This document shows positions 1 through 51,879 of a DNA stretch of 51,879 nt, piece after piece. A model generated the notes under the pieces. That model did no database searches. It was not told the origin of the DNA and saw nothing but the letters and a program-made list of their open reading frames with translations. The position numbers and the translations under genes were made by a program. Origin of the DNA: Bacteroides sp. GTDB taxonomy: Bacteria > Bacteroidota > Bacteroidia > Bacteroidales > Bacteroidaceae. Each line of letters begins with the position of its first letter. Position 1 is the first letter of the stretch. The stretch is taken from positions 1 to 51,879 of the forward strand of contig JAFUNS010000020.1 in assembly GCA_017472925.1 (NCBI GenBank). Direction: 5' to 3'.

Positions 1-74
1 ATAGACATACCTAGAGGCAAAGCCTCTGTTTTGTATTGAAAGTAGAATCTTTCAAGATCTTCGCTGCTATACAT
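1..74 (-). CDS. N-terminus of an IS66 accessory protein-like ORF (partial, runs off window)
   Basis: An open frame starts with ATG at base 74 and stays open to the window edge. It encodes 24 residues beginning MYSSEDLERFYFQYKTEALP. This resembles the N-terminus of the small TnpA-like protein that opens many Bacteroides IS66 elements, which continue into a helix-turn-helix segment. Only the first codons are present, so neither integrity nor function can be judged. The frame is too short to stand alone; the main support is the terminal inverted repeat-like sequence just upstream. Confidence 0.5.
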   Translation of the reverse strand, partial: MYSSEDLERFYFQYKTEALPLGMS

Positions 75-140
75 AATTCTTTAATTTAAGTCGCAGCGAA
101 AGTATATATTTTAATTCTTAGCCCTAATTTGAGTGCTTAC
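1..140 (-). mobile_element. Right-hand end of an IS66-family-like insertion sequence (partial)
   Basis: On the minus strand the block starts at base 140 with GTAAGCACTC, matching the GTAAG-type terminal inverted repeats of the IS66 family, followed by about 65 bp of leader and a reading frame resembling the small first IS66 gene. The element runs off the left edge, so its other end and any 8-bp target duplication cannot be seen. It lies 16 bp downstream of the last capsule glycosyltransferase, in the same orientation. The family assignment rests on recalled similarity of one short frame plus the terminus. Confidence 0.55.
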
Positions 141-156
141 AAATTAAAGACAGTTT

Positions 157-1275
157 TTATAACAAATTATTTATTATTTCATCATATTGTTTTATCACAT
201 TAATTATATCAAATTCTTTCTTTGCTTTTAAATAACTAGCATTAGACATTTCTTGTTTATTTTTTTGTGGTAGTTCGATAAAATTCAGCATTTTACTTGC
301 AAGAGTTTGAACATCTTTTGATTGTAATAAATAACCATTTATTCCATCTTCCACGGTTTCACGACATCCTGGGATATCTGTTGTTATTATAGGACAACCC
401 ATAGCACATGCCTCCATTAAAGAATGATTTAATCCTTCATTATAACTACTTGGAATTACAACAACAGTATTATCTTTTTCTAAATAAGAAGCAACGTCAC
501 TTGTAACACCCAAATAATTAATTTTACCATCCAAAACATCTTTATCAATTACATGTTTTGGAACACCTGTTGGATTAGTTTCATCAATAGGTCCCAATAA
601 GTCAAAAGAAATATTTGAATATTTATTTTTAACAATTGAAGCAGCTTCTACATATTCAGTATAACCTTTGTCGTACAAAATTCGAGCTACCATGAGAAAA
701 CGAATTGTGGAATACTCTTTTTCTACATACTTAAATCGTTTTAAATTTACACCTTCACCACCAGAAAACAAAGAACAACGATTAGATTTAATATATCCTT
801 TTTCAAATAAAGTCTTATAATTTGAACTATTAAGAACAATAGTCCAACTTGAATACCTCAAACCTAACTTATACATAAAACGACCAAGTTGTTTAGTCAA
901 TCCATTACCTGTGAACATATATCCTAACCCTGCGACCATAGAAACAGTTTTCACTCCGATCAACTTTGCAGCTATAGTTCCATATATATTAGGTTTTATT
1001 GTATAATGGAATATTATATCTGGTTTTATTTCTTTATAAATTGAAAATAATTGATAGAAAGTTTTAACATCTTGTAAAACTGACATATTAGAAGGATTCA
1101 TATCAACTTGTAAGACATGACAACCTTTAGGTAACAACTCTTCAAATCCGTTTTCAAATGTACATTTAGGATATATAAGATACACATCATTACCTTGTTG
1201 TATATAATACTCCGCTACATCTATTCTGAAATTAACAAAACTACGAATACTATTATCACAAAATATTATTTTCAT
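157..1275 (-). CDS. Glycosyltransferase family 4 (PglA-like)
   Basis: A 372-residue GT-B fold glycosyltransferase, probably adding one sugar to the lipid-linked capsule repeat unit at the cytoplasmic face. The N-terminal half carries the YTIKPNIYGTIAAKLIG stretch typical of PglA/WbtD-like enzymes that act on undecaprenyl-diphosphate-linked sugars. The C-terminal domain has the EX7E motif (NEGLNHSLMEA) of the retaining GT4 family. It starts with ATG and overlaps the end of the upstream glycosyltransferase gene by 20 bp, so translation is probably coupled. It is the last CPS gene before the insertion-sequence end. Donor and acceptor sugars cannot be read from sequence. Confidence 0.85.
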   Translation of the reverse strand: MKIIFCDNSIRSFVNFRIDVAEYYIQQGNDVYLIYPKCTFENGFEELLPKGCHVLQVDMNPSNMSVLQDVKTFYQLFSIYKEIKPDIIFHYTIKPNIYGTIAAKLIGVKTVSMVAGLGYMFTGNGLTKQLGRFMYKLGLRYSSWTIVLNSSNYKTLFEKGYIKSNRCSLFSGGEGVNLKRFKYVEKEYSTIRFLMVARILYDKGYTEYVEAASIVKNKYSNISFDLLGPIDETNPTGVPKHVIDKDVLDGKINYLGVTSDVASYLEKDNTVVVIPSSYNEGLNHSLMEACAMGCPIITTDIPGCRETVEDGINGYLLQSKDVQTLASKMLNFIELPQKNKQEMSNASYLKAKKEFDIINVIKQYDEIINNLL

Positions 1276-2383
1276 TATTTAATATGTTTTTTATTACATT
1301 CAAATTATTTACAAAAGAGTATTTGTTAAGCCAATTATTTCTTGCATTAATTCCTTTGCTTAAAATTGTATCCCAATCATTTGCATATCTAATTATTACG
1401 TTTTCCCATTCGTTACTTTTGGAGGATATTAATTCACCAATATCTGGAGTAACAACCTCATTATTATATCCAACTGCAGAAGCTATAACTGGTAATCCAA
1501 TAGACATATATTGAATTATTTTGAAGGCACCCTTACCTCTAGTAAAAGTAGAATCTTGTAAAGGCATAATACCAATATGAGCATTTTTCATTTCTTCGAT
1601 AGCAATATATCTACTCCAAATGACATTGTCTATGTTAAGAAATTCTGTCGGAAAATCTAAAGGAACATTACATACAACTTTTAAGGTTAACTTTTTATTA
1701 AAGCAAAATTTAATATTTCGAGCAGCACTATCTAAAAAAGGTATTATTTCTCTTATATATGGTAAATTAGAAGCACTCGCGACCCATATTAGGACTAATT
1801 CATTTTTATATACCTCTTTACGATTTTGCAACAACTTATTTTCAAAATGATAATAAATATCACCGTCCGTTGTTGGTAAATAAACAAACTTGGATTCACT
1901 CATCAATGGCAATTGATTTCTTAAATAATTATTCGTAACTAATATTTTATCAACATGTTTAACGAATATTTCCAATTCTTTTGAAGGTATTTCATTGCTT
2001 TCAAATATATTATCATCAAAATCCCATATTACATATGATTTCTTCAACAGATTATTTATCAAGAATGTGTGTATGTAAAATATTTTTCGGGGAATTATTG
2101 TACGACAAATAAAAATAGTATCAGGCTTGTAAAACAACAAATCTTGTATTAAATAACCCAGTGTCCGAAAATAAATCAATAAATATGCAAATAGAGCATA
2201 TGATATACGTATATAATTAGAGCGATGTTTACTTAGTAAATAATTTGAATAAATACAATCTGGCAAAGCACACCTTTTCTTTATATAAAAATCATTGTTT
2301 AGATAGGTACAATACTGATTGATTCTATAATATGAAGCTGGGCAAATTGTAAAAGAACGAGAGTAAATGGATATCTTTTTCAT
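1256..2383 (-). CDS. Glycosyltransferase (GT-B, GT4-like)
   Basis: A 375-residue protein that looks like a retaining GT-B glycosyltransferase. Landmarks are VIWDFDDNIFE around residues 118-128 and the nucleotide-sugar-binding segment GKGAFKIIQYMSIGLPVIAS near residues 285-305, a variant of the GT4 signature. The gene is very AT-rich, like its neighbours in the variable part of the locus. It overlaps the following glycosyltransferase by 20 bp and lies 2 bp after the polymerase gene, so it belongs to one long transcript. The sugar transferred is unknown. Confidence 0.75.
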   Translation of the reverse strand: MKKISIYSRSFTICPASYYRINQYCTYLNNDFYIKKRCALPDCIYSNYLLSKHRSNYIRISYALFAYLLIYFRTLGYLIQDLLFYKPDTIFICRTIIPRKIFYIHTFLINNLLKKSYVIWDFDDNIFESNEIPSKELEIFVKHVDKILVTNNYLRNQLPLMSESKFVYLPTTDGDIYYHFENKLLQNRKEVYKNELVLIWVASASNLPYIREIIPFLDSAARNIKFCFNKKLTLKVVCNVPLDFPTEFLNIDNVIWSRYIAIEEMKNAHIGIMPLQDSTFTRGKGAFKIIQYMSIGLPVIASAVGYNNEVVTPDIGELISSKSNEWENVIIRYANDWDTILSKGINARNNWLNKYSFVNNLNVIKNILNNENNIL

Positions 2384-2385
2384 GA

Positions 2386-3537
2386 CTAATATGTAAACTC
2401 ATTTAAAACTATTTCCGCATGTTTAGCCCTTGTCTTATAGTCCGTTATTCCAAATAAAACATTTTCATATTTAGCTAACAAATGATTGTTTTCTTTAGCT
2501 ATTCTAAAAAAAGAGAAGAATAAGAGTAAAATTAACAAAGGCTTATATTTACTGCCTATTATATTTTTAGAGAACAAGTGTGAAAAAATAATCCAATAGG
2601 AAAAAACAAATAAAACAGGAAAACGTTCTACAAAAACTAGAACATCCGCAAACAACATAAATAACAAATAAAAAGCTAAAGCACAATTATATAAAATTTT
2701 AAAATTACTTATTACGCTGTTAAGCCTATTATAATAATAAGTCAACAAACAGATATTAAAAGTTCGTTCAAAAAAACCAAAAGAGAGTTTATAAGAACTT
2801 GTATCGTTAGTGTAAACCAATACTTTCTTAACTAAGTCCATTTCACCATCGAGTGGTAAATGATTTAATAGCCAAAAAGAAATACTATATCCCAATAAAA
2901 AGGTAGAAGCAGAAGTAAAGATTATGATCCACTTTAATTTATTTGAAATTTCAATATTCAAGAGATAATACATTGGCAAATAAATCAAAGCAGAATAATG
3001 AAAGGTCACCCCCAATAAATTACAAAGAATAAAAGGTATAATTTTTCTTTCCTCTATGAATTTAATAGAATACATAAATAAAATTATAGCCTTTACATTC
3101 CTTAATAAATTAAATTCAATACCTAAACCTTGATATGCAATAAAAAAACATAATATTAGAATTAAAGAAGTATCATATCTTCTAAAGACAAGAACAAAAA
3201 AATAGAAATCAACTAATGTATTTATTAGAATCCATATAAAATAATTCGGGAATATCGTTTTTATAATACTACTATAAATGACAAAACCAGGTTCATAAGA
3301 GAAAGTAGTCAGATTATAAACATCTGGCAAACTTTCAAAGAAGACATAATAATTTGTAAAATCAGAATATACAAAACCTCTTAAACCAATAAACAATACA
3401 ACAATGATAACAGCAATCTTTTCATATCGTTTTCTTTTATTGTTATTATGACATTTCTTTGTCTTTGAATAAAGAAACAAAAGCCATAACCACAACAATA
3501 GATATGGACAAGAATAAAGATAACTAAAAGTAGGCAT
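2386..3537 (-). CDS. wzy: EpsG-family capsule polymerase (Wzy)
   Basis: A polytopic membrane protein of 383 residues with roughly ten hydrophobic segments and the hallmarks of the EpsG/Wzy family: GLRG after the second membrane segment, YEPGF in the following periplasmic loop, an N-L-R-N-x-K motif near residue 145, and FHYSAL in the middle. It should polymerise lipid-linked repeat units at the periplasmic face. I chose the ATG at 3537, because the two extra upstream codons need a TTG start. It is the only polymerase candidate in the locus. Wzy proteins are too divergent for linkage prediction. Confidence 0.8.
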   Translation of the reverse strand: MPTFSYLYSCPYLLLWLWLLFLYSKTKKCHNNNKRKRYEKIAVIIVVLFIGLRGFVYSDFTNYYVFFESLPDVYNLTTFSYEPGFVIYSSIIKTIFPNYFIWILINTLVDFYFFVLVFRRYDTSLILILCFFIAYQGLGIEFNLLRNVKAIILFMYSIKFIEERKIIPFILCNLLGVTFHYSALIYLPMYYLLNIEISNKLKWIIIFTSASTFLLGYSISFWLLNHLPLDGEMDLVKKVLVYTNDTSSYKLSFGFFERTFNICLLTYYYNRLNSVISNFKILYNCALAFYLLFMLFADVLVFVERFPVLFVFSYWIIFSHLFSKNIIGSKYKPLLILLLFFSFFRIAKENNHLLAKYENVLFGITDYKTRAKHAEIVLNEFTY

Positions 3538-3565
3538 ATACAAGACAAGGGAAAAGAGCGAATAC

Positions 3566-4336
3566 CTATATTCTCTTTTTTATTTTTCTTAATTTATTGA
3601 CAATCTTTTTTATATATTTAAAAACAGATATATATTTATGAAAAGGTACATAATAAAGCTTTAAAAAATCTATATCATATTTAAATCTAGGAGGCAAACT
3701 ATCCTTTATTCCTTGATATCTTTCATTTAAACTTTTATCTAAATTACAACTTACTCCTGCTGTTTCTGCTATTGCAACAATTACATCTATACTTTTATAA
3801 CTGCAATTATTGATAATTAAAGACTTAAAGAAAAAGATAGAATCACTTGCTATTTTATATGTTTCGTCATATGGACATTTTAATAACAATTCTCTTTTTA
3901 TAAAAGCAGATTGATGATGTAATGCTGATTTTATAAAATAACAAATAGACAATTCTTTTTCTTCGGGAGGAAATATCATTTTATTAGTCTCACCCCATTG
4001 CCCTATTCCAACAATTATATCAAATATTAATTCATTGGAGACATTACATAAAACATATTCATCCTTAAATACATCACCAGAATTCATGAATATACAATAT
4101 TCACCTCTTGCAAGTCTAACCCCTTTATTCATGGCTTCATATATTCCATGATCTCGTTCAGAAATGACTGTTATTTCTCCATCTATAGAATTTAATGTTT
4201 CTAGACTGCCATCATTACTATCACCATCAATAACTATATATTCATAATCATCATACCGTTGTTCTAAAACACTTTTAATTGTTTGTTTTAAACCTTCATT
4301 ATTATTATAGTTAACTGTAATAACAGAGATTTTCAT
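3566..4336 (-). CDS. Glycosyltransferase family 2
   Basis: A 256-residue GT-A enzyme. It begins with the classic MKISVITVNYNN strand, followed by VIDGDSNDGS (nucleotide binding), ISERDHGIYEAMNKG, and an NSGD motif in place of the usual metal-binding DxD around residue 95. It resembles WcaE-type transferases that add a sugar to exopolysaccharide repeat units. The ATG start overlaps the stop of the upstream glycosyltransferase by 4 bp, typical of translational coupling. Specificity is not predictable. Confidence 0.85.
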   Translation of the reverse strand: MKISVITVNYNNNEGLKQTIKSVLEQRYDDYEYIVIDGDSNDGSLETLNSIDGEITVISERDHGIYEAMNKGVRLARGEYCIFMNSGDVFKDEYVLCNVSNELIFDIIVGIGQWGETNKMIFPPEEKELSICYFIKSALHHQSAFIKRELLLKCPYDETYKIASDSIFFFKSLIINNCSYKSIDVIVAIAETAGVSCNLDKSLNERYQGIKDSLPPRFKYDIDFLKLYYVPFHKYISVFKYIKKIVNKLRKIKKRI

Positions 4337-5415
4337 ATACTATTATTTAAAATATTACTAAATTTTTGATACGATTCATCCCAAGTAAAATATTTTATAT
4401 ATTTTACACCATTTTCAGCTATACGATTCCTTACAATAGAATTCTCTGATAATTGTTTCACGTTTTTATATAATTGTTCTTCATTATTTATATCAGATAA
4501 TAAAGCTGTTTGGTTATGTTTAGCCATAATCATATACCCTTTGTTATTAGTACAAGCAACGGCGCATCCACACAACATGGCTTCTCCTACTGTCAGTCCC
4601 CATCCTTCATTCGCACTTGTACCCATATAAATACTAGCACTATTATATAAATGTCTTAATGTTTCCGGACTTGGATTGCTATGATATTCCATCCATGATG
4701 GTAAAAAAGAAGGTCTACTTGTTGCACCAAAAATTATAGCATTAATTTGTGGATTTTCTTTTTTTAGTTTCACTAATACGTTAATTCCCATTTGTGCACA
4801 TTTATTCTTCGAAATATGCCACATCATAATTACCGTATTAGGATTTCTTTCGTTTATAGGATTCTCTATATAAAAAACAGCTTGATTAAAACCATTATAA
4901 ACAACGTCTGCCTTTTCTTTTAATTGAATAGCATAATCTTTTAACCAATCAGATATTACTATTTTTTTAAGAGACAACTTCCATGTAGATTTAACTATCT
5001 CTTCATTTCCATTCCAAAATTCAAGTCCTTGTATAAAATAGAATTTTCTATCAGACACAATAGTTTTATATTGATTAAGCCACAATGCCGTTGACCATGA
5101 AGTAGCTATAACGATGTCAGTTTTAGGAATATATTTTTCATGAAGACTCAATGTTAATATATGAAAAGATTTTTTATCTGTATAGAACCAATTATCCGGT
5201 TTATATGAAATAAATTGATATTTAATATATCTAAATAAACGAAAAAACTTATAAGCTAATGATAATGGAAACTTTAAATCCTTTCTAGATATAATTCCAT
5301 ATACATAATAAACTGTATGTCCATCAGTTATCAAACGATTTCCATATTCATAAACGACTTTATACCCACCTTGTGGTATATTCCCCGTATTGGGAAGCAA
5401 GAAACAAACTTTCAC
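4333..5415 (-). CDS. Glycosyltransferase family 4
   Basis: A 360-residue GT-B glycosyltransferase. The N-terminus (MKVCFLLPNTGNIPQGGYKV) has the glycine-rich acceptor-side loop of GT4 enzymes. The C-terminal EX7E motif is NEGWGLTVGEAMLCG, around residues 268-282. Translation starts with GTG, and this codon overlaps the TGA of the acetyltransferase gene upstream (GTGA at 5412-5415). It is expected to extend the capsule repeat unit; the donor sugar is unknown. Confidence 0.85.
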   Translation of the reverse strand: MKVCFLLPNTGNIPQGGYKVVYEYGNRLITDGHTVYYVYGIISRKDLKFPLSLAYKFFRLFRYIKYQFISYKPDNWFYTDKKSFHILTLSLHEKYIPKTDIVIATSWSTALWLNQYKTIVSDRKFYFIQGLEFWNGNEEIVKSTWKLSLKKIVISDWLKDYAIQLKEKADVVYNGFNQAVFYIENPINERNPNTVIMMWHISKNKCAQMGINVLVKLKKENPQINAIIFGATSRPSFLPSWMEYHSNPSPETLRHLYNSASIYMGTSANEGWGLTVGEAMLCGCAVACTNNKGYMIMAKHNQTALLSDINNEEQLYKNVKQLSENSIVRNRIAENGVKYIKYFTWDESYQKFSNILNNSI

Positions 5416-6020
5416 TTATCTACTAATTTTATTACTTTACATGGATTCCCCGCTGCAATACAATCAGCAGGTATTGATTTTGTTACTACACTACCACTTC
5501 CAATAACCGATCGCGCTCCAATTGTTACACCTTTTAATATAATACATCTAGCTCCTATAAAAACATCATCTTCAATAATTATCGGTGCATTTATTTTATT
5601 TGATTGATCTAACGTTGGGATTCTTCTTTCTAAATAATTCAAACTATGTGCATCACTATCCATTAAAATGCTATCACCACCAATATTAACATTATTTCCT
5701 ATTTTTATAGAAACATGAGCCCATATACATGATGAACTCATTCCAACATTATCTCCAATAGATATAGATGCGTCAGAATTTGCTACTATACATCCTTTAA
5801 TATTACGACAAAGAGGATTTAAACATTCCCCACTACTAAATGTGAAACCATTACCAATAACAATCTGTGAATTTTGTCCTAATTCTAAATACATTCCTGT
5901 ATAAACATTCAACTTATCACCATAGATTACACCTTTTAGCTTAAATTTTAACCGATTCCAAAATGGATAAAATAATACTTTAATCTTATGGGATAAATGA
6001 TAGAATTTAGCTACTAACAT
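5412..6020 (-). CDS. Hexapeptide-repeat acyltransferase (WcaF/NodL-like)
   Basis: A 202-residue left-handed beta-helix acyltransferase. Hexapeptide repeats run from about residue 50 to 190, including IGDNVGMSSSCIWAHVSIKI, IEDDVFIGARCIILKGVTIG and the closing SVVTKSIPADCIAAGNPCKV, which is characteristic of acetyl-CoA-dependent sugar O- or N-acetyltransferases. It could decorate the repeat unit, or acetylate the 3-amino sugar made by the FdtA/FdtB-like enzymes of the same locus, since FdtC enzymes use this fold. The two roles cannot be separated from sequence. Confidence 0.8.
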   Translation of the reverse strand: MLVAKFYHLSHKIKVLFYPFWNRLKFKLKGVIYGDKLNVYTGMYLELGQNSQIVIGNGFTFSSGECLNPLCRNIKGCIVANSDASISIGDNVGMSSSCIWAHVSIKIGNNVNIGGDSILMDSDAHSLNYLERRIPTLDQSNKINAPIIIEDDVFIGARCIILKGVTIGARSVIGSGSVVTKSIPADCIAAGNPCKVIKLVDK

Positions 6021-6027
6021 AAATTAA

Positions 6028-7092
6028 TTATTTAATAATAATATAATCTCTATTCTTATATAGATAAGTAGGGAAATATGTATATAAATAACTACTAAGA
6101 AATGGTAGCGAAAAAATTTTCCCTATTTTTAAAAAAAAGGAGAAAACATTGTTTTTTTTCTTATTAACTAATTCTACTCCTGGATGATGTTTGATTAATA
6201 TATCAACCCCATATTGAGAACTGATAAGATTCTTATATTTATCTACTACTTTTAGATATGGATAGTATAATTGTTTAACTAAATTATCATCTATTCCCCA
6301 CTGATGATAAACGTTAATTTTAATTTTATTTTTATCAATATATTGTAGATTTTCAAAATGGTAAAACAATATAGAATATAATTTATTTTGGATTTCTACA
6401 ATTATCCCCCGTTCGTTAGATTCCACATATTTATACTGAGAAATATTCCAAGGTGCGATACCTGCACCTAAATGTTCTGTTTCTATACAATAATAGTAAT
6501 CGTCACACCAATTATCTTGATATTTTTGATCAGCCCAATGCACACCATCTCCATCAATTTTACAATAATCAAGACATTGTTTACACCATATATTCAATAA
6601 CTCGTTCCCTTTTTTATCATTTTTAAATGTATTAAATTCTACACAATATTTACCTACAACGAAACTTCTTTGTTTTTCTTCTCTTTTATTAAATCGATGT
6701 CCTATAACTTGAACTGATGCTTTTTTTTGCTTCATCTCTTGAATTATCTGATAAGGATCAGAATAAAAATATAAATCAGCATCTACATAGGTACAATATT
6801 CTGGCTCATATGTATCAATAACGTAACGAATAAGATTCGAGGAACAAGTCCAGCAGTATTCTCCGACAGAACGAGTTAGCTTTACTTTTAATAATTCCTC
6901 ACTTTCAAAGTCTGACAATTTAATAGGAACAAGACTCTGTAATTTGAGGTCGTTAATAATTTCATAACATTTATCATCCATAGCAAGCACATATAATACA
7001 AAATTATTTGACACTTTCTCTAAGGACTCATATAATGCTAACCCTTTATCAAGATATAAGCTGTTAAACAATGTACATAATACAGTAGTCAT
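6028..7092 (-). CDS. GT8-like nucleotide-sugar transferase
   Basis: A 354-residue protein with a GT-A fold of GT8 type. The N-terminus (MTTVLCTLFNSLYLDKGLAL) resembles proteins that scan for a nucleotide-diphospho-sugar. The metal-binding motif is the DAD of TYVDADLYFYSDP, near residues 118-130. The C-terminal part contains FYHFENLQY, a motif common in GT8-like capsule transferases. It lies 7 bp after the acyltransferase gene below and overlaps the upstream gene by 4 bp. It probably adds a hexose to the repeat unit, but donor and linkage are unknown. Confidence 0.7.
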   Translation of the reverse strand: MTTVLCTLFNSLYLDKGLALYESLEKVSNNFVLYVLAMDDKCYEIINDLKLQSLVPIKLSDFESEELLKVKLTRSVGEYCWTCSSNLIRYVIDTYEPEYCTYVDADLYFYSDPYQIIQEMKQKKASVQVIGHRFNKREEKQRSFVVGKYCVEFNTFKNDKKGNELLNIWCKQCLDYCKIDGDGVHWADQKYQDNWCDDYYYCIETEHLGAGIAPWNISQYKYVESNERGIIVEIQNKLYSILFYHFENLQYIDKNKIKINVYHQWGIDDNLVKQLYYPYLKVVDKYKNLISSQYGVDILIKHHPGVELVNKKKNNVFSFFLKIGKIFSLPFLSSYLYTYFPTYLYKNRDYIIIK

Positions 7093-8144
7093 AATTTCAC
7101 ACTTATTAGTTTTCTGATAAGAAAATCATTAATTCGTTTAAACATCAAATATGCTATATATGCAAGGAATACTGAAACAATAAACCAAAGAAACACAAAC
7201 AGATAGTGACAATCAGAACAAGTTTCATTAGTTAGCAAACGTTCAAAAGAGGACGATATCCTATACAACTCCAAAGTAAACATACCCATAAATCCGAATG
7301 GCCACAAAATATTTTTCCCAATTATCGATTTTGACAGTCTATTAAATATTAAACATAAAACATAAAGATAAGACGGAGTCATACAGAGATTAGTGAACCA
7401 TAAATAATATTGCTCTCCTATTTTAAATGCAAAGCACAAAACACCTAATATGGTCGAAAACATAAGGTATCTTACAACTAATCTTTTGTCATATCCATTC
7501 TTTATACCAACAGCAACCATACTTCCTAACAGAAAATCAGGAATACGATAAATAAATGCCAAATGCTTCCAATCAAGCCATTCATTGTTAGAAACAAAAA
7601 TAGCAGTAATGAAACTGAAAATTCCAATACAAATTATCCAATAATATCTACAGGGCCTAACTATCCATTTAAAATAAAAAGGATAAATTACATACAAACC
7701 AACGAGAGCTGGAACATACCAATCAATATATGGAAATCCAAACCAATATCCTAATGTTGTGGAACGCAACAATGCTAATTCCAAACTTTCACCTCTAACT
7801 AACCAACATTCTATTAGCGTAATAAATGTAAAGAATGGGAATATGCGCACCCATCGCTTGATATAATATTCTTTTAAATTGAATTTTATAAGACACGAAT
7901 AGGTTAATCCTAGACCAGATAACACCATAAAAATATCGACTCCGACATACCCTTGAGAAAACAATGTTCTCAAGCCAATATCAGTAATCGTTGTTCCTCC
8001 ACTAGTACAGAAGTGATATATTACAATGATAAAAATAGAAAATCCCATCAATTGGCCTCTATATTCACTTAGCCAATTAAGATCTAACCACTTATCTTCC
8101 CAAAAACACTTATTACCACTAAGCGTATTCATATCTTGATTCAT
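7089..8144 (-). CDS. Membrane acyltransferase family 3 (OatA/OafA-type)
   Basis: A 351-residue integral membrane protein with about ten hydrophobic segments. The acyltransferase-3 family histidine appears in the first membrane helix (FSIFIIVIYHFCTSGG, near residues 36-51), followed by GYVGVDIFMVLSGLGLTYS, a second family signature. Such enzymes move acetyl or other acyl groups across the membrane onto surface polysaccharide. Its presence suggests O-acylation of the capsule in addition to the soluble hexapeptide enzyme. It overlaps the downstream GT8-like gene by 4 bp and is separated from the aminotransferase by 150 bp holding a probable gene remnant. Confidence 0.8.
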   Translation of the reverse strand: MNQDMNTLSGNKCFWEDKWLDLNWLSEYRGQLMGFSIFIIVIYHFCTSGGTTITDIGLRTLFSQGYVGVDIFMVLSGLGLTYSCLIKFNLKEYYIKRWVRIFPFFTFITLIECWLVRGESLELALLRSTTLGYWFGFPYIDWYVPALVGLYVIYPFYFKWIVRPCRYYWIICIGIFSFITAIFVSNNEWLDWKHLAFIYRIPDFLLGSMVAVGIKNGYDKRLVVRYLMFSTILGVLCFAFKIGEQYYLWFTNLCMTPSYLYVLCLIFNRLSKSIIGKNILWPFGFMGMFTLELYRISSSFERLLTNETCSDCHYLFVFLWFIVSVFLAYIAYLMFKRINDFLIRKLISVKL

Positions 8145-8171
8145 ATTAACTCTTCCGCATCAATCATCTCT

Positions 8172-8282
8172 TTATAATTCCATCACCAGCTTATAATATA
8201 TCTTATATATTGAATGTACTACAGCTAAGCCAAGTAATAATACCTCAATATTTTCACAAACTATTATGATAGACAATTTCAT
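8172..8282 (-). pseudogene. Possible remnant of a GT2 gene (36 codons)
   Basis: In the 150-bp gap between two CPS genes the minus strand has an ATG frame of 36 codons starting MKLSIIIVCEN. This start looks like the first beta strand of a family 2 glycosyltransferase (typically MKLSIIIVNYN), but similarity is lost after about 12 residues. It may be the stump of a glycosyltransferase deleted when cassettes were exchanged, or chance. The gap is also where base composition changes between the two halves of the locus. Confidence 0.25.
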
Positions 8283-8294
8283 TATAGCCGATAT

Positions 8295-9407
8295 CTAATA
8301 AAAAGCATTAAGTACTCCAACAATACTTTTTGCTTCTTCTATTGTCACCACTTGATTCATAGGAATAGACAACTCCAGCTTATGAATCTTCTCTGTAATA
8401 GGCAGGCTCAACTGTGGTATATTCCACTCTACATTGGCATAACATTCCTGATGGTGAGGAGGAATAGGATAGTGAATCAAAGTCTGTACACCATTCTCTG
8501 CAAGATATGCCTGCAACACATCTCTTCTCTCACTGAAAATTGGAAACTGATGGTACACATTATTCTCATCTGGGATTTGTGTAGGAAGCGTAATAAATGG
8601 ATTATTGATATGCTCATAATAATAAGCAGCCAACTTCTGTCGATGGGCATTATCTTCATCCAAATACTTAAGTTTCACATCAAGCACAGCGGCATCCAGT
8701 TCACTCATACGAGAGTTCATTCCTACATACTTGAATACATACTTCTTCTGGCTACCATAGTTTGCAAGTGCACGAATAACGCATGCTAACTCCTTATCAG
8801 AAGTAGTGACAGCACCAGCATCACCAAAAGCACCCAAGTTCTTGCCAGGATAGAAAGAGTGTGCTGCTGCATCACCAAGAGCTCCAGTCTTCACACCCTT
8901 CCACGCACAACCATGGCTCTGAGCACAGTCTTCCATCAACTTAAGGTTATGTTTCTTACAGATTTCACCCAACTTGTCATTGTATGCTATACGTCCGTAA
9001 AGGTGGACAATCATCACACCCTTAGTCTTAGGTGTAATAGCCTCTTCAATTCTATCAATATCAATCTCAAGATGCTCCCATGTAGGTTCTACGAGGATAG
9101 GGACGAGATTATTCTTGGTGATAGCAAGAATGGTTGCAATGTAAGTGTTTGCAGGCACAATAATCTCGTCACCATCTTGCATAATACCCATCTCCTTGTA
9201 TGCACGCATTATCAAATACAATGCATCAAGACCATTCGCAACTGTAATACACTCATCAGTACCAGTATATTTTGCATAGTTTGCTTCAAAACTCTTGTTC
9301 TCGTTGCCTTGAAGGAACCAACCAGATTCAATAACTCTGTTTACAGCAGCTTTATATTCTTCGCCATGCTGCATGGTAATGGCTTGAAGATCTAATAACT
9401 TTACCAT
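8295..9407 (-). CDS. fdtB: dTDP-3-oxo-sugar aminotransferase (FdtB/QdtB type)
   Basis: A 370-residue PLP-dependent DegT/DnrJ/EryC1-family sugar aminotransferase. Lys189 in SFYPGKNLGAFGDAG is the Schiff-base lysine, and Asp160 in LMEDCAQSHG contacts the PLP ring nitrogen. Its position directly after the double FdtA/QdtA-type isomerase indicates it aminates a dTDP-3-oxo-6-deoxyhexose, giving dTDP-3-amino-3,6-dideoxy-galactose (Fuc3N) or -glucose (Qui3N). Length is normal for the family. The next expected enzyme is an N-acyltransferase, possibly the hexapeptide protein encoded at 5412-6020. Galacto versus gluco product cannot be decided here. Confidence 0.85.
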   Translation of the reverse strand: MVKLLDLQAITMQHGEEYKAAVNRVIESGWFLQGNENKSFEANYAKYTGTDECITVANGLDALYLIMRAYKEMGIMQDGDEIIVPANTYIATILAITKNNLVPILVEPTWEHLEIDIDRIEEAITPKTKGVMIVHLYGRIAYNDKLGEICKKHNLKLMEDCAQSHGCAWKGVKTGALGDAAAHSFYPGKNLGAFGDAGAVTTSDKELACVIRALANYGSQKKYVFKYVGMNSRMSELDAAVLDVKLKYLDEDNAHRQKLAAYYYEHINNPFITLPTQIPDENNVYHQFPIFSERRDVLQAYLAENGVQTLIHYPIPPHHQECYANVEWNIPQLSLPITEKIHKLELSIPMNQVVTIEEAKSIVGVLNAFY

Positions 9408-9428
9408 TGCTATTATTATAATATGTTA

Positions 9429-10337
9429 TTACTTTTTATCTCTTTCTTCAACGTATCTCAAGAAATCATCGTAATTGCGGATATAATCATCCTCTGAGTA
9501 TCCATGACTTGCTAACACAAGGCAAATAGAACCAGAAGAGAATCCCTGTTCAGATGCCCAAATGCCAGGAGGAACATGCAGCCCCCAGAAAGGTCGATTA
9601 AGTGTTACTGTACGTTTGTTTACACCATCATCTAGCACCACTTCAAAAGCACCAGAGGCTGCAATGATAAACTGATGGCACTCTTTGTGAGCATGTGCAC
9701 CTCTATCTTCACCTCCTGGAATATCATACGAGTAGAAAACACGGTTGATAGGGAATGGAACATGTACGTTTTCATACACATAGGTTAAATTACCCTCATC
9801 GTCGTGCCACTTGCTCAATTCATAGAGTGAGCAGTCAAAAACACTTTTTACAGCCTTGTTAGGCAGATTCGGACAATTATATTCGTTTACATTTCCTATT
9901 ACAATAGGCTCCTCTACACGTCCTCGATTATCTGAAGCCCATATCTTGAACTCTTCATAGTCCATGATATAATCTTCTTCCGAATACTCAGTTGAAGAGA
10001 GCACCAAAGCCAACGAGTTTGTAGAGAAATTAAACATCTTTCGCCACATTCCCTTAGGCACATACAAGCCCATGTATGAACGGTTAAGAGAAAAAACTTT
10101 CTTCTCAGAACCATCATCCAACTCCACATCAAAAGATCCTGAGAGTGCAACTATAAACTCCTGATTCTCTTTATATGCGTGTTCTCCACGGTCGTAACCA
10201 CCAGGAACATCATATATCCAATAAGTACGCTTGATTTCAAACAGAATTTGTTTGAATTGTTCTATGATGGATAGATTACCACGTACATCTCCAATCTTGG
10301 GAAGATTGAGGATTTTAGCATCTATTATATTAGCCAT
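9429..10337 (-). CDS. fdtA: Tandem double-cupin dTDP-4-oxo-6-deoxyhexose 3,4-ketoisomerase (FdtA/QdtA type)
   Basis: Two FdtA/QdtA (WxcM-like) cupins in one 302-residue chain, where the family norm is a single domain of about 140 residues. Domain 1 covers about residues 5-140 and domain 2 about 160-298. Each has the PGG-x-DRG-x-HA core. Domain 2 keeps the family HAHK motif (H215, H217), whereas domain 1 reads HAYK (H53, Y55), losing the second histidine. FdtA and QdtA convert dTDP-4-oxo-6-deoxyglucose, the RfbB product, to the 3-oxo sugar that the neighbouring aminotransferase would use. Domain 1 could be catalytically altered or structural. Confidence 0.85.
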   Translation of the reverse strand: MANIIDAKILNLPKIGDVRGNLSIIEQFKQILFEIKRTYWIYDVPGGYDRGEHAYKENQEFIVALSGSFDVELDDGSEKKVFSLNRSYMGLYVPKGMWRKMFNFSTNSLALVLSSTEYSEEDYIMDYEEFKIWASDNRGRVEEPIVIGNVNEYNCPNLPNKAVKSVFDCSLYELSKWHDDEGNLTYVYENVHVPFPINRVFYSYDIPGGEDRGAHAHKECHQFIIAASGAFEVVLDDGVNKRTVTLNRPFWGLHVPPGIWASEQGFSSGSICLVLASHGYSEDDYIRNYDDFLRYVEERDKK

Positions 10338-10341
10338 ATTT

Positions 10342-11838
10342 TCAGTCTATTTCTGTCATTTTGTTATAGTTATAGATTGCAGAACTGTATTGTTGTTGAA
10401 CCTTATCAGAAGGCAAGGTTCTTATTAACTCAGCCATATCCTCTACACTCTCGCAGCATGGGAAACCAAGTTTATTAATATCCTCGTAATAAGCTCTATG
10501 ACCTGTAAGATTACATGATGAAAACGGAATACCCTTAAAACCGGCATCTAACATTGCAACAGAATGTTCGCCAAACACTAAATCAACTTCCTTTAAATCT
10601 TCTTCAAAAGAAGACCTCTTGTATGAAAGAACAAACGTACCATTTTCTTGAGCTACCGGTATGTTGCTTGAAATCTTTAAGTTAGGCAAATTCAACCAAG
10701 AAATATACTCTGCACACCTATTGATAGAATTAATGCCTGCATGTTCTGGATGAATCCATGTGGGATGACATCTATAGATAAATTCCACATCTGGAAACAT
10801 TGCGGCTACTTTACCCATTGCCCAAATTAAACGGTCATCATCTGAGCGGTTTTTAATTGCAGTCCAGTCTCCAGTACCACTAGATGCACAAAGGACCTTC
10901 TTAACTTTAGCTGGAAATCTAAATTCGTTCGGTAAGAAAAGTTTCTTTCTAATTGGCATAATTCTATGTGGTAGATGGTGATAGCGGAATGTGTTACATC
11001 CTATGTCGTCCCAAGTATAAAATTCTGTATTCAATCCATAAAAGTACAAATAGTTACTACTATAGTTGGGAGGCAAATATCCGTCTTGTATTAGTTTGAC
11101 GTTCATCTCCTTCTTATCTGGTATAGTGTGATAACCTTCATGGAAAGAAGACAAACGAATCGTTTTATTTTTCCACACGATACCGAGCATATTAAAAAAA
11201 TATTTAAAATGCTCCATTAGACCAGCATCATGAAAATCCAAATCTATACGATAACCAATACGTGCCAATCTTCCATAAAAAAGGTATCGTACACCATCCT
11301 TATATGATTCATGGATAGAGGTATTGAAAGCTTTTTTAAAGTTTAAGTACACATGATAAGGTTTTCTAAGCAATCTTCTTAAGACTGATTTTCGTTTTGT
11401 GCGATATACTGGTGCATTATAGTAGTACTCCAATTCAATTAATTGAAAACCTTTTTTTATCCATTCTTCAATGTATATACCCAACCCATCAGCTACTATA
11501 ATTTTATTGGTAAACGTATAATTCGATAATAGTTTATCAATCAACCTTTGATTTTTAAGTACCTTAATATCTTTATAGAATGCTGTTACATCTTGTCCTT
11601 GTACACTAGGATTAAAGGCATCTTTATCACATTTCTCTCTTTCTGCGTCTGTCAACATATCGCTAAAATTCAAGTAAACACACTTGCATCCCAAAACAGA
11701 ATCAATTATCATTGACTCATTCTCAAAGATATATTGTGTAGATAGAATCAGTGTATCACTTCCCTGCTGCACAATATCTTTAAGATTTGCAAGCGATTGA
11801 AGTTTTACATTTTGATTTAATACAATAATATTGTCCAT
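10342..11838 (-). CDS. Unassigned CPS-locus protein, possibly a GT-B or CDP-polyol phosphotransferase
   Basis: A 498-residue soluble protein I do not recognise with certainty. The N-terminal half has no clear motif. The C-terminal half looks like a GT-B nucleotide-binding domain: VLCASSGTGDWTAIKNRS near 305-322, then CHPTWIHPEHAG near 355-366, and FGEHSVAMLDAGFKGIPF near 423-440. The last resembles the phosphate-binding region of CDP-glycerol glycerophosphotransferases and some polysialyltransferases. It begins 2 bp after a TagD-like cytidylyltransferase gene, so transfer of a CDP-activated polyol or alditol phosphate is a reasonable guess. It is not proven. Confidence 0.45.
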   Translation of the reverse strand: MDNIIVLNQNVKLQSLANLKDIVQQGSDTLILSTQYIFENESMIIDSVLGCKCVYLNFSDMLTDAEREKCDKDAFNPSVQGQDVTAFYKDIKVLKNQRLIDKLLSNYTFTNKIIVADGLGIYIEEWIKKGFQLIELEYYYNAPVYRTKRKSVLRRLLRKPYHVYLNFKKAFNTSIHESYKDGVRYLFYGRLARIGYRIDLDFHDAGLMEHFKYFFNMLGIVWKNKTIRLSSFHEGYHTIPDKKEMNVKLIQDGYLPPNYSSNYLYFYGLNTEFYTWDDIGCNTFRYHHLPHRIMPIRKKLFLPNEFRFPAKVKKVLCASSGTGDWTAIKNRSDDDRLIWAMGKVAAMFPDVEFIYRCHPTWIHPEHAGINSINRCAEYISWLNLPNLKISSNIPVAQENGTFVLSYKRSSFEEDLKEVDLVFGEHSVAMLDAGFKGIPFSSCNLTGHRAYYEDINKLGFPCCESVEDMAELIRTLPSDKVQQQYSSAIYNYNKMTEID

Positions 11839-11840
11839 AT

Positions 11841-12248
11841 TTATTTCTGTATTTTTTCTCTTAGCATTGATGAACTGATACCTTCTGTATGCGTAAGATA
11901 TTCTATTCTTGCCCCATACTTTGCAAACTCCTGTTCGTAATGGTTATAAAGTTCTGTTCCCTTCCACTCGTCTCCATGAAACATGACATCAAAATGATGC
12001 GATTTAAGGAATTCCACTTTATCCATAGATGTTTGAGGTACAACTTCATCTACATATTTGATGGCTTCAACAATCGCTGCACGCTGTTCATAAGGAATTA
12101 CTGGTATTTTATTCTTGTATGAGAATACACATTCATCTGTACTAACACCAACTATCAAATAATCGCACTTTTCTTTAGCGCGACGCAATATATTTAAATG
12201 GCCTATATGAAACATGTCATATACACCTGATGTATAACCGATTATCAT
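11841..12248 (-). CDS. TagD-like glycerol-3-phosphate (or related) cytidylyltransferase
   Basis: A 135-residue nucleotidyltransferase of the cytidylyltransferase superfamily, the same size as TagD (about 130 residues). HIGH at residues 14-17 is the CTP-binding HxGH motif, and the C-terminal ISSSMLR (124-130) corresponds to the family ISTT-x-x-R motif. Known members form CDP-glycerol, CDP-ethanolamine or ADP/CDP-heptose. In this locus it most likely activates a polyol phosphate for attachment to the capsule by the gene immediately downstream. The exact substrate is open. Confidence 0.75.
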   Translation of the reverse strand: MIIGYTSGVYDMFHIGHLNILRRAKEKCDYLIVGVSTDECVFSYKNKIPVIPYEQRAAIVEAIKYVDEVVPQTSMDKVEFLKSHHFDVMFHGDEWKGTELYNHYEQEFAKYGARIEYLTHTEGISSSMLREKIQK

Positions 12249-12259
12249 TGCTATAATTA

Positions 12260-13450
12260 TTATAGAAGTTTTTTCAATATTCTATGTTTTATTAATCTTA
12301 GAGGAGCAATAAAATTTCTTTTAATTTTATTCACTTTAATTTTATCATACTCTTCTTTATAAGTCATGTGCATAGCCTTTTCAAAAGAATAGGTTTTCAT
12401 ATTTTCCCAAAATAATTCATACTTTTCAGGTATTGGAGTTGGGCATTGAAGTGTTTCATTCCCTGCAATTGCTTCTTCAATATTACGAACTAGAAAATTT
12501 ATTTCTGGTTTTATAGCTTCAAAAACAGCATTACCTCTTTCTGTATTTACCATGAGTAAATTCACACCCCTTTTATGGAAATCATACTTCTTCACTATTT
12601 CTTCATCCAATCCCCAAAAATCGGCCAACGTTATATCACCCACCCTTTCACGGGATGCATATTGGCAAGCAAAACAAGATTGACGGTATAACACATGAGA
12701 CATAAAACCAAGGAAGTATTCGTCTTCGTATTGATACCCCAAATACTTAACTTCATTTCCATTCCTTAAGGCTAACCGACAGTCATAATCTCCCCCCCTG
12801 AAAGTAATATTATTAATATTTTTAAGTCTATGTTTCTTACATAAATATTGGATATGCTCCTTAAAAATCACTGGAGACGCTCCTCCATGACAAAGCAAAT
12901 CAATGATTATCAGATTGTTATAACCATCTCCTACATATTTACGAACAGAATCACATTGACAAGCAACACCGATAAACAAACATAAACGGCCAGACTTTAC
13001 CTCAGTTTTTATATCTTCAAAAGTTTCTCTTGACACTTTGCTTAGAGAGTATTTAGACTTGCGAAGTTTCTCAAGTTCATGTTCTGATTCTATCCCAATA
13101 TGAACAGCTTCTAGTTTGTCATTCCATGCACAACCATAAACCTTACCACCTTGTCTTATAACGTACCTGCTAATTGCTGTGGCTAAACCACCAGAAGCGC
13201 TTTCATATTGTTCTGCCTCATCCTTGTGCCAAGCTGCATAACATCCATATGTTGCTCCATATTTGAGAATTTGTTTATTATTTGCAATACAGTTCTTGGT
13301 ACACTTTTTACAATCGATACAATTTGATTGATCAATTACGGGATACAAGTGCCCTTTGTACTCCCTCGAAAATGATATGCATTGCTTGGGGCACACGGAT
13401 GCACATAAATTACACCCGGTACAACTTTGCATAGCACAAATTTCATTCAT
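12260..13450 (-). CDS. F420-hydrogenase beta-subunit-like Fe-S flavoprotein of CPS locus
   Basis: A 396-residue protein with two N-terminal 4Fe-4S ferredoxin motifs. The first is C-x2-C-x2-C-x3-C at residues 10-20 (CTGCNLCASVC), and the second (CIDCKKCTKNC) is near 44-54. They precede the coenzyme F420 hydrogenase/dehydrogenase beta-subunit N and C domains, with CHGG, CFACQYA and VGDITLADFWG. Such proteins recur in Bacteroides polysaccharide loci, often beside polysaccharide pyruvyltransferases; their redox role in glycan assembly is not established. I chose the ATG at 13450 over an upstream TTG. No pyruvyltransferase is visible here. Confidence 0.75.
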   Translation of the reverse strand: MNEICAMQSCTGCNLCASVCPKQCISFSREYKGHLYPVIDQSNCIDCKKCTKNCIANNKQILKYGATYGCYAAWHKDEAEQYESASGGLATAISRYVIRQGGKVYGCAWNDKLEAVHIGIESEHELEKLRKSKYSLSKVSRETFEDIKTEVKSGRLCLFIGVACQCDSVRKYVGDGYNNLIIIDLLCHGGASPVIFKEHIQYLCKKHRLKNINNITFRGGDYDCRLALRNGNEVKYLGYQYEDEYFLGFMSHVLYRQSCFACQYASRERVGDITLADFWGLDEEIVKKYDFHKRGVNLLMVNTERGNAVFEAIKPEINFLVRNIEEAIAGNETLQCPTPIPEKYELFWENMKTYSFEKAMHMTYKEEYDKIKVNKIKRNFIAPLRLIKHRILKKLL

Positions 13451-13455
13451 AAAAC

Positions 13456-14982
13456 TCAATGTTTATCTATGATTGATTTAATTTTAGATACGACAAAATT
13501 CCTTTCCTCGAATCTCAATCCTATATAAAATACAGCAAGTAAGGTAGTGACAACACAAGCGAAAGAAACTAATAGAAACCGTTGCCATCCATCACATAAT
13601 ACATTGTGCATGATGAGAGGAATCACTAACGATGTAACTGCCACAAGTGCAACTCTGCAGATTACCTGACGAAAAAATAAAGCCGGACTTAAATTGATTT
13701 GCTTGTGTAAAACAAATACTCTTATCACTACTCCAATAATAGTTGATATTAAAAGAGAAATAAACACGCTTTCTGGGACTCCAGAATATTTGATTGACAA
13801 AAAGGTTATAATCATAAAAGTGTATGATACTGAACATACACTGAGATTATATAGCTTCAACTTGCCAGAAGCAAGATTGGCAGTAAACAAAGGATTAATA
13901 AATGCATCAAGTAACGTAATACACAAAATCAAGCGGACAAAGCTAGTAGTATGATCAGGAACTTCTCCTAACCAAAGGTTCAAAATAAAATCTGCTTCTA
14001 CCAATACAGGCAGTGATATAATAAACAGCAGAAAAAAACATAGCCTAGCACTTGTAAAAACCAGCGAATACATACGCTCCATTTCATTGGAAGCATATGA
14101 TTTGATTATTTGAGGATTAATGGCCACCTGTACATTATTAGCAAATTGCTTCACTACTGATTCAACCTGTACTGCTATGCCGCGGGCTGCATTTACAGCA
14201 GGCCCACAAAAAGCATTGAGCATCAAATTGATTCCTTGACTATAAAAAAGATGTGAAAAATTGCCGACAAGAGCCCAACCCGCAAACCCCATCATCTCCT
14301 TAAAAATAGAACGATTCCAATAATATTTAATTTTAGTCTCTATAAAATGACATCTGCAATAAACATAATAAATTACAAGATCAAGAATAGATACACATGT
14401 CAAACATGTTGCATAATACATGAGTTTATCAAAAGGAGAATAAGCCAATAAAAGTACAATACCTAATTTCAAGAACACATCCATTATGGCGATATAAGCA
14501 AAAGCTTTCATCTTCTCATGCGCAACTATAGTAGCATTATAAGGCACATAAAGTATGGATAGAACACACGATATTATAGATAATTGATACAACCACTGTG
14601 CTGCAAATTCACGACCTTCGGGAATGACCAGCTTATTATTTAAATAATATAGACCTACTGTTTCTGCTAACAATAAGATTATAACCGCAATACAAAGATG
14701 TATTAAGAAAGTCATGCTAAATATATTATTTAACATAGCGTTATCTTTCTTAGCCAAATAAAAGGTGATAAATCGAGATGTTGCATTTACCATAGAGCCA
14801 TTCAAGAATGTGAACATGGCAATGATGCCTCCTATTACATTATAGAGGCCATAATCCTCTACACCTAATTGCTGAAGTACAACACGTGATGTGTATAATC
14901 CCACAATCATTGTTATACCCATACGGAAATACATAAAAATTGTATTTCGGGCAATTCGTTTATTGTCAGATAAAATAGACAT
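13456..14982 (-). CDS. wzx: Wzx-type polysaccharide flippase (MOP superfamily)
   Basis: A 508-residue polytopic membrane protein with 12-14 hydrophobic segments. The N-terminus (NTIFMYFRMGITMIVGLYTS) is typical of Wzx/RfbX repeat-unit flippases, followed by VLQQLGVEDYGLYNVIGGII. It should move the undecaprenyl-diphosphate-linked repeat unit to the periplasmic face for the Wzy-like polymerase encoded at 2386-3537. It lies 38 bp after rfbB and 5 bp before the Fe-S protein gene. Confidence 0.85.
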   Translation of the reverse strand: MSILSDNKRIARNTIFMYFRMGITMIVGLYTSRVVLQQLGVEDYGLYNVIGGIIAMFTFLNGSMVNATSRFITFYLAKKDNAMLNNIFSMTFLIHLCIAVIILLLAETVGLYYLNNKLVIPEGREFAAQWLYQLSIISCVLSILYVPYNATIVAHEKMKAFAYIAIMDVFLKLGIVLLLAYSPFDKLMYYATCLTCVSILDLVIYYVYCRCHFIETKIKYYWNRSIFKEMMGFAGWALVGNFSHLFYSQGINLMLNAFCGPAVNAARGIAVQVESVVKQFANNVQVAINPQIIKSYASNEMERMYSLVFTSARLCFFLLFIISLPVLVEADFILNLWLGEVPDHTTSFVRLILCITLLDAFINPLFTANLASGKLKLYNLSVCSVSYTFMIITFLSIKYSGVPESVFISLLISTIIGVVIRVFVLHKQINLSPALFFRQVICRVALVAVTSLVIPLIMHNVLCDGWQRFLLVSFACVVTTLLAVFYIGLRFEERNFVVSKIKSIIDKH

Positions 14983-15020
14983 TAGATTTAAATGTATTAT
15001 CGATTGCTATAAATTGAATC

Positions 15021-16139
15021 TTAATACATTTGATAGTCACCAGAAGTCACATTATCCATCCACTTCTGGTTATCCAAGTACCAACGAACTGTACGCTCAA
15101 TTCCTTCTTCAAACTGTAAAGAAGGTTCCCAACCGAGTTCTTTTTGTAGTTTTGAACTATCAATGGCATAACGAGCATCGTGTCCAAGGCGGTCGATTAC
15201 ATAGGTAATCAAGTCCATATCTTCACCTTCTTTGCGACCTAACAAACGGTCTACGGTGTTAATCACGACCTTAATAATATCAATGTTCTTCCATTCATTG
15301 AAACCACCAATATTGTACGTTTCAGCTATTTTACCTTTGTGAAAAATAACATCAATAGCTCTGGCGTGATCTTCAACAAAAAGCCAATCGCGCACATTCT
15401 CGCCTTTGCCATACACTGGTAATGGTTTGCGGTTACGAATGTTATTGATGAACAAGGGTATCAGTTTTTCGGGGAATTGATATGGACCGTAATTGTTTGA
15501 ACAATTGGTTACAATAGTAGGCATACCATATGTATCGTGATAGGCTCTTACAAAATGGTCACTACTTGCCTTACTTGCACTATAGGGTGAGTGAGGGTTA
15601 TATTTAGTTGTTTCATAAAAGAAATCATCACCATAAGCCAAATGATGCTCAGAGGATGAAGCAGTGGTTTTGAATGGGGGTTCAATTCCTTCGGGCTTGT
15701 TCATTTCCAATGCTCCATAGACTTCATCGGTGGAGATGTGATAGAAGAGTTTGCCTTCATATTTTTCGGGTAATGATTCCCAATATAACTTGGCTGCTTG
15801 AAGTAAGGCTAATGTACCCATTACATTGGTTCTTGCAAAGGTAAAGGGATCTTTGATGCTTCTATCGACATGGCTTTCGGCAGCCAAGTGGATGATACCA
15901 TCTATCTTTTCATCTTGCATCAACTGATAGAATGCATCGAAATCGCAAATATCCATCTTTACGAACTTGTAGTTGGGTTTGTCTTCAACATCTTTGAGAT
16001 TTGCCAAATTACCGGCATAGGTCAGTTTGTCCAAGCAAATGATTTTATAATCAGGATACTTGTTTACGAACAATCGTACAACGTGGCTACCGATGAAGCC
16101 TGCACCACCGGTAATGACTATGTTTCTTTTGAATTGCAT
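15021..16139 (-). CDS. rfbB: dTDP-glucose 4,6-dehydratase
   Basis: A 372-residue extended short-chain dehydrogenase that converts dTDP-glucose to dTDP-4-oxo-6-deoxyglucose, the entry step to the 3-amino-deoxy sugar made by the isomerase and aminotransferase downstream. GGAGFIG at residues 10-16 binds NAD; STDEVYG holds the catalytic Asp-Glu pair; YSASKASSD holds the Tyr-x3-Lys. I start at the ATG giving MQFKRNIVITGGAGF, since the longer frame adds nine residues ahead of the usual family start. No rfbA/rmlA thymidylyltransferase lies in the window, so dTDP-glucose must come from elsewhere. Confidence 0.93.
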   Translation of the reverse strand: MQFKRNIVITGGAGFIGSHVVRLFVNKYPDYKIICLDKLTYAGNLANLKDVEDKPNYKFVKMDICDFDAFYQLMQDEKIDGIIHLAAESHVDRSIKDPFTFARTNVMGTLALLQAAKLYWESLPEKYEGKLFYHISTDEVYGALEMNKPEGIEPPFKTTASSSEHHLAYGDDFFYETTKYNPHSPYSASKASSDHFVRAYHDTYGMPTIVTNCSNNYGPYQFPEKLIPLFINNIRNRKPLPVYGKGENVRDWLFVEDHARAIDVIFHKGKIAETYNIGGFNEWKNIDIIKVVINTVDRLLGRKEGEDMDLITYVIDRLGHDARYAIDSSKLQKELGWEPSLQFEEGIERTVRWYLDNQKWMDNVTSGDYQMY

Positions 16140-16258
16140 AAAATAGTATGATTGAAAACTTCCCAAGACTTACCCCCTTAAAGAAAAGAAGCGAGAAAGA
16201 AAGCAGTATCGAGGGAGGCTATATTAGTTATGACTTTACTATGATGTTAGTATCCATT

Positions 16259-16741
16259 CTAACCCTTCAACCGTTGCATAAAAGAGATCATGCGTAGTTC
16301 TTTGGGGGAAGGGCCTTTCTTACCAGCTTCGGCCAACTGCAGATAGAACTTATAATATTCGGAAAGGGAGTTACGGACACTGTCGGGCATCAGCATCTTC
16401 CATTCGCCTTTAGCCTCATCAATATAGGTAAGCACCAAACCGAACTTCTGAAGCTTGTATTCGGTCTTTCGGGCCTTGCGAGTTATGTAAGCATCTTCGA
16501 CCGATCTTACAAACTCATCCAATAATTGTAACTCAGCCTTGCATAGGCTATATAGGATGGCTTCGGGACTATGCAGTAATTCGTAGGCAAGCCTGCGGGC
16601 TGTTTCGTCTTTCTTCAGATTGGGACTGACATAGAGGTCGAGCGTTTTGCAAATCTTCAGCATATCTGCCTTGGTCTTGACTGCAAGAATGCTTGCCAAA
16701 GAAAGATTTGACTTGAAATCGGTATTAGCTATGGTTACCAT
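16259..16741 (-). CDS. Small SAP/Rho_N-like protein in the capsule locus (UpxZ position)
   Basis: A 160-residue protein occupying the slot after upxY where UpxZ is normally found, but not resembling UpxZ. Residues about 13-55 (TKADMLKICKTLDLYV, then NLKKDETARRLAYELL) look like a helix-extended-helix of the SAP/Rho_N type, as at the N-terminus of Rho. The rest is basic and probably alpha-helical (LCKAELQLLDEFV, RKARKTEYKLQKFGL). I chose the ATG at 16741 because the MVTIANTDFK start is followed at once by the conserved-looking part; an ATG 17 codons upstream is possible. Function unknown. Position and fold suggest nucleic-acid binding or control of transcription elongation. Confidence 0.6.
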   Translation of the reverse strand: MVTIANTDFKSNLSLASILAVKTKADMLKICKTLDLYVSPNLKKDETARRLAYELLHSPEAILYSLCKAELQLLDEFVRSVEDAYITRKARKTEYKLQKFGLVLTYIDEAKGEWKMLMPDSVRNSLSEYYKFYLQLAEAGKKGPSPKELRMISFMQRLKG

Positions 16742-16996
16742 AGTGATTAGTAAGGGGTGCTGAAAATTGGCCTGGGAAGCGGGGCTTCGCAAGCTATGGA
16801 TATTGTAATACTTAATCCGTTTTATTAAGAATGATTACAAAAGTAATGAATTATTCTTTTGATAATTTCAGGATTACGACGTGTATCAAAAATTGCTGTA
16901 ATGATTAAACCAACTACTCATTTCATGCTGATAAGTACATTTGCCATCTGTTGTGTTTTGTTTCCTCATCCTCCACATCATCCTTATTCTTTTAGT

Positions 16997-17045
16997 AACA
17001 ACAACATAGTTGTTGTTGTTGTTTTCCTTTTCCTTTTCCTTTTCC
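16997..17045. repeat. Hairpin plus TTTTCC hexanucleotide repeat
   Basis: A perfect 9-bp inverted repeat (AACAACAAC, loop ATA, GTTGTTGTT; 16997-17017) is followed by four TTTTCC units (17022-17045). On the operon strand this becomes a purine-rich GGAAAA tract feeding into the hairpin. It could pause RNA polymerase or vary by slippage. It lies in untranslated sequence. Confidence 0.85.
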
Positions 17046-17194
17046 TTCAAAAGATATTATAACAAAGTTTTGCTGATTTTCAATAAGTTACACTACATAT
17101 TATGACGTTATTACGGTACTATCACGGTTCATTTGTTGCTCATTCACGACTCATTCGTTGTACGACCACAGCTTGATGACGGTTCAATGAATGA

Positions 17195-17252
17195 GAAAAC
17201 GGCGGTTTGTGAGGAAGAAAACGGCGGTTTACAATGAAGAAAACGGCGGTTT
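17195..17252. repeat. Three 14-bp direct repeats, 22-bp period
   Basis: The sequence GAAAACGGCGGTTT occurs at 17195-17208, 17217-17230 and 17239-17252, with the same 22-bp offset each time and unlike 8-bp spacers. A period of two helical turns places all copies on the same face of the DNA, as expected for a protein-binding array. On the transcribed strand the unit reads AAACCGCCGTTTTC. It begins 28 bp after the upxY stop codon. Confidence 0.9.
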
Positions 17253-17280
17253 CTTTGGTGGACGTTACAGAACCTTCAAA

Positions 17281-17817
17281 TTACACCAACTGGATGTAAT
17301 CGGGGTTTACCTCTACCCCTACTGCCAACAGATTAGGAAGCTCTACTAACAAGCGCTTGACCCGAGAACCACGGGTGGTTATCAGGGTACCTTCATAACC
17401 GTCCAGCGGACCACCGATGATGCGGATGGAACGGTTGTGCATCTGCGGAGTGATTTCTTCGGGCAGATAGTATTTGGGGGATTCGGAACTGCTCACCGCA
17501 TGAATGAAACGTTCCATATCGGTATCGGGAACGGTCATCGGACAACGGTAGGCATTGGGAACCCAACGATATTGCAAAGTGGGAAATTTCTCAACAATAG
17601 GGTCCAAGTTCAAGCGATTGTCGTGCACAAACAACAAATCCTGAATGCAAGGAACTTCCTTACGCACCCTCTTCCCTTTCTCTACTGTCAAACGCCACTT
17701 CATGGGTGTAAAGACCTGGAGATTCCTTTCGATAAGCAACTTGTAGGCCGGATGCTTGGCATTGGCCCGCTTGAGGTCGCGCATCACAAACCAACGAACT
17801 TGTTTTTCGCTGTCCAA
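17281..17817 (-). CDS. upxY: UpxY-type NusG-like transcription antiterminator
   Basis: A 178-residue NusG paralogue of the UpxY family, which load on RNA polymerase in the leader of their own capsule operon and prevent premature termination. The NGN domain covers about residues 7-110, beginning with the beta strand RWFVMRDLKRANAKHPAYK. A KOW-like domain follows around 132-165 (GGPLDGYEGTLITTRG). The start must lie before residue 8 to keep the first NGN strand, yet no in-frame ATG exists there; TTG at 17817 is the best candidate (ATT just upstream is another). It is the first gene of the locus, after the invertible promoter, which points the wrong way here. Confidence 0.88.
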   Translation of the reverse strand: MDSEKQVRWFVMRDLKRANAKHPAYKLLIERNLQVFTPMKWRLTVEKGKRVRKEVPCIQDLLFVHDNRLNLDPIVEKFPTLQYRWVPNAYRCPMTVPDTDMERFIHAVSSSESPKYYLPEEITPQMHNRSIRIIGGPLDGYEGTLITTRGSRVKRLLVELPNLLAVGVEVNPDYIQLV

Positions 17818-17980
17818 AATATGTGATATGTTTAAATAAAGGGTAATTTTATGAATCCTGCAAGATTGTAAAACTCTTTACGTATCAAGCAGTTACAAGC
17901 AACCGTGGCAGAAGTTCGGGGTAGTTCTACCCTCTTGTTCCTTTGTTTCATTTTCATCGAAAATTGAAGCCGGTTTTGGA
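17818..17980 (-). promoter_or_regulatory. upxY 5' leader with short hairpin
   Basis: 163 bp between the left inversion site and upxY. No minus-strand TAnnTTTG box is present, so upxY has no visible fixed promoter and depends on the invertible segment. A small hairpin (GGGTA, loop, TACCC; 17919-17932) lies about 100 nt upstream of the start codon. It lacks a U-tract, so it is more likely a pause or regulatory structure than an intrinsic terminator. In B. fragilis, UpxY proteins act in such leaders. Confidence 0.5.
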
Positions 17981-18003
17981 TTCATCTCTTCGTAAGAGAT
18001 GAA
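17981..18003 (+). repeat. Left inversion site (23-bp inverted repeat)
   Basis: The site has 10-bp arms TTCATCTCTT and AAGAGATGAA around a central CGT. It is identical, in inverted orientation, to 18257-18279; homology ends exactly at both edges. The arms are themselves palindromic, as for tyrosine recombinase core sites. Only the 3-bp centre gives the site a direction. Confidence 0.92.
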
Positions 18004-18079
18004 GCGATTTAATTAGTTGCTTGATTTTCAACCCTATTTTATCATAATTTCTAAAAATGTAATAAGAAATATCCCATCA

Positions 18080-18158
18080 TGTCATTCTGAACGAAGTGAA
18101 GAATCCGAATACATCCACGTTTTATGCAATCAGATCCTTCGCTTCACTCAGGATGACA
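18080..18158. repeat. Dispersed palindromic element, copy 1 (inside the invertible segment)
   Basis: Imperfect inverted repeat with outer ends TGTCATTCTGAACGAAG and CTTCACTCAGGATGACA, about 79 bp, without a gene. Related copies are at 22041-22122 (full length) and 47177-47203 (half element). It looks like a non-autonomous palindromic repeat; here it sits between the two inversion sites, so it flips with the promoter. Confidence 0.75.
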
Positions 18159-18256
18159 AAAGAGGGCTACAATACTTTCTTGCCGATTTTTTAAAACAAA
18201 TTATTCCATATTCTTATTTGGTATTCAAATGTTTTTTGTACTTTTGCAGAAAGTAA

Positions 18257-18279
18257 TTCATCTCTTACGAAGAGATGAA
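18257..18279 (-). repeat. Right inversion site (23-bp inverted repeat)
   Basis: Same arms as the left site with central ACG, i.e. the reverse complement of the left copy. It lies 10 bp downstream of the -7 box of the invertible promoter and 21 bp before the 3' end of the recombinase gene. The opposite centre in the two copies predicts inversion rather than deletion. Confidence 0.92.
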
Positions 18280-18300
18280 GCGTTTTCCCCCTATTTTTCC

Positions 18301-19221
18301 CTAAATGGATTTTATTATCTGTTGGTTGGCCTTATCGATGACGGAGGTATCCAGAGAGGCAAGATAGATACGGGTGGTGTATTCTGAATCATGCCCCATG
18401 GCCTCACTGATGGTAGCTATAGAAATGTTTTTACTCTTGGCAATGCTGGCCCACCCGTGACGGGCTACATAAGTGGTGAGTGGAATAGAAAGGCCCACCA
18501 GTTTTCCTATCTTTTTCAGTTTATTATTAATTAGGTGGGCATAGTTTACATACTGACGGCGCTCGTCTACCTCATTGGTACGGATAATGGGAAGCAAATA
18601 GGGAGTGCCGGAGGTATTGTATTTATCGATAATGGCTTGCATAGGCTTTTCCCATTTGATAATCAACAGTTGATTGGTTTTCCGGCGACGATAGGTCAAG
18701 ACACCATACTGAAGGTCTTTCTTTTTGAGGAAAGCCATATCGATAAAAGACATGCCCCGCGTATAGAACGAAAACATGAAGATATCACGCGCCAAGTCCA
18801 AATCCGGCCGATCGGTCAAATCCAAATCGCGTATCCTACGGACAATATCAACAGTGACTCCCCGTTTTACAGTACGGTCTATTCCTGTATAGACATGTTT
18901 GAAAGGATATTGTTGCACAGTCAATCCGTCTTCTACAGCCCGATTGTAAATGGCGCGGAGGTTGCGCAAATAGAAGGAAGAGGTGTTGGGACACACGCCG
19001 GTTGCTCTCAAATACATTTCGTATTCTACCATCAGCGCGGAATTTACTTCTTCTAAAGGGATGTCCCTTTCTTTCCGGAAACGGGTAAAACTGTTGAGTG
19101 TAATGGAGTATCTTTCTGCTGTTCGGTCCTTACCGATTTCTTTCATCTGACTGGTCAAATCACGCGAAAACGAAAGCAGACCCTGATCAGAATTCTTTTG
19201 ATTTTTTACGTTTGTTGCCAT
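18301..19221 (-). CDS. Tyrosine recombinase, probable invertase of the capsule promoter
   Basis: A 306-residue phage-integrase-type recombinase with an N-terminal SAM-like/core-binding domain (about 15-105) and a catalytic domain (about 120-300). Catalytic residues can be placed: Arg155 (YTRGMSFIDM), Lys181 (RRRKTNQ), Arg254 (TYVARHGWAS), His277 (MGHDSEYTT) and the nucleophile Tyr286 (TRIYLASL). The first box-II residue is Tyr251 instead of the common His, as is frequent in Bacteroides recombinases. The gene ends 21 bp from the right inversion site, which makes it the prime candidate for flipping the promoter. Transcription from the promoter in its present orientation would run antisense through it. 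Confidence 0.88.
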   Translation of the reverse strand: MATNVKNQKNSDQGLLSFSRDLTSQMKEIGKDRTAERYSITLNSFTRFRKERDIPLEEVNSALMVEYEMYLRATGVCPNTSSFYLRNLRAIYNRAVEDGLTVQQYPFKHVYTGIDRTVKRGVTVDIVRRIRDLDLTDRPDLDLARDIFMFSFYTRGMSFIDMAFLKKKDLQYGVLTYRRRKTNQLLIIKWEKPMQAIIDKYNTSGTPYLLPIIRTNEVDERRQYVNYAHLINNKLKKIGKLVGLSIPLTTYVARHGWASIAKSKNISIATISEAMGHDSEYTTRIYLASLDTSVIDKANQQIIKSI

Positions 19222-19254
19222 ATTTCTTTTTTAAATGGCAAAGTTAACGAAGGA

Positions 19255-20553
19255 CTAAAAAAGCTGTATCAGCAGCAGCCCCACTCCCAACGAAACGGCT
19301 GTGGTTACCAAGCCGGGCATCATAAACGAATGGTTAAGTACCCACTTGCCGATGCCTGTCGTTCCGGTACGGTCGAAGTTGATGGCGGCAACCACCGTAG
19401 GATAGTTGGGGATAAAGAAATAACCGTTTACAGCAGGGAACAAGGCGATGAGCATCATAGGCGATATGCCCAAGGCAATGCCCAACGGCAGGATGGCACG
19501 GACCGTAGCTGCCTGACTGAAAAGCAGAATGGACATGACAAACAGAGCCAAGCCGAACAACCAGGGCATCTGGGTGACAATGTCTTCGATGGAGGAAGTC
19601 AGTTCGGCTATGTTTCCCTTAATGAATGTATCGCCCATCCAGGCAATACCGAATATGGCAATCACGGCTTGCATACCGGCACTGAACACACTGCCTTGTG
19701 TGGCCTTCACTCCATCGGTACGGGTAAGAAGGAGAATAAGGGCTGCGGTGGAAAGCATCAGGATTTCGATAACATATGGCATATCGAGCGGCTTGCCGTC
19801 GAACGAAGGACGAAGTCCGGGAATGGAACCAAACAATACAATAAGCAAGGTGGCTGCTACAAAAAGGATGACCGACAAACGGGCATGAGCAAGGTGGTGT
19901 ACCTCCTTCAGTTGTACATGTTCTTCTTTCAAACTACCTTCTTTCAAACGTTTCAAGTATTCGGGATCGTCCATCAGTTCCTTACCCACCTTCATGGAGC
20001 AGAAAGCACCTACCAACACACCGATAAGGGTGGCAGGGATACATATCTTGAGTATATCGAACAACGTAATCTGAAAGCCACCCAACAGGCCGAGCATGGC
20101 TACTGTAGCCGCTGAAATGGGACTGGCTGTAATGGCTTGCTGGGAAGCGATGACAGCAATACCCAAAGGGCGCTCGGGACGAATCTTGGTTTCGGCTGCC
20201 ACCTCGGCAATAACGGGAAGTACCGAATAGGCTACATGACCGGTACCGGCCAAGAAAGTAAAGGTATAGGTTACCAAGGGGGCCAACAAGGTGACGTGTG
20301 AGGGATGTCGACGCAAGAGTCGTTCGGCCAGTTTGACCAAATAATCCAATCCACCAGCAGCCTGCATACACGAGGCTGCTGCAATGACAGCAGCTATCAT
20401 CAGCATGACATCAATGGGTGGTGCAGTGGGTTGAAGGCCAAAGACAAAGGTCAGCACGGCCAGGCCAATACCTCCCATTACGCCCAAGCCGATACCTCCC
20501 AAACGGGCACCGACGATAATGGCTACCAATACGAACAACAACTGTATCAACAT
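19255..20553 (-). CDS. dcuB: Anaerobic C4-dicarboxylate carrier (DcuA/DcuB family)
   Basis: A 432-residue inner-membrane protein with about ten to twelve hydrophobic segments and Dcu-family stretches such as TFLAGTGHVAYSVLPVIAE, IASQQAITASPISAATVAM and the late FFIPNYPTVVAAINFDRTGT. Dcu carriers exchange fumarate, aspartate or malate for succinate, in line with a succinate-producing anaerobe. I start at ATG 20553 (MLIQLLFVLV), which places the first membrane helix at the N-terminus; the longer frame begins inside the upstream ABC gene. It follows that gene by 11 bp, so the two are probably co-transcribed. Confidence 0.88.
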   Translation of the reverse strand: MLIQLLFVLVAIIVGARLGGIGLGVMGGIGLAVLTFVFGLQPTAPPIDVMLMIAAVIAAASCMQAAGGLDYLVKLAERLLRRHPSHVTLLAPLVTYTFTFLAGTGHVAYSVLPVIAEVAAETKIRPERPLGIAVIASQQAITASPISAATVAMLGLLGGFQITLFDILKICIPATLIGVLVGAFCSMKVGKELMDDPEYLKRLKEGSLKEEHVQLKEVHHLAHARLSVILFVAATLLIVLFGSIPGLRPSFDGKPLDMPYVIEILMLSTAALILLLTRTDGVKATQGSVFSAGMQAVIAIFGIAWMGDTFIKGNIAELTSSIEDIVTQMPWLFGLALFVMSILLFSQAATVRAILPLGIALGISPMMLIALFPAVNGYFFIPNYPTVVAAINFDRTGTTGIGKWVLNHSFMMPGLVTTAVSLGVGLLLIQLF

Positions 20554-20564
20554 ACGCTTTCTTA

Positions 20565-22016
20565 TTAATTTCGTTTCAAATAGATGGAATGGGTGATGCA
20601 ACGGGGCAATTCTTCCTGATAATGGGTCACCATAATCAGTGTCTTGTCCTTACGTTGACAGAAGGCTTCAATCACATCCTTCACCAAACGACGGTTCTGC
20701 ATGTCCAATCCGTGAAGGGGCTCATCGAGTATTAAAAGTTCAGGATCCTTCACAAAAGCACGGGCCAATAGTACCAGACGCTGTTCGCCACTGGAAAGCT
20801 TCAAGAAATCACGGTCCTTCAAATGGGCAATGCCAAAGATATCCATCCACCATTCACAAACACCCATCTGCTCAGGGTGCGGACGCTTGTACAGGCCTAC
20901 CGAATCATGCAATCCGCTGGCTACAATGTCAATAGCCGGCAAACTCTTGAGATAGGCACGATGCATTTCGGGACTGACATAGCCGATGTGTTTCTTGATT
21001 TCCCAAATGCTCTCACCAGTACCTCTCTTTCGTCCGAACAAGGAAATGTCGCAGGCATAACTCTGCGGATTGTCAGCACACACCAAGCTCAGCAAGGTCG
21101 ATTTACCGGAGCCATTGTCACCACTCAGCGCCCACTTTTCGCCGCACTTCACCGTCCAATCAAGTTCCTTCAAAATGGTACGTTCGCCATAACGGATACT
21201 CACCTGGTTCAACTTCACTACCTCGTCGGCTTGATAAAGGGCATCGCTGTAAGGCAAATCAAGGATGCGCTGTTCCTTTTCAACAGAAAGCACCCGCTCG
21301 GGGTCTGCTTCCCTACTCTGCAAATAGGACTCCAAAGACATTTTCTGACCACAAGTGATGTGATCTACAGGGATGACATGGGTGATGAACGGTGGAATAT
21401 CGTCGGTCTTCGAAAGTACCAATATCACTTGCAGATGAGTTACCTCAATGAGACGCTGCAGAAGCTGTTGCAACAAACTACGTGTCTTGGCATCGAGTCC
21501 GATGAACGGATTGTCCATTATCAGTACCCGAGGATTGCTCAACAAGGTTTTGGTAAGCTGGAATTTGCGAAGTTCACCACTGGAAAGCAATACGATATGC
21601 TTGGAAAGCATTTCTTCTATACCAAAGAGTTCATAAAGCGTCTCCTTCAGTTGGGGATTCTGAGCCTCGGGAAGCAATTCACCCACCACAGGTGTAACCT
21701 CCAAATCCTGGGAATTCCAACGCTGCTGGTAATAATAGTTACCGTCCGAATCGCCATACGAATCGCGGAAAGCCATGTATTTGATGTTGTCGCACACCAA
21801 AGGTGAGTCAGCCGGCGAAAAATCATACTTCACTTCATTCATCAACAACGGCCAGCGTCCGGTTATGATATCTACCAACAAACTCTTGCCACCGGCATTA
21901 GGGCCTACAATGGCAAGGTGCTCACCCTGGGCCATCACCAAATTGACCGGCTCCTTCATGCGGTATAGGGGGTGACGGGGTACTCCGTCCACTATTTCTA
22001 TTATCTTTCTTTCCAT
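20565..22016 (-). CDS. Tandem ABC ATPase (ModF/PhrA-like), no membrane domain
   Basis: A 483-residue protein with two ABC ATPase domains. The first Walker A is GPNAGGKS (38-45), with signature LSSGELRK and Walker B VLIMDNPFIGLD; the second is SGDNGSGKS (about 298-306), with LSSGEQR and LLILDEPLHGLD. The architecture matches ModF/PhrA-type proteins, soluble double ATPases of uncertain role sometimes annotated as molybdate-related or photorepair-associated. The linker lacks the signature of ABC-F translation factors. It is followed by the Dcu carrier gene. Confidence 0.75.
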   Translation of the reverse strand: MERKIIEIVDGVPRHPLYRMKEPVNLVMAQGEHLAIVGPNAGGKSLLVDIITGRWPLLMNEVKYDFSPADSPLVCDNIKYMAFRDSYGDSDGNYYYQQRWNSQDLEVTPVVGELLPEAQNPQLKETLYELFGIEEMLSKHIVLLSSGELRKFQLTKTLLSNPRVLIMDNPFIGLDAKTRSLLQQLLQRLIEVTHLQVILVLSKTDDIPPFITHVIPVDHITCGQKMSLESYLQSREADPERVLSVEKEQRILDLPYSDALYQADEVVKLNQVSIRYGERTILKELDWTVKCGEKWALSGDNGSGKSTLLSLVCADNPQSYACDISLFGRKRGTGESIWEIKKHIGYVSPEMHRAYLKSLPAIDIVASGLHDSVGLYKRPHPEQMGVCEWWMDIFGIAHLKDRDFLKLSSGEQRLVLLARAFVKDPELLILDEPLHGLDMQNRRLVKDVIEAFCQRKDKTLIMVTHYQEELPRCITHSIYLKRN

Positions 22017-22040
22017 TTATAATCTCATTATTCCTCTTCA

Positions 22041-22122
22041 TGTCATCCTGAGCTTCGCGAAGGATCTGTGTACATCACTTTATGTATTCAAATCCTTCAT
22101 CACTTCGTTCTTCAGGATGACA
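22041..22122. repeat. Dispersed palindromic element, copy 2
   Basis: 82-bp imperfect inverted repeat with ends TGTCATCCTGAGCTTCG and CTTCTTCAGGATGACA. It is of the same family as the copy in the capsule promoter segment. It lies in the 272-bp intergenic region between the divergent ABC ATPase and patatin genes. Confidence 0.8.
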
Positions 22123-22288
22123 CTAAGAACTTGCAAAGGTAGCAATAATCACTCAAACAAGAGACAACAATCAGAAAAAAGTGATTTTGACAATTCTTTC
22201 AGTTAAAACCGACACTGCCAACCGACAAGAATACTTGCGACAACGAAAAAAATAAACCATCTTTGCAACGAAAATGTTATGATGGCAT

Positions 22289-24505
22289 ATGAATAAAAGA
22301 ATCGTTTTAACCCTGATTACAACACTTATGCTATGCGCTACAAGCATGGCTGAAATTCGAACATCCCTTCCGCGAAAAAAAGTAGGATTAGTCTTGAGTG
22401 GCGGTGGAGCCAAAGGTATGGCTCACATCGGCGCTCTGAAAGTGATAGAAGAAGCGGGAATACCCATCGATTATGTAGTGGGAACCAGTATGGGGTCCAT
22501 CATCGGGGGACTGTATGCCATCGGTTATACACCACACCAAATGGACAGTCTGGTAAGGGTACAGGACTGGACTTACCTGCTAACCGACCGTACCCCTCGG
22601 AGCGACAAGAACATGGCCGAACGCGAAGCCGACGAAAAATACATCCTTTCCGTTCCATTCAGTCGGATATCCATCAAAGAAGTGACAGGTGGTGTCATCA
22701 AAGGACAGAACATCTCCAACCTATTCAATGAACTGACATTGGGTTATCATGATTCCATCGACTTCAACCGTCTGCCTATCCCCTATGCCTGTGTGGCCGA
22801 AGACATTGTAACCGGTAACGAGGTAGATTTCCATAGCGGCAAACTGACAACTGCCATGCGAGCCAGTATGGCTATCCCCGGTGTGTTTACTCCCGTACGT
22901 CTCGACAGCATGGTATTGGTAGATGGTGGCACCATCAACAATTATCCGGTGAATGTAGCACGGGAAATGGGAGCCGATATAATAATAGGTGTAGATGTAC
23001 AGAGCAACCTGAAATCGGCCGACCAGTTGGAAGGTATGGGCGACATACTGGGGCAGCTTGTCAACCTGATGGGACAAGACATGTACGAAAAGAACCTGAA
23101 GGAAACCAATACCCTTATCAAAGTGGATGTAGAAGGATATTCGGCCGCCAGTTTCAGCCGTGAAGCCATAGACACATTGATACGAAGAGGCGAAGAAGCC
23201 GCCATGCTACAGCTAAATGCGCTGAAAGCGTTGAAAAAAGAAATAGGGTTGCCCGAAAACTACCAACCCAAACGTAAAGCGGTATACACCCCCATCACCC
23301 GAATATATATACGGAACATTGATTTCGTGGGCATAGACGAAGAAGACGAACAATGGATCTTGAAGCGGTGCAAACTTAAGGAAAATGATTTTGACGACAT
23401 CAAACGCATAGAAGATGCAACCACCATCATCCGTGCAAACACCAGTTATTCAAGTGTGAACTACCAACTGGAAAAGGTGTCGGGAAACACCTACGACTTG
23501 CGCTATATCCTGAACAAGAAACAAGAAAACCGTATCAATATCGGTGCCCGGTATGATACGGAAGAAACGGTAAGCCTGCTTATCAATGCCACCACCAACT
23601 TTAATACACGGATGCCGTCGTATGCTTCCATCACCGCCCGCTTGGGAGAGCGTTTCGGTGGGAAGTTGGCTTATGGAGTGGAAGTCTCACCATTGGCTAC
23701 CTTGGGCTTGTCCTACCAATTCCGATACAATGACATCGACTTCTATCGAATGGGGCACCGTTCATTCAACTCCACGTTCCGATACCATGTGGCCGAATTG
23801 TCGTATGCCAACGTGTGGCTTCGGAATTTGCGCTTTAACATAGGGGTACGCTATGAGCTCTACGATTATGACAAATTCCTGTATCAAGAAGAGAACACCG
23901 TTTGGGAGAATGTAAAGGCAGAACATTTCTTCACTTATTTTGCCCATGTGCACTACGACACATACGACAAGGCTTATTTTCCTAAACGGGGTGTGAACTT
24001 CCGGGCGGGATATACGTTGTATACAGACAACTTTACCCAATACGATGACCATACACCTTTCTCGGCCGTTGCCGGAGCTTTTGAAGGGGTGGTTCCGGTA
24101 AGCAACCGGTTCTCCATTCTGCCATCTGTGTATGGACGTTTTCTGATAGGAAAGAACATTCCCTATTCCAAATGCAACACCATGGGAGGCGACATACTGG
24201 AGCAATACCTACCCTACCAGCTTCCGTTTGCCGGTACCATGAACGTACAACTCATGAATCATTCCTTGATTATTGGTGGATTGAAATTCCGCCAACGGAT
24301 GGGAAGCATCCATTATCTGACTTTAAGCGGTAGTTATGCACTGACCAGCCGCAAGCTGAGTGGATTGCTGAACGAACAGAATATGTTCGGGTGTGCCATA
24401 ACATACGGAGTGGATAGTATGTTCGGTCCGCTGGAGGCAACCTTGAACTATACTAACCACTCCGACAAAGTAGGTTTCTATATCAACTTAGGATATAAGT
24501 TCTGA
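22289..24505 (+). CDS. Patatin-like phospholipase with outer-membrane barrel (PlpD-like)
   Basis: A 738-residue protein. It has a signal peptide (cleavage after MLCATSMA, near residue 21), a patatin lipase domain at about 30-300, a POTRA-like segment (about 310-400), and a C-terminal BamA/surface-antigen beta-barrel ending in aromatic Phe. The oxyanion hole is GGGAKG (38-43), the nucleophile elbow GTSMG (65-69, Ser67), and the dyad aspartate is in VDGGTINNYP near 210. This is the layout of type Vd/PlpD-like proteins, which anchor a lipase at the outer membrane. It is divergent from the ABC gene and ends 4 bp before the convergent pullulanase gene. Confidence 0.88.
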   Translation: MNKRIVLTLITTLMLCATSMAEIRTSLPRKKVGLVLSGGGAKGMAHIGALKVIEEAGIPIDYVVGTSMGSIIGGLYAIGYTPHQMDSLVRVQDWTYLLTDRTPRSDKNMAEREADEKYILSVPFSRISIKEVTGGVIKGQNISNLFNELTLGYHDSIDFNRLPIPYACVAEDIVTGNEVDFHSGKLTTAMRASMAIPGVFTPVRLDSMVLVDGGTINNYPVNVAREMGADIIIGVDVQSNLKSADQLEGMGDILGQLVNLMGQDMYEKNLKETNTLIKVDVEGYSAASFSREAIDTLIRRGEEAAMLQLNALKALKKEIGLPENYQPKRKAVYTPITRIYIRNIDFVGIDEEDEQWILKRCKLKENDFDDIKRIEDATTIIRANTSYSSVNYQLEKVSGNTYDLRYILNKKQENRINIGARYDTEETVSLLINATTNFNTRMPSYASITARLGERFGGKLAYGVEVSPLATLGLSYQFRYNDIDFYRMGHRSFNSTFRYHVAELSYANVWLRNLRFNIGVRYELYDYDKFLYQEENTVWENVKAEHFFTYFAHVHYDTYDKAYFPKRGVNFRAGYTLYTDNFTQYDDHTPFSAVAGAFEGVVPVSNRFSILPSVYGRFLIGKNIPYSKCNTMGGDILEQYLPYQLPFAGTMNVQLMNHSLIIGGLKFRQRMGSIHYLTLSGSYALTSRKLSGLLNEQNMFGCAITYGVDSMFGPLEATLNYTNHSDKVGFYINLGYKF

Positions 24506-24509
24506 TTGA

Positions 24510-26504
24510 TTATTTATACATGATTAATGCGCTTTGGGCAGGAACAGTCACTTCGGCACCATTCACCTTACCCATGCCCTTGGCATTGATCTTTCCATCT
24601 TTGCAAACAATGGTGTAAGCACCCTTCGGTACACTCACCTTGGCAGGTTCCTTGCGACTATTGAAAGCTACAACAATGTCTTTCCATTCATCGCCGTTGG
24701 CATGATCCTTCAAAATGAAGGCTATGAGGTTACTACCCTCCACCGGCAAGAATTCCATGTGTTTGCGCACTAAATCGGCATCGCCCATACGGAAAGCCGG
24801 ATGAGCCTTGCGGAGCGCAATCAAATCCTTCATATAGTTGAACACTTCCTTATAGGCAGCCTTATTCTTCCATTCAATAGTGTTGATGCTATCAGGGCTA
24901 TTATAAGAATTGTGCACACCTTTCTTGTCGCGCATCACTTCGTCACCCGCAAAGATGAAAGGAACTCCTTGTGATGTGAACACAAAAGTTTCAGCCAATT
25001 TATGCAAGGCGATGCGTTCGGCATCGGTAGAACCGGGAAGCGTAGACTTCAAGCGGTCGGCCAAACACATATCGTCGTGGCAACTTACATAGCTGATCAT
25101 CTGAGTGGGTTGTGCCGCCCAAGGCTTCTGACTGTAGTTTACCGAATCGTTCACAATCTGCGGATGTTCGATGCAGCCCACCAAACCATACATAATACTC
25201 ATTTCATGACCCGGTTCACCGATAAGGAAAGCACCATCGTGGTCATCGCTGAACGGACCACGGAGTCCGTCACGCATCTCGTCACAGAATACAGCAATAC
25301 CCGGCATCTTGTACGCATTGGCCTTCATAGCCAACTCTTCCTGCGGCATTTGAGGAGCACCGGCAGCCCATCCTTCACCATAAATGAAAATACTGGGATC
25401 TATCTTGTTGAGTTCGGCACGAATCAAATTCATGGTTTCGATATCGTGAATACCCATCAAGTCGAAACGGAAACCGTCAATGTGGTATTCGTTCACCCAA
25501 TGGAGTACGGATTCAATCATGTATTTACGCATCATGGCACGGTCACTGGCGGTTTCGTTGCCACAACCCGAAGCGTCGGCATATTTTCCTTCGGCATTGA
25601 AGCGATAGAAATAGCCGGGCACAGTCAGCTCAAAGTTACTGTTGGCAATATCAAAAGTATGGTTATACACTACATCAAGCACCACGCGGATACCGGCCTT
25701 GTGAAGGGCTTGCACCATCTGCTTGAATTCCTTGATACGGATAGCCGGATTATAAGGATCGGTGGAATAAGAACCATCGGGTACATTGTAGTTCACCGGA
25801 TCATATCCCCAATTGTACTGCGCTTCGTTCAAACGACTTTCGTCTACCGATGCATAGTCATACGATGGAAGGATATGTACATGGTTCACACCCAATTCCT
25901 TCAAATGGTCTATGCCGGTCTTTTCTCCTTCTGCACTCTTGGTACCTTCTTCGGTCATAGCAAGGAACTTGCCCTTGTTACTGATGCCCGACAATGCATC
26001 GATGGAGAAATCGCGGTGATGCATTTCGTAAATCACCACGTCGGCAAAATTATCCAAAGCGGGACGTACATCTTCCGCCCAACCTTCAGGATCGGTAGTA
26101 TCGAGGTCGAGGATGGCTGCACGACGTCCGTTCACTCCTACTGCCTTGGCCATGATGCCCGGCGTATCGCCCAACCATTTGCCGTCTACCTTTACATTAA
26201 AAGTATAGAATTTACCGTTCAGGTCTTCTTGTACGGCCACTGTCCAGGTACCGTCTTCTCCCTTTGTCATGGGAAGTGTCTGATAGGCCGAACCTTCATG
26301 CCCCGATTCATAGAGCAGCACTTTCACTTCTTCGGCCATAGGCGACCACAAGGCGAACTTGGTTTCAGAAGGTGAATATTCCATTTCGGTCAGTTCACCC
26401 TGGCGTACCGGATAGTTCTCGAATGAAAGGGCGTCTTTCTTGACAGATTGGCAACTGATTGCCGTAGTGACAATTGATGCCCAGATTACGTTCTTTACGT
26501 TCAT
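24510..26504 (-). CDS. pulA: Type I pullulanase, probable lipoprotein (GH13)
   Basis: A 664-residue alpha-glucan debranching enzyme that hydrolyses alpha-1,6 linkages in pullulan, amylopectin and glycogen. After a probable lipoprotein signal (IVTTAISC, Cys18) comes a CBM48 domain (about 40-150), then the GH13 barrel. It carries the type I pullulanase signature YNWGYDP, the nucleophile in FRFDLMGIHD, the acid/base Glu in IYGEGW, and the transition-state Asp in YVSCHDD. A C-terminal beta domain ends near 664. It is not beside Sus genes here. It is 3 bp downstream of ruvC, an unexpected but tight gene pair. Confidence 0.92.
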   Translation of the reverse strand: MNVKNVIWASIVTTAISCQSVKKDALSFENYPVRQGELTEMEYSPSETKFALWSPMAEEVKVLLYESGHEGSAYQTLPMTKGEDGTWTVAVQEDLNGKFYTFNVKVDGKWLGDTPGIMAKAVGVNGRRAAILDLDTTDPEGWAEDVRPALDNFADVVIYEMHHRDFSIDALSGISNKGKFLAMTEEGTKSAEGEKTGIDHLKELGVNHVHILPSYDYASVDESRLNEAQYNWGYDPVNYNVPDGSYSTDPYNPAIRIKEFKQMVQALHKAGIRVVLDVVYNHTFDIANSNFELTVPGYFYRFNAEGKYADASGCGNETASDRAMMRKYMIESVLHWVNEYHIDGFRFDLMGIHDIETMNLIRAELNKIDPSIFIYGEGWAAGAPQMPQEELAMKANAYKMPGIAVFCDEMRDGLRGPFSDDHDGAFLIGEPGHEMSIMYGLVGCIEHPQIVNDSVNYSQKPWAAQPTQMISYVSCHDDMCLADRLKSTLPGSTDAERIALHKLAETFVFTSQGVPFIFAGDEVMRDKKGVHNSYNSPDSINTIEWKNKAAYKEVFNYMKDLIALRKAHPAFRMGDADLVRKHMEFLPVEGSNLIAFILKDHANGDEWKDIVVAFNSRKEPAKVSVPKGAYTIVCKDGKINAKGMGKVNGAEVTVPAQSALIMYK

Positions 26505-26507
26505 AGT

Positions 26508-27077
26508 TTACTTGATTACTTTATTAGGGTTTTTACTTATAAAATCTTTCCAACTGCTATAGGCTCTGGTGGTTTGCGGACGACTCATCTGCAAATAGTG
26601 GCAATAGGCTGCCGCCAATGCGTCCGTAGCATCCAGAAAAGGGCCGGTCATATCATCGTTCATCTTCAAGATGCGCTTCAACATATCGGCTACCTGTTCC
26701 TTGCTGGCCTGTCCGTTGCCGGTGATGGCCATCTTGATTTTCAGTGGAGCATATTCGGCAATGGGGATATCTCTTTCGAGAGCTGCCGACATGGCCACTC
26801 CCTGTGCCCTGCCCAACTTGAGCATGGACTGCACATTCTTACCAAAGAAGGGAGCCTCGATGGCCAACTCGTCGGGCAAATAAGATTCAATGATACCTTG
26901 TACCCGTTGGTGTATATGAGCCAGCTTCAAATAATGATTGGCATACTTGCGCAAATCAATTACCCCCAACGTAACCACCTGCGGTTTGGAATCGGTTATC
27001 TGCAACACTCCATACCCCATCAGGTTAGTTCCCGGGTCTATCCCCAATATCACCTTGTCCTTTATCGGTTTGCTCAC
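26508..27077 (-). CDS. ruvC: Holliday junction resolvase RuvC
   Basis: A 189-residue crossover junction endonuclease that resolves Holliday junctions with RuvAB. Acidic active-site segments are [11 protein letters not shown] (near 12-22), [11 protein letters not shown] (near 71-81) and [14 protein letters not shown] (near 145-158). Translation starts with GTG, overlapping the TGA of the DUF4286 gene (27074-27077). Length is at the upper end of the family range. It is expected to be transcribed together with DUF4286 and pulA. Confidence 0.95.
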
Positions 27078-27379
27078 TTGATTACCTCCATCAGTGTAGG
27101 AAATCCCACCACCTTATCCTTGAATATCTTCATCATCTCTTCATTCAACTTCATGCCCTGTTCGGTGTGCCAACGGTGCAGCGTAGCAGTATCTTCCACT
27201 TCCCATTGCAACGAAAAACATTCGCTGTCGGCTTCCTGATGGCTCAGTATCTGGGTAAGTCTTGCCTTGTTCAACTTCCCGTTCTTCTCCACCTCAGGTA
27301 TATAGCATTCAGTCAGCCAAATGACAAAGTTCCTTGCATCGGCCATTTCCACTTGAAAGGTTGTATTATATATCAGCAT
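27074..27379 (-). CDS. DUF4286 family protein
   Basis: A 101-residue protein recognised as DUF4286 by its start [19 protein letters not shown] and the C-terminal GFPTLMEVI. Members look like small ferredoxin-fold, dimeric alpha-beta-barrel-like proteins. No reaction is assigned. It precedes ruvC with a 4-bp overlap, a linkage recurrent in Bacteroidetes that may simply reflect co-transcription. Confidence 0.85.
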
Positions 27380-27479
27380 AGTTATCCAAATTTAATGCAT
27401 AGGCAAAGGTAACTAAAAAAATGGAATAGGCTATGCAATCGTGTCATTCTTTTGCATAGTCTAACATTATACAACAACT

Positions 27480-27502
27480 TTATCCGTGTAATCCGCGCCT
27501 AA
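27480..27502. repeat. Half copy of a second dispersed palindromic element
   Basis: TTATCCGTGTAATCCGCGCC followed by TAAAAATAAGTG resembles the right half of the palindromic element at 37906-37991, including its outer flank. The left half is missing, so this looks like a decayed or partial copy in the dcp upstream region. Confidence 0.6.
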
Positions 27503-27556
27503 AAATAAGTGGATACACATCTTGGCAACACTCCTTTTGAAAATTATTATCTGAAA

Positions 27557-27588
27557 TTTGGCGGTTAGGGGAAATATACTTACATTTG
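27557..27588 (+). promoter_or_regulatory. Promoter of the dipeptidase gene
   Basis: A perfect Bacteroides-type promoter: TTTG at 27557-27560, 20-bp spacer, TACATTTG at 27581-27588. It lies 36 bp upstream of the dcp start codon. Confidence 0.8.
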
Positions 27589-27624
27589 TAAGTTCAATCA
27601 AGAAATCACTAAATTTTAATCATA

Positions 27625-29730
27625 ATGAAACATTTGTTTGTTACGGCAGCTTGCGCAGCTGCCTTGCTGAGCGGATGTGCTTCGGGTTCGAAGGACAATG
27701 CCAATCCGTTCTTGAGTGAATACACTACTCCTTTCCAAGTGCCTCCATTCGACAAGATTCAGATGGAACACTACAAACCAGCCTTCTTGCAAGGTATGGA
27801 AGAACAGGCTAAAGAAATTGAAGCCATCGTCAATAATCCTGAAGAAGCCACTTTTGAAAACACCATTGTGGCACTCGACCAAAGTGGACGTTTGCTGAGT
27901 AAGGTTAGTTCCGTATTCTCGGGCTTGAATAGTGCTAACACCAATGATGAAATGCAGGCTTTGAGTCGCGAACTTTCTCCTCTCCTTTCCAAACATAGCG
28001 ATGACATTAACATGAATGCCAAATTGTTTGAACGTGTTAAGGCGGTATACAACCAACGCGAAACTTTGGGATTGGATAAGGAACAAGCCAAGTTGTTGGA
28101 AGAAACTTATAAGGATTTTGAACGTAACGGTGCCAATCTGGATGCCGAAAGCCAAGCAAAACTCCGCGAACTGAACAGCGAAATTTCTATGCTTCAGCTC
28201 ACTTTCGGACAAAACATGTTGGCCGAAACCAATGCCTACACCTTGTGGGTGCAAGACGAAAAAGATTTGGCCGGACTTCCTGCCAACTTAATTGCATCGG
28301 CAGCCGAAGCCGCTAAGGGTTCGGGTAAGGAAATCGGTTGGGTGTTTACCCTTCACAATCCGAGCATCATGCCATTCTTGCAATATGCCGACAACCGTGA
28401 TTTGCGCGAACAAATCTTCAAGGCATACATCAACCGTGGCAATAACGGTAATGAAAATGATAACAACGAAGTGGTACGTAAACTGGTGAAGGCCCGTTTG
28501 GAAAAGGCCAAGTTGATGGGATACGAAGACTATGCATCAATGGCGCTTGATACCCGCATGGCCAAGACATCAGAAGCCGTATACAACTTGCTTGATCAAG
28601 TATGGGAGCCGGCTATCGCCAAGGCTAAGGAAGAATTGGCCGACATTCAAGCCGAAATCAAGAAGGACGGCAAGAACTTTACCGCTGAAGGTTGGGACTG
28701 GCGTTACTATGCCGACCGTGCCAAGCGTGCCAAGTTCAGCATGGACGAAAACGAAATCCGCCCTTATCTGCAATTGGAAAATGTACGTAACGGTATGTTC
28801 CATTTGGCCAACAAGTTGTATGGCGTAACCTTTACCGCTCTTGAAAACATGCCGCTTCCTCACCCTGAAGCGGAAGTGTTTGAATGTAAGGATAAGGATG
28901 GTACTCATTTGGGCGTGCTCTATTTGGACTACTTCCCACGTGCCAGCAAACGTGGTGGTGCCTGGTGTGGAGGGTATCGTTCACAAACTTACAAAGATGG
29001 CAAGCGTGTAGCTCCGGTAGTGACCATTGTATGTAACTTTACCAAACCATCGGCCAACCAACCAGCTCTTCTTACTGCTGATGAGGCCGAAACGATGTTC
29101 CATGAATTTGGTCATGCCCTTCATAGCTTGTTTAGAGACGTACACTATTACGGCATTAGCGGTGTACCACGCGACTTTGTCGAACTTCCTTCACAAATCA
29201 ACGAACACTGGGTGTTCGAGCCTGAAATGCTGAAGCAATATGCCAAGCATTACCAAACCGGCGAAGTGATGCCTACCGAATTGGTAGAAAAATTGGATAA
29301 GAGCGGTAAGTATGGTCAAGGTTTTGCTACCGTTGAGTATGTAGCAGCTTCATTGCTTGATATGGATTTCCACGTATTGAGGGAAATTCCTGAAGACCTT
29401 GATGTGATGAAGTTTGAAGAAGAAACCTTAGGTAAGCGTGGTTTGCTGAAACAGATTCCTTCACGTTATCGCACTACTTATTTCAATCACACTATGGGTG
29501 GTGGATATACTGCCGGTTACTATAGTTATATGTGGGCCGAAGTACTTGATGCCGATGCATACGAAGCCTTTAAGGAAACCGGTGACATTTTCCATCCCGA
29601 AGTGGCTGACAAGTTCCGTAAGTATGTGCTTACTCCTGGTGGTATTGATGATGCTATGGATATGTACAAGAACTTCCGTGGCAAGGAACCGGGCATCGAA
29701 CCTTTGTTGAAGAACCGCGGTTTGAAATAA
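27625..29730 (+). CDS. dcp: M3 family peptidyl-dipeptidase, lipoprotein (Dcp)
   Basis: A 701-residue zinc metallopeptidase that releases dipeptides from peptide C-termini. The N-terminus is a lipoprotein signal with lipobox LLSGC (Cys18), so the enzyme is probably tethered in the envelope rather than cytoplasmic like E. coli Dcp. The zinc site HEFGH is at 493-497, with the third ligand expected about 25 residues on (SQINEHW region). The rest is the helical M3 fold. A strong promoter precedes it, and the next gene is a POT-type peptide transporter, which suggests a peptide-use pair. Confidence 0.92.
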   Translation: MKHLFVTAACAAALLSGCASGSKDNANPFLSEYTTPFQVPPFDKIQMEHYKPAFLQGMEEQAKEIEAIVNNPEEATFENTIVALDQSGRLLSKVSSVFSGLNSANTNDEMQALSRELSPLLSKHSDDINMNAKLFERVKAVYNQRETLGLDKEQAKLLEETYKDFERNGANLDAESQAKLRELNSEISMLQLTFGQNMLAETNAYTLWVQDEKDLAGLPANLIASAAEAAKGSGKEIGWVFTLHNPSIMPFLQYADNRDLREQIFKAYINRGNNGNENDNNEVVRKLVKARLEKAKLMGYEDYASMALDTRMAKTSEAVYNLLDQVWEPAIAKAKEELADIQAEIKKDGKNFTAEGWDWRYYADRAKRAKFSMDENEIRPYLQLENVRNGMFHLANKLYGVTFTALENMPLPHPEAEVFECKDKDGTHLGVLYLDYFPRASKRGGAWCGGYRSQTYKDGKRVAPVVTIVCNFTKPSANQPALLTADEAETMFHEFGHALHSLFRDVHYYGISGVPRDFVELPSQINEHWVFEPEMLKQYAKHYQTGEVMPTELVEKLDKSGKYGQGFATVEYVAASLLDMDFHVLREIPEDLDVMKFEEETLGKRGLLKQIPSRYRTTYFNHTMGGGYTAGYYSYMWAEVLDADAYEAFKETGDIFHPEVADKFRKYVLTPGGIDDAMDMYKNFRGKEPGIEPLLKNRGLK

Positions 29731-29763
29731 TTTTCCCTTCATAAGGGCGTGCATAATGTAAAT

Positions 29764-29872
29764 TTAGGCACGGATTACACGGATTTACACGGATATAGTT
29801 GATGTAAACATACACTAAAGACCGTGTAAATCCGTGACTTGTTGTTGAGCAAAGCGAAAAAATCCGTGCCTA
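29764..29872. repeat. Dispersed palindromic element of the GGCACGGATT family, copy 1
   Basis: Outer ends TTAGGCACGGATTACACGG and AAATCCGTGCCTA, with internal CACGGATTTACACGG matched by CCGTGTAAATCCGTG. About 109 bp, no reading frame. A second full copy lies at 37906-37991. It falls in the 260-bp gap between dcp and the peptide transporter gene. Confidence 0.8.
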
Positions 29873-29933
29873 TATAATTAATGTATGCATATATTGATAC
29901 ATCTACATTTCTTCTGTACATGTCATAGGCCGG

Positions 29934-29965
29934 TTTGTCAGTATGGAAGATTTTACTTACCTTTA
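29934..29965 (+). promoter_or_regulatory. Probable promoter of the peptide transporter gene
   Basis: TTTG at 29934-29937, 20-bp spacer, TACCTTTA at 29958-29965, one mismatch to TAnnTTTG. It is 25 bp upstream of the start codon. Confidence 0.6.
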
Positions 29966-29990
29966 CGCAAATTTAATCTAATACTAACCA

Positions 29991-31571
29991 ATGAATAAGG
30001 AAAAACAACCGAAAGGACACCCCAAAGGGCTTTATCTGCTATTTGTGACTGAAATGTGGGAACGTTTCAGTTATTATGGAATGAGAGCGTTGTTCATGCT
30101 CTATATGACTCAAGCTTTGTTGTTGAATAAAGAGGCGGCTTCTGAGATTTACGGAAGCTACACCGGATTGGTTTATCTGACTCCATTACTTGGTGGATAT
30201 ATATCCGACCGCTATTGGGGAAACCGCCGTTCCATTGTATGGGGAGCCGTTGTGATGGCTATTGGTCAGCTTTTATTGTTTCTCAGTGCTTGTTATTATC
30301 AGCAAGTAACTTTGGCCCAACCATTGATGATTATAGGTTTAGGTGCTTTGATATTAGGAAACGGACTTTTTAAGCCAAATATATCGACCATGGTAGGAAG
30401 CCTTTATAGTGAAACCGATACCCGTAAGGATTCTGCCTTTACCATCTTTTATATGGGGGTAAATGTAGGTGCCATGATTGCTCCTCTTTGGTGTGGACTC
30501 GTTGGAAATACAGGCCATCCCGAAGACTTTAAGTGGGGATTCCTTTCTTCGTGTATAGGTATGCTGATAGGTGCAACCGTATTCCAATTATTGAAAAGCA
30601 AATATTTACGTACACCCGAAGGAGCACCTATAGGTATGCCGCCCGTTTTTGAGAACTCTGTCAAAAATGAGAAAAAGGCGGAAGGAACAGTTGCTACCCC
30701 CGTTTCATATCTTCGTATCGGTATAGCCGTGGTATCCAGTATCATGTTAATACTCTTGTTTGCCATCAATTGGGAATCTTTTAATAATCCTTCCATTGGG
30801 CTGTTTGAAGATGTAGATTGGATAGGAACCGTAATCTATGCTTGTGTGATAGTTGTTCCCATCTTTATCATAACCGATCCGTCGCTGACTCGTATCGAGC
30901 AAAAGCGCATAGGAGTGATTTACATTATTGCTTTTTTTGTGATTTTCTTTTGGGCGGCTTACGAGCAGGCAGGTGCTTCGCTCACCTTCTTTGCCGACGA
31001 ACAGACCAATCGCATGATAGGTAATTGGGAAATGCCAGCTGCTTATTTCCAGTCGTTCCCTGCTTTATTTGTTATTTTGTTGGCTCCCGTATTTGCCATG
31101 TTCTGGTCTTATTTGGGACGTAAAAAGATGGAACCTGCCTCACCTGTCAAACAATCATTGGGTTTATTGTTCCTATCGTTAGGCTATCTGTTCATAGCTT
31201 TCGGCGTACGTGGTTTGGAACCGGGTGTAAAAGTAAGTATGATATGGCTTACAGGCTTGTATTTCATTCATACCATGGGTGAACTTTCGTTGGCCCCTAT
31301 CGGCCTGTCCATGGTGTACAAGCTTTCTCCGGTTCGTTTTTCATCCTTGTTGATGGGTGTATGGTATCTCAGTACTTCGGCCGCCAATAAATTGGCTGGA
31401 TTGTTGAGCAGTTATTATCCCGAAGAAGGTGTAGCCAAAAGCTTCTTGGGTTATCAGGTGGAGAATCTGTTCGATTTCTTCCTGCTCTTTGTCTTTATGA
31501 GCGGAATTGCAGCTATCATTTTATTCCTGCTCTCGGGCAAACTGAAAAAAATGATGGAAGGAGCGGAATAA
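29991..31571 (+). CDS. POT/PTR family proton-dependent peptide transporter
   Basis: A 526-residue major-facilitator protein with about 14 hydrophobic segments. The proton-coupling ExxERFxYYG motif is EMWERFSYYG at residues 21-30. The PTR2 signature is in GGYISDRYWGNRR and again in KPNISTMVGSLY. It should import di- and tripeptides across the inner membrane using the proton gradient. Placed after a secreted-type dipeptidyl carboxypeptidase, it would take up the dipeptides that enzyme releases. The C-terminus (about 20 residues) is charged and cytoplasmic. Confidence 0.92.
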   Translation: MNKEKQPKGHPKGLYLLFVTEMWERFSYYGMRALFMLYMTQALLLNKEAASEIYGSYTGLVYLTPLLGGYISDRYWGNRRSIVWGAVVMAIGQLLLFLSACYYQQVTLAQPLMIIGLGALILGNGLFKPNISTMVGSLYSETDTRKDSAFTIFYMGVNVGAMIAPLWCGLVGNTGHPEDFKWGFLSSCIGMLIGATVFQLLKSKYLRTPEGAPIGMPPVFENSVKNEKKAEGTVATPVSYLRIGIAVVSSIMLILLFAINWESFNNPSIGLFEDVDWIGTVIYACVIVVPIFIITDPSLTRIEQKRIGVIYIIAFFVIFFWAAYEQAGASLTFFADEQTNRMIGNWEMPAAYFQSFPALFVILLAPVFAMFWSYLGRKKMEPASPVKQSLGLLFLSLGYLFIAFGVRGLEPGVKVSMIWLTGLYFIHTMGELSLAPIGLSMVYKLSPVRFSSLLMGVWYLSTSAANKLAGLLSSYYPEEGVAKSFLGYQVENLFDFFLLFVFMSGIAAIILFLLSGKLKKMMEGAE

Positions 31572-31664
31572 AACAAAGGAAAAATAGAACATTTTAGGCG
31601 GTCTATGAATCACAGTTAATTGCTGTTTATTTAGGAACTTTGTGGCAACTAAATAAACGAAGAA

Positions 31665-32570
31665 ATGAATACAAAAACATTAAAGACTATAAACTTTGAA
31701 GACCTCAAGGGCGATTCGCACTTGATAGAATATGTAGACAATAACATTATATTATTAGACAGCGTAGACTATTTGGCATCCAATACCAAAACGCCATGCA
31801 GAATCAATTGCTTCATGATGGCTTTTTGCATTGACGGTGAGGCACCTATTGTCGTCAATAATAAAAGCCACCTATTGAGCAAAGATAATTGTGTCATACT
31901 TTTTCCCAATACAATTGTTCAACCTACTATAACTCATGGCTCATGCAATGTACGGATTGTAGCCTTTTCCCCCCAATTTACGAAAGGAATCGTCAGTTTG
32001 AAAGAAGAAACTTGGGACTTAGGAGTTTATTTATACCATAATCCTATTTTACCTATCCGAAAAGAAAAGTCTTACAAGCTTTATCTTTATAAAGAACTGG
32101 CATTGAACAGCATCAATGATAAGGAACATCCATTCAGCAACGAAGCCAGAAAACATCTATTTTCGGCCATCTTCTGTGAATTATTGGCTGTTTTATACCA
32201 GCATATTCCCGAGCAGGAGGATATCCCGAATTTTCGCAATGACCGTTCAACCTATATATTCCGTAAGTTTGTGGAAAAATTGGCTGCAGACGATGGCTCC
32301 CACCGTTCTGTATCCTATTATGCCGACATGCTTTGCTATTCACCCAAACACCTCAGCACCGTTGTCAAAAAAGTTAGTGGGAAAGCCCCACTGACCATTA
32401 TCAATGAACATGCTATAGAACGCATCAAATACCAACTGAACCATTCCGATTTAAGCATGAAAGAAATAGCCGATTTATTCAACTTTGCCAACCCATCGTT
32501 TTTCGGGAAATTTGTAAAACAACATTTGGGAATGTCACCACAACAATATCGAAATTCAATGGAAAAATAA
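31665..32570 (+). CDS. AraC family transcriptional regulator
   Basis: A 301-residue regulator with an N-terminal cupin-like sensory half (about 20-170) and a C-terminal AraC double helix-turn-helix (about 205-300): SVSYYADMLCYSPKHLSTVV and MKEIADLFNFANPSFFGKFV, closing with HLGMSPQQYRN. It acts on DNA in the cytoplasm; its ligand and target genes are unknown. It stands alone between the peptide transporter and a small membrane-protein operon, either of which could be a target. Confidence 0.9.
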   Translation: MNTKTLKTINFEDLKGDSHLIEYVDNNIILLDSVDYLASNTKTPCRINCFMMAFCIDGEAPIVVNNKSHLLSKDNCVILFPNTIVQPTITHGSCNVRIVAFSPQFTKGIVSLKEETWDLGVYLYHNPILPIRKEKSYKLYLYKELALNSINDKEHPFSNEARKHLFSAIFCELLAVLYQHIPEQEDIPNFRNDRSTYIFRKFVEKLAADDGSHRSVSYYADMLCYSPKHLSTVVKKVSGKAPLTIINEHAIERIKYQLNHSDLSMKEIADLFNFANPSFFGKFVKQHLGMSPQQYRNSMEK

Positions 32571-32653
32571 ATGATTGAGTTTTTCTATGTAAGAATGAAG
32601 GAAACTTCCAATTAAATGCCTACATTTGCAAGAAACTTGTAAATGTTATAACA

Positions 32654-33082
32654 ATGGACAATAAAAAATATGATTATAGGGCCTATGTAAAAGAAGAAGT
32701 GAACAAGGTTAAAACAGAATCAGCCCTCAAAAACTGGAAACGGAATATTATCGGGATTGGAGTTTCGTCCGCTATATTCCTTTCATTAATATTGGCTGTA
32801 TTTTGTGGTGTGAAATTCTCAACCAACCTGCCAATGCTGGGCATCATCGCTTCTCTAACCGGAGTTTTCTTTTTCAGTCGGGAACTACGGATAATCCCCA
32901 AAGGCCAACTCATAGCGACAGGAGTAAAGACCGGTCTTTGCTGGCTGATGGGAATTACTTATGTTATCTTGCACCAAGGACATTACGATGCCATGGATGG
33001 TGTATTGTTGATGGTACTGTTTGGGCTTCCTCTGCTCGATTTACCTAAAGTAATTAAGGCTTGGAAAGAAATGAAAAACTAA
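32654..33082 (+). CDS. Small membrane protein of unknown function
   Basis: A 142-residue protein with a charged N-terminus (about 30 residues) followed by about four hydrophobic segments (near 31-50, 55-72, 88-104 and 115-130). I do not recognise a family. A TAnnTTTG box (TACATTTG, 32621-32628) lies 25 bp upstream, without a clear -33 partner. It is followed 1 bp later by a methyltransferase gene and then another membrane protein gene, probably one transcript. Confidence 0.65.
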   Translation: MDNKKYDYRAYVKEEVNKVKTESALKNWKRNIIGIGVSSAIFLSLILAVFCGVKFSTNLPMLGIIASLTGVFFFSRELRIIPKGQLIATGVKTGLCWLMGITYVILHQGHYDAMDGVLLMVLFGLPLLDLPKVIKAWKEMKN

Positions 33083-33083
33083 G

Positions 33084-33815
33084 ATGAAAACTACTCTCCT
33101 TCCTCCCAACAAAGACCCTATGGGACAAGCCATAGCGGATTATTTCAACCGTGGCAAAGCAGCTAAGTTGCGTGTCTTTTCCTCACAATTCGATGAAGAT
33201 GAAATACCTGTAGACCAACTATTCCGGTCATATGACGACATGCCTGCACTTGAACAGAAAGCTCTTCAGTTAGCCAAAGGAAAGATTCTTGATTGCGGAG
33301 CCGGAAGCGGTTGCCATACACTTGCCTTACAAGCTATGGGGAAAGAGGTGCAAGCTATTGACATCTCTCCGCTATCGGTCGAAGTCATGCTAAAACGAGG
33401 AATAAAACAAGCGTTCCAAGTCAATCTGTTTGATGAGCATTACCTTGAAAAGTTTGACACTATCCTGATGCTGATGAATGGATCGGGCATCATTGGCAAA
33501 TTGGAAAACATGCCAGCTTATTTTGCCAAAATGAAACAATTATTGAATCCTGATGGATGCATCTATATGGATTCCAGCGACCTTCGCTATCTGTTCGAGG
33601 ATGAAGATGGTAGTTTCCTGATTGATCTGGCCGGCGATTATTATGGAGAAATAGATTTCCAGATGCAATATAAACAAATGAAAGGCGATGCTTTCGATTG
33701 GTTATACATCGACTTCCAGACTCTCTCCCATTACGCAAGCGAAAACGGATTTACCGCCGAGCTCATTGCTGAAGGAGAGCATTACGATTATTTGGCTTGT
33801 TTAAAAATAAAATAA
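33084..33815 (+). CDS. Class I SAM-dependent methyltransferase
   Basis: A 243-residue Rossmann-fold methyltransferase. Motif I is ILDCGAGSGCHTLAL (about 70-84), followed by the acidic VQAIDIS at the end of strand 2 (about 91-97). Substrate unknown: the family contains small-molecule, protein and RNA methylases, and there is no diagnostic C-terminal domain. It lies between two small membrane-protein genes in one probable operon. Confidence 0.8.
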   Translation: MKTTLLPPNKDPMGQAIADYFNRGKAAKLRVFSSQFDEDEIPVDQLFRSYDDMPALEQKALQLAKGKILDCGAGSGCHTLALQAMGKEVQAIDISPLSVEVMLKRGIKQAFQVNLFDEHYLEKFDTILMLMNGSGIIGKLENMPAYFAKMKQLLNPDGCIYMDSSDLRYLFEDEDGSFLIDLAGDYYGEIDFQMQYKQMKGDAFDWLYIDFQTLSHYASENGFTAELIAEGEHYDYLACLKIK

Positions 33816-33820
33816 AAGAT

Positions 33821-34309
33821 ATGCAACCTCAATCAACTGAAACGATTATTACATTGGATGAATTGTATAAACTCAACATGTGTTTATATAATAAGAACTA
33901 TAAAAACAAATGGATATATTTCATTCTCCTTGTTCTTATTCTTTATTCCATCATACCCAATTTAAACTCTTTCGATATTCATACCTTCATAAGCTCATTG
34001 ATTGCAATTACATTTATACTTGTTTTATTTCGTTTTATTAATAAAAGAATTATGAAGAAGCAAGTAAAAAATTATTTTGAGAGCAATAAACAAATCCAAA
34101 ACCAACATATACACTATATTTTCCATGAAGAATATCTACATATTCAAACAAACAACTCGTCGGCAAAATTAGATTATCAAAAACTTTATAAAATCTATGA
34201 GACAAAGGAAAACATATATCTTATGGAAAGTAATATGAGTGGACATATACTGATAAAGAAGAATTGTTCCCCTGATTTAATTTCCTTTATCAAGCAATTG
34301 AAACATTAA
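33821..34309 (+). CDS. YcxB-like membrane protein of unknown function
   Basis: A 162-residue protein with two hydrophobic segments (about 27-44 and 52-70) followed by a soluble C-terminal part, the arrangement of YcxB-like proteins. I start at ATG 33821 because the longer frame would need TTG inside the methyltransferase gene. It ends 15 bp before a strong bidirectional terminator. AT-rich relative to its neighbours. Function unknown. Confidence 0.6.
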   Translation: MQPQSTETIITLDELYKLNMCLYNKNYKNKWIYFILLVLILYSIIPNLNSFDIHTFISSLIAITFILVLFRFINKRIMKKQVKNYFESNKQIQNQHIHYIFHEEYLHIQTNNSSAKLDYQKLYKIYETKENIYLMESNMSGHILIKKNCSPDLISFIKQLKH

Positions 34310-34324
34310 CATGATAATAAATAA

Positions 34325-34358
34325 AAAAGTGGGTGCATCAAAATATGCATCCACTTTT
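34325..34358. terminator. Bidirectional intrinsic terminator
   Basis: Stem AAAAGTGGGTGCAT (34325-34338) and ATGCATCCACTTTT (34345-34358) with one G-T pair and a 6-base loop. It is flanked by A-runs on one side and T-runs on the other. It lies between convergent genes, so it can serve both. Confidence 0.85.
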
Positions 34359-34373
34359 AATGAGAGTTATCTA

Positions 34374-35201
34374 CTATCCTTTATTTAAAATACCCTCTAC
34401 TTTTTGTTTGATTGATTCAAATTCATCTTTTAAATGAAGCGGTTGTTTTTGCTTCACCTTGTCCCAAACCAAAGCAGCTGGATTTATAAGCAAAGAAGAG
34501 TGTTGGAAATGTAAGGCCGGATATTCCTTACGGCCTTCAATAACCGTTACCCATACCATACCATCCATTTCGTTTTCAAGAATAGTTCCCAAAGCCAACC
34601 CAACATTTTCCCATACAGGTCGTTGATCGATTGGCAACTTGCCTCCATCAATCAATTTTTGAAGGCGTTCAATGTCCGATTCCTGTGAAGTAAAGTCCTT
34701 TGACAGAGTTTTCTTAATGGTAGTAGATACCCAATCAAAAGCCTCATTTATTTCACCAATTTCAAGAACTCGAATAGGAATGATTTCTTGTTTGCGAAAA
34801 TCGTTCACCGTGCGAACCTTCAATGAACGGATAATTCCTTCGGCAGGTGTACGTTCTCCCCCTTTGGAAACCGTAAAAGAACATTCAAACGAGAACTCCC
34901 CTTTACCAGTTATCCAAATATGGGTGGTATACCAGGCTCCCCCTTCCTGAAAGGTTTCTGTGCTATAAGCACAATCCCAATCTCCCACCTTGACAGCGAC
35001 AGATGTAGGATTTTCCTTCAGTTCATAAGCAATGCTTTGACGACCGTAATCCTTAGCTACATCCTTAAAAGCCGATATACGGAAATTGCCACACCATTTG
35101 TTGGGATTATAGAAAAGGAACGTACCTTCTGAATCTTCAAACTCGGACCAAGCAACCGGATATTCCAACGAAAACCAACCGCCAGGAGAAATAAACTTCA
35201 T
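34374..35201 (-). CDS. DUF3805 domain protein
   Basis: A 275-residue protein. The N-terminal half (FISPGGWFSLEYPVAWSEFE through FSFECSFTV, about 3-110) matches what I recall of DUF3805, a fold with strands similar to secreted or photosystem PsbP-like domains. The C-terminal half is helical and charged. There is no signal peptide, so it is probably cytoplasmic. It follows ridA by 11 bp; the pair may be a unit. Function not known. Confidence 0.7.
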   Translation of the reverse strand: MKFISPGGWFSLEYPVAWSEFEDSEGTFLFYNPNKWCGNFRISAFKDVAKDYGRQSIAYELKENPTSVAVKVGDWDCAYSTETFQEGGAWYTTHIWITGKGEFSFECSFTVSKGGERTPAEGIIRSLKVRTVNDFRKQEIIPIRVLEIGEINEAFDWVSTTIKKTLSKDFTSQESDIERLQKLIDGGKLPIDQRPVWENVGLALGTILENEMDGMVWVTVIEGRKEYPALHFQHSSLLINPAALVWDKVKQKQPLHLKDEFESIKQKVEGILNKG

Positions 35202-35212
35202 AAGCTATGGTA

Positions 35213-35590
35213 TTATTTTACTGCAATACTTTCAATTTCCACCAAAGCTCCTTTAGGAAGTGCCTTTACAGCAAAAGCTGAGCGTGCTGGGAAATCACCC
35301 TCAAAATAAGTAGCATATACACCATTCATCTCAGCAAACAAGGACATATCGGCCAAGAAAACGGTTGTCTTTACAATATTGACAGTGGTAAGTCCAGCCT
35401 CAGCCAATATACTCTTGATATTCTCAAAACATTGCGCTGTTTGTTCGGCTACACCACCCGGTGCAAATTCACCAGTAGCCGGATCAACTGGAAGTTGTCC
35501 TGATAAAAATACCATTCCGTTGGCTTCAATTGCCTGACTATAAGGACCAATGGCAGCCGGTGCCTTTTCCGTAAAAATCACTTTTTTCAT
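35213..35590 (-). CDS. ridA: RidA family reactive intermediate deaminase
   Basis: A 125-residue RidA (YjgF) protein that hydrolyses reactive 2-aminoacrylate and other enamines/imines made by PLP enzymes, releasing ammonia. IGPYSQAIEANGMVFLSGQL and the conserved arginine in FPARSAFAVKALPKGALVEI (near 104) are diagnostic; it acts as a cytoplasmic trimer. Size is normal. It is divergent from rho with a 286-bp gap. Confidence 0.93.
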   Translation of the reverse strand: MKKVIFTEKAPAAIGPYSQAIEANGMVFLSGQLPVDPATGEFAPGGVAEQTAQCFENIKSILAEAGLTTVNIVKTTVFLADMSLFAEMNGVYATYFEGDFPARSAFAVKALPKGALVEIESIAVK

Positions 35591-35704
35591 TTTTCGATAA
35601 TGTTTAATAAGTTATTAATTCATTTTGGAAGCTAAATTAGTCGTTTTTTTAGAAATTATACATAAAAAAATTAGAGTTTTTATGTGAATTTAGAAAAAAA
35701 GTTC

Positions 35705-35712
35705 TACTTTTG
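35705..35712 (+). promoter_or_regulatory. -7 box of a probable rho promoter, long 5' leader
   Basis: TACTTTTG at 35705-35712 fits TAnnTTTG, but no TTTG stands at the normal -33 distance. It would give a leader of about 160 nt before the rho start codon, compatible with autoregulation of rho in its leader. Between it and the start I see no clear hairpin. Confidence 0.5.
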
Positions 35713-35876
35713 TACTCCGTAAGTCGAAGCTATTCAAATAAACGCTTCACAGAGTTTCAAATAACCATCAATTTAACAATTCCTATAACAATCATTAAGA
35801 AAATAGAATTGGAAATTTAGTTTCCCATTTGTTCTTAATAACATAACAAGTAATTTTTCACTAACAAATATACTAT

Positions 35877-37865
35877 ATGTATAACATTATTCAATTGAAC
35901 GACAAAAGCTTGTCGGAACTGCAAACCATTGCCAAAGAGTTGGGAATTAAAAAAGCAGAATCCTACAAGAAAGAAGATTTGGTATATCACATTTTGGATG
36001 AACAAGCCATTGCCCAAGCCTCCAAAAGAGCAGCCAAGAATAACGATGAAAAAAATGATAATCAACCTCGTAAGCGTACTCGTGTCAGTGTAAAGAAAGA
36101 AGGTGATAAAGTCTATACCGCAACGAAAGAAAAAGCTACGAAATTAGAAGCTGTAACTCCCCCACTTCCTGAAAAGATATCTCCTATCCGCTTAGAAGAC
36201 AAATCAGAACTTCCAATCAACAATGAAAATAAGCAGGAAAAACAAGCTCCTGTATTGGAAGATAAGAACGAAGTAAAGAGCGAGACAAAGGCTGAAGCAA
36301 AAAAAGAAGAAAAAACAGCACCTAAGAAAAGAGGTCGCAAGCCCGTTTCCAAAGCCCCCAAAGCTATTGATGCAGCGATAGACCATACAGAAAAAGTCGA
36401 TACACCTGTAGAAGAGAAGAACGAGCCTCAAGAATCAACAACTCCAAAGCCGGAAATGAAGTCCATTATGGAAGAAAACTATGATTTCATTCCCATTGAA
36501 GATCTTCCTTCTGAAAAAACAGAATTGCCAAGCGAACTGATTGGTAAATTTGAAGCGACAAAAGGGGAAGCTGCACCTGTACAAACACCTAAACCACAAC
36601 GTAATAAGAAACAAAAGAATCCTAAGAACAATCCAAACAATAACATAGAACAGCAACAAGATACTAATTCTGTTCCAGTTGCTACTCCAGAACAAGAGCC
36701 ACAACCGGTACCAGAACGTAAACCCGTAGAAAAGCCCTATGAGTTTGACGATATTTTGATTGGTACTGGTGTACTCGAAATCATGCCTGATGGATATGGC
36801 TTCCTCCGTTCGTCGGATTACAATTACTTGTCGTCGCCCGATGATATATATGTATCACAATCGCAAATCAAGCTCTTTGGTTTGAAGACAGGTGATGTTG
36901 TTGAAGGTCCTATCCGTCCGCCAAAGGAAGGTGAAAAATATTTCCCATTGGTTAAGGTTGACAAAATCAATGGCTTATTACCGGCATTGGTACGCGACCG
37001 TGTTCCTTTTGACCACCTTACTCCCCTTTTCCCTGACGAAAAGTTCCAATTGTGCAAAGGTGATGCAAGCGATAATCTGTCGGCTCGTGTAGTAGACCTC
37101 TTCTCACCTATCGGTAAAGGCCAACGTGCATTGATTGTAGCTCAACCCAAAACCGGTAAGACCATCTTAATGAAGGATATAGCCAATGCTATTGCCGCCA
37201 ATCATCCGGAAGCCTATATGATTATGCTTCTTATTGACGAACGTCCGGAAGAAGTTACCGATATGGCTCGAAGCGTTAAGGCAGAAGTCATTGCTTCTAC
37301 ATTTGATGAACCGGCCGAACGTCACGTAAAGATTGCGGGAATTGTATTGGAAAAAGCCAAGCGCATGGTTGAATGCGGACATGATGTGGTTATTTTCCTT
37401 GACTCCATCACTCGTTTGGCCCGTGCTTACAACACTGTATCACCAGCCTCCGGTAAAGTACTTTCCGGTGGTGTAGATGCCAACGCATTGCACAAACCGA
37501 AGCGTTTCTTTGGTGCGGCCCGTAACATAGAAGGTGGAGGTTCGCTCACCATCATTGCTACCGCTTTGATTGATACAGGTTCTAAGATGGATGAAGTAAT
37601 CTTTGAAGAATTCAAGGGAACCGGTAACATGGAATTGCAGCTTGATCGCAACTTGAGCAATAAGCGTATCTTCCCAGCTGTCAACATCGTTGCATCAAGT
37701 ACCCGTCGTGATGACTTGTTGCTCGACAAGACCACTCTCGACCGTATGTGGATTCTCCGTAAGTATTTGGCGGATATGAATCCAATAGAAGCGATGGATT
37801 TCTTGAAAGGTCAGTTGGAAAATACCAAGAACAACGATGAGTTCTTGATGAGCATGAATTCATAA
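35877..37865 (+). CDS. rho: Transcription termination factor Rho with long disordered insert
   Basis: A 662-residue Rho; typical Rho is about 420. Residues 1-50 are the Rho_N helix-extended-helix ([15 protein letters not shown]). About 55-290 is a low-complexity insert rich in Lys, Glu, Pro and Asn. Then comes the cold-shock RNA-binding domain ([15 protein letters not shown], from about 299) and the hexamer ATPase with Walker A QPKTGKT (about 422) and [16 protein letters not shown] long disordered insert is normal in this phylum, and in B. thetaiotaomicron it was reported to drive condensate formation and gut fitness. It is the natural counterpart of UpxY, which acts to defeat termination. 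Confidence 0.96.
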
Positions 37866-37905
37866 AGACTCATATTATAAAAGCAAAAAGGAGTCATAAT
37901 ATAAA

Positions 37906-37991
37906 TTAGGCACGGATTACACGGATAAACACGGTTTTTAGTGTATGTTTACATTAAATTTATCCGTGCAATCCGTATAATCCGTGCCTAA
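37906..37991. repeat. Dispersed palindromic element of the GGCACGGATT family, copy 2
   Basis: Outer ends TTAGGCACGGATTACACGG and ATAATCCGTGCCTAA, with a second matched pair inside. 86 bp, no reading frame. It lies between the 3' ends of rho and the DUF3127 gene, where such an element could act as a bidirectional RNA hairpin. Confidence 0.85.
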
Positions 37992-38038
37992 AAAATAAGT
38001 GAATGCGTATTTCGACACACTCACTTGTTTCAGGGGGA

Positions 38039-38410
38039 TTAGAAAGGCAAATCGTCTTTTTCGTCACCAGCAGCAAAGTCAACCGGTGCAGCACTTGGTG
38101 GAGGGAATGGAGCGCCATCCATTGGAGCTGGCTGTTGGGCACCTGCACGTTCTACTTTCCATGCACGAATACTATTAAACCAACGTCCTTGCCATTCGCG
38201 GGCATCAATATCAAAAGAAACGGTCAGTTCTTCACCTGCCTGGATATTGAACTGATTAATCTTATCTTCTCCAAATACGTCAAAACACATTCTACGTGGG
38301 TATTGATCATGTGTCTCAATGACATATTCTTGTACTTTCCATGCGTTACCTGTTTTAGAAACGCCGCCTCTTGGTTCAAGTACGGCAATTACTTTTCCTG
38401 ATAATTCCAT
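38039..38410 (-). CDS. DUF3127 OB-fold protein with SSB-like C-terminal tail
   Basis: A 123-residue protein. The OB-fold-like core covers about 1-95 (MELSGKVIAVLEPRGGVS, then FNIQAGEELTVSFDIDAREW). A Pro/Ala-rich linker (about 92-112) leads to the acidic tip KDDLPF (118-123). The tip is nearly the same as the peptide by which single-stranded DNA-binding proteins recruit repair and replication partners. DUF3127 proteins are common in Bacteroidetes and I infer a ssDNA-binding or ssDNA-associated role. It is divergent from dnaN, sharing a 159-bp intergenic region. Confidence 0.8.
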   Translation of the reverse strand: MELSGKVIAVLEPRGGVSKTGNAWKVQEYVIETHDQYPRRMCFDVFGEDKINQFNIQAGEELTVSFDIDAREWQGRWFNSIRAWKVERAGAQQPAPMDGAPFPPPSAAPVDFAAGDEKDDLPF

Positions 38411-38439
38411 ATTTTTCGTGTTTTTAAGATTTTACTCTG

Positions 38440-38467
38440 CGAAAGTACGCTTTTCCTTTTTATCAAA
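38440..38467 (-). promoter_or_regulatory. Possible promoter of the DUF3127 gene
   Basis: On the minus strand: TTTG (38464-38467), 16-bp spacer, TACTTTCG (38440-38447), one mismatch to the -7 consensus and a short spacer. It is 30 bp upstream of the start codon. Confidence 0.4.
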
Positions 38468-38512
38468 CTAATTTTTAAGCAACTTTTTATATTCCATATG
38501 CAAACTTTTTCT

Positions 38513-38520
38513 TAACTTTG
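38513..38520 (+). promoter_or_regulatory. -7 box of a probable dnaN promoter
   Basis: TAACTTTG at 38513-38520 matches TAnnTTTG. It is 49 bp upstream of the dnaN start. No TTTG at -33. Confidence 0.5.
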
Positions 38521-38569
38521 GCAGATATTTAAAACGTGAAAAATAAGAATAAAAAAATATATACGACTT

Positions 38570-39694
38570 ATGAAATTCATTGTATCGAGTACTGGATTAT
38601 TCAGTCATTTACAGGCTATCAGCCGTGTTATCAATTCTAAGAATTCATTACCTATCCTTGATTGTTTCTTATTGGAACTGACCGATGGCACGTTGTCTAT
38701 TACAGCTTCGGATAGTGAAACAACATTGACCACTTCGTTGGAAGTAAACGAAAATGATGGCGATGGCCGTTTTGCTGTAGCTTCAAAAACTATTTTGGAT
38801 GCATTGAAAGAGATTCCAGAACAACCATTGACATTCTCGGTCAATACCGATACAATGGAAATTGGTGTACAATATCAAAACGGTAAGTATAATTTGATGG
38901 GTCAAAATGCAGATGAATATCCACAAACACCTGCTTTAGGTAGTAATGCGGTACATATAACCATCAGTGCACCTACCGTATTGGCCGGTATCAACCGTTC
39001 ATTGTTTGCTACTGCTGATGACGAGCTTCGTCCGGTTATGAACGGTATCTATTTTGATATCACCACCGAAGATATTACTTTTGTTGCTTCGGATGGACAC
39101 AAATTGGTTCGTAACAAGACCTATTCAGCCCATGGTGATGAAAAGGCAGCCTTTATTCTTCCTAAAAAGCCAGCTACTTTGTTAAAGAATCTGCTTCCGA
39201 AAGAACAAGGTGATGTACAAATTGACTTTGACGACCGTAATGCCGTATTTTCTTTAGAGAACTATACCATGACATGCCGATTGATTGAAGGACGTTATCC
39301 TAATTACAATTCGGTTATTCCACAAGGCAATCCTCACAAGGCAATTATTGACCGCCAGATGTTTATCAGTGCACTTCGCCGTGTTTCCGTATTCTCATCT
39401 GCAGCCAGCAGTTTAATCAAGTTGCGTTTGGGTAGTAATCAAATTCAAATATCCGCTCAAGACATAGACTTCTCTACTTCGGCCGAAGAAACATTTATCT
39501 GCCAATACGAAGGAAATCCTATGAGCATTGGATTCAAATCGACCTTCTTGATTGATATCTTGAATAATATTTCATCGCAAGAGGTAGTAATGGAATTGAA
39601 CGATCCGTCACGTGCCGGTGTAGTAGTTCCTGTAGAGCAAGAAGAAAACGAAGACTTGCTCATGTTGCTTATGCCGATGATGTTGAACGACTAA
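38570..39694 (+). CDS. dnaN: DNA polymerase III beta subunit (sliding clamp)
   Basis: A 374-residue beta clamp made of three repeated domains of about 120 residues each: MKFIVSSTGLFSHLQAISRV opens domain 1, and the C-terminal peptide-binding region ends in LLMPMML. It encircles DNA and tethers the replicase and repair factors. In this genome it starts a run dnaN - exonuclease - coaBC - recN - rlmB with short spacings, unlike the dnaA-dnaN pairing of many bacteria; no dnaA box cluster is seen nearby, so this is not evidently the origin. Confidence 0.96.
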   Translation: MKFIVSSTGLFSHLQAISRVINSKNSLPILDCFLLELTDGTLSITASDSETTLTTSLEVNENDGDGRFAVASKTILDALKEIPEQPLTFSVNTDTMEIGVQYQNGKYNLMGQNADEYPQTPALGSNAVHITISAPTVLAGINRSLFATADDELRPVMNGIYFDITTEDITFVASDGHKLVRNKTYSAHGDEKAAFILPKKPATLLKNLLPKEQGDVQIDFDDRNAVFSLENYTMTCRLIEGRYPNYNSVIPQGNPHKAIIDRQMFISALRRVSVFSSAASSLIKLRLGSNQIQISAQDIDFSTSAEETFICQYEGNPMSIGFKSTFLIDILNNISSQEVVMELNDPSRAGVVVPVEQEENEDLLMLLMPMMLND

Positions 39695-39709
39695 TTATTT
39701 AGCAAACAG

Positions 39710-40486
39710 ATGAAATTGAATTTAAAGAACCCGTTGGTATTCTTCGATTTGGAAACAACGGGTACTAATATAAACTCTGACCGTATCGTCGAAATTTGTT
39801 ACTTGAAGGTATATCCTAACGGTAATGAAGAAACCAAGACCATGCGTATCAATCCGGAAATGCATATACCCGAACAAGCTTCGGCCGTTCATGGAATTTA
39901 TGATGAGGATGTAGCCGATTGCCCTACTTTCAAGGATGTAGCCCGCCGTATAGCGGCCGACATTGAAGGTTGTGACTTGGCCGGTTTTAACTCCAATCGT
40001 TTCGACATCCCTGTCTTGGCAGAAGAATTCCTTCGTGCCGGAGTGGATGTAGATTTGATGAAACATAAGTTTGTCGATGTACAAGTAATCTACCACAAAC
40101 TGGAACAACGTACGCTTTCGGCTGCCTATAAATTCTATTGTGAAAAGAATTTGGAAGATGCACATACCGCCGAAGCCGATACACGTGCCACTTACGAAGT
40201 CTTGAAAGCCCAGTTGGACCGCTATCCCGATGTACTTGAGAATGACATCAAGTTCTTGTCGGAATACTCCAGCTTCAGCAAGAATGTAGACTTTGCCGGA
40301 CGCATTGTATACGATGATAATGGCGTGGAAGTATTTAATTTTGGCAAATACAAAGGAATACCGGTAGCCGAAGTGCTTCAACGTGATCCAGGATATTATA
40401 GTTGGATATTGAATGGCGATTTCACACTGAATACCAAGAACGTATTGACTAAAATCAGACTTCGTAGTACAGGAATGATTCGATAA
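39710..40486 (+). CDS. DnaQ-like 3'-5' exonuclease with DUF3820-like tail
   Basis: A 258-residue DEDDh exonuclease. Exo I is FFDLETTGTN (about 11-20), Exo II is in GFNSNRFDIPVLAEEF (about 93-108), and Exo III is HTAEADTRATYEVL (about 151-164, His and Asp). After about 200 comes a short extra domain (FGKYKGIPVAEV), typical of DUF3820. It is probably the proofreading epsilon-type activity or a repair nuclease, and it lies 15 bp after dnaN, in keeping with replication. Confidence 0.88.
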   Translation: MKLNLKNPLVFFDLETTGTNINSDRIVEICYLKVYPNGNEETKTMRINPEMHIPEQASAVHGIYDEDVADCPTFKDVARRIAADIEGCDLAGFNSNRFDIPVLAEEFLRAGVDVDLMKHKFVDVQVIYHKLEQRTLSAAYKFYCEKNLEDAHTAEADTRATYEVLKAQLDRYPDVLENDIKFLSEYSSFSKNVDFAGRIVYDDNGVEVFNFGKYKGIPVAEVLQRDPGYYSWILNGDFTLNTKNVLTKIRLRSTGMIR

Positions 40487-40488
40487 TT

Positions 40489-41685
40489 ATGAAAGGAAAG
40501 AAAATAGTTTTAGGTATAACCGGAAGCATAGCCGCCTATAAAGCGGCTATACTCATAAGAGGCCTTATCAAAAAAGGTGCCGAAGTACAAGTGGTCATCA
40601 CCCCTGCCGGAAAAGAATTCATTACTCCGATAACTTTGTCGGCATTGACCAGCAAACCTGTTGTCAGTGAATTCTTTGCCCAACGCGATGGTACTTGGAA
40701 CAGTCATGTAGATTTGGGCTTATGGGCAGATGCTATGGTTATAGCTCCTGCTACTGCTTCCACCATTGGTAAGATGGCCAACGGGATAGCCGACAATATG
40801 CTGATTACTACTTATCTATCAATGAAGGCTCCTGTCTTTGTAGCTCCAGCTATGGATTTGGATATGTTTGCCCATCCTTCTACACAGAAGAATTTGGATA
40901 CACTCCGCTCCTATGGCAATCACATCATTGAACCGGGAGAAGGCGAATTAGCCAGTCATTTGGTAGGAAAAGGTAGAATGGAAGAGCCTGAAAAGATAGT
41001 CGAGGTACTGGAAAACTTCTTCAAGCAACAGCAAGATTTGAAAGGTAAGAAAGTAATGATTACCGCCGGTCCTACTTACGAAAAAATTGATCCGGTTCGT
41101 TTTATTGGCAATTATTCTTCCGGAAAAATGGGATACGCCTTAGCTGAAGAATGTGCCAACCGAGGTGCAGAAGTTACTTTAGTCAGTGGTCCTGTGACTT
41201 TGAAAGCGCATCATCCTAATATCCATCGGGTAGATGTAGAAAGTGCCCAACAGATGTATGAAGCTGCGAAAGAAGCATTTTCAAATACCGATGCTGCTAT
41301 TCTATGTGCAGCAGTAGCCGATTTTACTCCCGATATAGTAGCCGACCATAAAATAAAGCGTGAAAAAGACAATTTGATACTCCACCTGAAACCTACCCAA
41401 GACATAGCTGCCTCTTTGGGTAAAGAGAAGAAAAACGGACAGATCATGGTAGGATTTGCTTTGGAAACAAATGATGAACAACAGAATGCCCAAGGAAAGC
41501 TCGAACGCAAGAACTTTGATTTCATTGTGTTGAACTCTTTGAATGACAAGGGAGCCGGTTTCCGGGTAGATACCAATAAAATAACCATCATAGATAAAGA
41601 AGGGGCAACTCCCTACCCGTTGAAAAACAAGACGGAAGTTGCAAGCGATATCATCGACCGTTTGGTAGAATGTCTCAAAAACTAA
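40489..41685 (+). CDS. coaBC: Bifunctional CoaBC (phosphopantothenoylcysteine synthetase/decarboxylase)
   Basis: A 398-residue two-domain enzyme of coenzyme A synthesis. CoaC, the FMN decarboxylase (about 1-180), has GSIAAYKAA and the catalytic histidine in NSHVDLGLWAD; CoaB, the CTP-dependent ligase (about 185-398), starts with ITAGPTYEKIDPVRFIGNYS. In the substrate clamp, ASHLVGKGRM, serine takes the place of the cysteine present in E. coli (ACGDIGPGRM), which I have seen described as a proton donor; this may be usual for the phylum. The start is 2 bp after the exonuclease stop. Confidence 0.93.
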   Translation: MKGKKIVLGITGSIAAYKAAILIRGLIKKGAEVQVVITPAGKEFITPITLSALTSKPVVSEFFAQRDGTWNSHVDLGLWADAMVIAPATASTIGKMANGIADNMLITTYLSMKAPVFVAPAMDLDMFAHPSTQKNLDTLRSYGNHIIEPGEGELASHLVGKGRMEEPEKIVEVLENFFKQQQDLKGKKVMITAGPTYEKIDPVRFIGNYSSGKMGYALAEECANRGAEVTLVSGPVTLKAHHPNIHRVDVESAQQMYEAAKEAFSNTDAAILCAAVADFTPDIVADHKIKREKDNLILHLKPTQDIAASLGKEKKNGQIMVGFALETNDEQQNAQGKLERKNFDFIVLNSLNDKGAGFRVDTNKITIIDKEGATPYPLKNKTEVASDIIDRLVECLKN

Positions 41686-41692
41686 TAAGTGT

Positions 41693-43363
41693 ATGTTGCA
41701 ATCCATTCATATACAGAACTATGCATTGATAGAAATGCTGGATATAGACTTCCATCCGGGTTTCTCCGTCATTACAGGTGAAACGGGTGCAGGTAAATCC
41801 ATCATTTTAGGTGCCATTGGGCTATTGCTTGGACAGAGAGCTGACATTAAAGCCATTAAAAAAGATGCCAACAAATGCATAGTTGAAGCACATTTCAACA
41901 TCGCTCCCTATCAATTGGAATCTTTCTTCGAAGAACATGATATGGAATACGATGCTCAGGAATGTATTCTTCGTAGAGAGTTGTATGCATCAGGGAAAAG
42001 TCGTGCCTTCATTAATGATAGTCCCGCTTCTCTGGCGCAAATGAAAGAATTGGGCGAAAAGTTAGTCGATGTACATAGTCAGCATCAGAATCTGTTGCTC
42101 AACCACGAAGATTTCCAATTGAATGTGCTCGACATTCTGGCACACAACGAAAAGGAACTAACGGAATACAAACAACTGTATGCCAACTACAAACAGACAT
42201 GCAACCAACTGAATGAGTTAATAGACCAAGCGGAGAAAAGCCGTCAGGATGAAGACTACATTCGTTTCCAATTGAAACAATTGGATGAAGCAAATTTGCA
42301 AGAAGGGGAACAAACGGAACTGGAACAGGAAGCCGAGACATTGAGTCATGCAGAAGACATCAAAGCTGCGTTATATAAAGCGGACCAAATCTTGTCGTCC
42401 AATGAAATGAGCTTGCTTTCGGCCACCAAGGAATGTATGCAAACCTTACATGGATTGTCAAAAGTATATACTCCATCACAAGAATGGACCAACCGGTTGG
42501 AAAGTTGCTACATTGAGCTGAAGGATTTGTCGCATGAAATAGCCAATGCCAGTGAAGATGTGGAATTCAATCCTACCCGACTGGATTATGTCAACGAGCG
42601 CTTGAATCTAATTTATTCTTTGCAACAGAAACATCATCTGTCTACAGTGGAAGAACTCATTGCACTGACCGAAGACTATCGGAAGCAATTGGATAATATC
42701 ACTTCCTTCGACGACCGGATAGCCGAACTCACCTTCCAAAAGGACAATTTATATAATAAGGTTATAAAACAAGCAAGCATCCTTACCCAACTTCGTCAAA
42801 AAGCCGCTAAAGAAGTGGAAGGACAAATGCAACACCTATTGGTTCCTTTGGGAATGCCCAATGTGCGTTTCGCCGTAGAAATGACCTTGCGCAATGAACC
42901 GGGAAGCAAAGGAATGGATAGTGTATCTTTCCTCTTCTCGGCCAATAAGAACGGAACATTGCAACAAGTGTCGTCTATTGCTTCGGGAGGTGAAATAGCC
43001 CGTGTCATGCTTTCCCTTAAAGCCATGATAGCCGGAGCCGTAAAATTGCCCACCATCATATTCGATGAGATAGATACGGGTGTATCGGGATCCATAGCCG
43101 AAAAGATGGCCCTTATCATGCAAGAAATGGGACAAGCCGACCGTCAGGTAATCAGCATTACCCACTTGCCACAGATAGCAGCCAGAGGAACCACACACTA
43201 TAAAGTGTACAAGGAAGATACGGATACAGGAACCAATAGCCACATCCGTCAACTGAACAATGAAGAAAGAATAAACGAAATAGCCCACATGTTGAGCGGT
43301 GCAACGTTGACCGAAGCTGCCCTCAATAATGCCAAGGCTTTATTAAATAATGAATCTATATGA
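41693..43363 (+). CDS. recN: DNA repair protein RecN
   Basis: A 556-residue SMC-like ATPase of double-strand-break repair. Walker A is GETGAGKSIIL (about 30-40). A long coiled-coil region spans about 150-370 (SRQDEDYIRFQLKQLDEANL, then QQKHHLSTVEELI). The C-terminal head holds SSIASGGEIARVMLSLKAMI (signature) and Walker B TIIFDEIDTGVSG. Length and layout are normal for RecN. It overlaps the downstream rlmB by 4 bp (ATGA). Confidence 0.95.
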   Translation: MLQSIHIQNYALIEMLDIDFHPGFSVITGETGAGKSIILGAIGLLLGQRADIKAIKKDANKCIVEAHFNIAPYQLESFFEEHDMEYDAQECILRRELYASGKSRAFINDSPASLAQMKELGEKLVDVHSQHQNLLLNHEDFQLNVLDILAHNEKELTEYKQLYANYKQTCNQLNELIDQAEKSRQDEDYIRFQLKQLDEANLQEGEQTELEQEAETLSHAEDIKAALYKADQILSSNEMSLLSATKECMQTLHGLSKVYTPSQEWTNRLESCYIELKDLSHEIANASEDVEFNPTRLDYVNERLNLIYSLQQKHHLSTVEELIALTEDYRKQLDNITSFDDRIAELTFQKDNLYNKVIKQASILTQLRQKAAKEVEGQMQHLLVPLGMPNVRFAVEMTLRNEPGSKGMDSVSFLFSANKNGTLQQVSSIASGGEIARVMLSLKAMIAGAVKLPTIIFDEIDTGVSGSIAEKMALIMQEMGQADRQVISITHLPQIAARGTTHYKVYKEDTDTGTNSHIRQLNNEERINEIAHMLSGATLTEAALNNAKALLNNESI

Positions 43364-44109
43364 TAGAAAAGAATGAAATGATATTTGGTGTACGCGCCGT
43401 TATCGAGGCTATCCAAGCCGGAAAGGAAATCGACAAGATTCTGATTAAGCGCGATATGCAAAGCGACCTATCCAAAGAGTTGTTCGCCGTTTTGAAAGGA
43501 ACGCTTATTCCCGTTCAACGCGTACCGGTAGAACGTATTAACCGTATCACCCGCAAGAACCATCAAGGAGTTATTGCCTTTATCTCTTCCATCACTTACC
43601 AACGGACGGAAGATTTGGTACCATTTTTGTTTGAACAAGGAAAGAATCCGTTACTCATTATGCTCGATGGTATAACCGACGTCCGTAACTTTGGTGCCAT
43701 TGCCCGTACTTGTGAATGTGCCGGTGTAGATGCCATCGTTATTCCATCGAAAAATAGTGTATCTGTAAATGCCGATGCCATCAAGACATCTGCAGGTGCC
43801 TTGCATACCTTGCCCGTATGCCGTGAACAGAATCTTACCCAAACCATCAAGTTCTTGAAAGAAAGTGGTTTCAAGATTGTAGCTGCTACAGAAAAAGGTG
43901 ATTATGATTACACCAAAGCCAATTATACCGACCCGGTATGTATCATTATGGGAGCTGAAGATACCGGTGTTCCTTATGAACACTTGGCATTATGCGATGA
44001 ATGGATCAAGATTCCTATGATGGGCAGCATTGAATCATTGAACGTATCGGTAGCCGCCGGTATTCTGATATACGAAGCTGTAAAACAACGCGGTTTCTCA
44101 AACGAATAA
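43360..44109 (+). CDS. rlmB: 23S rRNA (guanosine 2'-O)-methyltransferase RlmB-type (SpoU)
   Basis: A 249-residue TrmH/SpoU-family 2'-O-methyltransferase. The N-terminal L30e-like substrate-binding domain covers about 1-90. The trefoil-knot catalytic domain follows with the three SpoU motifs: ITDVRNFGAIARTCECAG (about 103-120), MGAEDTGVP (about 194-202) and MMGSIESLNVSVAAGILIYE (about 219-238). RlmB methylates G2251 of E. coli 23S rRNA. The N-domain agrees with RlmB rather than TrmL, but the exact target is inferred. Confidence 0.9.
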   Translation: MIEKNEMIFGVRAVIEAIQAGKEIDKILIKRDMQSDLSKELFAVLKGTLIPVQRVPVERINRITRKNHQGVIAFISSITYQRTEDLVPFLFEQGKNPLLIMLDGITDVRNFGAIARTCECAGVDAIVIPSKNSVSVNADAIKTSAGALHTLPVCREQNLTQTIKFLKESGFKIVAATEKGDYDYTKANYTDPVCIIMGAEDTGVPYEHLALCDEWIKIPMMGSIESLNVSVAAGILIYEAVKQRGFSNE

Positions 44110-44113
44110 CATT

Positions 44114-45820
44114 ATGATTATGAAGAAAACTATCTGGATATGTATCTGTTGTCTGTTGACCCAGTGGGCAACGGCACAAGTAACCCCCAAGTGGGCCGAA
44201 AAGGCTAAGAAAGCCGTGTTCTCTATCGTTACCTATGATAAAGATAATAAAATCAAAGCTACAGGAAATGGTTTCTATATTGATGCAAATGGTACAGCAT
44301 TATCGGACTTTACGTTGTTCGAAGGAGCTGACCATGCTACTATCATTACTACCGATGGTAAGCAACAACCTGTAGAAGCCATTGCCGGTGCCAACTCCAT
44401 GTACGATGTCGTGAAGTTCCGTACTCCTATGGCCAAGAAACAAGAAGTGCTGACCATTGCTTCCCAACCGGCCAAGGTAGGCGAAACCGTTTACTTGCTT
44501 CCCTACTCTACCCAAAAGGCAACCACTTGCCAAACCGGTAAAGTAACTTCTGTAGATAGCATCGGTAACAACTCTTTCTATTATACATTGGAAATGACTA
44601 CCAATGAAAAGACCGTAAGTTGCCCTATTATGAATGCCAACGGTGAAGTATTGGGACTTATTCAAAAGAGTGTTTCTGATGAGAAAAAGGAAAGTTATGC
44701 CATCGGTGCCGGATACGGTGCAGCCCTGAACGTATCTGCCTTGTCGGCAAACGACCCAGCTTTGCAGAGTATAACTATCAAAAAAGCATTGCCCGAAACC
44801 GAAGAACAAGCATTGGTATATCTGTTTGTATCTTCATCAACTATGGACAGAGAAAGCTACCTCACTTTATTGAACGATTTTCTTCAAGAATATCCTAACA
44901 GTTACGATGGATATATCCGTAGAGCTACCCTTTACATGAGTGGTGAAAATGCAGAACAATATCCTTTGGCGGTAGAAGATTTGGAAAAAGCCGTTGAAGT
45001 AGCAGATAATAAAGCTGAAGCCCGTTTCAATGTAGCCAAGACACTTCATTCATACCTCATTTCGTTGAATGGTAAGGAACCTTACGAAGCCTGGAGTTAC
45101 GACAAGGCTTTGGAAATTGTCCGTCAAGCCATTCAAGACGATCCACAACCTCTATACATACAATTGGAAGGTGATATCCTTTTTGCCAACCAAAAGTATG
45201 CAGAAGCATATGTAAGTTACGAAAAGGTAAATCAATCAAATATGGCCTCACCGGCTACTTTCTATTCGGCAGCCAAGACTAAACAACTTATCGAAGGTAC
45301 CGATTACAATGAAGTGATTGCCCTGATGGATAGTGCCATTGTACGCTTTACCAAGCCTTATACTTCCGAAGCAGCCCCCTATTTCTTCGAACGTGCAGAA
45401 ATGAAGGCCGAAGCTGGCAAGTATAGAGAAGCCGTTATGGATTATAATACCTTCTATGATGCCTTGCAAGGTGCTGTAACCGCTACTTTCTATTTCCAAC
45501 GCGAACAATCTGAATTGCAATGCAGAATGTATCAACAAGCCATCAACGACATTAATAAAGCCGTAGAAATGGAACCCGAGAATCCAATGTTCTGGGTTGA
45601 AAAAGGCTCTGTACATATACGCTTCAATCAATTGGACGAAGCAATAACAGCTTTGAACAAGGCCATTTCCTTAAATGACAAGGAAGGTGCCGCTTACCGT
45701 TTATTGGGCTTCTGCCAAACCAAGCAAAAGAAAAACCAAGAAGCTTGTGCCAATTTTGCCAAGGCCAAGGAATTGGGCGATACGGTAGTAGATCAGTTAA
45801 TCGAGAAATATTGTAAATAA
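44114..45820 (+). CDS. Secreted TPR protein with degenerate trypsin-like domain
   Basis: A 568-residue protein with a signal peptide (KKTIWICICCLLTQWATAQ, two ATG options at 44114 and 44120). About 30-210 resembles the trypsin-like fold of HtrA/DegP proteases, but the catalytic His position reads LSDFTLFEGA and the GNSGGP serine box reads KTVSCPIMN, so His and Ser seem lost; the Asp site survives in YDVVKF. From about 230 to 560 there are TPR helices (YDGYIRRATLYMSG, FWVEKGSVHIRFNQLDEAI). It is likely a periplasmic scaffold rather than a protease. It follows rlmB by 4 bp and ends before a strong terminator. Confidence 0.75.
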   Translation: MIMKKTIWICICCLLTQWATAQVTPKWAEKAKKAVFSIVTYDKDNKIKATGNGFYIDANGTALSDFTLFEGADHATIITTDGKQQPVEAIAGANSMYDVVKFRTPMAKKQEVLTIASQPAKVGETVYLLPYSTQKATTCQTGKVTSVDSIGNNSFYYTLEMTTNEKTVSCPIMNANGEVLGLIQKSVSDEKKESYAIGAGYGAALNVSALSANDPALQSITIKKALPETEEQALVYLFVSSSTMDRESYLTLLNDFLQEYPNSYDGYIRRATLYMSGENAEQYPLAVEDLEKAVEVADNKAEARFNVAKTLHSYLISLNGKEPYEAWSYDKALEIVRQAIQDDPQPLYIQLEGDILFANQKYAEAYVSYEKVNQSNMASPATFYSAAKTKQLIEGTDYNEVIALMDSAIVRFTKPYTSEAAPYFFERAEMKAEAGKYREAVMDYNTFYDALQGAVTATFYFQREQSELQCRMYQQAINDINKAVEMEPENPMFWVEKGSVHIRFNQLDEAITALNKAISLNDKEGAAYRLLGFCQTKQKKNQEACANFAKAKELGDTVVDQLIEKYCK

Positions 45821-45838
45821 AAGATTCCCTTAAAACTA

Positions 45839-45885
45839 ACTTCCCCCAAAAAGTATTCCATCTTACTTTTTGGGGGAAGTTTTTA
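45839..45885 (+). terminator. Strong rho-independent terminator
   Basis: A perfect 17-bp stem (45839-45855 paired with 45864-45880; core ACTTCCCCCAAAAAG) with an 8-base loop and a T-run. It begins 18 bp after the stop codon of the TPR protein and ends the dnaN-rlmB-TPR run. Confidence 0.92.
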
Positions 45886-45940
45886 TTGATATCACTCCAT
45901 AATGTTTCGATTTTTCGTGTAGCTGATAATATTACTGATA

Positions 45941-45969
45941 TAAATGCAGGAGACACTCACGTGCCCCCT
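45941..45969 (+). repeat. 29-bp direct repeat, copy 1
   Basis: Core ATGCAGGAGACACTCACGTG followed by CCCCCT, preceded by TAA. It is identical base for base to 46045-46073, 104 bp downstream. It includes the palindrome CACGTG. Confidence 0.9.
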
Positions 45970-46003
45970 ACATCAAAACCTATTTTGTTTAATGATGGAG
46001 TAA
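45944..46003 (+). CDS. Candidate 19-aa microprotein or leader peptide 1
   Basis: ATG inside the first 29-bp repeat opens a 19-codon frame, MQETLTCPLHQNLFCLMME, closed by TAA. It has the same first nine residues and the same length as the second frame at 46048-46107. No Shine-Dalgarno or promoter consensus is clear upstream. It could be real or incidental. Confidence 0.25.
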   Translation: MQETLTCPLHQNLFCLMME

Positions 46004-46044
46004 AACTCCGTTTAGATCAAATAATTTATATGTATTTATGATAT

Positions 46045-46073
46045 TAAATGCAGGAGACACTCACGTGCCCCCT
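46045..46073 (+). repeat. 29-bp direct repeat, copy 2
   Basis: Second exact copy. The 75 bp between the copies is not repeated. The exact match at third codon positions shows recent duplication or DNA-level constraint. Confidence 0.9.
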
Positions 46074-46107
46074 GACACAATTTTGGAAAGTTAATACCTT
46101 TATATAA
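46048..46107 (+). CDS. Candidate 19-aa microprotein or leader peptide 2
   Basis: ATG inside the second 29-bp repeat opens a 19-codon frame, MQETLTCPLTQFWKVNTFI, closed by TAA. The first nine residues match the upstream frame and the rest differs. It may be a coincidence of the DNA repeat. Confidence 0.25.
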   Translation: MQETLTCPLTQFWKVNTFI

Positions 46108-46234
46108 ATGTAGTATAAAAAGGTCAATTTATTAATTGTCATAATTTGTTCTTTGTTGCAAGAACTTATGCAAAATTAGGTATAATTAAGGAGCTGAGAG
46201 TAAAATAAAATGTCGATAGATTGTACAGAAACGA

Positions 46235-46576
46235 CTATATTTTAGACACCAGTTCTCGCTTCAGGAGTTCTATAATTTCTTCTGGTAAGGTGGTGAAGTC
46301 TATACCTTCCGCATTGAAAGGTAGTACAATACAAGGGGAAAGCAACGATTGTTGGCGTTTTCTTTTTAAATAGATTCCTTCAATAAAATCGTATTGGAGT
46401 ATTTCTGAAATAAGCAATAGTCGTTCGATATCGATGTTTTTGCTGTTAAATATATGATATAGCGAAGTGCGGGCACAGTTTATCTTACGGGCAAATTCCG
46501 TATAGCTGAGGCCACGTTCATCTACTTTTTGTTGGATGATTTTTCCTATATAAATATCTTTGAAGTTGTTCTCCAT
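46235..46576 (-). CDS. XRE-type helix-turn-helix regulator
   Basis: A 113-residue protein. The N-terminal helix-turn-helix covers about 8-65: IGKIIQQKVDERGLSYTEFA, then INCARTSLYHIFNSKNIDIE. The C-terminal segment (about 70-113) is basic then hydrophobic and acidic, ending LPEEIIELLKRELVSKI. I start at ATG 46576 (MENNFKDIYIG) because the longer frame would add 65 residues of low-complexity hydrophobic sequence encoded by the ATT repeat region. No partner gene is adjacent; its upstream DNA is a long repeat-rich island that may hold its operator. Confidence 0.8.
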   Translation of the reverse strand: MENNFKDIYIGKIIQQKVDERGLSYTEFARKINCARTSLYHIFNSKNIDIERLLLISEILQYDFIEGIYLKRKRQQSLLSPCIVLPFNAEGIDFTTLPEEIIELLKRELVSKI

Positions 46577-46631
46577 TAGCAGAGCTTTTTTTCTACAGAT
46601 ATTAATTCTCCAACAGACTCCCCGAATTGAA

Positions 46632-46652
46632 ATTATTATTATTATTATTATT
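46632..46652. repeat. (ATT)7 trinucleotide repeat upstream of the XRE gene
   Basis: Seven ATT units, 56-76 bp upstream of the XRE start codon, where promoter elements would be expected. Slippage here could change promoter spacing. Confidence 0.85.
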
Positions 46653-47081
46653 AAGAAGACTATACATATAAAAAAGAAAAAGCGCGGGAATCTGTACCTG
46701 TTACTCGTCCCGCTACTCAAGGTCTTCGCATTACCCAACTCGCCAGTACGAGCAACGCCAAGATAGCCCACGCCGATATGTACAACAACTCAGTATGCCA
46801 ATTAATCGTTAAAAGCATACTAAGGATATATAACATATCCCGTAGACATCTACCGTTGCTTTGCTTTTGGCGAGCTATCAAAGTGTGCGAAGTTTTGAGT
46901 AGCCAAAGACAAAAACGTAGTAAACGTCTTTTCTAAAAAATATGTCTGCCCACCACCCTATTTACTTCATGAAAGAAGTATCGGCGATGAACATTGCAAA
47001 CATACATAAAAATATTATTAGAAACAAGAAAGAATAAAAGGAAAATATTGGGAGAATCCTTAGAAATAAGCAATTATTACT

Positions 47082-47119
47082 TCGATTACTTGCTTGTTTT
47101 TCGATTACTTGCTTGTTTT
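47082..47119. repeat. 19-bp perfect tandem duplication
   Basis: TCGATTACTTGCTTGTTTT occurs twice, head to tail, at 47082-47100 and 47101-47119. Confidence 0.9.
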
Positions 47120-47176
47120 GAATAAAAAACAAAAGTTACAAAAAGTGATTTTGGAGTTATTTATGCTGACGTATAC

Positions 47177-47203
47177 AGATCCTTCGCTACGCTCAGGATG
47201 ACA
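47177..47203. repeat. Half copy of the dispersed palindromic element
   Basis: AGATCCTTCGCTACGCTCAG followed by GATGACA matches the right half of the element in the capsule promoter and upstream of the patatin gene. Confidence 0.75.
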
Positions 47204-47292
47204 AGTGAAGCGGTTAGAATAATAAAAAGCACCATTGAGTAAAACACATAAATCGGTAATAAATATTTCCAAAGAGTTGCTTTTCTTTATTG

Positions 47293-47365
47293 TACTGCAT
47301 CGCAGTACGATTAAACTACGCTGTAGTACGATTGTACTCCACTGCAGTACAATCGTACTGCGATG
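47293..47365. repeat. Nested inverted repeats
   Basis: An outer perfect 15-bp pair CATCGCAGTACGATT (47298-47312) and AATCGTACTGCGATG (47351-47365), an inner perfect 14-bp pair AGTACGATTGTACT (47325-47338) and its reverse complement (47346-47359), and small palindromes at 47293-47307 and 47316-47326. Alternative cruciform or RNA folds are possible. Confidence 0.9.
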
Positions 47366-47478
47366 GAGTTTAATATATGTAAATCAATATATTACTGATT
47401 TTAAAGGAAATAAGTGTTTATTTATCCTTGGTTTATAAGATTAGAATGATAAATCTATACAAGTCATCATTTTCAAGT

Positions 47479-47582
47479 GTGTAAGATGAGGTTCATCTTA
47501 CACCCATCTTACACACCATCTTACACTAATTAATCATATTTATATCAATTACTTAAAGAGAAAAGTGCAAGTGTGTAAGATG
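47479..47582. repeat. Array of CATCTTACAC decamers in both orientations
   Basis: CATCTTACAC at 47494-47503, 47505-47514 and 47517-47526; its reverse complement GTGTAAGATG at 47479-47488 and 47573-47582. The first inverted pair makes a 10-bp hairpin. Confidence 0.9.
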
Positions 47583-47702
47583 ATTTACCAAAAAAAATTG
47601 TGTAGAGATGTACTGCGAGGTACAGAACTATGTTTTCTGCCTCATTAAACTATGTTCTGTGAGGCATAAAACAATGTATAAGTTTTGTTAACAAGTTTTC
47701 TG

Positions 47703-48986
47703 TTATTCTTGTCTTACAATCAACGCCCGTTTGCTATCTGTATCAATCCGATAGGCGTTATCAATCCGTTCGCCTATCAGCCAAACAATCTTATCACCTT
47801 GACAAGCTACGTATTGATGGCCTTTCTGAAAGAGGGTAAATTTACGGTCGGTCAGATAATCGCTTACATTCTTTTTGCCTTTCATTCCCAATGGAGTGAA
47901 CTTATCGCCTGCCTGCCATTTGCGGACAGTAAGCGGAAGAGTCACTTTATCGGCATCCAAGCACGCAATGTGCTTGTCGCGAGGTATAATGAAATCGGGA
48001 GTAATGTCAATGGTTTCGTAAGTTAATGTGGGTGGGACATGATTTATTTCTTCTCCATTGAACGAATGAAGAATCAACGAATCGCGGTCGCGCAACACTT
48101 CCCATTGCGATGAATGGAATCGTCTCCCCGATTGTCCAAAGAGGCTTTGGTAAATATCTTTAATCTGAGAGGAGTTGAAGCCATAGGGATGAAGCAGTTC
48201 AAACAAAAGTGATGAAGGAGCTGTTTCATCAAGAAGGGCCGAAATGGAAATTACCTTCTCTCCTTTCATCACCCTTTGAATGGCCATTTCTCTTTCCTTA
48301 TTATATATAAGGGCTGCATCGGCCAACCGCTCGGTCGTAGCAGCTATGCTTTCACTGACCGACGGATTCAATTCTTTCATCAATGGCAAGAGATTCAGAC
48401 GAATTTTATTACGCATGTATTCGTCCTGCAGATTGGTACTATCAGTGACATAATCCTGATTAAGATGTTGCAGATAATCCAAGATATTCTCTCTACTTTC
48501 CTGTAAAAGCGGACGCACTACATAACCATTCTTGGGAGCAATTCCTTTCAAACCATTGATACCTGTACCTCTTATCAAGTTCAAAAGAAACGTTTCTACG
48601 CTATCATCACGATGATGGGCAACCGCGATGACCGATGCTCCGATGGATTGTCTCAGAGTTTCGAACCATTGATAACGCAATTCACGAGCAGCCATCTCGA
48701 TGGAAATTCGTTTAGTATGAGCATAATCCGTTGTATCGAAATGAGTTACATGCAAAGGAATATCGAACTTTTGGCACAATTGTTGCACAAAGGCTTCATC
48801 ACGATTGGATTCCTCTCCTCGCAAATGGAAGTTGCAATGCGCGCATTCGCACTGATATCCTAAAGCATCCAACACACGGAGCAAAGCCACCGAATCGGCT
48901 CCACCGCTCAGTGCCACCAATACCTTATCACATCGTTCAAACAAGGATTTTTGGTCGATAAACTTTTCAACATTTCTCTTGAACAT
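47703..48986 (-). CDS. tilS: tRNA(Ile)-lysidine synthase
   Basis: A 427-residue enzyme that converts C34 of the tRNA-Ile CAU anticodon to lysidine. The PP-loop SGGADSVALLRVL (from about residue 27) binds ATP; LRGEESNRDEAF and AVAHHRDDSVETFLLNLIRG are typical of the catalytic domain. The C-terminal TilS-C domain has RKWQAGDKFTPLGMKG. I start at ATG 48986 (MFKRNVEKFID), since the two codons before it would lie inside the -7 promoter box. It is divergent from feoB. Confidence 0.94.
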   Translation of the reverse strand: MFKRNVEKFIDQKSLFERCDKVLVALSGGADSVALLRVLDALGYQCECAHCNFHLRGEESNRDEAFVQQLCQKFDIPLHVTHFDTTDYAHTKRISIEMAARELRYQWFETLRQSIGASVIAVAHHRDDSVETFLLNLIRGTGINGLKGIAPKNGYVVRPLLQESRENILDYLQHLNQDYVTDSTNLQDEYMRNKIRLNLLPLMKELNPSVSESIAATTERLADAALIYNKEREMAIQRVMKGEKVISISALLDETAPSSLLFELLHPYGFNSSQIKDIYQSLFGQSGRRFHSSQWEVLRDRDSLILHSFNGEEINHVPPTLTYETIDITPDFIIPRDKHIACLDADKVTLPLTVRKWQAGDKFTPLGMKGKKNVSDYLTDRKFTLFQKGHQYVACQGDKIVWLIGERIDNAYRIDTDSKRALIVRQE

Positions 48987-48991
48987 GGGCA

Positions 48992-49022
48992 CAAAGATAA
49001 TGGAAGTTTATTTAAAAACAAT
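48992..49022 (-). promoter_or_regulatory. Probable tilS promoter with almost no leader
   Basis: On the minus strand: ATTG (49019-49022), 19-bp spacer, TATCTTTG (48992-48999). The start codon at 48986 lies about where transcription should begin, so the mRNA may be leaderless or nearly so. Confidence 0.55.
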
Positions 49023-49030
49023 CTAAATAG

Positions 49031-49062
49031 TTTGCAAACTTGCCATATATCTTTTATCTTTG
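49031..49062 (+). promoter_or_regulatory. feoB promoter
   Basis: A perfect Bacteroides-type promoter: TTTG at 49031-49034, 20-bp spacer, TATCTTTG at 49055-49062. It is 20 bp upstream of the feoB start. I see no convincing Fur box. Confidence 0.85.
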
Positions 49063-49082
49063 CCGTAAAATTTGAGAGAGAT

Positions 49083-51533
49083 ATGCGTTTGTCTGAGTTG
49101 AGAACGGGTGAAAAAGGTGTCATTATCAAGGTGTTGGGACACGGAGGATTCCGCAAACGAATTGTGGAAATGGGTTTTATTAAAGGAAAAACCGTAGAGG
49201 TTCTGCTTAATGCCCCCTTGAAAGACCCTATCAAGTATAAGATTTTGGACTATGAAATTTCACTTCGTCGACAAGAAGCTGAAATGATAGAAGTCATCAG
49301 TGAAGAAGAAGCCCGACAACTACATCATCCTTTTCACGGATCTATCACTGAAGATATATCGCTTTCCGAAGAAGAAATGGTCGTTTTAGCCAAAGGAAAA
49401 CGACGTGTTATCAATGTGGCTTTGGTGGGAAACCCCAATTGCGGAAAGACTTCTTTATTTAATGTAGCCTCAGGAGCCCACGAACACGTAGGGAATTATA
49501 GTGGAGTGACCGTTGATGCCAAGGAAGGTTTTTTTGACTATCAAGGATACCATTTCCGTATTATTGACCTCCCTGGAACTTATTCACTCTCGGCCTATAG
49601 TCCTGAAGAGATTTATGTACGTAAGCATATTATTGAAGAAACGCCCGATGTCATCATCAACGTAGTGGATGCATCGAATCTGGAACGCAATCTCTATCTC
49701 ACTACCCAACTCATTGATATGAATGAGCGTATGGTGGTGGCCCTGAACATGTACGATGAACTACAGGCAAGCGGCAACCAACTGGATCATGAAAAATTAA
49801 GTCAGCTGATGGGGGTCCCCATGGTTCCTACCATTGGTCGGAATGGAACTGGTTTCGATGAGCTATTGCACCACATTATCGACATATACGAAGGTAGTGA
49901 CTTTATAACCAAGAAGATACAGAAGCAAGTACGTACCGAAGTGATGGAAGACTTGGAAAGTTGGCACAAGGATTATATTCCCAACCACCATGAAGGTGAC
50001 CACTCCTTCTTCCGCCACATCCATATCAACCACGGGCCGGTGATAGAAAAAGCCATTGATGAGATAAAGAAGTCTCTTGCCTTCAATGAAGAAATACGCC
50101 ATAAATACTCTATTCGTTTTTTGGCCATCAAATTATTGGAAAAGGATAAGGAGATAGAAAAAGTGGTAAGCACCTTCCCTAACGGGACCGACATTCTGAA
50201 CGTACGTAATAAAGTGAGCGCCGATATCCAGAAATCACTGAACGAAGACAGTGAACAAGCATTGACTGATGCCAAATACGGCTTTATTACAGGGGCATTG
50301 AAAGAAACCTTTACAGACAATCATCTCGAGAAAGAACAAACCACAAAGGTTATCGACAGCATTGTAACTCACCGCATTTGGGGATACCCCATCTTCTTCC
50401 TGTTCATGTACATCATGTTTGAATGTACCTTTGCGCTGGGTGAATACCCCATGATGGGCATTGAGTGGGTAGTAGAACAAGTAAGCAATGTAATGCACGG
50501 TCTCCTGCCCGAAGGGCCACTAAAGGATATGGTTATTGATGGTATTATAGGAGGTGTAGGCGGTGTCATTGTCTTCTTACCCAACATTCTGATTCTCTAT
50601 TTTTTCATATCCATAATGGAAGATTCCGGCTATATGGCCCGTGCTGCATTCATAATGGATAAGATTATGCATCGGATGGGGCTTCATGGCAAATCATTCA
50701 TACCCCTCATTATGGGTTTTGGTTGTAATGTACCCGCCATTTTGGCTTCGCGCACCATTGAAGACAAGAAATGCCGGCTTATCACCATCCTTGTTAACCC
50801 CCTCATGTCGTGCAGTGCCCGTTTACCCATTTACTTGGTGTTGGTAGCCGCCTTCTTCCCACATTGGGGTAGTTTGGTTTTATTAGGGATATATGCAACA
50901 GGAATTATGCTGGCCGTCATCATGGCACGCCTATTCAGTAAGTTTTTGGTTAAAGGAGACGATACCCCTTTTGTAATGGAGCTTCCGCCCTACCGTATCC
51001 CTACCCGCAAAGCCATCTTACGTCATACATGGGAAAAGGGTGCCCAATACTTGAAAAAAATGGGTGGTATCATTATGGTTGCTTCTATCATCATTTGGTT
51101 TTTAGGCTATTATCCTAACCACGATGCTTATTCTACTACCGCTTCTCAACAGGAACACTCCTACATCGGCCAAATAGGTAAAGCCATCGAACCGATTATC
51201 GAGCCTTTGGGATTCGACTGGAAGCTGGGCATTGGATTGATTTCGGGAGCCGGAGCCAAGGAATTGGTCGTTAGTACTCTGGGAGTACTCTACACTAATG
51301 AATCCGACATTGAGAATGTGAACTTATCTGACCGCATCCCAATTACTCCTGTGGTAGCATTGGCCTATATGTTGTTTGTTTTGATCTACTTCCCATGTGT
51401 TGCTACCTTAGCAGCTATCAAACAGGAATCCGGAAGTTGGAAATGGGCTTTGTTTGCTGCTTGCTACACCACAATCTTAGCTTGGGTAGTGGCTTTCTTA
51501 GTAAACCAAATAGGTAGTTGGATTGTTGGTTAA
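49083..51533 (+). CDS. feoB: FeoA-FeoB fusion ferrous iron transporter
   Basis: An 816-residue protein joining a FeoA SH3-like domain (about 1-75, MRLSELRTGEKGVIIKVLGH) to FeoB. The G domain has GNPNCGKTSLF (G1), DLPGTYSLS (G3) and NMYD (G4), around residues 118-240. A helical region follows, then a membrane domain of about 8-10 helices with FGCNVPAI and a late LISGAGAKELVVST. It imports Fe2+ across the inner membrane, driven by nucleotide hydrolysis. The start is ATG 49083, because a longer frame runs across the promoter and into tilS. A small Cys-rich partner follows after 17 bp. Confidence 0.95.
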   Translation: MRLSELRTGEKGVIIKVLGHGGFRKRIVEMGFIKGKTVEVLLNAPLKDPIKYKILDYEISLRRQEAEMIEVISEEEARQLHHPFHGSITEDISLSEEEMVVLAKGKRRVINVALVGNPNCGKTSLFNVASGAHEHVGNYSGVTVDAKEGFFDYQGYHFRIIDLPGTYSLSAYSPEEIYVRKHIIEETPDVIINVVDASNLERNLYLTTQLIDMNERMVVALNMYDELQASGNQLDHEKLSQLMGVPMVPTIGRNGTGFDELLHHIIDIYEGSDFITKKIQKQVRTEVMEDLESWHKDYIPNHHEGDHSFFRHIHINHGPVIEKAIDEIKKSLAFNEEIRHKYSIRFLAIKLLEKDKEIEKVVSTFPNGTDILNVRNKVSADIQKSLNEDSEQALTDAKYGFITGALKETFTDNHLEKEQTTKVIDSIVTHRIWGYPIFFLFMYIMFECTFALGEYPMMGIEWVVEQVSNVMHGLLPEGPLKDMVIDGIIGGVGGVIVFLPNILILYFFISIMEDSGYMARAAFIMDKIMHRMGLHGKSFIPLIMGFGCNVPAILASRTIEDKKCRLITILVNPLMSCSARLPIYLVLVAAFFPHWGSLVLLGIYATGIMLAVIMARLFSKFLVKGDDTPFVMELPPYRIPTRKAILRHTWEKGAQYLKKMGGIIMVASIIIWFLGYYPNHDAYSTTASQQEHSYIGQIGKAIEPIIEPLGFDWKLGIGLISGAGAKELVVSTLGVLYTNESDIENVNLSDRIPITPVVALAYMLFVLIYFPCVATLAAIKQESGSWKWALFAACYTTILAWVVAFLVNQIGSWIVG

Positions 51534-51550
51534 CCATATCCACTTGACGA

Positions 51551-51715
51551 ATGCAGGAAATAATTGTAGGAATAATCATATTGGCTTGTTTGTACTGGAT
51601 TATTAAACGCATACATCAGTACTTCAAGCGTATAAACCATAAAGAGAATCCTTGTGAGGGTTGTTGTGGTTGCGATTTATATAAGAAAAAACAAGAAAAT
51701 TGTGGAAAAAGTTAG
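51551..51715 (+). CDS. FeoB-associated Cys-rich membrane protein
   Basis: A 54-residue protein. One hydrophobic helix (about 4-18, IIVGIIILACLYWII) is followed by a basic stretch and a Cys cluster (PCEGCCGCDLYKK, about 34-46) plus a final Cys51. This matches the small FeoB-associated Cys-rich proteins found after feoB in many anaerobes. It starts 17 bp after the feoB stop, in the same direction, and probably shares its transcript. Likely role: handling iron at the cytoplasmic face. Confidence 0.85.
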   Translation: MQEIIVGIIILACLYWIIKRIHQYFKRINHKENPCEGCCGCDLYKKKQENCGKS

Positions 51716-51722
51716 CGGAAAG

Positions 51723-51753
51723 TTTGGTAGTTCAGAAAATAGTTGTACCTTTG
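51723..51753 (+). promoter_or_regulatory. tRNA-Cys promoter
   Basis: TTTG at 51723-51726, 19-bp spacer, TACCTTTG at 51746-51753, a perfect match to the Bacteroides consensus, 38 bp before the tRNA. Confidence 0.8.
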
Positions 51754-51791
51754 CATCCGCAATCGGGAAATAACTTATTGCAAAGCGTTCT

Positions 51792-51863
51792 GGTTCCTTG
51801 GATGAGTGGCTTAGTCAGCGGTCTGCAAAACCGTGTACGGCGGTTCGAATCCGCCAGGAACCT
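51792..51863 (+). tRNA. tRNA-Cys (anticodon GCA)
   Basis: 72 nt: acceptor stem GGTTCCT (51792-51798) pairs with AGGAACC (51856-51862), discriminator T at 51863, anticodon loop CTGCAAA with GCA, and a T-arm GGCGG-TTCGAAT-CCGCC. The CCA end is not encoded. No integrase is adjacent on this side in the window. Confidence 0.95.
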
Positions 51864-51879
51864 CAAAGGAAGGAAGTTT

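Follow-up and report, generated by a model that had tools for sequence, protein, structure and literature searches.

A capsule locus within a 51,879-nt stretch of Bacteroides sp. DNA (the window) carries a promoter enclosed by two inverted sites, which raises the question of whether this promoter inverts, which enzyme would turn it, and what its orientation in the assembly means. It is established that tyrosine recombinases invert polysaccharide promoters in Bacteroidales.

An inverted site pair encloses a promoter directed away from upxY

We confirmed that the 299-bp arrangement of inverted sites and promoter is real. The two 23-nt arms are 100% complementary across the 253 nt between them, and each is a 10+3+10 palindrome with the centre CGT or ACG; the perfect pair, its 10-bp palindromic arms and its 3-bp asymmetric centre had been predicted from the letters and proved exact in sequence and position (Table 1). 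By simple arithmetic with equal base frequencies, about 4e-7 perfect 23-bp pairs within 600 bp are expected per window of this size. Each site folds as a 10-bp hairpin, and the phage collection contained no match to the switch.

Table 1 Features of the capsule switch and its surroundings in the window.
Feature	Position	Strand	Remarks
Capsule genes behind the switch	157..16166	-	dTDP-glucose dehydratase, glycosyltransferases, EpsG family, FdtA, aminotransferase-like, hexapeptide transferase, acyltransferase; some ORFs without match
177-aa ORF, usual upxZ position	16259..16792	-	no Pfam or NCBIfam match
upxY, antiterminator, first gene of the capsule operon	17281..17817	-	NF033644, E 1.8e-37, above cut-off
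upxY leader, switch to start codon	17818..17980	-	
upxY-proximal putative recombination site	17981..18003	.	TTCATCTCTT-CGT-AAGAGATGAA
Putative invertible segment, 253 bp	18004..18256	.	inversion expected from relatives
Dispersed hairpin repeat within the segment	18070..18172	.	matched 57 times or more in the draft (both strands)
Promoter: TTTG (18217-18220), 18 bp, TACTTTTG (18239-18246)	18217..18246	+	points away from upxY (OFF)
upxY-distal putative recombination site	18257..18279	.	TTCATCTCTT-ACG-AAGAGATGAA; terminator-like on the - strand in the present orientation
Tyrosine recombinase, presumed invertase, 3' end adjoining the distal site	18301..19221	-	PF13102 2.2e-19, PF00589 1.5e-6
Promoter-like -7 box TAACTTTG shortly ahead of the recombinase start	19239..19246	-	weak -33, 2 mismatches

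The promoter is the sole strict Bacteroides-type match in the segment (shuffled segments hold 0.06 per strand). Given that upxY runs leftward on the - strand and the promoter lies on the + strand, the promoter is directed away from upxY, and the OFF orientation originally assigned to it is borne out. Flipping the segment about the axis of the pair places the -7 box at 18014-18021, approximately 196 nt ahead of the upxY start. The claim that no other promoter box precedes upxY was likewise upheld for Bacteroides-type boxes, where a box had to show a perfect -7, or no more than a single mismatch across -7 and -33 combined: none was found on the - strand from 18300 to the upxY start, the nearest on that strand being at 19246-19239, before the recombinase, and at 17794-17787, inside upxY. 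A scan with the E. coli sigma-70 consensus, which is not the Bacteroides one, returned four weak - strand matches between 18338 and 18036 (five on both strands vs 1.9 expected), and we accord such E. coli-type sites ahead of upxY little weight.

The overall reading stands, namely a capsule promoter of the invertible type, shown OFF and flanked by sites that differ from those of Mpi; two of the terms in which the original prediction had put it do not. Nothing locked was seen, and silence in the cell that was sequenced does not follow, since the contig belongs to a 79-contig draft (2.8 Mb, 79.7% completeness) and its orientation is a consensus rather than the state of one cell; a minority ON fraction and read-through from the recombinase promoter are both possible.

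Relatives carry segments of this type in both orientations

To place the sites in context, we searched 61 genomes of the genus, taken to be Phocaeicola, for the core TCTCTT-NNN-AAGAGA, with arm variants left uncounted. The core was present in 35 of the 61 genomes and formed close pairs in 17. All genomes with more than one site were listed, and seven single-site genomes, unable to form a pair, were left out. Among the 65 close pairs, 64 measured 163 to 404 bp from start to start, and one, in G005, measured 3.1 kb, its counterpart in G003 and G013 being 277 bp. Non-partner neighbours were kept out of this count (L173, 1.9 kb; L185/L186, 1.4 kb; two G011 sites 22 bp apart). In the long G005 pair (L154, 2780-5602), the invertible segment is interrupted by a 2.8-kb insertion carrying two ORFs that resemble an IS21-type pair.

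Comparison of the same locus between genomes revealed natural inversion. Between G008 and G060 the flanks are collinear and 95.7 and 98.7% identical, and the segment is 95.0% identical when inverted vs 56.4% when read directly. For G008 and G028 the flanks are 67.8 and 88.7% identical and the segment 90.2% inverted and 54.2% direct; a weaker case, G014 and G051, gave flanks of 53.6 and 83.1% with 80.6% inverted and 59.2% direct. The G042 segment (L034) is inverted likewise relative to L026, L027, L030 and L036, at sites with a different arm sequence and with one L027 flank at 49.3%. Four same-state control pairs matched in the direct orientation only. Collectively, the comparisons show that this site type inverts in relatives, as distinct from the window's own locus: among the genomes compared, no second genome of the window's species was found, so inversion of this very locus was not seen, and we expect it by analogy.

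Applying a fixed target-gene rule to 63 distinct pairs (two duplicate OFF rows removed), we assigned 45 as OFF and 5 as ON, leaving 13 unassigned. A set of 51 assignable loci, window included, was then defined by dropping a doubtful ON case (L156, a 90-aa ORF) and adding L005 (OFF) and L176 (ON) by their upxY gene; it comprises 46 OFF and 5 ON loci, many of them related loci in related genomes. As OFF is the commonest state of such loci in assemblies, the OFF drawing of the window, correct as it was, carries little information, a circumstance that the original prediction had left out of account. Antisense silencing of the recombinase was considered as the cause of the bias and rejected: loci with a recombinase within 2 kb were 15 OFF and 2 ON, those without 31 OFF and 3 ON, and a bias so alike in both groups needs no such feedback.

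A tyrosine recombinase abuts the switch

Missing from the original prediction was the open tyrosine recombinase gene that abuts the switch. Its ORF encodes 306 aa, its relatives are located in the same place, and a search of the draft with its sequence at E 1e-20 found no match but itself. We examined 80 relatives of this recombinase. Downstream of the 3' end, 38 have a pair of this site type; for the other 42 the finder gave no pair, 12 of these being contig ends within 1,400 nt and 30 having full downstream sequence. The promoter in the 38 linked pairs points toward the recombinase in 31, away from it in 5 and ambiguously in 2 (five of the 36 oriented loci come from genomes of the first set). 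Viewed from the 51 switches, a recombinase match lies within 2 kb of 17.

The window combines an inverted pair and promoter, upxY and polysaccharide genes behind them, and an open adjacent recombinase; both orientations were seen in relatives with the same core site, not in the window's species. The switch is a fresh example within the known class of tyrosine-recombinase invertible capsule promoters, and it is very probably a site-specific inversion switch in which the adjacent recombinase flips the promoter segment ahead of upxY. The recombinase would bind the palindromic arms and exchange strands within the asymmetric centre, whereupon the promoter segment would flip. In the ON form, the -7 box at 18014-18021 would be directed at upxY, and UpxY would then allow transcription to continue through the capsule operon. 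When OFF, the promoter would fire toward the 3' end of the recombinase gene, leaving the capsule operon without its promoter. Only matching centres would complete strand exchange, which fits the reverse-complementary centres of each pair and their difference between two loci of this genome, and the same recombinase would also flip the second of these loci, a upxY switch on C74 with the same arms.

The switch might instead be real and be flipped by a different recombinase, the adjacent gene not being the enzyme. Elsewhere in the draft, nine places match the same SAM-like integrase family (eight over the cut-off) and two match the serine resolvase family, 34 of the 51 related switches lack a recombinase of this kind in the neighbouring 2 kb, and in P. 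vulgatus CL10 a promoter described as almost exclusively ON in broth still inverts despite a broken neighbouring recombinase (PMC13114119, in the parts used here). The other integrases and resolvases that could act and the CL10 case count against our preferred explanation, as do the 30 of 80 relatives without a pair and the replacement of the canonical first arginine by serine in an alignment to 4a8e, with an arginine three residues upstream. A similar loss of the first arginine is known from IntDOT. We nevertheless consider a different enzyme unlikely, given that this recombinase family recurs beside the site type (38 of 80 loci; 17 of 51 switches) and that no other close match to it was found in the draft, which lacks roughly one fifth of the genome.

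A further alternative leaves the enzyme aside and holds that, with the switch OFF, the capsule operon is still transcribed by read-through from the recombinase promoter at 19246. The -7 box there does transcribe toward upxY, yet the distal site, as presently oriented, resembles a terminator on this very strand and a strong dispersed hairpin lies in between, and this reading appears improbable. That the palindromes are primarily transcription terminators or attenuators, with recombination secondary or lost, is very hard to sustain: each site is a 10-bp hairpin, the distal one is terminator-like on the - strand, and the distal site of the sister locus on C74, read in the OFF direction, forms a stem of 17 pairs followed by a T-run, but terminators need no reverse-complementary centres, which 65 of 65 pairs possess, and relatives invert.

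A sister switch shares the arms and differs in the centre

Inversion by the adjacent recombinase, our preferred reading, would probably extend to a second switch with equal arms that the original prediction did not include. In the window's own draft genome, six places match the site with at most three mismatches, namely the window pair, a second pair on C74 (L005) and two isolated three-mismatch places; a reversed control pattern matched two places at the same threshold. The arms on C74 are identical over 10 bp, and the centre is GGT/ACC vs CGT/ACG in the window. Behind this switch stand a second upxY, matched by NF033644 at E 4.6e-40, and a gene resembling sugar dehydratases, whose best model, PseB, scores below its cut-off. 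The promoter of the switch, TACATTTG, is directed away from upxY, so the switch too is drawn OFF, and on its other side lies a tRNA-Thr, without a recombinase. Only two upxY genes in the draft exceed the cut-off, and both stand behind a switch of this type. Around a third upxY-like match, below the cut-off, the surrounding 3.5 kb contained only one 15-nt, 87% inverted pair. The window recombinase probably flips the C74 switch too, presumably acting in trans, and the arms shared by the two loci are no more than suggestive of a single recombinase turning both a nearby and a remote promoter, as in the Tsr19 regulon.

The dispersed hairpin repeat is present in both invertible segments, the two copies agreeing at 66 of 91 positions with a score of 37.5, vs 22.5 for the best of 200 shuffles, although the L005 copy is absent from the list of scored matches (106 candidates, 40 scored). 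Since the repeat matches the draft at 57 or more places, its occurrence in the two segments is probably incidental, and we rejected it as a part of the switch. It may explain why both segments are longer than the common 175-190 bp spacing.

Across the genus, the centres are reverse-complementary in 65 of 65 close pairs, 63 of which were re-read from the DNA. Fourteen of 32 possible centre classes occur, and AGT/ACT accounts for 36 of the 65 pairs, nine of them in one genome, so that a strict code of one centre per locus was rejected. The 3-bp centre may still serve to match partner sites, and this small genome, whose two loci share their arms but not their centres, offers a clean test of whether the triplet separates switches. 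Targets of the site family include upxY matches, and of three target proteins searched, two were small AraC-type regulators and the third, of 284 aa, had no Pfam match. The core is a readable handle for finding capsule and regulator switches in Phocaeicola, even far from a recombinase. Individual arrangements vary: at L173 (1050-3212) one recombinase has successive sites with two different centres (GAT and TGG), one of them duplicated; the tandem pairs L023, L086 and L120 also have different centres by our reading; and at L185 two neighbouring switches share one centre.

The sites as possible terminators

Flanks outside the core often lengthen the palindrome, and inversion swaps its inner halves. 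We consider it possible, though doubtful, that each site is a double device, in which the centre acts as an address so that only matching centres pair, and in which inversion re-pairs half-hairpins made up of the arms and flanks such that the OFF promoter immediately meets a T-tract hairpin that shields the neighbour from antisense RNA, while the ON flank lacks the T-tract and transcription continues. If true, this would explain how OFF promoters spare their neighbours antisense transcription.

In the OFF direction, the distal site of the sister locus forms a 17-pair stem running into seven T (-21.4 vs -10.8 kcal/mol for the proximal site). The window has a 10-bp stem followed by GCGTTTT in that direction, with only TTTT after GCG, and on the opposite strand its distal site is terminator-like toward read-through from the recombinase. 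Over the 51 genus loci, the T-tract was stronger at the distal site in 43, equal in 4 and weaker in 4; at least six T in seven were found at 24 distal vs 0 proximal sites, and no such excess appeared when the counted stretch was moved 40 nt further out (3.31 against 4.12). With the distal flank, the hairpin was more stable in 37 loci and less stable in 14. After clustering of similar flanks, 17 representatives remained, with T-tracts splitting 11, 2 and 4 in the same order (sign p 0.12) and energies favouring the distal flank in 10 and opposing it in 7. A second set, of 30 recombinase-linked loci, gave a T-tract split of 16, 5 and 9 (p 0.23); there the shifted control showed about the same T difference, and hairpin energies (13 against 17) ran counter to the terminator reading. 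The T-tract signal is concentrated in two clusters of 12 and 15 loci and a few others, such as the sister locus. A site-borne terminator is thus not established as a general rule, being non-significant after clustering and in the second locus set; there is a hint that transcription from the OFF promoter encounters the site as a terminator, plain at the sister locus and in two families of loci and weak in the window.

Relation to known switches

Among the closest published counterparts is Tsr19 (BF2766) of B. fragilis, with promoters IVp-I, local, and IVp-II, distant (PMC4747536, PMC3090145). As described in the parts of those reports used here, one tyrosine recombinase lies beside a polysaccharide promoter and also acts on a distant one; its distant locus is a lipoprotein/membrane-protein cluster, whereas both loci here are upxY loci. 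The Tsr19-controlled local promoter was OFF in 3 of 3 sequenced genomes, though PCR detects both forms (PMC3090145). The consulted portion of PMC4747536 reports that expression in B. fragilis falls with the number of repeats separating a promoter from its gene, an effect related to the terminator reading, without orientation dependence.

The Mpi-controlled capsule promoters of B. fragilis similarly invert ahead of upxY/upxZ operons (PMC12632263, in part). Mpi itself is a serine recombinase acting on 13 regions, including seven polysaccharide promoters, and the absence of ARACGTTCGT from the window repeats agrees with the prediction that the sites would differ from those of Mpi, at least as its motif, ARACGTTCGTN, is quoted in the part of PMC8375218 used. 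Accounts of inverton groups in gut Bacteroidota (PMC11892184, PMC8748976) describe upxY and tyrosine-type invertases beside promoter invertons, including a case in which a single invertase is followed by two adjacent invertible regions whose repeats are similar; the parts consulted name no centre triplet or orientation-dependent terminator. Neither was met in the portions of the wider literature on Bacteroidales promoter inversion that we covered, which leaves their absence from print unproven.

P. vulgatus CL10, probably of the same genus, likewise has upxY behind an inverted-repeat promoter with a recombinase upstream, and its inversion was detected by PCR (PMC13114119, in part). There the recombinase is broken and the promoter almost exclusively ON, a counterexample to the OFF bias, whereas the window has an open ORF and a draft drawn OFF. 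Among the loci surveyed here, the recombinase beside the G008 switch (L155, 1498-2414) is also broken, with one TGA and two TAG inside. Records named Acetatifactor, Roseburia and Pseudoflavonifractor (L107, L130 and L137) carry a recombinase of this kind, and the repeats of L107 are those of Bacteroides L105 and L110, suggesting mis-binned contigs.
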